Below the pieces are notes generated by a model. The model was given only the letters and a program-made list of their open reading frames with translations, searched no databases and was not told the origin of the DNA. Below, piece by piece: positions 1 through 26,279 of a stretch of 26,279 nucleotides of DNA. The stretch comes from a virus. The stretch lies in the IMG/VR virus record IMGVR_UViG_3300042090_000404, positions 1 through 26,279 of that record; one strand, 5' to 3'. The translations under genes were made by a program, and so were the position numbers. Within the stretch, counting starts at the first letter, position 1; each line of letters begins with the position of its first letter.

Positions 1-843
1 ATTGTCGAAGGCTTTACTCCGTCCACGGTGGAGATTATTCGAAAGGCTCATGCCAGCGGATGCCGCTTCCTCTGCCTTGCTACTGAAGAACCGACGCCAC
101 GCGGATTTAATCATGGCCGTGATATCGAGATGGCATGGCGGCAGAAATATTTTGCGGATGCCGGCCCTTGCTTCGAAGGCATATTTCACCTGGTCCCTGG
201 AGAGCACGTCACTAAATGGTATGGCCAATGGGCCCCCTCTGCCTACATTGAACTTGGGTATGCGCCGACGTTATATCGACCTTTCCATGTCGAGCCGGAA
301 TTCGCCTTTGGGTTCTTTGGTTCGCTTTCGAAGCGCCGTTTGAGCATTTTGCGAAAGCTCGCGAAGTACATCGGGACAGAAAAGGCGATCCGGATTTGTA
401 GTGACTTCCCGACGCAATCGAAGCGCGATGAGATTATGCGCTCGGCGAAGGTAATCTTACAAATTCGTAAGTATGAGGAAATGGGCCTAGTCTCCTCCTC
501 GCGCTGCAACACGGCGCTTTCAGTGGGACGGCCGATCGTTGCAGAGCCTCATGCGCTTTCGAAGCCTTGGGATGAAATCGTTTGGTTCTCTAATTCTCTG
601 GACAAGTTCTTCGCGGATTGTGTGTTCGTTAGCTCGATGTGGAAATCTATTCACAAAGGGCAAATGGAAAAGTTTAAGACCAAACTTCCGCCGGAATTCT
701 GTGTCGGCGAGCCACTAAAGAAAATTCAAATTGATCTTTCAGAGCCTAAGCTTAAGGCGATTTTCACTCCGAATCAGACTTTTCCTCAAGCCTTTTCCGT
801 TCCTGGTGTAAAGAAGCAGGAAAGCGCTTTGCCGCAGTTCTAA
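1..843 (+). CDS. Glycosyltransferase-like protein (5' truncated by window)
   Basis: The frame is open from base 1 to TAA at 841-843, so about 280 C-terminal residues are seen and the true start lies upstream. The first in-window candidate (TTG at 28) is not convincing because the reading continues through it. The C-terminal half looks like the second Rossmann domain of a GT-B glycosyltransferase. There is a segment reading FGFFGSLSKRR after a 'GYAPTLYRP' linker. It is followed by an 'AKVILQIRKYEEMGL-SSSR-NTALSVGRPIVAE' type stretch, the usual place where the nucleotide-sugar donor is held and an R..E pair recurs. The substrate cannot be told. In phages such enzymes modify DNA, virion proteins or host surface glycans. 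It sits immediately upstream of structural genes, with 12 bases to the next start, so it is probably co-transcribed with them. The family call rests on motif resemblance only. Confidence 0.5.
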   Translation: MVEGFTPSTVEIIRKAHASGCRFLCLATEEPTPRGFNHGRDIEMAWRQKYFADAGPCFEGIFHLVPGEHVTKWYGQWAPSAYIELGYAPTLYRPFHVEPEFAFGFFGSLSKRRLSILRKLAKYIGTEKAIRICSDFPTQSKRDEIMRSAKVILQIRKYEEMGLVSSSRCNTALSVGRPIVAEPHALSKPWDEIVWFSNSLDKFFADCVFVSSMWKSIHKGQMEKFKTKLPPEFCVGEPLKKIQIDLSEPKLKAIFTPNQTFPQAFSVPGVKKQESALPQF

Positions 844-855
844 TGGAGTTTGTAT

Positions 856-1278
856 ATGAACCTCCATCAGATTGTTATAGGTGCGATTTCGGCTATTAAT
901 CCGACAACCTTCATCACAGTCCAAGTTTCGATGGGGTACACGACGAACCCAGACGGGTCCCGGACCCCTAAATATTGCGATCCGGTCACGGTCGAGGCGG
1001 ACATTCAGGAACTGTCGGCTGGCGAAATTCAACATCTTGACGGACTTAATATTCAAGGTCGCAAGATGGCATTTTACATAAATGGGAATATTGACGGGTT
1101 AATCCGTCCTAATCAACAGGGCGGCGATTTGATTACTGTGGAAGCGGGTGGGAATAATCCCCAGCTTCTCGGCTCGACTTGGCTAGTCGCGGTCATACTT
1201 GAATATTGGCCCGATTGGTGTAAGGTCGCTGCCGTTTTACAAAACAATACATCTTATCCATCTAATCCGACAGTCTAA
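856..1278 (+). CDS. Putative head-tail connector / stopper-like protein
   Basis: This is a 140-residue protein. ATG at 856 is chosen because GGAG at 845-848 sits 7 bases upstream; an in-frame TTG at 850 lacks that spacing. The sequence is soluble and beta-rich. It has a central 'LSAGEIQHLDGLNIQG' segment, then 'GNIDGLIRPNQQGGDLIT', and ends with 'STWLVAVILEYWPDWCKVAAVLQ'. That C-terminal pattern (GxxWLV-x-x-x-LE-W-P-x-W-x-x-V-x-x-x-LQ) is one I associate with small neck proteins of phages that have a DUF3383 sheath. Position fits as well: it precedes the terminator and sheath genes and follows what would be the head region. The assignment as a stopper or head-completion protein is inferred, and it may be another small neck component. 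Confidence 0.45.
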   Translation: MNLHQIVIGAISAINPTTFITVQVSMGYTTNPDGSRTPKYCDPVTVEADIQELSAGEIQHLDGLNIQGRKMAFYINGNIDGLIRPNQQGGDLITVEAGGNNPQLLGSTWLVAVILEYWPDWCKVAAVLQNNTSYPSNPTV

Positions 1279-1287
1279 GGATACGAC

Positions 1288-2415
1288 ATGAGCGTTACCC
1301 CGAATCAGATCGTGGCCTATGGCTGCGCACAAATGCCGGAAGCCGATAGTGTCACGGTCGGTGGCGCCGTCGATTTTACCAAGCGGGTTATGTTTGCTGA
1401 TCTCCCTTACGTTGGTCTCAATGGGTCCGCGAATACGGACACCATCGATATCGTGAGTGGGACTTCGGGAGATACCGGAGTCAAAATTCAGATTTCCGGG
1501 CGCGACGGCGCCGGTGTTATTCAGACCCCTGCCGTTGCGCAGCTTAACGGCACGGCTGTGGTTTCCTATAGCGTGCAGCTATTCCAGCGATTGGAATATG
1601 CGGTGATCACCGGTGGCAGCATAGGCGGGCTCTCTAATCCGGGAGGCACCGCGGCGACTTCGGACGTTGCAGCCATGTCGCATAAACGGATTGTGTCTGG
1701 ACACACGTCTAGTGGGTCTAGCGCCAACACGAGCGGGGTGACACCTCCGCTATTCGGATTGCAGGCCGGCGATGGCACGGCTGTGGGCGCAGCGGTATAC
1801 AATGGCTTAGGAGTGATTATCCGGATCACTGGAGGACCCGGAGCCGGGCAGCTTCGCATGGTCTCTGTGGGCTATAACGGGACCGCTTCCTATGGAACCG
1901 ATATCGTTGCCATTAACCGGGACTGGGGAGTCCTGCCTACAGGATCATCGACATACGATTTGGCATATGGAATGCTATTCGATATCCTGCCTAATCCAGT
2001 GGTCGCAATCACCCGGCTTTTCGTCAATTCGTCAGCGGACATACCTGGAGGAGCGACTAGGACTTATTATGACAAGTTCTTCTTAGTCAATACCAACGGG
2101 ACCACCAGCCTGGTAAATGCTCAGGTGGAATTTCTCAGTGAAAGCCCGGCACTTCCGATCGGCGCGGCGCTCGATTTAGCTCTTGGCTCTGCGCTAAATG
2201 ACAACACCACGATTGCCAATCGGCAGACCGCGCCCGCGAACACCGGCGGGTTTATAGTTCAGCCCTCCCTCATAACGGTTCCTGGAGGCGGGACCATTCC
2301 CTTTGGGAATGCTGCATCGGGCGCGGTTGCTTGTTGGGCCCGCTTGACGCTAAATCCGGGCACGGCGACCTATCAAGGCGCCGTCGATGCGCGGGCAATT
2401 GGTAATACAACGTGA
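1288..2415 (+). CDS. Phage structural protein, Gly/Thr-rich (probable neck or appendage component)
   Basis: This is a 375-residue protein starting at ATG 1288, with GGA at 1279-1281 as ribosome-binding site. It is rich in Gly, Thr, Ser and Val, with few Lys and no long helices. This is typical of beta-structured virion proteins. The first third ('GGAVDFTKRVMFADLP', 'IDIVSGTSGDTGVKIQISGRDGAG') reads like beta-sandwich strands. The middle is a low-complexity Gly/Ser/Thr stretch around residues 110-155. The C-terminus ('SGAVACWARLTLNPGTATYQGAVDARAIGN') resembles ends seen in hypothetical structural proteins just upstream of fibre genes in related phages. Its stop overlaps the next start (GTGA), so it is translationally coupled to the big S74 fibre. 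I infer that it could be the base plate or adaptor on which that fibre sits. No specific function is recognised. Confidence 0.55.
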   Translation: MSVTPNQIVAYGCAQMPEADSVTVGGAVDFTKRVMFADLPYVGLNGSANTDTIDIVSGTSGDTGVKIQISGRDGAGVIQTPAVAQLNGTAVVSYSVQLFQRLEYAVITGGSIGGLSNPGGTAATSDVAAMSHKRIVSGHTSSGSSANTSGVTPPLFGLQAGDGTAVGAAVYNGLGVIIRITGGPGAGQLRMVSVGYNGTASYGTDIVAINRDWGVLPTGSSTYDLAYGMLFDILPNPVVAITRLFVNSSADIPGGATRTYYDKFFLVNTNGTTSLVNAQVEFLSESPALPIGAALDLALGSALNDNTTIANRQTAPANTGGFIVQPSLITVPGGGTIPFGNAASGAVACWARLTLNPGTATYQGAVDARAIGNTT

Positions 2416-5400
2416 CGACTTTTCTCGATCTAGTTCGGGTCCTGGTTCCGACCGGAGGCACAGTTGCTTCCGTGTCCTTGGGCTTGCCTGTGGCGGGTTT
2501 CCTATCCTTCTCTGCGGCGGGAGGGGTAGATGGAACCACATACAGCTATTCGATCCAGGACCCGAATGGAAACTCCGAAATAGGGACGGGCGTTTGGTCG
2601 CTTTCCGGCAACACATTTAACCGCACAACAGTAACCAAGTCCACAAACAGTAACAATAGGATTAATCTGTCTGGGCAAGCGCAGCTTCGCGTTTGCTTGC
2701 GAGCGGAGGACACATTTGTCACGCTCGGCACTACCCAGATGAATCTTTCACAGTCCTATGGCACTATTGGTGGTCCGATTACATGGACTGGCGTTCAAAC
2801 GTTTAGCAGCGGCGCTTTTGTTTCTGGCGGGGAATTAGTTCTACAAAATACAATTGCACTTGAAATGAATAATAGTGCCGGATCAATTGTCGGCGGATCG
2901 GTTGGCAGTTTATTCCTTAAGTTTAGCGACAATAATACTTATTTAGACAGCTATGATCCTGGGTCTGAATTCATTTTTCGTGGTAACGCTTATGCCCAAT
3001 TGATGGTCATAGGTAGCAATGGCGCGGTCACCGCTGCGAGTTTCAACGGGATGTCCGGGCTTGCTAACCCGACCGGAACGATAGGGCTCACGACAGTAAA
3101 TGGCGTTGCGTCCACTGCGATGCGCAGCGATGCGGCTCCTGCGCTTTCGCAAGCGATTACTCCGACATGGACTGGGGTGCATAATTTTTCGACCAATTTG
3201 AATCTTACGGGAACTGAAGGGAATCAACTTGGTTGGCAAATAGGAGGATCAGGCCAGCAGTGGCACATGAATCTTAATTCGGGTGGATTGTTATATATTC
3301 AGGACGTAACACATAGCCGTTTCCCCTTCCAAGTTGCCGGGAGCGCGGCCAACGCTTCGATTTACATCGGCACGATCGGAGTGGGTATTACAACAACTAC
3401 TCCAAATGCTCTGTTGTCATTGGGAAACGCAATCACGACCATTAAGATTGCGGCTTATGATGATGGTGTATCTTATTATGGAATGGGGGTTAACTCAGGT
3501 CAGTTGACGTTTGGTGCCGGGCTTTCCACGGTTAGTGGAACGGCGCAGATGGTTCTCAATTTTAATGGCACATTCGGGGTTAAAAGTCAGATTGTTGTCG
3601 GTAATTTAGCCCAATTATTTACACCTTCGACTGCGATTTTTACTGCGCATTCAGGAACGAATCAAAATTTAAATATCAGCGCTCCTCGTAATCTTGCTTC
3701 AGGTGTGTCACTTTGGAGTGTAAATGATGCGGACAATACATATCAGCCATTGGAAATTGCGGGAAGTCAAATCAATCTTACCAGTGGCAATGTAGGCATT
3801 GGCGCTGCGGCCACTCCGGATACTTTGCTCACGGTTAATGCCAATACCGTAGCCACTTCGGTTGCGCCCCCGGCAGGCACCATACTTCATATTGTCGGTA
3901 GTGCGTCTAATCCAAATGCGCGAATTCAGGTCGATAACTTTGGCGCCGCCGGGTCCCCGATTCTTTTGATGCGCGCCACGGGCGGAAGCATTGGCTCGAT
4001 GTCCGCAGTAACGAGCGGTCAAAACTTATTTCAAATGCAGGGCCAAGGGTGGGATGGTTCCATTTATGGAGTGGGCTCTCTTATCAATGGATATGCGCAA
4101 GAAAATTGGTCAGGCACTGCGCATGGAAGTTACTTGTCGTTCATTACAGTACTTCCTACCACGACTACATTTGCGGAACAAATGCGGATTTGGGGCAGTG
4201 GAAATGTGCAAATAGGTTCGCCTTATACCAGCGATCTAAACTTTATTGGATTGACTGTATCTGGCAAAGCAAGCATCGGAGCGGCGCTTGCCCCGGATGC
4301 CATATTGACCGTTAATGCAAATTCCAGCGCGGCAGTGGCCCCTTCCGCAGGAACTAATCTTCATGTTGTAGGTGGAACGGGCGCGAGTCAAATGTTTCTT
4401 GATGCTTACGGGGGACAGGCGATTTATGCCGCCCGTAGAGCGCAGGGAAGCCTTGCGAGCCCATCCGCAATGCAAGCCAATCAAAATCTTTGTTCTTTCG
4501 CCGGCCTTGGTTATGGAGCGACTGGATACAGTTCCGGCGCCCGTGCGTTCATTGCTCTTTTGTCAGCACAAAATTGGACAGATACGGCGCAAGCCACTCA
4601 GATAAATTTTTCAACTACTGCGCTTAATAGCACCACTCTCGCGACAGCTATGTCAATTTTTCCGTCCGGAGATGTTGGAATAGGAACGACAACTGACACT
4701 AATGGCAGACTTATAGTTACAGGCGCAAGTCAGGCCCCATCAAATGCAGGTGGAGGTTTTGGCTCGGTTGCATTTACAACCGGGTCCGGATTGACCACAG
4801 ATAACCAGCTAATTTTCGGTGTTTACGATGGTGGGCCTTCCTCGTGGATTCAAGCGGTTAAGTCGGGAACTAGCTGGAATCAACTTGATCTAAATCCGAA
4901 TAGTGGCAATGTCAGTATCTCGGAGAACGCGCCCACCGGGGGCGGCCTTCTTATAGGAACTCCATCGGCGCCCGCAGGAACTTCGATTCTGGCGAGTCAG
5001 AATTTGACGTCCGGGAGTGCCTTAGTTGCGTCGTTTATTACCTCACAATGGAGATTTGTTGCTGCTGACGGTGTCATTCCTAGGATGATAGTGGAGGGTT
5101 ATAATGCCATTCCCGCGTTTGCCTTTGCGTATGCAGGGGGAAGCGGAGCAAGTCCTTCCGCGCCAGGAGCGGGACAACAGTTATGTAATTTTAATGCCAC
5201 TGGTTTTAATGGAACAGCATTTACAGGTGGCGCAGGGGGCATGCAAGTTTATGCAGATGCCGCCTGGTCTCCGACTTCGAATGGCACTCATCTTGATCTT
5301 TTTACTACTGCTAATGGCTCGACCTACCCAAGCCATCGTTCAGTGCTTCGCGTACAAGCTTCCGGGGGAATAAGTGTCAGCGCGGGAGGTACTTTTTATG

Positions 5401-7271
5401 ATGCTGGCGCAGGGGGCATTGTTTCCAATGGATTGATTTCATGTTTATATAATATCGGTGCCACTACGACTAATTTGATAACGACCATTGGAAGTGCTGG
5501 GGCCGGATTTGGTCATGCCGTAGCTTGGAATTTTTCTAGTGGATATGGAGAAACTGCATTTTTCAATAATATAGACGGCGGGAACACTTTTGATTATATC
5601 TTTTACGATTATACAAATAGCGCGGTGACTCCGTTATTTTATATTGCGAATACGGGTGGATTTTACACCAATTCGACTTTATCGCCTACCGCACTCCAGG
5701 GCTCCACATTTATAGCTTCAACTGCGGGGCAGGCAGGCACAGGCCTTTCGATTGGGTCTAATGCAGATACCTGGGTCGCGATGGCGATGACATATAACGA
5801 CTCTACATTGAGAGTCGTTCCGTATGGACCTTATGGCAATCAACTTACTCCCGCGCTGAATTGTGGAATGTTTCATGGTTATTACGGAGCGGGGGCGGGT
5901 TCGCCACTTGTGCAAGCCTCTACTCAGGTTGCGCATTTTGTGTATGGAAAGCAAAATGCTTTCAATTCGGGAGGCACATCCATCTATGGAGAAGGTGGTT
6001 GTTTGTGGTTAAATGCTTGGGGAGGTTGGAACGGCACTTCTCTCACTTTTACAAGGAGCGTCACTCTTACGAATGGCAGTCAGGTTCAAACCGTACCCGC
6101 GGCCCCGACTTCAAATACCTATTATGTGGGGATGCCGGTTTCCGGGACAGGTATTCCACAAGGTGTGACATTTACTGGTCAAATTTCTGGTACCGCATTA
6201 ACGGTTAACGGGACCTCCGTGACCGGCGGTGTTATTGCGGTTGGACAGCAAATCGCTGGTGCAGGGGTTTCAGGAAGCACATTCATCACTGCCGGCTCTG
6301 GGTCCAATTGGACCGTCAATATTTCTCAAACGGTCTCAGGCACTGTGACATTTACTGTTTTTGCAACTGTTATTATAGCGGTGAATGGATCCACATCCAT
6401 TACACTTAACAATCGTGCGAATTTGGGCACAACTCAAACTTTGACCTTTACTGCGGGGGTGGCGTCAGCAACTCCCGGTGACACGTTCCTTTTTGTGGGG
6501 CAAACTTTTACCCATGATCCGAATGGGGTGGGTTGTCTTGCGGAAACATTCGAAACAGTAGGTGCGGTTTATATCGGCTCTCTTTCTGTCCCTGATTTCG
6601 GGTTCAGAATACAATGCGGGCTAGCTACAAATCTGAATATCGGAGTTCCTTCTGGAACAACCCATGTGCTAGGATATATAGCAGAAATGGATTATTACGG
6701 GCAAGATCAAGGAGGGTCTAATGGCGGCATCGCCTTTTTAGCTGCGCAAGGGGCATCTGGCCGCGATTGGGGTCTGTTCGCTTCCGCTACTGGATTTACT
6801 ATGACAACGACAGGATCGATTGCTCAAATATCTGATCCGACTGCGAAAAAGAATATCACCAAAATTGAGAATGTCCGTGAAATAATCCGAGGCATTCACC
6901 CTGTTACTTTTGATTGGAAGGACGACTTTATAAAGCATAGTCAGGATTCTCCTTACAAAGGTTCCGGCAAGAATTGGGGGTTCATTTCTCATCATCATGA
7001 GGGAATAGGTGGCGTTGTCGATGCCTTCTCTGACCTTGGGTTAGATTTTAGTTCTCATCATCATCCTATTCATGAAATGAGGAAAACAGGACCGTATTTG
7101 CGTACAGGCAAAATCGGAGAGCATACTGGAAAGACTTATACCGCGTTTCAACATCTCGCCTTGCTTCCGGTAGTTTTTCGAGGCGTTCAGCAAGTATGGG
7201 ACGATTTAGACGCCTTAAAGGAACGGGTCTCAGTGCTAGAGGCCCAAAGCGCTTTGCCAACGGTACATTAA
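2412..7271 (+). CDS. Large appendage/tail fibre with C-terminal S74 intramolecular chaperone
   Basis: This 1619-residue fibre starts at GTG 2412, overlapping the upstream TGA. The N-terminus (about 1-110) is a small beta domain. The shaft consists of beta-rich Gly/Ser/Thr/Asn segments with recurring phage-fibre phrases: 'TWTGVQTFS' and 'TWTGVHNFS', and several '(V/A)xIG-x-(A/T)' starts. Two long tandem modules begin at residues 464 and 624. A Gly/Thr-rich inserted module occupies about 1254-1316. The last 146 residues (from Ser1474, 'SDPTAKKNI') match the S74 endosialidase-chaperone family: a conserved SDxxxKxNI start, 'HPVTFDWK', then 'TYTAFQHLALLPVVFRGVQQV' and a terminal coiled coil. In this family the chaperone trimerises the fibre and cleaves itself off at the Ser. 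The gene lies in the neck region, away from the other fibre genes, so a collar or neck whisker is as likely as a tail fibre. Confidence 0.85.
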   Translation: MTTFLDLVRVLVPTGGTVASVSLGLPVAGFLSFSAAGGVDGTTYSYSIQDPNGNSEIGTGVWSLSGNTFNRTTVTKSTNSNNRINLSGQAQLRVCLRAEDTFVTLGTTQMNLSQSYGTIGGPITWTGVQTFSSGAFVSGGELVLQNTIALEMNNSAGSIVGGSVGSLFLKFSDNNTYLDSYDPGSEFIFRGNAYAQLMVIGSNGAVTAASFNGMSGLANPTGTIGLTTVNGVASTAMRSDAAPALSQAITPTWTGVHNFSTNLNLTGTEGNQLGWQIGGSGQQWHMNLNSGGLLYIQDVTHSRFPFQVAGSAANASIYIGTIGVGITTTTPNALLSLGNAITTIKIAAYDDGVSYYGMGVNSGQLTFGAGLSTVSGTAQMVLNFNGTFGVKSQIVVGNLAQLFTPSTAIFTAHSGTNQNLNISAPRNLASGVSLWSVNDADNTYQPLEIAGSQINLTSGNVGIGAAATPDTLLTVNANTVATSVAPPAGTILHIVGSASNPNARIQVDNFGAAGSPILLMRATGGSIGSMSAVTSGQNLFQMQGQGWDGSIYGVGSLINGYAQENWSGTAHGSYLSFITVLPTTTTFAEQMRIWGSGNVQIGSPYTSDLNFIGLTVSGKASIGAALAPDAILTVNANSSAAVAPSAGTNLHVVGGTGASQMFLDAYGGQAIYAARRAQGSLASPSAMQANQNLCSFAGLGYGATGYSSGARAFIALLSAQNWTDTAQATQINFSTTALNSTTLATAMSIFPSGDVGIGTTTDTNGRLIVTGASQAPSNAGGGFGSVAFTTGSGLTTDNQLIFGVYDGGPSSWIQAVKSGTSWNQLDLNPNSGNVSISENAPTGGGLLIGTPSAPAGTSILASQNLTSGSALVASFITSQWRFVAADGVIPRMIVEGYNAIPAFAFAYAGGSGASPSAPGAGQQLCNFNATGFNGTAFTGGAGGMQVYADAAWSPTSNGTHLDLFTTANGSTYPSHRSVLRVQASGGISVSAGGTFYDAGAGGIVSNGLISCLYNIGATTTNLITTIGSAGAGFGHAVAWNFSSGYGETAFFNNIDGGNTFDYIFYDYTNSAVTPLFYIANTGGFYTNSTLSPTALQGSTFIASTAGQAGTGLSIGSNADTWVAMAMTYNDSTLRVVPYGPYGNQLTPALNCGMFHGYYGAGAGSPLVQASTQVAHFVYGKQNAFNSGGTSIYGEGGCLWLNAWGGWNGTSLTFTRSVTLTNGSQVQTVPAAPTSNTYYVGMPVSGTGIPQGVTFTGQISGTALTVNGTSVTGGVIAVGQQIAGAGVSGSTFITAGSGSNWTVNISQTVSGTVTFTVFATVIIAVNGSTSITLNNRANLGTTQTLTFTAGVASATPGDTFLFVGQTFTHDPNGVGCLAETFETVGAVYIGSLSVPDFGFRIQCGLATNLNIGVPSGTTHVLGYIAEMDYYGQDQGGSNGGIAFLAAQGASGRDWGLFASATGFTMTTTGSIAQISDPTAKKNITKIENVREIIRGIHPVTFDWKDDFIKHSQDSPYKGSGKNWGFISHHHEGIGGVVDAFSDLGLDFSSHHHPIHEMRKTGPYLRTGKIGEHTGKTYTAFQHLALLPVVFRGVQQVWDDLDALKERVSVLEAQSALPTVH
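3801..4700 (+). repeat. Two tandem long modules inside the S74 fibre shaft
   Basis: Two consecutive segments start with the same phrase: residues 464 onward (AAATPDTLLTVNA) and 624 onward (AALAPDAILTVNA). Both then run through 'AP-x-AGT-x-LH-(I/V)VG', 'QNL-F', 'YxxGSL/ARAF', 'NW(S/T)-TA' and 'FP/WGSG-(D/N)V-x-IG'. The DNA is also related at the start of each copy (3801-3843 and 4281-4322). A third, more divergent copy is suggested from about 5101 to 5390 ('SAPGAGQQLCNFNATGF', 'AWSPTSNGTHL'). The exact right-hand boundary is approximate. Confidence 0.6.
6171..6359 (+). repeat. Shared Gly/Thr-rich module, copy 4 (in S74 fibre)
   Basis: Residues about 1254-1316 of the fibre. Landmarks: FTGQISGTALTVNG, GGVIAVGQQIAGAGVSGSTFI, then a modified WTVNISQTVSGTVTF end. 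It is preceded by another Gly/Pro-rich module (YYVGMPVSGTGIPQG). Confidence 0.6.
6831..7271 (+). other. S74 chaperone domain and predicted self-cleavage site
   Basis: Encodes residues 1474-1619 of the fibre. Cleavage in this family occurs just before the conserved Ser of SDxxxK, here Ser1474. Lys1479 is in the usual position. The segment that in many relatives reads GFIAQEV is here 'WGFISHHHEGIGG', and a second His triad follows about 20 residues later. Confidence 0.75.
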
Positions 7272-7282
7272 GGACCCGCTTT

Positions 7283-7717
7283 ATGAAGATGACGAGACTA
7301 GAGGCTATGCAACGGTACGGTGCCCTTCAAACTATTGAAAAGGGCAAATCTGGAGATGGGAAAGAGCCTTGGGATTTGGATTGGCGGACCTACGAAGTTA
7401 TTACATACATACTTGTCGAGTTGAAAAAGTTCGTGGAGGGCTATCAGTCTGCCCGCAATAATCGCATGAAAATGAAAGCTCAAGGAGCAACCATTTCAAA
7501 GGATCAGTTTGGGTCTCCGCAAATTGATGATCCTCAGAAAGAGTTTGACTTCAGGCTCGAAGAGGAAGCTGCGCTTCAGGAGATTGTTTCTATTCGTTGG
7601 CCAAAAGAAAAATTAGACTTAAAACTAGACATTAACAAGACGATACCTCCGACCACATTGGCAGTGCTTGGTCCTGATATTGTGAATCTCGCGAAGGTCG
7701 AAATGGACGACGATTAA
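7283..7717 (+). CDS. Small charged protein of unknown function
   Basis: This is a 144-residue protein. ATG 7283 is chosen because AGGA at 7271-7274 lies 8 bases upstream and the start falls after the fibre's stop; the upstream in-frame extension would lie inside the S74 coding sequence. The protein is rich in Lys, Glu and Asp and is probably largely helical. 'DLDWRTYEVITYILVELKKFVEGY' forms an amphipathic helix near residues 31-55, and the protein ends in a 'MDDD' acidic tail. No motif is recognised. The stop TAA is followed at once by the ATG of the repeat protein, so the two are co-translated. Position between two probable appendage genes suggests an assembly factor or minor virion protein, but this is inference from context only. 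Confidence 0.6.
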   Translation: MKMTRLEAMQRYGALQTIEKGKSGDGKEPWDLDWRTYEVITYILVELKKFVEGYQSARNNRMKMKAQGATISKDQFGSPQIDDPQKEFDFRLEEEAALQEIVSIRWPKEKLDLKLDINKTIPPTTLAVLGPDIVNLAKVEMDDD

Positions 7718-8872
7718 ATGCTGGGTGAAGCTTTCGGTGAATTAGCCTTTGGGGAAATACCCCTCCCGATAGTCGTGGTTCAGGCTGATTTCGGAAGCTT
7801 CACTTCGGAAATGTTATCGACTTTTCGTCGCGATATACTTGCGCAGATTGAAAAAGAGACCGGCCTACGGGTCGATGTATCTCTTACATCCGAAAGCAAC
7901 CTTGGTTTTAGAACGGACATTGCTATCGTTGCAGAGGCAACGGCGTCCCTTAGAGCCGATACGGTTGCACGAATTGAAAATATTGCTTCCGCTCAAATCG
8001 ATATTTCCCTTAAGGACGAATCATTAATCGGTGTTCGTCATAATACAATGCCCAGCGTCGAGGCGGGAGGAGCGATTGTCGTCTCGACAAATAGCGCTTT
8101 GCCGGTTGAGGTTAAGGCGGGTATTCAATCGGACAGTGCCGCGGTAGGGGAGAGCCTATTGGGCCTCCGGACAGAGAACGCGGGACGCCTAGAGGAGCTT
8201 CCCGGAGTCGCAACGGATATCGCAGCGCGATCGGAGGCATTGCACGGACTCCGGACAGATGCCTCGCTGAATATTGAAATGGGAGGCGCGATCCTTGTAA
8301 CGTTTAATAGCGCCGCTCAGTTAGAGAGCCTTAGCGTTGTTCGTTCCGACAGCATCGGAACGCTTGAAATCCTAGCTGGGAATCAAATTGACCTAATCAG
8401 CGTTGCGGAAGCGATTAGCGGGATAAGCACAGATGCGGTCTGCCTTTTAGAATACAATGCGAATGTTCAGGCCGATAGCTCGGCCGCAAGCGAAACCCTT
8501 TTTGGAGTACAGACTGATTTCGCGGCTCCGATGGAGCTTTTGTTTAGTGTAGCATCTGATAGTGGTCTATGTATAGAACTTCTAACTCAAGGGAATTTTT
8601 TAACCAACAGCGTTGGTTATCTTGAAATTCTTTGCAATGTGCGCAGTGATATTTCTGCGCCTGTTGAATCGACCTTTTTCCTCATCCCGCTGCCGACGAC
8701 TGCCAAAACGATCATCCGGCAATACGAGGCACGTTCCAAAGTAGAACAATACAAAGCGGTCACTCAGATTTTGGCAGAGATCGCCCCGGTTTGCGCGAAA
8801 ACAAACATTACCCAAGCGGAAGCAGTTACATTAATATTGAAGGCATTGAACGCTAAGACGAAGGTTGAATAA
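7718..8872 (+). CDS. Protein made of 21 copies of a 14-residue D-x5-E repeat
   Basis: This is a 384-residue protein. Residues about 20-320 are tandem repeats with consensus (V/L)-x-(S/T)-D-x5-E-x-L-x-G. The Asp (or Asn/Glu) column falls at 24, 39, 53, 67, 81, 95, 109, 125, 139, 153, 167, 181, 197, 211, 225, 239, 253, 267, 281, 297 and 311. The spacing is 14 except one 15 and three 16-residue steps, and a Glu lies six residues after each (seven after the first). The last 55 residues are a helical, Lys/Ala-rich tail ('RQYEARSKVEQYKAVTQILAE'). I have seen comparable 'D...P-x-E-(W)-L-(A/G)' repeats in hypothetical proteins of alphaproteobacterial phages, with no known function. A beta-solenoid or fibre shaft is plausible. 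It is adjacent to the S74 fibre and an Ig-like protein in the neck region. Confidence 0.7.
   Translation: MLGEAFGELAFGEIPLPIVVVQADFGSFTSEMLSTFRRDILAQIEKETGLRVDVSLTSESNLGFRTDIAIVAEATASLRADTVARIENIASAQIDISLKDESLIGVRHNTMPSVEAGGAIVVSTNSALPVEVKAGIQSDSAAVGESLLGLRTENAGRLEELPGVATDIAARSEALHGLRTDASLNIEMGGAILVTFNSAAQLESLSVVRSDSIGTLEILAGNQIDLISVAEAISGISTDAVCLLEYNANVQADSSAASETLFGVQTDFAAPMELLFSVASDSGLCIELLTQGNFLTNSVGYLEILCNVRSDISAPVESTFFLIPLPTTAKTIIRQYEARSKVEQYKAVTQILAEIAPVCAKTNITQAEAVTLILKALNAKTKVE
7775..8680 (+). repeat. 42-bp coding repeat array (21 units, protein-level)
   Basis: The 14-residue periodicity is clear in the protein, but the DNA copies have diverged in codon choice. The array is therefore old and selected for protein shape rather than a recent slippage product. 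Two-residue insertions occur in the repeats before residues 125, 197 and 297; the first two carry the shared phrase GGAI-(V/L)-V. Confidence 0.8.
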
Positions 8873-9208
8873 ATGCCCGCCTCCCTGATCTCTCAGACGA
8901 GCCTCAACCGGGGCGCAACGATTCTTTTCAACACCACGTTTTATGATCCCTATGGCAACATTATTCAGCCGGTCTCCGCGTTTGTGAATATCGATTATCC
9001 CAATCCCGATGGTTCGCGGGCCCAAGTCACTCTTACTATGGGGGCTTCGTTCCCTCCGGCGGTTAATTGGACCGCGGAATGGGACTCTCGCGGTGCGGGT
9101 ACTGGCACTGTGTTCTGGTCAATTCATACTAATCCATCCGTCCCAATCGCTGTGGAGGATGGGCAGTTTCAATTAACAGCTAATCAAGCCAACCTTACTA
9201 CATTTTAA
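8873..9208 (+). CDS. Small Ig-like virion protein
   Basis: This is a 111-residue protein. Its ATG immediately follows the TAA of the repeat protein, and its own TAA overlaps the next ATG (TAATG). The pattern 'LNRGATILFNTTFYDPYGNII-P', 'VNIDYPNPDGSRAQVTL', 'VNWTAEWDSRGAGTGTVFWSIH', 'VEDGQFQLTANQANL' alternates hydrophobic and polar residues like the seven strands of an immunoglobulin-type sandwich. Small proteins with the same WTAxWDSRGA core occur beside DUF3383-sheath genes in related phages. I therefore take it to be a minor virion decoration or neck protein. No catalytic motif is seen. Confidence 0.55.
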   Translation: MPASLISQTSLNRGATILFNTTFYDPYGNIIQPVSAFVNIDYPNPDGSRAQVTLTMGASFPPAVNWTAEWDSRGAGTGTVFWSIHTNPSVPIAVEDGQFQLTANQANLTTF

Positions 9209-9927
9209 TGGCAACACTCGCTCCGAACCAATCGCAAATACAAACTGTCCTGCGGTCTTTCCTGCTTTCCGTCCTTCCGGGAGGCGTAGAGGTTGTGCAG
9301 GGTCAGGACAACCTTGTTTCGGAGCCTGCGGGCGCAGATTTCGTGGTTATGACCCCGCTCTCGCGAGACCGTATTGAGACGAACGTAGACACGTTCGCGG
9401 ACATTTCTTTTACGGGCTCGATTACCGGAAGCCTTTTGAGCATTACAGAAGTGCAGTTTGGGGTCCTCGGGACTTCGACCATGCCCGAAGTATTCGGCAC
9501 GATGGTGAATGCCGGCACTTATGTAACAGGGCAAGTGTCCGGGACAATAGGCGGGGTCGGGGTCTACACAGTCACAGGCACTCAAACGAGCGGCGTCCAA
9601 CCGATGGCTGCTGGCCAAGTCTACTTCCTGCAACCGACCAAGATCAGGATGCAACTTGACGTTCATGGACCGAATTCTAGTGATAATGCCCAAACGATTT
9701 CGACTCTCTTTCGAGATCAATTTGCGGTATCGTTCTTTCAGAATTCCGGTTATGATGTTTGGCCTTTATATGCAGATGATCCTAAACAAATTCCTTTCCC
9801 CAACGCAGAAATGTTGATTGAATATCGTTGGGTGATTGATGCGGAGTTGCAAGCAAATCAGGTGGTGGGAGGGTTCCCACAGCAATTCGCAAATACATTC
9901 AACGTTAATCTAATCCAGGTTCAGTGA
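9208..9927 (+). CDS. Neck / tail terminator protein (gp12-like, LIC_12616 type) with inserted module
   Basis: This 239-residue protein starts at ATG 9208, overlapping the upstream TAA. The N-terminus ('LRSFLLSVLPGGVEVVQGQDNLV', then 'DFVVMTPLSRDRIETNVDT') and C-terminus ('MQLDVHGPNSSDNAQTISTLFRD', 'VWPLYADDPKQIPF', 'QQFANTFNV') match the phage neck terminator family. This family caps the tail tube and connects the tail to the head. Residues about 66-136 interrupt this fold with a Gly/Thr-rich module ('FTGSITGSLLSIT ... VSGTIGGVGVYTV') that also appears in the sheath, the J-like wedge and the S74 fibre. The gene lies 7 bases before the sheath gene, the expected order for terminator then sheath. 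Confidence 0.8.
   Translation: MATLAPNQSQIQTVLRSFLLSVLPGGVEVVQGQDNLVSEPAGADFVVMTPLSRDRIETNVDTFADISFTGSITGSLLSITEVQFGVLGTSTMPEVFGTMVNAGTYVTGQVSGTIGGVGVYTVTGTQTSGVQPMAAGQVYFLQPTKIRMQLDVHGPNSSDNAQTISTLFRDQFAVSFFQNSGYDVWPLYADDPKQIPFPNAEMLIEYRWVIDAELQANQVVGGFPQQFANTFNVNLIQVQ
9403..9615 (+). repeat. Shared Gly/Thr-rich module, copy 1 (in terminator)
   Basis: Residues 66-136 of the terminator. Landmarks are FTGSITGS-LSIT at the start and SGTIGGVGVYTV near the end. The core SGTxGGVGVY is the same as in the J-like wedge copy. Confidence 0.7.
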
Positions 9928-9934
9928 GGACAAT

Positions 9935-11680
9935 ATGACCACGATCCCGGTCGGCCAACTTATCAATGTGACTCCAAACGTCCTTCCTGCTGGTGGGGAC
10001 GCTTTGTTCTTGAATGGGTTAATCCTGACAACCTCTACGGGTCGCGTGCCTTATGGATCGGTGCAATCTTTCCCGACCGCGGCGGCAGTGGCCACGTTTT
10101 TCGGAGCCTCTTCGAAAGAGGCGTCCCTGGCATCCGTGTATTTTAACGGATACATAGGCGCATCGGCAACGCCAGGGGCTCTTCTGTTCACTACTTATCC
10201 GAACACAGCCATAGCTGCGTTCCTCCGGGGAAGCAGCGTTGCGTCCCTTACCCTGACGCAGTTGCAGGTGCTTTCAGGGACACTTAACCTGACGGTCGAT
10301 GGCTATGCGAGGAACGTAGCTAACATCAGCCTTGCCGCCGCGGTCTCTTTCTCGAATGCCGCGACGATCATGCAGACTGCCTTAAACGGCTCTGCGCCGG
10401 CTAACCTGTCCTCGTTTACGGGCTCGCTTGCCGGTGGCACGATGACGGTTACAGGGCTCACGAGTGGCACGATTAACCCCGGAACGACGGTTAATGGAAC
10501 TGGCCTTAGCTCTCCCTCCGGCGTGATCATCCTCGCGCAGCTTTCTGGGTCCACGGGAGGAACCGGGACATACACCGTTACGTCGGCGGGCACCCTAGGA
10601 AGTCAGACCTTAAGCACGGCAGCGGTCCCGATCACGGTGACTTATGACTCCGTCTCAGGAGGCTTTTTATTCACCTCAGGGAACACCGGAAACCTGTCTA
10701 GCATTCAATATGCGACGGGCCTGCTTGCTACGTCCCTGAACCTTACTCAAGCGACGGGTGGCGTTATTTCGCAGGGTACGGCGGCCGGAACTCCGGGGCC
10801 GTTTATGAGCTCGATCATTAACATCACCCAGAATTGGGCGCTCTTTATGACCGCCTTCAATCCGGACTCGGTGGTCGGGGTGAACACTAACAAGTTGCTC
10901 TTCGCGCTATGGACTTCGCAACAGAACGATCGTTATGGTTATGTTGCTTGGGATACCGATGCAAGCCCGACTGTTACTGTTCCCGCGGCCTCTAGCCTAG
11001 GCCAGGAGGTTATTGCGGCCGGTTATTCGGGAACGTTCTGCATTTGGGAGCCTTCCGAGACCTATGTGGCCGCTTTCATCTTGGGCATTGCGGCTGCGCT
11101 CGACTTCTCGCAAACCAATGGGCGGGCGACCTTCGCCTATCGCAGTCAATCCGGTCTAACTCCGGGGGTTACAGACCCGACGACGGCCTCTAACCTCATC
11201 GCAAATGGCTACAATTTCTATGGAGCCTATGCGACGGCGAATCAGAACTTCCAGTGGCTGCAACCGGGCTCCGTCTCTGGGCCGTTCGTTTGGATGGATA
11301 GCTATGTTAATCAAATCCAGATGAATGCGCAATTCCAACTCACCCTTGCGGACTTGGAATCTAATACTGGATCGATACCGTACACACCAGCCGGATATTC
11401 GATCATCGCGAATTCCCTTCTAACCCCGATCAATGCCGCGTTGAACTTCGGAACGATCCGGGCAGGTGTGACACTTACATCGTCCGAAATTTTGGAGATC
11501 AATTCGGTGGCTGGCAATAATAACGCAGCCAACGCGGTCTCTACTCGTGGTTGGTATTTGCAAGTGTCTGATCCGGGCGCAGCGGTTCGCATTGCGCGCG
11601 GGTCTCCGGTGATGAACTTCTGGTATGCTGATGGTGAAGCGGTCCAGATGATGAGCCTTAACTCTATCGATGTCCAATAA
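9935..11680 (+). CDS. Contractile tail sheath protein (DUF3383 family)
   Basis: This is a 581-residue protein starting at ATG 9935, preceded by GAGGA at 9926-9930. The N-terminus ('IPVGQLINVTPNVLPAGGDALFLNGLIL', then 'VPYGSVQSFPTAAAVATFFGASS', 'GALLFTTYP') is diagnostic of the DUF3383 sheath-like family. The C-terminal part ('WYLQVSDPGAAVRIARGSP', 'YADGEAVQMMSLNSIDVQ') is the conserved sheath domain that links neighbouring subunits. Sheath subunits surround the tube and contract on infection, so the particle is a myovirus. Residues about 159-229 are a Gly/Ser/Thr-rich module inserted in the N-terminal region after a strand pair resembling 'GTLNLTVDG'. The flanking strands continue as 'VPITVTYDSVSGGF', so the module looks like a surface insertion. 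The tube gene follows after a strong AGGAGG ribosome-binding site. Confidence 0.9.
   Translation: MTTIPVGQLINVTPNVLPAGGDALFLNGLILTTSTGRVPYGSVQSFPTAAAVATFFGASSKEASLASVYFNGYIGASATPGALLFTTYPNTAIAAFLRGSSVASLTLTQLQVLSGTLNLTVDGYARNVANISLAAAVSFSNAATIMQTALNGSAPANLSSFTGSLAGGTMTVTGLTSGTINPGTTVNGTGLSSPSGVIILAQLSGSTGGTGTYTVTSAGTLGSQTLSTAAVPITVTYDSVSGGFLFTSGNTGNLSSIQYATGLLATSLNLTQATGGVISQGTAAGTPGPFMSSIINITQNWALFMTAFNPDSVVGVNTNKLLFALWTSQQNDRYGYVAWDTDASPTVTVPAASSLGQEVIAAGYSGTFCIWEPSETYVAAFILGIAAALDFSQTNGRATFAYRSQSGLTPGVTDPTTASNLIANGYNFYGAYATANQNFQWLQPGSVSGPFVWMDSYVNQIQMNAQFQLTLADLESNTGSIPYTPAGYSIIANSLLTPINAALNFGTIRAGVTLTSSEILEINSVAGNNNAANAVSTRGWYLQVSDPGAAVRIARGSPVMNFWYADGEAVQMMSLNSIDVQ
10409..10621 (+). repeat. 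Shared Gly/Thr-rich module, copy 2 (in sheath)
   Basis: Residues 159-229 of the sheath. Landmarks: FTGSLAGGTMTVT, SGTI-PG, NGTGL, then SGSTGGTGTYTVTS. Confidence 0.7.
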
Positions 11681-11692
11681 GGAGGGCGTTAG

Positions 11693-12124
11693 ATGGGATC
11701 GATTACCGCAGCCAATGCGATCTTCTTAATTCAGATACCAGGGCTGATCCCAGTCCCGGTTCAGTTGCAAGGGTTCAGTGCTGATGACATCTTCGATTTC
11801 GACCCGCAAGCCGTGGTCGAGACTTCGATGGGTGTGGATGGCATTTTATCCGGCGGCTTCGTCAATGTCGCTGTGAAGCAGTCCATTACGTTGCAGGCGG
11901 ACTCGGCTTCCAATGACATCTTCGATCTTTGGCAGCAGGCGCAGCGAACGGCGCTCGATGTCCTCACGGCAAATGGGATTGTGACCCTAACCTCGATCGG
12001 GAAGCAATACGCCCTAACAACCGGCTTTTTGACCGACTATCCGCCTGTCCGCGGAGCCGGTAGGATATTGAAGCCGCAAAAGTATGGCGTAACATGGCAG
12101 AGTGTAACCCCGGCGCCGGTGTAA
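11693..12124 (+). CDS. Tail tube protein
   Basis: This is a 143-residue protein starting at ATG 11693, with an excellent AGGAGG at 11680-11685. The length and pattern are those of myovirus tube subunits: an N-terminal 'FLIQIPGLIPVPVQLQGFSADDIFDF', then 'ETSMGVDGILSGGFVNVAVKQSITLQADSASNDIFDLW', and a C-terminal 'GRILKPQKYGVTW'. The tube is the inner hollow channel, built on the hub and surrounded by the sheath. Position directly after the sheath and before the assembly chaperone is the canonical order, which supports the call more strongly than the sequence alone. Confidence 0.8.
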   Translation: MGSITAANAIFLIQIPGLIPVPVQLQGFSADDIFDFDPQAVVETSMGVDGILSGGFVNVAVKQSITLQADSASNDIFDLWQQAQRTALDVLTANGIVTLTSIGKQYALTTGFLTDYPPVRGAGRILKPQKYGVTWQSVTPAPV

Positions 12125-12125
12125 G

Positions 12126-12593
12126 ATGCGAAAAGTTGGAACTGTTACGATTACGGATGAAAATCGGGATAAGGACAAGGTGTTTGTATTGACTGAGATG
12201 CCCGCCAGTCGTGCAGAGCGGTGGGCAACTCGGGTGGTGATGGGCCTGATTAAAGTGGGGGTGGAAATTCCGGAGGAGTCTGGGATGGAAGCAATCGCTA
12301 AAATCGGGCTCCAGGCTCTTGCTTCGCTTTCGTTCGATGATGCACAATTCCTCATGGACGAAATGATGCAGTGCGTCCATATCCTTCCGGACCCGAAGAA
12401 AAACCCGACTTTTACACGCCCTCTTATGGAAGAGGATATTGAGGAAGTTTCCACCCGAGTTAGGCTTAGGTTGGAGGTATTCACTTTGCATACGGGTTTT
12501 TCCTTTCCCGGAAAGCCCTCGATATTGGTGACGGCTTCTCCGGGATTGAACTCCACCCATACCGGAACCTCCCGGCAACAATCGCGACGGTGA
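12126..12593 (+). CDS. Tail assembly chaperone, short (0-frame) product
   Basis: This 155-residue protein has its ATG one base after the tube stop. The N-terminal 125 residues ('LTEMPASRAERWATRVVMGLIKVGV', 'IAKIGLQALASLSFDDAQFLMDEMM', 'EDIEEVSTRVRLRLEVF') are a helical domain. This is the usual look of the gpG-like chaperone that coats the tape measure during tail assembly. The 30 residues after the slip site (12501-12593) are Ser/Thr/Arg-rich and look unselected, as expected for a short read-through tail. The gene lies between tube and tape measure, the conserved place for this chaperone. It is normally made in excess over a frameshifted longer form (separate entry). Confidence 0.8.
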   Translation: MRKVGTVTITDENRDKDKVFVLTEMPASRAERWATRVVMGLIKVGVEIPEESGMEAIAKIGLQALASLSFDDAQFLMDEMMQCVHILPDPKKNPTFTRPLMEEDIEEVSTRVRLRLEVFTLHTGFSFPGKPSILVTASPGLNSTHTGTSRQQSRR

Positions 12594-12736
12594 TTTCGCA
12601 CGATAAAGCAAAACTGCACGAATTGGATACAGTTTACGGACTTCAAGACGTTTATGACATGTTGGAAGTGATAGTTGTCGATTTACATAATCGCAATCTT
12701 GTCGCAGAGCATATGGCCAAAGAGAAAAAATCCTAA
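12126..12736 (+). CDS. Tail assembly chaperone, long -1 frameshift product (gpGT-like)
   Basis: Join 12126-12500 with 12500-12736; predicted 203 residues. After the slip, the -1 frame reads FLSRKALDIGDGF and then 'IELHPYRNLPATIATVIS', 'LHELDTVYGLQDVYDMLEVI', ending at TAA 12734-12736, which overlaps the tape-measure ATG (TAATG). This frame is open only from 12470 and has no good start of its own near its beginning. It reads as a normal acidic helical protein, fills the otherwise non-coding gap 12594-12735, and runs exactly to the tape measure. In lambda and most long-tailed phages the equivalent gpG-T fusion is made by a -1 slip at a low fixed rate, and its T part binds the tail tube or tape measure. 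The 78 extra residues would be the T domain. Confidence 0.8.
12494..12500 (+). promoter_or_regulatory. Programmed -1 ribosomal slippery heptamer GGGTTTT
   Basis: In the 0 frame the bases read acG-GGT-TTT, exactly the X-XXY-YYZ arrangement. After a one-base backward slip both tRNAs re-pair as GGG and TTT. The heptamer falls inside the only window (12470-12593) where both frames are open. Confidence 0.75.
12503..12515 (+). other. Small inverted repeat just after the slip site
   Basis: CTTTC-CCG-GAAAG can form a 5-bp stem with a 3-base loop, two bases after the heptamer. It is closer than typical stimulatory structures, so a role in frameshifting is uncertain. Confidence 0.3.
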
Positions 12737-14163
12737 TGCCGACTGTCATTGATACTCTTATTATTCAATTGGGTTTGGATACGAAGCAATTCAGTGCGGC
12801 GCAAAAGAAGGCTGTTCAAGAGGCGAAAGACGCTAGCAAGAAAATTCAAGATTCTGCGGATGCTGTTCAACAGGTCTACAGCAAAGCTCGCAAAGAAGTT
12901 CTTTTGTTTGCTGCGGCCCTCTTAGGCGCGAACGGGATTAAAGAATGGTTTGTTAATACTACTCGGGCAAACGATGCCACTGGTAAGTTCGCCAAGATGG
13001 TGGGGGCGAATACAGAAGAGCTATCAAAATGGCAGGCTGTAGCAGAGCGCGCGGGCGGCTCGGCCGAAGGCATGGGGCAAACTCTCCTAGGCCTTACAAA
13101 GGATATCTCTCAATTAGGTGTACTCGGCCCCTCGGAAAGCCTACAATGGATTAATGCGCTCGGAATAGACCTTCAGAAGTTCCTCGATCAGAAAGGACAG
13201 CTTAAGGATTTTACAGGGCTTATGCTCGCCTTGAATGAGGCTCTGAGCAAAAAGCCTCCGGGTGAGCGCATTCTTTGGGCAGAGCGTCTACATATTGATT
13301 TGCAGAATATCAATGTTCTTGCGGGCACGGCGCCGGAAAAGTTACGCGCCATGTTGCAGGAACAAGAGAAAATTGGGTTCACTACAAAGGATCAATCGGA
13401 AAATTCACGCAAGCTCGTGGCTGCGTGGACGGAATTGACGCAGTTGGTAGGTAATTTTTCGCGCATTCTAATTGACAAGGTGACCCCTCCGCTTACTCAG
13501 ATTTTGGAATTAGTGAATTCTATTCTCAAATTAGCCGGGACCGCATTCTCATTCAGTATTTTGAAACAAGCTGAGAAATATTTGCCTGGGCTTAGTACCA
13601 TAGAAAAGTTGGCGGGGAAAAAATCAGAAGGTGCGGTTGCTGGGGTTTCTCCGGGAGAGAGCGGGGGATTGCGCACAAAGCCCGGCGCCGGCTCGGCGAG
13701 CGCGGGCGTGTGGGCTCTTGCCCGTTCGATACAGAACGAATTCGGAGTCGATCTATTCACGGCCTTTAACGACGTTTTCCATCAGCAATATCGATCTAAG
13801 CACAACGAAGGCCTCGCGGCGGATTTCACCCTTAAGGACCCGAAACAATCGGCTGCGGTCGCCGCGGCGATCCGGGCGAAGTTCGCATCCCTCGGAATTC
13901 AAGGCTCTGTGCTCGATGAGTACACCAATCCTTCGGCGCATGCGACGGGCGGCCATATCCATGTTCAATTCGCAAGCCAAGCCGCAGCCGATCGCTACGC
14001 GGCAGGGGCCGCAGGAGGCGAGACCAATTTCAATATCAATACGGTGAACGTCTCTGCGAACAACCCGCAACAGTTCTCGAATGAACTCGCGGCAGTCTCC
14101 GGGGCGAAGGCCTCGGCGCAGCGTTCCTCTATCGCAACTTCATCTAACAGTGCGGTTCGATGA
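12736..14163 (+). CDS. Tape measure protein with C-terminal M15-like peptidase domain
   Basis: This is a 475-residue protein starting at ATG 12736. Residues 1-300 are helical: 'DTLIIQLGLDTKQFSAAQKKAVQEA' is a typical tape-measure N-terminus, followed by a hydrophobic stretch 'LLFAAALLGANGIKEWF' (residues 56-72). Residues about 325-412 form a separate domain with the M15 D-Ala-D-Ala peptidase pattern: H356-x6-D363 in 'KHNEGLAADF', acidic D394/E395, and H407-x-H409 in 'GGHIHVQF'. These would be the zinc ligands and catalytic acid, suitable for cutting cell-wall peptides during DNA entry. The last 45 residues are the Asn/Ser/Ala-rich tail usual for tape measures. The protein is short for a tape measure, so a short tail is expected. 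Its TGA overlaps the hub ATG. Confidence 0.8.
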   Translation: MPTVIDTLIIQLGLDTKQFSAAQKKAVQEAKDASKKIQDSADAVQQVYSKARKEVLLFAAALLGANGIKEWFVNTTRANDATGKFAKMVGANTEELSKWQAVAERAGGSAEGMGQTLLGLTKDISQLGVLGPSESLQWINALGIDLQKFLDQKGQLKDFTGLMLALNEALSKKPPGERILWAERLHIDLQNINVLAGTAPEKLRAMLQEQEKIGFTTKDQSENSRKLVAAWTELTQLVGNFSRILIDKVTPPLTQILELVNSILKLAGTAFSFSILKQAEKYLPGLSTIEKLAGKKSEGAVAGVSPGESGGLRTKPGAGSASAGVWALARSIQNEFGVDLFTAFNDVFHQQYRSKHNEGLAADFTLKDPKQSAAVAAAIRAKFASLGIQGSVLDEYTNPSAHATGGHIHVQFASQAAADRYAAGAAGGETNFNINTVNVSANNPQQFSNELAAVSGAKASAQRSSIATSSNSAVR

Positions 14164-15083
14164 GCTTTGTCCAAAGACTTTTGAACTTCTCCTTCGTCCT
14201 GGAGAATGGGAAAACGTTCATTGAGTCCGGGACTGATACAGTCACGATTACGGGAGTGCGCGCGAGCGCGAAAATATTGAAGGCCGGCTTCCCGCAAATG
14301 GGAGAAGCGCAAGTTATCATTTACGGCCTAACACTTAGTATTATGAATCAATTATCGACCTTGGGGGCGCGCATTGCGCGACAACCCCGCAACCGGGTGA
14401 TAATTTCGGCGGGCGATGCGGTCAATGGTTTTAGTATCGTTTTTTCTGGCATTATTCAGAATGCCTGGGCAGACTTTTTTCAAGCTCCGGAAGTGCCTTT
14501 CCACATAATCGCCTTCACTGCGCTCGATCTTGCCGTTATCCCCTACACCCCGACTTCGATCAATGGGACCGCTGACGTTGTAACGCTTCTTTCGGGGCTC
14601 GCTACGGCCTCCGGCCTTACGTTCGAAAATAACGGAGTTGCCAATATCAAAGTTTCCAGCATGTATCTGTGGGGTTCTCCACGAGATCAGATTCAGCAGA
14701 TTAAGAACCAGGTGCAGAATACGATAGGGGTGGTGATAGACGGGGATTCACAAACTGGCACTTTGTCTATTTGGCTAAAAGGGGGCTTCCGAAACGGAAT
14801 TGTCCCGGTGATTTCCGCGCAAACGGGCATGATACAATACCCTAGTTTTACACCTAATGGAATATTGGTCAAGACACTTTTTAACAAATCGATTGGGTTC
14901 CAGAAGCGAATTCAGATTGCGAGTAATTTCATTCCGAATAGTAGCGCGACGATCCCGGCGAATGGAGTTTGGGTCGTGTTCGGTTTGGAATACGATTTAG
15001 ACACCCTTATTCCCAGAGGTAAGTGGGATATGACAGTCCAGGCTTACAACCCGAATACGGGCAGCGCTCCGGTGCAGTCTTGA
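14160..15083 (+). CDS. Baseplate hub protein (gp27-like)
   Basis: This is a 307-residue protein starting at ATG 14160, overlapping the tape-measure stop (ATGA). It has the features of hub proteins in small myovirus baseplates: 'GVRASAKILKAGFPQMGEAQVIIYGLTLSIMNQLSTLG' in the first beta domain, 'IIQNAWADFFQAPEVPFHIIAFTALD' in the second, and the family signature 'GMIQYPSFTPNGILVKTLFN' near residue 225. A trimer of this protein forms the ring that joins the tube to the spike. No lysozyme or peptidase domain is fused to it, which fits with the wall-degrading domain residing in the tape measure. The order tape measure, hub, spike is conserved. Confidence 0.8.
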   Translation: MSFVQRLLNFSFVLENGKTFIESGTDTVTITGVRASAKILKAGFPQMGEAQVIIYGLTLSIMNQLSTLGARIARQPRNRVIISAGDAVNGFSIVFSGIIQNAWADFFQAPEVPFHIIAFTALDLAVIPYTPTSINGTADVVTLLSGLATASGLTFENNGVANIKVSSMYLWGSPRDQIQQIKNQVQNTIGVVIDGDSQTGTLSIWLKGGFRNGIVPVISAQTGMIQYPSFTPNGILVKTLFNKSIGFQKRIQIASNFIPNSSATIPANGVWVVFGLEYDLDTLIPRGKWDMTVQAYNPNTGSAPVQS

Positions 15084-15640
15084 GTGATGTCGATACATAT
15101 GGCTATGGGCAACTAGGCCCGGACGATGTCGCATCGGATTATAATGCGTTCATATTTCTTATCAGTCAGGCCTTAGCACGGGTCCGCACAGTTACCCTCG
15201 TTTCCGTAGTCGAGGTCACGAGCCCTACCGGCCCCCTCGCCCCGGTCGGTTTTCTTACTGCACAGCCCCTCGTCAATATGATGGACGGAAACGGCAACTG
15301 TACCCAGCACGGAACAATTTTTAATCTCCCGTACTTCAGGCTTCAAGGAGGAAAGAATGCTGTGGTCATCGACCCTCAGCCTGGAGATATTGGAATTTCC
15401 GTCATTTCTGACCGTGATATATCCTCAGTCAAGAATAATTTGGGGATTTCTAATCCCGGTTCTACTCGGCTCTTTGATCTGGCAGATGGAATTTACATCG
15501 GCGGAATTCTGAATGGAATCCCTACTAACTACATTTGGTTAGATTTGCTAGGAAATATTAACGCAGTCTGTACCGGAGCTTTCAATATCACGGCTCCGGG
15601 TGGTCTAATTGTTAATGGAACACCGGTAACGTTACCATGA
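15080..15640 (+). CDS. Baseplate spike protein (gp138-like N-terminal domain)
   Basis: This is a 186-residue protein. TTG at 15080 overlaps the hub TGA (TTGA) and is the start that gives the conserved N-terminus. The longer in-frame reading from 15023 would lie inside the hub gene. Residues about 15-105 form an OB-fold-like domain ('IFLISQALARVRTVTLVSVVEV', 'GFLTAQPLVNMMDGNG', 'FNLPYFRLQGGKNAVVIDPQPGDIGISVISDRDIS') characteristic of the gp138 family that punctures the outer membrane. The C-terminus ('GNINAVCTGAFNITAPGGLIVNGTPVTLP') is the short beta-helix tip seen in this group. No HxH metal motif is present at the tip. Position between hub and plug fits. Confidence 0.8.
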   Translation: MSDVDTYGYGQLGPDDVASDYNAFIFLISQALARVRTVTLVSVVEVTSPTGPLAPVGFLTAQPLVNMMDGNGNCTQHGTIFNLPYFRLQGGKNAVVIDPQPGDIGISVISDRDISSVKNNLGISNPGSTRLFDLADGIYIGGILNGIPTNYIWLDLLGNINAVCTGAFNITAPGGLIVNGTPVTLP

Positions 15641-16263
15641 CTTATCCGAATGTACCGATAGCTCCAGGCGTGCCCCCTATCCCGCGCGATCCTCTCGCGG
15701 TCGCGTTGAACGTCGCTCTTTTGACTGCTGATGCTTTTGGCCTCCTTTTCGGCAACGGTTCTAACCAATGGGGACTTTTCCAAAATGGTTCTGCGGTAAT
15801 TCTTGCCGATAACGTCACTGCGCTTGATTTCCGGAAAGACTGGATTATTGCGAGCTATCCGGTGCAGCGCGGCGCTTTCGAGAGCTATGACAAGGTACAA
15901 ACACCTTTCGAGATGCGCCTTCGTTTTACCACTGGCGGCACAGTCGCCGAGCGGCAGGCCTTCCTAAATTCCATATTCAATATCGCCGGGACTACGAACC
16001 TATATGATGTCTATATGCCAGAGGCGAGCTTTTCGAGCGTTTGTATTAAGCATGTAGACTTCGATCGCACCGCGCAATCGGTTGGCCTTCTCGCTGTGGA
16101 TGTTTGGGTTGAGCAAGTGGTGCAGGCCGCTGTTCCGTCCTTTTCTAATACAGCCTCCCCGAATTCGGCCTCTCCCGTTGCACAAGGTCAAGTGCAAACT
16201 CAGACCCCAACGCAGGCGCAGATGGCCGGTATCGTGTCCATGTTCGCGATCGGGGTCACATAA
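15637..16263 (+). CDS. Baseplate adaptor / tail protein
   Basis: This 208-residue protein starts at ATG 15637, overlapping the spike TGA. It has a Pro-rich N-terminus ('YPNVPIAPGVPPIPRDP'). A middle domain reads 'NQWGLFQNGSAVILADNVTALDFRKDWIIASYPVQRGAFESYDKVQTPFEMRLRFT', then 'ERQAFLNSIFNIAGTTNLYDVYMPE' and 'GLLAVDVWVEQV'. This pattern is recurrent beside the hub and spike genes of phages with DUF3383 sheaths. It looks like a Dit- or LysM-adaptor-type protein that holds wedge proteins around the hub. The C-terminal 45 residues are a flexible Gln/Ser/Pro tail. The general role as a baseplate component is well supported by context; the exact equivalence is uncertain. Confidence 0.6.
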   Translation: MTYPNVPIAPGVPPIPRDPLAVALNVALLTADAFGLLFGNGSNQWGLFQNGSAVILADNVTALDFRKDWIIASYPVQRGAFESYDKVQTPFEMRLRFTTGGTVAERQAFLNSIFNIAGTTNLYDVYMPEASFSSVCIKHVDFDRTAQSVGLLAVDVWVEQVVQAAVPSFSNTASPNSASPVAQGQVQTQTPTQAQMAGIVSMFAIGVT

Positions 16264-16577
16264 TGTTGATCGTTCCGACCGCCTCTATTGCATCTCAAAC
16301 GGTCGATGTGGTCGTTAACAATCAGATCGTTCAGCTTGCCATTTACCAAAAGGTTTTTGGCGTCTTTATGGACGTATATGTAAATAATCAACTTATTATC
16401 GGAGGCGTTCTCTGCCTGAATGTGACGCGCATAGTGCGCTCTTTGTATTTGGGATTTTCTGGAGATTTCATATGGTATGATACTCAGGGAACTTCTCAGC
16501 CTTATTATACAGGCATTGGTTCTCGCTATCTTTTAGTGTATCTGTCTCCGTCAGATTTGCCGGCGGGAGAAGGTTAA
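16263..16577 (+). CDS. Baseplate plug protein (cyanophage Pam3 gp18-like)
   Basis: This is a 104-residue protein whose ATG overlaps the upstream TAA (TAATG). The sequence 'QTVDVVVNNQIVQLAIYQKVFGVFMDVYVNNQLIIGGVLCLN' followed by 'YLGFSGDFIWYDTQG' and 'GIGSRYLLVYLS' matches the small all-beta plug domain described for the cyanophage Pam3 baseplate, which closes the bottom of the central channel. Length is right for a single-domain plug. The gene sits between the adaptor and the gp25-like wedge gene, the arrangement expected for this compact baseplate type. Confidence 0.75.
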   Translation: MLIVPTASIASQTVDVVVNNQIVQLAIYQKVFGVFMDVYVNNQLIIGGVLCLNVTRIVRSLYLGFSGDFIWYDTQGTSQPYYTGIGSRYLLVYLSPSDLPAGEG

Positions 16578-17012
16578 ATGGCCTCCACTCTCCTTCTCGA
16601 TACTGTGGCCTGGGATTTGGTGGTGGATTCGAATGGCAATATTGCCGTCGCATCTGATCCTTATTCTCTTGCTCAAGATGCTGCTTCGGCCATTCGAACT
16701 TTCCTCGGGGAAGTCTATTATGACACGACTATCGGGGTGCCATATTCTGAAATTCTAGGTGAGTTTCCGCCGATCGCACTTCTCAAACAACAATTAGTGG
16801 ATGCTGCTTTGACGGTTCCTGGAGTTCTGAGTGCGCAAGTATTCATTTCCGCTATTGAAGGTCGAACTGTTTCAGGACAAGTGCAAATTACGAGTTCGAA
16901 CGGTCAAACATCGGCGGCAACATTTAGCTCGTTGACATTATCTACAACAACACAGTCGTCCTTGATACTTGGAAATACCCTATTGGGAGGGGCAGATGCG
17001 ATACTTGGATAG
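16578..17012 (+). CDS. Baseplate wedge protein, gp25/GpW-like
   Basis: This is a 144-residue protein whose ATG follows the plug TAA directly. The pattern 'LVVDSNGNIAVASDPYSLAQDAASAIRTFLGEVYYDTTIGVPYSEILG', then 'LLKQQLVDAALTVPGVLSAQV', is the T4 gp25 / P2 GpW family: a conserved Gln before a helix, the GE-x-Y/F-x-D/N turn, G-x-P-Y and a VPGV strand. It forms the core of the baseplate wedge with the J-like protein. The C-terminal end overlaps the start of the next gene by 17 bases. In most phages the J-like gene comes next; here two unrelated genes intervene. Confidence 0.85.
   Translation: MASTLLLDTVAWDLVVDSNGNIAVASDPYSLAQDAASAIRTFLGEVYYDTTIGVPYSEILGEFPPIALLKQQLVDAALTVPGVLSAQVFISAIEGRTVSGQVQITSSNGQTSAATFSSLTLSTTTQSSLILGNTLLGGADAILG
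16985..16992 (+). promoter_or_regulatory. Ribosome-binding site fixing the start at 16996
   Basis: GGGAGGGG lies inside the gp25-like gene 3-6 bases before ATG 16996. It supports that ATG over the in-frame TTG at 16969. Confidence 0.6.
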
Positions 17013-17925
17013 GATACTTATTGCGATCAACCTATTCTTCTTGTTGTCTAGCACTGCTGACGCACAGACTAACCCCGGTCTGGTCGATGGGGCGATACTA
17101 TGCGCCAATACATCTGCCTGTACGGGCAGAAGTGCAAATCCGAGCGGCCTCAATCAAATACTTAGTAACAAGGCGGATTATCCTATAAATCCATCGTCAG
17201 TTCCAGGAGTCAAGGGAGTTGTTTTCTCAGGCACCCCTTCCGCGGGATACGTGCCAGTTGCGTCCGGATCAGCGGCAGCTACTTGGACGCAATGCGTGAA
17301 CATCGGAATTTCATCTTGCGGTGCGACTATTCCCGCTTCATTAGCTTGCGGAGTGCCCTGTCTCGATTTAGGTGGTGGATTGGTCCTTAATCTTGCTCAA
17401 CAGTCTTATTATGCAATGGGACCATTTGCCGGGATTGCCTTTTTTTCTGCCACTAATCCCGCGATGACTGTCGCCCCCGCCTGGGCGTTTTCCTTAAATG
17501 GAAGTGGCGCGGAAGCTCTTATCTATAGCAATAACAATTTCGATTCTATTCAGGCGACCGCCTTTAGCACTACATCAACACTTTGGACATTTGGAATTGG
17601 AGTGCAATTCGATGTAAACCCAATCGTTGCTACATCAGGTGCAGGCGCCGCCATTACGATAAATGGTCCATCCGGTTATTCAGCGCAAAATCTTTTGCAA
17701 GTAAACGGCAGCACTTTGGGTGCTATGTACGTTGATGCATCTCAGACAATTATGGGATCAGTGACTGCAAATCCATTGAAATTGATTTATAATAATTCGG
17801 CAGTTTTGACAATGACCAATATCTCTATGAATGTTCCTGGTTTGCCAACTTCTGCTGGCAGCGGTGGGCTCTATATTTGCGTAGACACGTCTGGTAACTT
17901 TTACAAAAAGTCCTCTTGTCCATAA
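16996..17925 (+). CDS. Exported fibre-like protein with signal peptide
   Basis: This is a 309-residue protein. A typical Sec signal peptide covers residues 1-23 (charged start, hydrophobic ILIAINLFFLL, then ADA|Q). The mature protein starts QTNPGL, the same as the mature start of the fibre at 21505. It continues with 'LNQILSNKADYP', a Ser/Gly-rich 'GTPSAGYVPVASGSAAATWTQC', and beta-rich strands as in tail-fibre shafts. It ends with Cys-containing strands ('GGLYICVDTSGNFYKKSSC'). Seven or more Cys residues suggest disulfides formed outside the cytoplasm. The gene is inserted between the gp25-like and J-like wedge genes. The role is unknown: possibilities are a periplasmic or surface fibre, a receptor-masking decoy, or a virion fibre that passes through the periplasm. 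The signal peptide is clear; the function is inference. Confidence 0.65.
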   Translation: MRYLDRILIAINLFFLLSSTADAQTNPGLVDGAILCANTSACTGRSANPSGLNQILSNKADYPINPSSVPGVKGVVFSGTPSAGYVPVASGSAAATWTQCVNIGISSCGATIPASLACGVPCLDLGGGLVLNLAQQSYYAMGPFAGIAFFSATNPAMTVAPAWAFSLNGSGAEALIYSNNNFDSIQATAFSTTSTLWTFGIGVQFDVNPIVATSGAGAAITINGPSGYSAQNLLQVNGSTLGAMYVDASQTIMGSVTANPLKLIYNNSAVLTMTNISMNVPGLPTSAGSGGLYICVDTSGNFYKKSSCP

Positions 17926-17937
17926 AGGGTGCCGTTC

Positions 17938-18168
17938 ATGCGTGTAATTTTGCTCCTCCTGTTGTCAACTGCAATTGCGGAAGCACAGTTGTTGCAATCG
18001 CCTTCGTCATCTCCAACTATTACTGAGGTCGATGTTTTAGGAGACATTATCTCCCAGCAGGCCAAATTTAATGCTCGTTTGATGGTGCAGTTAAACACGT
18101 TGCAATCTGAACTTGTTCGTGAAAAAGCGCGTGCGGAAGCTGCGGAGGCAAAATTAAAAAAGGAATAA
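17938..18168 (+). CDS. Small exported coiled-coil protein
   Basis: This is a 76-residue protein. ATG 17938 has AAGGG at 17925-17929 as ribosome-binding site; an in-frame GTG at 17929 overlaps that site. Residues 1-16 are a signal peptide (MRVILLLLLSTAIAEA|Q). After a Ser/Pro linker, residues about 30-76 form a continuous helix with heptad-like hydrophobic spacing ('IISQQAKFNARLMVQLNTLQSELVREKARAEAAEAKLKKE'), probably a coiled coil. No lipobox Cys is present, so it is not a canonical outer-membrane spanin. If the signal is not cleaved it could be a membrane-anchored i-spanin-like protein, but it is short for that. It is paired with the exported fibre-like gene upstream. Confidence 0.6.
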   Translation: MRVILLLLLSTAIAEAQLLQSPSSSPTITEVDVLGDIISQQAKFNARLMVQLNTLQSELVREKARAEAAEAKLKKE

Positions 18169-18172
18169 TTTA

Positions 18173-19630
18173 ATGGGCACCAATGTCCCGTCACCCACCT
18201 TCGGTGCCAACGGGTTCATCATCCCGACCGAAGAACAGATTTTGGCCGGGGTCACTGCGGACATTAACGCGGCCTTCGGAGGCAATCTCAACCCTGGCCT
18301 TACTACTCCGCAGGGGCAACTTGCTAGCTCCATGGCGGCGATTATTGGGAACGCTGATTCGACCTTTCTCTATTACACGACCCAAGTGGACCCGGCCTAT
18401 GCGCAGGGCCGCATGTTGGATGCTATCGCCCGAATTTACTTTTTGGAACGCAATCCTGCGGAGCCCACCGTTTTGCAGGTCTCCTGTAACGGAGCGCCGG
18501 GGGTGGGTATCCCTTTGAATGCTCTTATTCAAGATAACGCAGGCAACACCTACACTTGCACAGGGTCCGGAGTAATCGGCGCGAGTGGGTTTGTAGTGCT
18601 GGAATTCGCTAATCTGGTGCCCGGTCCTTCCCCGGTCCCGGAATTCGGCTCCCTGACCATTTATCAAGCAATTCCGGGCTGGGATAGCGCCGGCCTCGTT
18701 TCGGGAGCGGTGGGAGTTTCTACCGAAAGTGATCAAGCGTTCGAAACACGCCGCGCGGCATCGGTCGCGGTAAATTCGATCGGCGCGCTCAATTCGATCC
18801 AAGGCGCAGTTCTCGCAGTGCCCGGAGTGTTAGGAGCATATGTCACAGAGAATACCGGCTCGACATCATCCGTCGTGGGTGGTGTTACGCTTGCGCCGAA
18901 TTCGGTTTATGTCGCGGTATCCGGTGGAAGTGCGTCGGCCATCGCGCAAGCTATTTGGTCGAAAAAGGCGCCGGGATGCGCTTACAATGGCAACACGACT
19001 GTTGTCGTACAAGACACAAATCCAGGGTATTCGCCGCCTTACCCGACTTATAATGTCACATTTGAAATACCGTCTAACCTTCCGATCGTTTGGACTGCGA
19101 CCATAAAGAATAGCCCATCGGTCCCTTCCAATGCGTTTGCGCAGATTCAGACCGCGCTTTTGAATGCTTTCGCCGGGGGCACCTTCGGAGGCACCCCCAT
19201 CCCGGCCGCTCAAATAGGCTCGGTGATCTATGCCCAGCAATACGTGGCAGCGGTTACTGCGCTCGGCGCTTGGGCTCAGGTGATTACCCTGCAAAATGGT
19301 TCACCGAATACTCCGTCCGCGGTCGCTACCGGGTCTTGTGGCGGAACTGTCCTGCATGTCACCGCGTTAACGTCAGGTACAATCACAGTCGGGCAATGGT
19401 TGACGTCCGGAAGCAGTATTTCGGGCACTGCCGCTTTTATGGTAGGGACCCAGATATTAAGCCAGATTTCAGGAACCGTGGGAGGCGTCGGAGTCTATGG
19501 ATTAAGCGTAGGGCAGACATGTCCTAGTCAATCCATAAGTTTCATTACTGCGAACCAGAATTTTGTATCGGTTAACATCAATCAATTTCCCACATTGGCT
19601 GCGACTGATATAAGTTTGGTGCTGGTCTAA
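18173..19630 (+). CDS. Baseplate wedge protein, J-like, with inserted module
   Basis: This is a 485-residue protein starting at ATG 18173, with AGGA of the preceding gene's end as ribosome-binding site. It shows the baseplate J-like pattern: 'GFIIPTEEQILAGVTADINAAFGGNLNPGLTTPQGQLASS', 'DPAYAQGRMLDAIARIYFLERNPA', a Cys-containing beta insertion, 'STESDQAFETRRAASVAVNSIGALNSIQGAVLAVPGVLGAYVTEN' and 'NSVYVAVSGGSASAIAQAIWSKKAPGCAYNG'. J-like proteins link gp25-type wedges around the hub. Residues about 386-457, near the C-terminus, are the Gly/Thr-rich module shared with the terminator, sheath and S74 fibre. The true last strands ('NFVSVNINQFPTLAATDISLVLV') follow it. The gene overlaps the DUF2612 gene (TAATG). 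Confidence 0.85.
   Translation: MGTNVPSPTFGANGFIIPTEEQILAGVTADINAAFGGNLNPGLTTPQGQLASSMAAIIGNADSTFLYYTTQVDPAYAQGRMLDAIARIYFLERNPAEPTVLQVSCNGAPGVGIPLNALIQDNAGNTYTCTGSGVIGASGFVVLEFANLVPGPSPVPEFGSLTIYQAIPGWDSAGLVSGAVGVSTESDQAFETRRAASVAVNSIGALNSIQGAVLAVPGVLGAYVTENTGSTSSVVGGVTLAPNSVYVAVSGGSASAIAQAIWSKKAPGCAYNGNTTVVVQDTNPGYSPPYPTYNVTFEIPSNLPIVWTATIKNSPSVPSNAFAQIQTALLNAFAGGTFGGTPIPAAQIGSVIYAQQYVAAVTALGAWAQVITLQNGSPNTPSAVATGSCGGTVLHVTALTSGTITVGQWLTSGSSISGTAAFMVGTQILSQISGTVGGVGVYGLSVGQTCPSQSISFITANQNFVSVNINQFPTLAATDISLVLV
19328..19543 (+). repeat. Shared Gly/Thr-rich module, copy 3 (in J-like wedge)
   Basis: Residues 386-457. Landmarks: GGTVLHVTALTSGTITVGQ, then ISGTVGGVGVYGL. It is closest to the terminator copy at its end and to the sheath copy at its start. 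Confidence 0.7.
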
Positions 19631-20310
19631 TGAGTGGGCCTCCGTTTCCTCCCGCTCCGGTCGCCGGCTCGAATGCGATCGGGTCGTTTGAAATTGGCGT
19701 TTCGCCGATCGGGACAATATCGCCGTTTGTCTTTTGGGTAACGGTCATTTCGCAATATGCCAACAGCCCAATACTCACGCAGCTAATTTCTAATTTTGAT
19801 CAGTATCTCGATCAAACTCAAAACTTTGATAACTTCTATGACTACATCTGGAACGTCGCCACTGCGCAAGGCGAAGGCCTCGACATTTGGGGACGGATCG
19901 TTGGTGTTACTAGAGTGGTCACTCTCCCGAATAGTGCGATTTATTTTGGCTTTGAAGAAGCTGGCACGGGCAATCAGAACTCTAATCCATGGGGTCCCGG
20001 CGGGCAGGGTGTTTGGTACTCGGGTGTTCCTAATACTAACAACTTCATTTTATCGGACAGCGCTTTTCGTCTCCTCATTTATGCAAAGGCTCTGGCCAAT
20101 ATAAGCAGTGGATCGATTCAATCTATAAATCAAATCCTCATCAACCTGTTCCCGAATCAAGGTGGTAACGCATACGTTACTGATGGTCAAAATATGACCA
20201 TGACTTACACCTTTAATTGGGCCCTAACTCCGGTGCAACTTGCGATCGTTTCTCAAGCGGGAATTCTTCCGAAGCCTGTGGGTGTCGCGGCTTCTATCGT
20301 TTATCTGTAA
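19630..20310 (+). CDS. Baseplate protein, DUF2612 family
   Basis: This is a 226-residue protein whose ATG overlaps the J-like TAA. The segment 'LISNFDQYLDQTQNFDNFYDYIWNVATAQGEGLDIWGRIVGVTR', then 'FGFEEAG', 'FILSDSAFRLLIYAKALANISSGSIQSINQILINLFPNQGGNAYVTD', is characteristic of the DUF2612 phage family. Members follow the J-like gene and act like tail protein I, connecting the wedges to the fibres. The following gene is a tail fibre, which fits this role. The protein ends 'GILPKPVGVAASIVY', the usual LPKPxG end of the family. Confidence 0.8.
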   Translation: MSGPPFPPAPVAGSNAIGSFEIGVSPIGTISPFVFWVTVISQYANSPILTQLISNFDQYLDQTQNFDNFYDYIWNVATAQGEGLDIWGRIVGVTRVVTLPNSAIYFGFEEAGTGNQNSNPWGPGGQGVWYSGVPNTNNFILSDSAFRLLIYAKALANISSGSIQSINQILINLFPNQGGNAYVTDGQNMTMTYTFNWALTPVQLAIVSQAGILPKPVGVAASIVYL

Positions 20311-20320
20311 GGGTTTCAAA

Positions 20321-21508
20321 ATGCAAAAGTCTGGTGTTCCGACTAAGTTTCCCATTCCATGGGCGAGCGCGGCAACCGCTCCTTACATTCGAACGATTCC
20401 ACAAGCCTCCCAAATTAATATTCAGGCGGGCGCGGCGTCACTCACAGATGGATACCCGCCAGTTACTTTCTTGCAAGCCGGCGCGGGAGGCGTGTCACCT
20501 TTCGGGTCTGATACAAATGGAATTCTAAATCAGATCACTCTTTGGTGTCAATGGATGAGTGCCGGAGGACCGATCGTTTGGGACTCTGCTTTCTCGGCTG
20601 CGGTCGGTGGATATCCTCTCGGCGCGATCGTACAATCTGCGACGACAGCTGGGCTCTTTTGGTATTGTCAGGCAGATAATAACACGAGTAATCCCGACAC
20701 CGGTGGATCGAATTGGCTCGGGTTCCAACTTGCCCAGACGATCCCCGCGGGACAGGTCCGCTTTACCCAGACGACAGGAACCACCTGCACCCTAACCCCT
20801 ATCAATGGTGGACTGCTTTGGATTAACGGCCTCAACTATTTGATGACCGGAGGGACCTTTACCAACACAGGCCTCTCACCTAACACATTGTATTATGCCT
20901 ATGTGCAGGTTAACGCGAGCGGAGTATTTGTCTATAATTTCTCCACCACAGGATACAATCGAGGGTCTAATGGCGTCGCGGTAAAGATCGGCGACGCGAC
21001 GCAAACCCTAGTCGGAATGGTGCAAACGAATTCCTCCTCTCAGTTCGTGCTCACAGATGGAAGTTATTGGGTTCGAACTTGGTATCAACGTCAACTCGGC
21101 CGGTCCCGGACGCAATTTTCTGCACCGCGTACTACTTCATCCACGATAGCGACAGAAATTAACAATGAAATTCGAAATTCATTTCTCGTTTGGGCAAATG
21201 AAAACATCCAGTTTTCTGTAACTGGGTCTTTTTATTCTGGCGCAGGGGGCGGAAATGCTGGGACATACGTGTCATTTGACAGTGGAGCGATAGAACCCGA
21301 AGCAGCCGGCAATTTTTATCCACAACCGGGGGTAGGCGTCTCTACCCCTATTGGAATTATCGGAGTGAAAACCGGCCTTACAGAAGGTCTTCATTACGCG
21401 ACTCTGTTCGGGTCCTGTAGTGCTGGCACGGCGGGCTGGGTCGGGACTAATGCAAGCAGTCAAGCCCTTACCATGTTGGAATTATCTTTTGAAGGTCAAT
21501 CTCCATGA
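20321..21508 (+). CDS. Tail fibre protein
   Basis: This is a 395-residue protein. ATG 20321 is chosen: AAGGG at 20309-20313 is 7 bases upstream, and the conserved N-terminus begins there. A longer reading from 20240 would lie in the DUF2612 gene. The N-terminal 150 residues ('PTKFPIPWASAATAPYIRTIPQASQI', 'GAASLTDGYPPVTFLQAGAGGVSPFGSDTNGILNQITLW', 'GGYPLGAIVQSATTAGLFW') are a widespread phage fibre attachment domain. Beta-rich shaft segments follow, including 'GGLLWINGLNYLMTGGTFTNTGLSPNTLYYAYV'. The C-terminus ('GLTEGLHYATLFGSCSAGTAGWVG') looks like a compact tip domain. It is translationally coupled to the next fibre gene (ATGA). Confidence 0.8.
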   Translation: MQKSGVPTKFPIPWASAATAPYIRTIPQASQINIQAGAASLTDGYPPVTFLQAGAGGVSPFGSDTNGILNQITLWCQWMSAGGPIVWDSAFSAAVGGYPLGAIVQSATTAGLFWYCQADNNTSNPDTGGSNWLGFQLAQTIPAGQVRFTQTTGTTCTLTPINGGLLWINGLNYLMTGGTFTNTGLSPNTLYYAYVQVNASGVFVYNFSTTGYNRGSNGVAVKIGDATQTLVGMVQTNSSSQFVLTDGSYWVRTWYQRQLGRSRTQFSAPRTTSSTIATEINNEIRNSFLVWANENIQFSVTGSFYSGAGGGNAGTYVSFDSGAIEPEAAGNFYPQPGVGVSTPIGIIGVKTGLTEGLHYATLFGSCSAGTAGWVGTNASSQALTMLELSFEGQSP

Positions 21509-23169
21509 ACCGTATTTTTGCGGCTCTCCTTTTTCTGTTGGCTTCGATAAACTTCGCAGTTGCGCAGTCTAACCCAGGCCTTCAATTCGGCCAGGTTCCG
21601 ACCGCGACGCAATGGAATTCCTATTTTTCGGCCAAGCAGGATGTGCTGGGATACATCCCCCTTTCTACCCTCGGGGGAACCATGCTGGGCCGGCTCGTGA
21701 CCTTCGCCTCCTCTTCGTCGGCGGCCGGGTTTAACGTTCCTCCGGGCGCGGCCCCTAGCTCCCCAGCAAACGGCGATATGTGGTTAACTAGCTCCGGCCT
21801 TTTCGTTCAAGTTAACGGAGGTACAGTGGGGCCGCTCGGAACGGGCGTTGTCGGAACTCTCGCGGTTACTTCGGGAGGCACTGGACAATCGAGCTTTACC
21901 GCCAATCAGGTTCTGGTTGGCAATGGTAGCAGTGCCCTAAATAGTCTGCCCAAGTCCGGAACCGGATCAACGATCGCGAGCACTTCCGGCACGTTGACCA
22001 ATGGGCATTGCGTTTCGATCGGAGCGGCCGGCGATCTCGTGGACGCGGGAGGCGCCTGCACTACCGGCGGGGGCGGCGGGACAGTGTCCTCGGCGACTAG
22101 CGGGCAGATAGCGGTCTATTCCGGAACCACGACCGTTAGTGGTGTTACGGCTTGTAATAATGGGTACTACGGGACGAATGGCTCCGGGGTGGTATCCTGT
22201 ATTACAAGCGTCAACACCACGCTATCGGCCACGATAACGGCCCTCGGGACGATCGCATCGGGAACCTGGCAGGCGACGACGATCGCGGCGCAGTATGGCG
22301 GGACCGGGGTTAACAATGGTTCTAGCACCATTACCATCGGGGGCAATGTTACCTTCTCCGGAGCCTTTACCTTTGCGGGCACGGTGACTGGGAATACGGC
22401 CGTGACGTTCCCGACCACCGGAACCCTCATGAACCAGAATGGCGCTTCCGGAGGAGTACCATACTATGCCTCCTCCTCGACAGTCGGTAGCTCGGCCGCT
22501 CTGACGCAAAACTTGCCGATTGTCGGTGGAGGTTCTGGCAATCCCCCGGCCTCGGGCACGCGATCGGGCAACACAACGGAGTTCGTGACCACGACTGGAT
22601 CGCAGACTAACGGGAATTGCGTGTCGATTGACGGAAATGGCAATCATGTTCCCGTTGGATCGGCATGCGCCCGCCAACTCCTCAATACCTTAACGGCGTC
22701 GAATTCTGCGAGCTTGCAAGATACCACGAGCCTGACTAGCTCTTATTCATGGTATGAGATTGTATTTGAAAATGTGGTGCCAGCGAGTGGCAGTGCGACA
22801 TTTTGTAAGTTGCAAGTATATGTCTCAGGGTATCAAAGCGCAAATTACAAAGGGGTACAACAACAAGTAAATTCTACAGGTGTAAATGCTGTATCTGGAA
22901 ATATTGCTAATCAATATGACTGCTCCAGTTCAACTTCAACAGTTAATAGTTCTTCAGCTATTAATGGCGTTGTAAGGATTTACAATCCTAGCGCTGGGAA
23001 TGCCTTCCTTGAAGGAAATATGTCCTACATTAATTCAAGTGGCAATGCAGAGTTCACTAAAGCAAACGTTATCTATACAGGGAGCGGTGCAGCTGTTACC
23101 GGCTTCCAAGTAGTAATGAACTCCGGAAATATCACTTCGGGCGTTGTTAAGATATATGGCAATCCGTAA
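21505..23169 (+). CDS. Fibre protein with N-terminal signal peptide and mosaic tip
   Basis: This 554-residue protein starts at ATG 21505, overlapping the previous TGA. Residues 1-20 are a Sec signal peptide (MNRIFAALLFLLASINFAVA|Q). The mature N-terminus 'QSNPGLQFGQVPTATQWNSYFSAKQDVLGYIPLS' is a recurring fibre start. Shaft motifs follow: 'GTLAVTSGGTGQSSFTANQVLVG', a repeat-like pair 'TLTNGHCVSIGAAGDLVDAGGAC' and 'QTNGNCVSIDGNGNHVPVGSAC', and 'GNVTFSGAFTFAGTV'. From about residue 393 a different domain begins ('LNTLTASNSASLQDTTSLTSSYSWYEIVFENVVPA'), a type of beta-sandwich tip known from many phage fibres. Its DNA is visibly richer in A and T than the shaft. It is probably the receptor-binding end, acquired by recombination. 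A signal peptide on a fibre is unexpected for a virion protein assembled in the cytoplasm. Confidence 0.7.
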   Translation: MNRIFAALLFLLASINFAVAQSNPGLQFGQVPTATQWNSYFSAKQDVLGYIPLSTLGGTMLGRLVTFASSSSAAGFNVPPGAAPSSPANGDMWLTSSGLFVQVNGGTVGPLGTGVVGTLAVTSGGTGQSSFTANQVLVGNGSSALNSLPKSGTGSTIASTSGTLTNGHCVSIGAAGDLVDAGGACTTGGGGGTVSSATSGQIAVYSGTTTVSGVTACNNGYYGTNGSGVVSCITSVNTTLSATITALGTIASGTWQATTIAAQYGGTGVNNGSSTITIGGNVTFSGAFTFAGTVTGNTAVTFPTTGTLMNQNGASGGVPYYASSSTVGSSAALTQNLPIVGGGSGNPPASGTRSGNTTEFVTTTGSQTNGNCVSIDGNGNHVPVGSACARQLLNTLTASNSASLQDTTSLTSSYSWYEIVFENVVPASGSATFCKLQVYVSGYQSANYKGVQQQVNSTGVNAVSGNIANQYDCSSSTSTVNSSSAINGVVRIYNPSAGNAFLEGNMSYINSSGNAEFTKANVIYTGSGAAVTGFQVVMNSGNITSGVVKIYGNP

Positions 23170-23206
23170 ATTCAAGATACGATCCCCATACTTCATCTTT
23201 TACGGA
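23163..23206 (+). promoter_or_regulatory. Inverted repeat overlapping stop codon and ribosome-binding site
   Basis: TCCGTAAA (23163-23170) and TTTACGGA (23199-23206) are perfect 8-base complements separated by 28 bases. They span the longest intergenic gap in the window. The left arm contains the fibre stop codon; the right arm covers the GGA of the GGAG ribosome-binding site (23204-23207) for the gene at 23214. It could therefore hide that site until ribosomes finish the fibre gene. No T-tract follows, so it is not an intrinsic terminator. Confidence 0.35.
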
Positions 23207-23213
23207 GCCAAAC

Positions 23214-23672
23214 ATGGTAAAGCTTTTAGTGCCGGCAATGCTTCTCGCCTCCTTCGTCTCGGCAAGTGCCGCCGATTATTCCGCCGTGCTCTTCGATTTG
23301 CGCGGCGACCCGATTGTGGATGAGCTTTCGCCCGGCCCGCGCGATGAAACCGGGAAGGTTACTCATGCTCGCTGGTGCTCTGCGGCAGAGTACAAGGCCA
23401 ATCCCAAAAATTGCGACGTTTTGACCCTCGGGGCTGCGGCTGGGAACGCCCTCTCCGTCAACGATAAGGATGTGGAGGAGCTATCCGCACGCGAGCGCAC
23501 GGCCGAGAAGGCGCGGCGCGGAAACCTCGCCCGGCGGCTCTATCATGGTGGGAAAATCGATTTAGGGGCAGAGGATATTGCACTTATCAAAAGGATGATC
23601 GGCCTCGTTTATGGGTCGGTGGTCACGAGTGCAGCGCTTCCCCTTCTCGATCCGGCGGGAGACCCGAAATGA
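23214..23672 (+). CDS. Small exported protein of unknown function
   Basis: This is a 152-residue protein. ATG 23214 has GGAG at 23204-23207. Residues 1-20 form a signal peptide (positive start, VPAMLLASFVSASAA). The mature part has 'DLRGDPIVDELSPGPRDETG' and two Cys (in 'ARWCSAAEY' and 'NPKNCDVLTLG') that could pair. A helical C-terminus follows: 'ERTAEKARRGNLARRLYHGGKIDLGAEDIALIKRMIGLVYGSVVTSAALPLLDP'. The tail pattern (RGxLAxRLY ... D-L-x-A-E-(D/E)-I-A-L-I-K-R-x-I-G) recurs in hypothetical proteins of alphaproteobacterial phages. The signal peptide is unusual there, since many relatives appear cytoplasmic. The gene is coupled to the next one (ATGA overlap). Function is not recognised. Confidence 0.6.
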   Translation: MVKLLVPAMLLASFVSASAADYSAVLFDLRGDPIVDELSPGPRDETGKVTHARWCSAAEYKANPKNCDVLTLGAAAGNALSVNDKDVEELSARERTAEKARRGNLARRLYHGGKIDLGAEDIALIKRMIGLVYGSVVTSAALPLLDPAGDPK

Positions 23673-24070
23673 GAGTTTTAATCATTGCTGTTGCGGCAAC
23701 GATTGCGACGGGGGCGGCTGCACATTGGAAACCGGAGTATGCACAAATGTATACTCCACAAGAGCTAGACTGGTTTAAACGGCAAAAGGTTCCGGGTGGA
23801 TCGGCTAAAGGCACTTCTTGTTGCTCAGTGGCAGATGGTACCTTTGCGCTGGAGGATATCCGGGACGGGCATTATTGGACAAAGTTTCACTACACGACTT
23901 CTACGGGGGAGGAAGGGGAGGGAACGGAACAGCATGAAACTGATTGGGTGCAGGTTCCGGATGAAGTTGTAATTGATGGCCCGAATTTGAATCGCGCTCC
24001 TGCGGTTTGGTATTATTTTGAAAATGGTAAGCCAAAAATCAGGTGCTACAGCCCAGGAGCAAAAATGTGA
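23669..24070 (+). CDS. Small exported Cys-Cys protein of unknown function
   Basis: This is a 133-residue protein starting at ATG 23669, with GGAGA at 23660-23664 and overlap with the upstream TGA. Residues 1-18 are a signal peptide (MRVLIIAVAATIATGAAA|H). The mature part has an 'SCCSVADGTF' motif, then 'IRDGHYWTKFHY', 'DWVQVPDEVVIDGPNLNRAPAVWYYFENGKPKIRCYSPG'. The order SCC-x3-DG ... W-x-x-VP-x-x-V-I-x-x-PN ... A-V-W-Y ... I-R-C-(F/Y)-x-PG matches a small secreted family common in rhizobia, methylotrophs and their prophages, with no known activity. Three Cys, two adjacent, suggest disulfide or metal binding. Together with the gene before it, this makes a pair of exported proteins next to the lysis genes. 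Confidence 0.65.
   Translation: MRVLIIAVAATIATGAAAHWKPEYAQMYTPQELDWFKRQKVPGGSAKGTSCCSVADGTFALEDIRDGHYWTKFHYTTSTGEEGEGTEQHETDWVQVPDEVVIDGPNLNRAPAVWYYFENGKPKIRCYSPGAKM
24055..24059 (+). promoter_or_regulatory. Ribosome-binding site deciding the HNH gene start
   Basis: AGGAG lies 7 bases before GTG 24067, favouring that start over the upstream in-frame GTG at 24043. Confidence 0.6.
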
Positions 24071-24510
24071 AGACAAGAGAGGAGGCAAGAGCTTATGGAA
24101 AAGAATGGAGAGCGCGCCCAGAGGTTTTAATTAGAGAGCGCGCAAGATGCGAAAATTTCCGTAGAGACCATTTAGAAGAGGCCGCAGCTAATCAAAAACG
24201 ATGGAGACAGGCCGATCCGAAACGGTACATGCTTTATCGAGCCAAATGTAGGGCAAAAGAAAAGAAATTGGAATTTGATATAACGAAAGATGACATTGAT
24301 TTGCCAGAAATATGTCCAGTGCTTGGTATTCAAATTATCTATGGACTTAGTAAGCAATGTCGAAATTCTCCGACTATAGATCGAATGGATTGCTCTAAGG
24401 GATATGTAAAGGGAAATGTGAGAGTTATCTCTTGGAGAGCTAACGATTTAAAACGTGATGCTTCAATTGGAGAATTGGAAGCAATAATTCGTTATATGAA
24501 GGATGGTTAA
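24067..24510 (+). CDS. HNH-like endonuclease, possibly homing
   Basis: This is a 147-residue protein. GTG 24067 overlaps the upstream TGA and has AGGAG at 24055-24059. The N-terminal 70 residues are highly basic and helical with repeated K/R-x-W-R patterns, suitable for DNA contact. Residues 71-147 have 'DIDLPEICPVLGI', then 'SPTIDRMDCSKGYVKGNVRVISWRANDLKRDAS', with D105, N117, N126 and K129 placed as in the phage HNH-type family (SPSLDRI-x-x-x-KGY-x-x-GNV-x-V-I-S-x-x-AN-x-x-K). Only one Cys precedes the core, so the zinc-binding CxxC of some HNH enzymes is absent. The gene is visibly A-rich compared with its neighbours, suggesting recent arrival. It lies between the exported pair and the endolysin. 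Nuclease activity is inferred. Confidence 0.65.
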   Translation: MKTREEARAYGKEWRARPEVLIRERARCENFRRDHLEEAAANQKRWRQADPKRYMLYRAKCRAKEKKLEFDITKDDIDLPEICPVLGIQIIYGLSKQCRNSPTIDRMDCSKGYVKGNVRVISWRANDLKRDASIGELEAIIRYMKDG

Positions 24511-25098
24511 ATGTACGACACCCTAAAAGCATTGAATGCGAAACGTTTTGCCAACGTTCATACGACCAGGTTTTACAACAATAGCCAATACATGGAAGAG
24601 CACAAAGCAAATTACATTGGGGCGTTAGCTCGGTTGAATTTGCCCCCTTCCCTTTGGCCAGTTGTGGCTTGTATTCATCTGCGTGAAGCAGACTTGGATT
24701 GGAATACGCAACTTGCGCAAGGTGATCCCCTCGATCGGGTTAGTATTCATGTGCCGCGCGGGCAAGGTCCCTATTTTGGTCCGGATGCATGGAGTCGTGC
24801 CGCAGCGCGAGCTTTGGCCGACGAAGGCATACAAATGTGGGGAGACTGGACCCCCGGAGGTTATACCACGTTTTGGGAGCGGTATAACGGCCTGGGATAT
24901 GCGAGCATGGGTCGCCCCTCTCCTTACGTCTGGGCAGGAACAAATCAATATGTCTCCGGCAAGTATATAGCTGATGGAGAGTATTCATCTTCAGCCATAG
25001 ACTCTCAACCGGGCTGCGTTGAGGTTCTTTTGTGGCTCGCTCAGAAAGATCCATTGATAAATATTCATGATTTATCGGTCGGAAATGCGGGAGTATGA
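24511..25098 (+). CDS. Endolysin, lysozyme-like muramidase
   Basis: This is a 195-residue protein starting at ATG 24511, immediately after the HNH stop. It matches a lysozyme-superfamily group by its order of motifs: 'LWPVVACIHLREADLDWNTQLAQGDPL' (with E59 as the likely catalytic Glu, corresponding to the IHxxES position), 'VSIHVPRGQGP', 'WSRAAARAL', 'FWERYNGLGYASMGRPSPYVWAGTNQYVSGKYIADGEYSSSAIDSQPG'. There is no signal peptide, so it needs a holin to reach the wall; a holin gene follows directly. The common relatives carry 'YNGxGYxxx-x-x-SPYLWSFSNxYxxGKYVxDG', here conserved nearly throughout. It would cleave peptidoglycan glycan strands at the end of infection. Confidence 0.75.
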   Translation: MYDTLKALNAKRFANVHTTRFYNNSQYMEEHKANYIGALARLNLPPSLWPVVACIHLREADLDWNTQLAQGDPLDRVSIHVPRGQGPYFGPDAWSRAAARALADEGIQMWGDWTPGGYTTFWERYNGLGYASMGRPSPYVWAGTNQYVSGKYIADGEYSSSAIDSQPGCVEVLLWLAQKDPLINIHDLSVGNAGV

Positions 25099-25099
25099 A

Positions 25100-25330
25100 A
25101 TGAACTTCGACTTTCACATAAGCCCGAAGGTCGGGCAATGGCTCGCGCTCGCGTCGTTCGTTTTGGGTCTCTTTATGGCAGGGACTTGGTGGCAGGATTT
25201 GCTTACCACGAAACAAGTGGCAGTTGCCATGGGGCTCACGAATATCCTTACCGCGGCAATCAACTTTGTGCTGCACGGCGCTCCCAGCCCGCAAGGCTAT
25301 TTCGACAAGAAACCGGATGAGCCCAAATGA
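25100..25330 (+). CDS. Holin, two transmembrane segments
   Basis: This is a 76-residue protein. ATG 25100 has GGGAG at 25089-25093 and begins one base after the endolysin stop; an upstream start at 25067 would overlap the endolysin. Two hydrophobic segments, about residues 13-31 ('WLALASFVLGLFMAGTWWQ') and 39-58 ('VAVAMGLTNILTAAINFVLH'), are separated by a short polar loop. The tail is charged ('PSPQGYFDKKPDEPK'). Size, topology and position after the endolysin are typical of a small class II-like holin that lets the endolysin out of the cytoplasm. Pinholin or antiholin function cannot be excluded. Confidence 0.7.
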   Translation: MNFDFHISPKVGQWLALASFVLGLFMAGTWWQDLLTTKQVAVAMGLTNILTAAINFVLHGAPSPQGYFDKKPDEPK

Positions 25331-25827
25331 GCGGGACATATGTTGCAGCGTTCGAAGGCCAGGGAGGGGAAATTACCTCCCTGGGCATTCCCTTAATCGT
25401 CAACAAGCTTAGGGCGATCGGGGTCACTGCGGAGGCATATGCCTACAACGCGGTAAATGATACCCGGACCTTGCAACATATTGTTTCGCAGCTAAGATCG
25501 CATGCGAAAATCGGGCTGCTAGGGTACTCGTTGGGCTGCACGACGGCAACTTGGCTACAAACGATTTACAAGTGTGATTTGCTACTTTGTATTGCGGAAA
25601 GTTCATGGGGAGATAATCACCCGGTCAATCACAAAAACACGATGCGGTCAGTTCTGTGGTATGGAGGAGATTGGCTTTCCAATGCAGGGCTCCGGGATGG
25701 GTTCGATGTAAAGCACCCGGTGGGTGGCCCGTTCTTCGTTCCGGTTCTAGGTCATCTCGCGATGGACTTAGACCCTAATGTAGTTGCGCAAGTGGTAAGT
25801 GAAGTTCAGAGATTGGATAGGAGCTAG
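25327..25827 (+). CDS. Alpha/beta hydrolase in lysis cassette
   Basis: This is a 166-residue protein whose ATG overlaps the holin TGA. A nucleophile-elbow motif G-Y-S68-L-G lies in 'KIGLLGYSLGCTTATWL', after a predicted strand. The likely catalytic His is H143 in 'VPVLGHLAMDLDP', followed by a closing helix. The third acidic residue is not certain. The N-terminus ('AAFEGQGGEITSLGIPLIVNKLRAIGV') has the usual first strand and helix. The protein is small for the fold, with a minimal lid, and has no signal peptide. Similar hydrolases occur beside lysis genes in phages of rhizobia-like hosts, and mycobacteriophage LysB is a functional parallel. A role in cutting outer-membrane lipid is inferred, supported only by location. 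Confidence 0.6.
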   Translation: MSGTYVAAFEGQGGEITSLGIPLIVNKLRAIGVTAEAYAYNAVNDTRTLQHIVSQLRSHAKIGLLGYSLGCTTATWLQTIYKCDLLLCIAESSWGDNHPVNHKNTMRSVLWYGGDWLSNAGLRDGFDVKHPVGGPFFVPVLGHLAMDLDPNVVAQVVSEVQRLDRS

Positions 25828-25830
25828 AAA

Positions 25831-26208
25831 ATGACAGATTATATCGCTGCGATCGAAGAGGCGCTTACGCGCGCTCTGACTTGGAATACTGGAAAGATCG
25901 ATGCCTTTTTCGCCACCCTTGAGGGTGATGCGGTCTACGTTAAGAATTTCTTCATTCAGGATGGACCGATCCTAGTGGCCGCGGCGAAGGCTCTCGCGGC
26001 GATTGTTACTCCGATCGATGCTGCGGCCGGCGCCTTGATTACCGAATGCGCGACGGTGTTTAATACGATTGTAACATCTCTCGCGCAAACCTCCTCGCCC
26101 GCGGCTTCCGTAATGTCCACGGACCCCCTCGGCGAGGCCTATGATGCGCTTGTAAATCTGCAAGCGGCAATGGCCGCGGGACGAAAGAAGCTGCGCAAGG
26201 GCAAGTAA
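25831..26208 (+). CDS. Unknown protein following lysis genes
   Basis: This is a 125-residue protein starting at ATG 25831, preceded by AGGAG at 25819-25823. It is mostly helical. The middle (residues 44-86, 'GPILVAAAKALAAIVTPIDAAAGALITECATVFNTIVTSLA') is strongly hydrophobic or amphipathic, rich in Ala, without clear charged breaks. The end is basic ('MAAGRKKLRKGK'). Alternatives are a second membrane-acting lysis protein or a soluble helical phage protein; Ala-rich sequences of this type are common in late genes of alphaproteobacterial phages. Nothing in the sequence decides between these. Confidence 0.5.
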   Translation: MTDYIAAIEEALTRALTWNTGKIDAFFATLEGDAVYVKNFFIQDGPILVAAAKALAAIVTPIDAAAGALITECATVFNTIVTSLAQTSSPAASVMSTDPLGEAYDALVNLQAAMAAGRKKLRKGK

Positions 26209-26239
26209 GGCACGAAGAGGCCGACTTGAGGAGAGACCG

Positions 26240-26279
26240 ATGTGGAATACCCCGCAAGAAGTCAAATCCCCGCCTTGGT
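26240..26279 (+). CDS. Start of a further gene, cut by window end
   Basis: ATG 26240 is preceded by GAGGAGAGA at 26228-26236, a good ribosome-binding site. Thirteen codons (MWNTPQEVKSPPW) are open to the end of the window. No function can be given. Confidence 0.5.
   Translation, partial: MWNTPQEVKSPPW

What the first reader, a model, noticed from the sequence alone, without database searches (positions are those of the whole stretch)
7718..8872. Protein of 21 near-perfect 14-residue D-x5-E repeats
An acidic or Asn column recurs every 14 residues for 21 units, with only one 15-residue and three 16-residue steps, and a Glu six residues later (seven in the first unit). Such a strict ladder over about 290 residues suggests a regular solenoid or fibre with stacked acidic residues, perhaps binding metal ions. 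It sits in a neck-appendage-like cluster. I know of related 'D..P-E-W-L' repeats in phage hypothetical proteins but of no assigned function or structure.
Basis: partly seen in the sequence, partly recalled or inferred. Interest (0 to 1): 0.75.

Follow-up and report, generated by a model that had tools for sequence, protein, structure and literature searches.

The report
Phage appendage protein with 14-residue repeats
The gene encodes a real, very regular repeat protein that belongs to a large, unnamed family found next to fibre genes in many uncultured bacteriophages, where it is most likely a structural stalk or linker of an appendage mounted on the virus head or neck; its fold and exact role are still unknown.

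Summary
ORF 7718-8872 (384 aa) has 21 units; the D/N/E column steps by 14 except one 15 and three 16, with Glu six residues later (seven in unit 1). Chain length 20 versus at most 4 in 5000 shuffles. The window is a Bcep781-type myophage fragment. A cassette (p375, S74-chaperone fibre, p173, this protein, p111) lies between the neck gene of the Bcep781 gp06 family and the neck-terminator gene, which are neighbours in 13 relatives. Pattern scans found dozens of proteins with the same unit (V-R-A-D-A-A-x-P-L-E-S-L-A-G) in uncultured phages, none detected in 50,697 cultured phage records. An independently trained profile finds the repeat in 38 of 66 loci fetched by p375, 0 of 13 controls. Five relatives carry PF23148 (GP4 fibre-tail adaptor Gp77) one or two genes downstream. 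Flanks include P22-type and other portals, scaffold/capsid, terminase, neck genes. Best reading: structural stalk or linker of a head/neck-mounted fibre, a swappable cassette. No heptad signal; short-strand hydrophobic alternation and Pro/Gly in 91% of units favour beta structure. AlphaFold2 was uninformative (pLDDT 59, pTM 0.25). Metal binding is untested. New repeat family of a known kind.

The parts
7718..8872 (+). rep14 protein, 384 aa: short hydrophobic/Gly N-terminal motif (residues 1-22), 21 units (about 23-322), 62-residue C-terminal tail
7784..8683 (+). array of 21 fourteen-residue units, D/N-x5-E
8873..9208 (+). p111, small Ig-like-sized protein at the position of the Gp77 fibre-tail adaptor of relatives; homology to Gp77 not established
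1288..2415 (+). p375, conserved cassette partner; relatives in 66 viral contigs
2412..7271 (+). fibre, 1619 aa, C-terminal Peptidase_S74 (endosialidase chaperone)
7196..7717 (+). p173, unknown; the listed ATG overlaps the fibre gene, a later Met (about 7283) may be the true start
850..1278 (+). neck/head protein of the Bcep781 gp06 family (phrog_1912), left border of the insertion
9208..9927 (+). neck terminator (PF23961, phrog_1876; Bcep781 gp05 family), right border
1..843 (+). truncated gene 54% identical to the gene just upstream of p375 in L133; glycosyltransferase-like by inspection only

Best explanation
Rep14 is a virion structural protein of an appendage mounted at the head or neck. 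Its 14-residue units form an elongated, mostly beta, repeat body that acts as a stalk or linker, with the N-terminal hydrophobic/Gly motif and the C-terminal tail as docking ends. It works together with p375, the S74-matured fibre and a small adaptor (Gp77-like in relatives, probably p111 here), all carried as one exchangeable cassette inside the head/neck gene block. Shown: repeat, family, gene linkage, head/neck genomic position. Inferred: presence in the virion, stalk role, beta fold, p111 as the adaptor.
For: Cassette sits between two genes that adjoin in 13 relatives (Bcep781 gp06/gp05 overlap). Profile trained without p375-derived contigs hits 38 of 66 p375 loci (29 of the 57 not already known from the repeat scan), nearly always downstream on the same strand; 0 of 13 controls, 0 in reversed ORFs. 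Flanks: P22-type portal (L063), Phage_portal (L034), scaffold and capsid (L074), terminase (L007), Bcep781 gp06-like (L133). PF23148 Gp77 over its cut-off in L007, L008, L033, L134, L136 directly after rep14 (after p375 in L008), with solved relative 8jou. Fibre partner has S74. Hydrophobicity shows periods 2-2.8 and no 3.5/3.6 signal; 91% of family units hold Pro or Gly.
Against: No structure: AlphaFold2 gave pLDDT 37 alone and 59 (pTM 0.25, one long helix) with 42 family rows. No virion proteomics. p111 itself does not match PF23148. 28 of 66 p375 loci show no rep14 (12 of them have 2.3 kb or less downstream). Period-2 signal falls to p 0.13 in the window fragment when the D and E columns are masked; period 2.8 remains at p 0.001.
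Confidence: 0.6

Rival explanations
1. Rep14 is a trimeric alpha-helical coiled coil like T4 fibritin whiskers, 14 residues being two heptads.
For: 14 is twice 7; the family-guided AlphaFold2 model is one long helix, though at pLDDT 59 and pTM 0.25.
Against: Identity at lag 7 is below chance (z -1.9); hydrophobicity has no 3.5 or 3.6 signal once D/E columns are masked (p 0.56 and 0.52; 0.1% of family variance); 91% of family units and 17 of 21 window units hold Pro or Gly; Pro fills position 7 in 51% of family units.
Confidence: 0.12
2. Rep14 is a receptor- or glycan-binding adhesin (or head decoration) whose stacked acidic columns bind metal ions or sugars.
For: Two acidic columns, D 77% and E 82% across the family; net charge -25 in the core; a weak glycine-rich-domain match in one longer relative (L148, below cut-off); a head-decoration profile matches the neighbouring fibre of L133.
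Against: Asp is often Asn or lost; no RTX or other calcium-repeat family match; nothing tested binding.
Confidence: 0.15
3. Rep14 is an assembly factor (chaperone, ruler or scaffold for the fibre) that is not kept in the virion.
For: It lies between the fibre and adaptor-position genes; the number of [DN]-x5-E units varies from about 4 to 35 among relatives, as a ruler might.
Against: Fusion to long extra N-terminal regions and, in L133, to a C-terminal region resembling p111 suits a structural protein better.
Confidence: 0.1

Closest known systems
Gp77 fibre-tail adaptor (PF23148, podophage GP4, PDB 8jou) and its gene neighbourhood
   Same: Five relatives carry Gp77 directly after rep14 (or after p375 in L008); window p111 has the same size and position
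   Different: Rep14 itself is not Gp77; window p111 gives no Pfam match
Neck fibres of Anabaena myophage A-1(L) (gp82/gp81/gp80, PMC10966104) and T4 fibritin whiskers
   Same: Appendage mounted at the neck of a contractile-tailed phage, built from several co-encoded proteins
   Different: A-1(L) makes a bead chain from many copies of gp81; here one chain carries many 14-residue units; fibritin is a coiled coil (own knowledge)
Head fibres of flagellotropic phage 7-7-1 (PMC12796354)
   Same: Head-mounted fibres; their proteins are stated to be unknown
   Different: No sequence link tested; different phage type
Adenovirus fibre shaft (triple beta-spiral, about 15-residue repeats)
   Same: Works-like analogy only: short hydrophobic repeats in a fibrous shaft
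   Different: No sequence match in the PDB search; period differs; trimer not tested
14-residue C-terminal repeats of Aeromonas Casjensviridae tail proteins (BUCT552, 13AC503A)
   Same: Exact 14-residue period
   Different: Different motif (LRSTVQAELLAPYN; YLPDLVSPYGLTAG), attached to a Phage-tail_3 tail protein

Membership tests
Rep14 family defined here (D-x3-P-[LIV]-E 14-mers in uncultured phages) | Profile of 14-residue units trained on several loci | tested here: met
   Window E 2e-45 with the full profile, which includes its own units; tblastn of the window protein alone reaches L007 (best E 5e-11) and L008 (2e-9)
Rep14 family defined here | Linkage to p375 | tested here: met
   p375 lies upstream of rep14 in the same block of the window; 38 of 66 p375 loci hold rep14
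Gp77 adaptor (PF23148) for p111 | Score over Pfam cut-off 27 bits | tested here: not met
   No match for window p111 or the window; only weak hints
Known Pfam/PHROGs/NCBIfam family for rep14 | Significant match | tested here: not met
   Best E 0.19 Pfam, 0.075 PHROGs, none NCBIfam
RTX/beta-roll calcium repeats | Nonapeptide GGxGxD repeats | tested here: not met
   Period 14, no Pfam match
Coiled-coil whisker (fibritin type) | Heptad hydrophobic pattern | tested here: not met
   Lag 7 below chance; no 3.5 period after masking the acidic columns; Pro/Gly in most units
Triple beta-spiral fibre shaft | Trimeric beta-spiral structure | not testable with these tools
   No multimer prediction; no PDB sequence match
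Beta-solenoid | Stacked coils, one per repeat | tested here: inconclusive
   AlphaFold2 low confidence

The most novel reading that the evidence does not exclude
The 14-residue D/N-x5-E unit is an undescribed beta repeat fold, used by uncultured phages with P22-type, Phage_portal-type and Bcep781-type heads as an exchangeable stalk that joins head- or neck-mounted fibres to a Gp77-like adaptor.
Probability: 0.4. Interest if true: 0.68.

Novelty: new variant of a known kind. Interest (0 to 1): 0.52.

Why it matters
It names a widespread, unannotated phage protein family, with no hit in Pfam, PHROGs, NCBIfam or 50,697 cultured phage records in the searches made here, and ties it to a conserved appendage cassette that moves between phages with different portals and tails. 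Head and neck fibres are poorly understood (the head-fibre proteins of phage 7-7-1 are stated to be unknown, PMC12796354); this gives concrete genes to test.

Tried and rejected
tblastn of the whole protein in cultured phages and the search for related loci with it: nothing. Consensus repeat queries found only Aeromonas tail proteins with a different 14-mer, or nothing. PDB sequence search with the family profile: one chance-level hit. Genome contigs triple-unit scan: five stretches, none in a rep14-like ORF, all judged chance. Single-sequence and family-guided AlphaFold2: uninformative, so no fold search was run. Recent DNA expansion rejected by low nucleotide identity between units. Mapping the flanking neck genes onto E217 gp28/gp29 by profile failed; only Bcep781 gp06/gp05 is supported. 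Literature searches for 14-residue repeats in phage proteins found nothing relevant.

Full report
Observation. ORF 7718-8872 is intact. Lag-14 autocorrelation is 9.4 standard deviations above shuffles. The longest [DNE]-x5-E chain is 20, against at most 4 in 5000 shuffles and at most 3 in about 935 control ORFs. Units are diverged (25% aa identity, best nucleotide pair 57%), so the two acidic columns and the spacing are kept by selection rather than by recent duplication.

Surroundings. The window is a complete 26.3-kb virus record. The sheath (DUF3383 type, phrog_205), tail, hub and wedge genes place it with Bcep781-like and Pbunavirus-like myophages. In the relatives found through the neck terminator, the gene of the Bcep781 gp06 family and the terminator gene adjoin wherever both are on the contig; in Bcep781 they overlap. 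In the window a 7.9-kb block lies between them: p375, a 1619-aa fibre with an S74 chaperone, p173, the repeat protein (rep14) and p111.

Relatives. Scans for two D-x3-P-[VI]-E units 14 residues apart in uncultured viral contigs gave many proteins with the same unit; the family profile is R-[AST]-D(77%)-A-A-[ALIV]-P(51%)-[LIV]-E(82%)-[SW]-L-[AG]-[SG]-[VL]. [DN]-x5-E unit counts run from about 4 to 35. No match was detected in 50,697 cultured phage records with the window protein, the consensus repeats, p375 or the rep14 protein of L133; more diverged members could have been missed.

Linkage. p375 homologues lie next to rep14 in loci found only by the repeat. A p375 query then gave 66 loci; a repeat profile trained without those contigs found rep14 in 38 of them, against 0 of 13 control loci and 0 in reversed ORFs. 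Nine of the 38 were contigs already seen in the repeat scan, leaving 29 of 57. Twelve of the 28 negative loci have 2.3 kb or less of sequence downstream. In nearly all positives rep14 is downstream of p375 on the same strand. Flanking genes are head or neck genes of unrelated types: P22 portal, Phage_portal, scaffold and major capsid, terminase, Bcep781 gp06-like. In L133 and L150 the gene before p375 resembles the window gene at 1-843 (54% identity for L133; L150 seen by eye).

Adaptor. The small protein after rep14 in L007, L033, L134 and L136 (after p375 in L008) is PF23148, described by Pfam as the podophage GP4 fibre-tail adaptor Gp77, with a solved chain 8jou_D. Window p111 has the same position and size but no Pfam match; its only hints are a phmmer E of 0.09 to the L007 adaptor and a shuffle-tested resemblance (1 in 1000) to the C-terminus of the L133 repeat protein.

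Fold. AlphaFold2 on the single sequence gave pLDDT 37; on seven exact units with 42 in-register family rows it gave one helix at pLDDT 59, pTM 0.25, which I treat as uninformative. Hydrophobicity shows periods 2 and 2.8 and no 3.5/3.6 signal after masking the acidic columns, lag-7 identity is below chance, and 91% of family units hold Pro or Gly. This favours short beta strands and argues against a heptad coiled coil. It does not identify a fold.

Mechanism. I consider it most likely (0.6) that rep14 is the repeat stalk or linker of a head- or neck-mounted fibre whose tip is the S74-matured fibre and whose socket is an adaptor at the p111 position. The metal-ladder idea is possible but has no support beyond the acidic columns.

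Comparison. Neck fibres are documented in A-1(L) (PMC10966104) and head fibres in 7-7-1 (PMC12796354), so the kind is known; the repeat family and its cassette appear undescribed in the libraries searched here.

Noticed in passing
window 9935-11680 (sheath aa 151-235), 9208-9927 (terminator aa 61-138), 2412-7271 (fibre aa 1233-1272): A Gly/Ser-rich beta module is shared by sheath and terminator (35% over 72 aa, E 6e-7) and weakly by the fibre: a possible mobile surface domain inserted in several virion proteins.
   Followed up: partly
window 1-843: Truncated gene, glycosyltransferase-like by eye but without Pfam match, next to the cassette here and in L133 and L150; it may modify the appendage.
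   Followed up: partly
L006, L010, L013, L015, L016, L058, L073: Proteins of about 600-1200 aa (some cut by locus ends) with D-H-x-I-P-V-E-W 14-mers; several begin with a lectin-like-looking region and some carry separate RVS..VEVL repeats.
   Followed up: no
L111, L120, L148, L153, L045: C-terminal tails of rep14 proteins carry a second, about 9-residue repeat (PGRxRLL).
   Followed up: no
L159:5459-7963: In Microcystis phage Mwe-JY26 the gene before the Gp77-like adaptor gene (Pfam not run on it; found by tblastn with the L007 adaptor and by HMM) is an 834-aa protein with other repeats (D-x-F-G type), suggesting that the slot before the adaptor is often filled by repeat proteins.
   Followed up: partly

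Follow-up and report, generated by a model that had tools for sequence, protein, structure and literature searches.

On sequence comparison, the neck/tail terminator, the tail sheath and a J-like baseplate wedge protein of one contractile-tailed phage carry copies of a single homologous Gly/Thr-rich domain of ∼62 residues, and alignment with relatives indicates that in each of the three it is a clean insert rather than part of the core fold. We consider it probable (roughly 0.6) that this module is an old, optional and independently folding barrel insert that serves as outward surface decoration or as a spacer. The DNA analysed is an IMG/VR virus record of 26,279 bases (hereafter the window), which holds the tail gene block of the phage. 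The proteins concerned, and the gene that follows the wedge protein, are:

9208..9927, + strand: host protein 1, neck/tail terminator (PF23961, Pfam E 9.6e-18; phrog_1876, E 1.1e-36)
9935..11680, + strand: host protein 2, contractile tail sheath (DUF3383/PF11863, Pfam E 3e-108; AF2 model)
18173..19630, + strand: host protein 3, Baseplate_J wedge protein (PF04865, E 3e-9; phrog_6, E 9.5e-46; E217 gp44, E 2.3e-16)
2412..7271, + strand: host protein 4, long tail fibre with C-terminal S74 chaperone (PF13884, over cut-off)
19630-20310: DUF2612

The window sheath and J protein group with those of Pseudomonas phage E217, and the nearest cultured relative of the J protein is found in Acetobacter phage phiAO1 (48% identity). 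Both core fold and sequence place the sheath in the DUF3383 family: an AF2 model of the whole protein (pLDDT 90) matches the E217/Pa193 sheaths with VIA Z 33.9-34.9 over 454-456 residues, in addition to the PF11863 match listed above. The terminator matches to PF23961 and phrog_1876 are each split into two stretches.

One domain in unrelated virion proteins

Copies of the module were delimited as profile envelopes, and the wider inserts in the terminator and sheath are given beside them:

9409..9600, + strand: module, terminator copy, residues 68-131 (HMM iE 2.1e-15; leave-one-out E 2.3e-7)
9406-9615, + strand: whole terminator insert, about residues 67-136
10415..10606, + strand: module, sheath copy, residues 161-224 (HMM iE 6.9e-16; leave-one-out E 8.5e-6)
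10400-10633, + strand: whole sheath insert, about residues 156-233
19325..19531, + strand: module, J-like wedge copy, residues 385-453 (HMM iE 2.9e-16; leave-one-out E 3.6e-8)
6171..6344, + strand: module, weaker S74 fibre copy, residues 1254-1311 (HMM iE 4.5e-11; phrog_38233, E 3e-6)
6075..6194, + strand: partial, divergent module copy in the fibre, residues 1222-1261 (HMM iE 1.2e-6)

The pairwise scores of terminator and sheath (z 10.4), sheath and J (z 9.2) and terminator and J (z 7.6) were reached by none of 2000 shuffles, and a profile of three copies recovers the fourth when this is the terminator, sheath or J copy (E values as listed). The fibre copy scores z 3.7-3.8 against the other three, a score that 3-8 of 2000 shuffles reach, and is missed by the leave-one-out profile of the remaining three copies. 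It is independently supported by the fact that it and the sheath copy match the same region of phrog_38233 and phrog_21413 (fibre E 3e-6 and 8e-5). An iterated profile scores it at 7e-8, but the fibre copy was among the seeds of that profile. The module also lies within profile segments of phrog_21413 and phrog_38233 (tail fibre), which 47 and 46 of 54 members, respectively, match at E<1e-3; both are whole-protein families in which it is neither named nor delimited. The partial fibre copy lies directly upstream of the fibre copy and overlaps it; adjoining tandem copies are likewise common in the sheaths of relatives.

An initial annotation of the sequence had placed the segments correctly, in coordinates and in residues, and its claim that four proteins share the module holds for terminator, sheath and J (leave-one-out E, as rounded, 2e-7 to 9e-6, with J lower still), and less strongly, through the phrog matches, for the fibre.

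The composition of the module is strongly biased (58.6% Gly/Ser/Thr/Ala; 3.1% charged), which raises the question of convergence towards a Gly/Thr-rich low-complexity sequence with no homology at all. Given the leave-one-out matches, the order and spacing of the invariant Gly and Tyr, and a set of 24,992 reversed or locally shuffled decoys in which the iterated profile found not one domain below 1e-3, we attach next to no credence to this explanation. It is refuted for the terminator, sheath and J copies; the refutation is weaker for the fibre copy.

Insertion at constant sites

Among 101 related loci the iterated profile found 223 module copies in 86 loci, the window counted. With near-identical contigs included, the module is present in 48 of 65 full-length sheaths (none, one, two or three copies in 17, 16, 29 and 3), in 30 of 53 terminators (none, one or two copies in 23, 29 and 1) and in 66 of ∼87 J proteins (one, two or three copies in 54, 7 and 5; ∼21 without). 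Some relatives scored as lacking the module are undercounts, as in L004, whose sheath carries a divergent insert at that site. Five J proteins of 612-671 residues (L086, L089, L091, L097 and L100) contain three modules, laid out as one module, a spacer of ∼50-55 residues and two modules in tandem.

The position of the module is constant, the same three sites being used in the sheath, terminator and J protein of relatives. Alignments of proteins with and without the module put the terminator junction between TFADIS and QPTKIRMQLDVHG, and terminators without it lack the entire stretch between TFAD and QPTK..QLDVHG. The sheath junction falls between IMQTALNG and VTYDSVSG; in sheaths without the module ..IQTAFT runs straight into ..VTYDS. 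The J junction lies between NGSPNTPSA and NFVSVNINQFPTLA. Since the J segment C-terminal to the module is also present in J proteins that have no module, the J copy is internal, ∼25 residues before the C-terminus.

The module had been described as interrupting or extending its hosts. It does interrupt the terminator and sheath, but the J copy is an internal insert and not a C-terminal extension. Homologues without the module exist for all three well-sampled proteins and bear out its status as an optional insert, placed at defined sites of unrelated folds. The sheath and J protein of E217/Pa193 (gp31, gp44) share the folds of their counterparts in the window (Z 34-35 for the sheath, E 2e-16 for J), but no module was found in them, and their sheath has 504 residues as opposed to 581 in the window.

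History of the copies

With near relatives left out, the nearest relative of a module was a copy in the same protein family of another phage for 126 of 183 copies, a copy in another protein family of another phage for 55, and a copy in a different protein of that very phage for just one. Mean identity between copies in different proteins is 39.9% within a phage and 40.0% between phages. At the DNA level cross-protein identity reaches a maximum near 76%, with no long high-identity DNA common to different proteins. Together these results indicate that the slots were filled long ago and that descent has since been mostly vertical.

They also bear on the proposal, made in the initial annotation, of a mobile module spread within one virion. 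Taken as recent spread, or as concerted evolution, among the genes of a single virion, this would account for the several copies per genome and for the correlation of presence between slots (Fisher p 4e-5 to 5e-4, uncorrected for kinship and with few independent pairs). Yet copies cluster by protein slot, and the rarity of same-phage nearest relatives, the equal identities and the lack of shared high-identity DNA make such an explanation very improbable. Concerted evolution within a genome is rejected by the nearest-relative counts, the equal identities and the DNA identity peak. On a sheath-core tree, several branches of which are weakly supported, the pattern of presence needs at least 5 changes for the sheath, 7 for the terminator and 6 for J.

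Because module dN/dS is mostly 0.1-0.5 (many pairs being near saturation) and the modules evolve about as fast as their host proteins, they are under constraint. Cultured relatives lack the module, so virions of this type can do without it. This absence, and the frequent absence at each slot, might be expected of a neutral passenger, that is, a well-folding domain that inserts where it is tolerated and persists without benefit. We find this improbable: the module is kept to ∼45% identity under purifying selection like that of the host protein, and it undergoes tandem expansion, not decay, although some of this could follow from the demands of folding alone.

A predicted barrel

Modelled on its own, with 54 relatives, the module is predicted to form six strands (pLDDT 92). 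When Foldseek candidates were compared using VIA, the best matches were the domain-2 barrels of elongation factors and the N-terminal barrels of F1-ATPase, at a borderline Z of 8.1 or less: eEFSec gave Z 8.1 with 70 residues aligned and an rmsd of 2.5, a range that the tool itself notes as common for unrelated folds, and eEF1A, IF2 and F1 gave Z 5.5-7.3. These borderline matches suggest a six-stranded barrel of the elongation-factor domain-2 type. The translation-factor and F1 barrels, which we take to be of the ECOD RIFT-related type, resemble the six-stranded barrel predicted for the module, but identity is 6-17%, the Foldseek matches are not significant and no shared function is expected. 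RIFT-related domains have been described from tail and neck proteins, with no naming of the module found there (PMC10684548).

The module was not found in any solved structure. Among predicted viral structures it turns up again (E down to 2.7e-5; the best matches have 26-45% identity), in models that carry the annotations HK97 major capsid, P22 gp10 and side tail fibre. A similar module is also seen in predicted structures of two collagen-repeat proteins of the giant virus Indivirus (BFVD A0A1V0SCQ2 and A0A1V0SDM6; 26-39% identity), which may point to exchange between phages and viruses of eukaryotes.

The best direct Foldseek match in the PDB, a weak one (E 0.086, TM 0.66, 22-23% identity), is a small accessory chain of the capsid of Arthrobacter phage Bridgette (8eci chain 1), a separate protein of 124 residues and a candidate cement protein only; Bridgette is reported with dimeric capsid cement proteins (PMC13033339). 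The match speaks for cementing, in which barrels of neighbouring subunits would touch and so stabilise sheath, neck, baseplate and capsid in the manner of head decoration proteins, as does the stability suggested by Evseev et al. for extra sheath domains (PMC9230969). We nevertheless regard cementing as unlikely, if not strongly so: the Bridgette match is weak, a matching partner surface would be required each time, and the same domain occurs at unrelated positions of unrelated proteins and fibres and is often missing at any slot.

Extra sheath domains sit away from the tube (PMC9230969). Going by aligned ranges, the sheath insert would lie inside the segment of domain A, which is present in E217 and absent from the R2 pyocin sheath (PMC10329688). 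A surface location of the module is consistent with these data, and the sheath insert could contact a neighbouring subunit instead of projecting freely.

Gly, Thr, hydrophobic residues or Tyr/Trp occupy the conserved columns of the module, and no charged patch is conserved, although column counts could miss a patch on the surface. The low charge and the lack of a charged patch favour a folded, near-neutral knob or spacer over a specific binding site. Were the module a small adhesin that raises avidity for a host or environmental glycan, its multi-copy display on the virion, its tandem arrays and its occurrence beside a GH5 cellulase domain in a bacterial protein and in a secreted fn3 protein would all make sense. 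We rate such specific carbohydrate or receptor binding as improbable too: the conserved columns (Gly, hydrophobic and one Tyr/Trp) show none of the clusters of aromatic, charged or polar residues that mark a typical binding site, and no carbohydrate-binding family matches the module.

Comparison with Ig-like domains

By analogy of use, not of membership, the nearest known counterparts are the Ig-like domains of tailed phages, reportedly the subject of Fraser et al. in 2006. Ig domains usually have 80-100 residues. Those of phages (Big_1, Big_2, I-set, FN3) are optional all-beta domains of fibres, baseplate, tail tube, capsid and decoration proteins; they are exposed, dispensable for assembly where tested and sometimes needed for full infection efficiency, and weak surface binding has been proposed for them (PMC9022992). 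The module resembles them as an optional domain found across classes of virion protein (sheath, terminator, J, minor head, fibre), but differs in its ∼62 residues, in being inserted internally at fixed sites in sheath, terminator and J and, if the borderline fold matches hold, in having an elongation-factor-type barrel in place of an Ig sandwich. No Ig family exceeded the cut-off in the 54 members (one sub-threshold Big_15 match, E 0.0038), and Ig chains appear only low in the Foldseek list, the best VIA matches being barrels of elongation-factor or F1 type, although absence from such a list is no proof against an Ig sandwich.

Distribution among phages

All 19 uncultivated relatives that were searched whole have 2-6 module copies per record, whereas phiAO1 has no copy at all, and the sheath and J matches listed for named phages leave no room for one. 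In relatives the module also occurs in a minor head protein (phrog_2122; PF23982, XM1 gp53, in one), in a head protein (phrog_1912), in two further tail-gene products and in fibres, and the data support a family common to phage structural proteins generally. Three minor head proteins have two tandem copies (L015:5872-6798, the one with PF23982 XM1 gp53; L104:2816-3799; L132:9335-10255), so that head and tail of one phage both carry the module.

No Pfam, NCBIfam or PDB sequence family covers the module, neither one module nor the 54-row profile found a relative among PDB sequences, and the terminator profile found only one weak chain in the PDB (E 0.025). Its consensus strings were not found in the literature searched. 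Neither single modules nor the consensus had a tblastn match in named phages and plasmids; this blank is probably due to low-complexity masking and is not evidence of absence.

A possible role

On the surface decoration or spacer reading, an all-beta barrel domain of ∼62 residues would occupy inserts in those loops of virion proteins that are exposed to solvent. In the lineage of myophages with DUF3383 sheaths the insertions would be old and would now pass on mostly by vertical descent, each slot having seen repeated losses, gains and tandem duplications. Compact, near-uncharged knobs rich in Ser, Thr and Gly would project from sheath, neck, baseplate, head and fibres, leave the assembling cores undisturbed and provide weak, non-specific contacts with surfaces or polymers. 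The adhesion or particle stability put forward in the initial annotation may be among the functions of such knobs.

A bolder idea, which we offer tentatively and with more doubt than confidence, is that the module is an undescribed, virus-wide mobile surface domain of non-Ig type, common in uncultivated and rare in cultured phages, that coats the heads, necks, sheaths, baseplates and fibres of one particle with near-neutral Thr/Gly knobs and thereby sets how the virion sticks or slips through its surroundings.

Promiscuous surface domains of phages have so far been described mostly as Ig-like, and the module adds a second kind, apparently of different structure. Relatives with and without it define its limits well, neither Pfam nor NCBIfam has a name for it, and it marks the exact insertion-tolerant sites of the sheath, terminator and J folds. 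The natural pairs with and without the module make the function of such domains testable.

Occurrence in bacterial genomes

Module loci are found in GTDB genomes of several phyla, many of them phage-like, but the module is uncommon: 2 of 142 alphaproteobacterial genomes have it, one being the genome on which the search was centred. A Mesorhizobium prophage (L135) bears modules in its sheath, terminator and J protein. Some other proteins with the module are not obviously of phage origin. A Roseicella protein of 1,399 residues (L109:7160-11356) has a GH5 cellulase domain at 61-398 and two module copies at 948-1079; its four neighbouring ORFs have no Pfam match. On the strength of this protein the module may exist outside phages. 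A secreted Bacteroidota protein of 2,296 residues (L138:6934-13821) combines GEVED, fn3 and a Por secretion tail with five tandem copies at 569-875. At L120:7208-12922, a Pfam E1_FCCH match just above the cut-off (859-918) adjoins a module copy (932-993), and E1_FCCH matches in such proteins may represent a distant relative of the module. Sphingopyxis flava has one copy on each of three separate contigs (L125, L126 and L127), in proteins of 445-533 residues.

Follow-up and report, generated by a model that had tools for sequence, protein, structure and literature searches.

A predicted -1 ribosomal frameshift at GGGTTTT in the tail assembly chaperone gene of a contractile-tailed phage

Just upstream of a candidate tape measure gene in this virus DNA, an open reading frame (G) overlaps a second open stretch in its -1 frame (T), which raises the question of whether G and T are two genes or one gene read in two ways. 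The window, the whole 26,279-nt stretch that was analysed, comprises positions 1-26,279 of IMG/VR virus record IMGVR_UViG_3300042090_000404. Because gene order, family matches, the -1 relation and the conservation of both slip site and RNA structure all fit a frameshift of the gpG/gpGT kind, as the original prediction had proposed, we consider it very probable that a single gene yields two tail assembly chaperones by way of programmed -1 ribosomal frameshifting.

Two coding frames between tail genes

The genes along the window run in the order sheath, tube candidate, G, T and tape measure candidate (Table 1), so that G lies between the candidate tube and tape measure genes, the position of gpG/gpGT-type chaperones. 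The ORF, frame and heptamer coordinates of the original prediction proved exact: the -1 frame is open from 12470 to a TAA at 12734-12736, overlapping G by 124 nt and extending 143 nt past its stop, and GGGTTTT is in register. The family matched by the tube candidate, PHROG 1964, is annotated as a virion structural protein, and we infer the tube role from gene order. The sheath has 581 aa against 455 in the PHROG 205 profile, which is matched over nearly its whole length, and the excess suggests an inserted domain.

Table 1. Coordinates of the tail genes and of the putative frameshift signals in the window
Feature	Coordinates	Strand	Evidence
Tail sheath	9935-11680	+	DUF3383 3.2e-108; PHROG 205 5.8e-76
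Tail tube candidate	11693-12124	+	E217_Gp32 3.4e-19; PHROG 1964 2.7e-45
G, tail assembly chaperone, 0-frame product of 155 aa	12126-12593	+	PHROG 1932 2.8e-39
Slippery heptamer G_GGT_TTT (-1 frame: GGG_TTT)	12494-12500	+	Same aligned position in relatives; synonymous fixation of GGT and TTT
T, -1 extension, predicted C-terminal part of GT	12494-12736	+	PHROG 3976 9.4e-20; PHROG 4774 3e-5
Predicted stimulatory hairpin	12506-12545	+	12-bp stem TCCCGGAAAGCC / GGCTTCTCCGGGA, one bulged C
Tape measure candidate	12736-14163	+	PHROG tape-measure families, best annotated 9.4e-22

As computed here, G belongs to a tail assembly chaperone family through its match to PHROG 1932. The Pfam family Phage_TAC_15 recognises 7 of 26 aligned sequences, the strongest at 6.1e-9; the window's own G scores 0.063 against it, under the cut-off. 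An AlphaFold2 model of G, built with its viral relatives, is confident to about residue 120-123 and poor beyond, with confidence below 50 over residues 138-152. Because confidence drops after about residue 120, the folded domain of G appears to end near the slip site, and the residues that follow the slip (126-155) are predicted to be disordered. Compared with predicted viral structures, the model found an annotated tail assembly chaperone as its best match (E 1.6e-8). A second look, against solved structures, placed the HK97 tail assembly chaperone 2ob9 third, with a middling Z of 5.4 (rmsd 3.6, 83 aligned) and within a top group of three that stands above unrelated entries with Z of 3.3 and below; Foldseek gave the same pair an E of 1.1. 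Sequence searches of the PDB with G and T profiles returned no matches, and a scan of bacterial genomes with G found no relatives.

T comprises 78 residues (12500 to 12733) before its TAA. That this segment looks like protein, as had been claimed from its translation, is borne out by its match to PHROG 3976 and by an alignment of 26 T segments in which D52, E58 and N66 are invariant and which has the core LHELDTVYGxxD. The weaker match to PHROG 4774 covers the C-terminal part of that family, and both families lack a named function. The T model consists of an extended stretch followed by two helices and had no match in the PDB. Its role may be proposed from its position and by analogy. On the opposite strand, a 261-aa antisense ORF (11964-12749) spans G and T and is probably a by-product of the two coding frames.

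Elsewhere in the window, a 1619-aa ORF (2412-7271, + strand) without a PHROG match lies between the head genes and the tail sheath. Its C-terminal end carries an endosialidase-type chaperone domain (Peptidase_S74 4.5e-6, residues 1474-1525), and it probably encodes a tail spike or fibre of very large size, at an unusual place for such a gene. A 554-aa protein encoded 3' of the tail fibre gene (21505-23169, + strand) had no match in PHROG, Pfam or PADLOC searches, and the window contains no Rfam families or tRNAs.

The slip site and downstream structure in relatives

GGGTTTT at 12494-12500 is its sole + strand occurrence in the window and lies in register within the G/T overlap. In-register XXXYYYZ heptamers occur in the window at 0.0029 per codon, giving about 0.11 expected in the 124-nt overlap; the heptamer by itself is therefore mildly unlikely and weak evidence, and the relatives are decisive. 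We collected these in two sets. The first came from two protein scans of viral contigs and a tblastn search of sequenced phages; wherever it had matches to both G and T, in the window and 44 further loci, T lay in the -1 frame of G. The second, from a scan by T motif only and thus blind to the slip site, yielded 80 loci, all 80 with T in the -1 frame of G. The relation consequently holds in all 124 related loci with both parts matched, so that a ribosome shifting close to the 3' end of G would enter a conserved overlapping frame. Since a few second-set loci are contigs already present in the first set (e.g. L074, L076), slip-site tests were run on a non-redundant subset of 71 of 127 loci, less than 80% alike over 130 nt around the site.

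We found a full heptamer at the GGGTTTT position in 35 of these 71 sequences (28 GGGTTTT, 4 AAATTTT, and one each of GGGTTTC, AAATTTC and CCCTTTT); a further 24 have T_TTT_TTN one codon downstream, and 12 have neither site, mostly reading GGATTTT then TC. The original prediction had asked for conservation of GGGTTTT among relatives, and the heptamer does recur at the same aligned position with its GGT and TTT codons fixed. For Phe at the slip, 68 of 71 sequences use TTT (26.3 expected, P 5e-29, given that TTT makes up 37% of Phe codons in these loci), and where Gly precedes it, the Gly codon is always GGT (33 of 33; 6.5 expected). The first of these counts chose the nearest T-TTT; a repeat on the motif-only set, tied to one fixed alignment column, found TTT for 40 of 43 Phe codons (14.9 expected, P 1.4e-17). 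Both P values assume independent sequences, an assumption that holds only in part.

T_TTY is common to all sequences, so that the Phe tRNA could re-pair one base back in every one; re-pairing of the preceding tRNA is common and not universal, the preceding codon being variable (GAT, GCT, CCT). As 12 of the 71 have T_TTY without a complete X_XXY_YYZ, the textbook dual-tRNA slip does not explain every member. A rule drawn from the first set, by which TTN invariably comes after a first codon that cannot slip, was broken in the second by GGATTTT then TC. Sites in the relatives also include GCCTTTT and CGCTTTT. Two Klebsiella phages, KP12 and RCIP0114 (L020:1944-1971 and L021), keep the -1 relation with the site CGCTTTTG, which lacks a full slippery heptamer.

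A strong RNA structure is predicted a few nucleotides 3' of the heptamer, where a canonical -1 signal has it. The hairpin in the window begins 5 nt past the heptamer and folds at -22.2 kcal/mol (z -3.28), with none of 200 shuffles equally good. The closest hairpin had been thought unusually near; the relevant one is this 12-bp stem, and its spacing is ordinary. Relatives carry stems that differ in sequence and lie at a similar distance (TCGCCGGAGTGCG/CGACTCCGGCGA in L002, GGCCGTCGCC/GGTGACGGCC in L030). Their loop lengths vary and the MAFFT alignment lost the register of the stems; mean excess structure is strongest right after the slip site, with a combined z of -7.4 for 26 sequences of the first set and -9.9 for 45 of the second. 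The Klebsiella phage at L020 showed no excess downstream structure.

An upstream Shine-Dalgarno-like stimulator was also considered and finds no support beyond what coding requires. A GGAGGT precedes the heptamer and such motifs initially appeared enriched, but GAG at the Glu codon numbers 31 against 28.2 expected, and because there is no GAG excess, the apparent enrichment can be explained by the coding of R-x-E-V.

Other origins for the -1 frame

T could instead be a separate gene with its own start in the -1 frame, an explanation we regard as very unlikely. A short ORF of its own is marked at this place in some genome records, and the -1 frame of the window does offer GTG codons at 12470 and 12590, but a start at 12590 would fall within the conserved domain of T. 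Among the relatives, only 9 of 71 sequences contain an ATG within the first 36 codons of the T frame and 62 lack one, and ATG, GTG and TTG are all absent from that stretch in 27; in one locus (L024) the -1 frame opens only from the slip site. Relatives that lack the heptamer and have strong separate starts, which would speak against a frameshift, were sought, and the minority without a heptamer were found to keep T_TTY. A separate start would also leave the fixed TTT and GGT codons without a reason.

Still less probable is slippage of RNA polymerase, rather than of the ribosome, on the T run as the source of the fusion frame. Longer T runs do occur at the site in some relatives, but the run is only five T long in the window and in many relatives. 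The commonest site, GGGTTTT then TC, has its Gly fixed as GGT, a constraint that slippage by polymerase does not require, and downstream RNA structure is conserved at ribosomal spacing. That G and T once formed a single frame, broken by a sequencing error or gene decay, has a negligible probability: although a single-base frame change between two conserved segments can mimic the pattern, the same -1 relation and overlap recur in more than 100 contigs and sequenced phages.

A chaperone pair of the gpG/gpGT kind

Under the ribosomal frameshift, most ribosomes would terminate at the G stop (12593), yielding the 155-aa chaperone, and a shift of presumably low efficiency would divert the rest: this minority, paused by the putatively stimulatory hairpin at 12506-12545, would move one base back at G_GGT_TTT and read on to 12736. 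The predicted product is a 203-aa GT fusion of G residues 1-125 and the 78 residues encoded from 12500, joining HTGF to FLSRK. If phage lambda is a guide, binding of the tape measure protein, the product of the next gene, would fall to the G part and recruitment of the tail tube protein to the T part, and the G:GT ratio would control tail assembly.

The lambda slip site is GGGAAAG; the site here is GGGTTTT, with a strong predicted hairpin downstream. In lambda, a complex of G with GT forms on the tape measure protein, and T is the part that binds the tube protein (reviewed in PMC5009743). As there, the chaperone gene lies just 5' of the tape measure gene (PMC5009743) and the -1 shift, here a predicted one, falls near the 3' end of G, the short lambda product being abundant and the fused one rare. 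Unlike lambda, this phage has a contractile tail with a DUF3383 sheath, and the two are likened by arrangement rather than by sequence kinship. With gene order, PHROG 1932, the universal -1 relation and the conserved slip site and structure in agreement, the proposed gpG/gpGT arrangement held up, and it is of an already known kind, here in a contractile-tailed phage.

The same prediction had doubted GGGTTTT as a usual slippery sequence for this gene. That doubt did not survive: G_GGU_UUU is among the most shift-prone heptamers, as measured with mammalian ribosomes (PMC5009743), GGGTTTT is the commonest slip site among relatives of this chaperone, and a slip at GGGTTTT has been proposed in the tape-measure chaperone of Burkholderia phage PhiE067 (gp16/gp16.1; PMC7266877). 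As published, the geometry of that proposed slip is almost the same, with the shift at G127 and a 204-aa fusion against G124 and 203 aa here. The gp67/gp68 genes of Aeromonas phage vB_AsaM-56 and its relatives (Popoffvirus, Kunmingvirus) are direct homologues with GGGTTTT at the same aligned place; they are annotated as separate genes, gp68 as a hypothetical protein, and their G tail after the slip is shorter. According to the relevant passages of PMC12846349, the TAC-N/TAC-NC proteins of Pseudomonas phage Adele, Vandenendeviridae and Andersonviridae arise by a -1 shift close to where the chaperone gene ends, at a GTTTTT that is conserved; the -1 frame there is always open, and the downstream ORF is usually annotated as a hypothetical gene. 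The present locus, with its predicted -1 shift near the chaperone gene end and its open -1 frame, resembles those systems as described in these passages, and differs in that they belong to other phage families and that the same passages leave downstream structure unmentioned.

The ATG of the tape measure candidate shares bases with the T stop (TAATG, 12734-12738), and in 63 of 66 sequences a start codon occurs downstream, no more than 20 nt from the T stop. With stop and start overlapping or adjacent in this way in the window and its relatives, tape measure translation could be coupled to frameshifted ribosomes. The graded series of slip sites, including the 12 of 71 without full P-site re-pairing, is one point of some interest. 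It is conceivable, though we think it rather doubtful, that the constraint is a single Phe-tRNA slip on T_TTY rather than the full heptamer, and that tape measure synthesis is coupled to the rare GT-reading ribosomes. If so, those 12, lacking full P-site re-pairing in the -1 frame, would depend on the hairpin, and the relatives would form a natural series in which to ask how far bacterial -1 shifts depend on P-site pairing.

The picture of tail length control is unchanged by these results. In records of homologous phages, T appears mostly as a separate hypothetical protein or goes unannotated, and the analysis corrects this annotation for a large group of contractile-tailed phages in which T has been called hypothetical or omitted. 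It also supplies 71 diverse natural candidate frameshift signals, with slip site and hairpin mapped.
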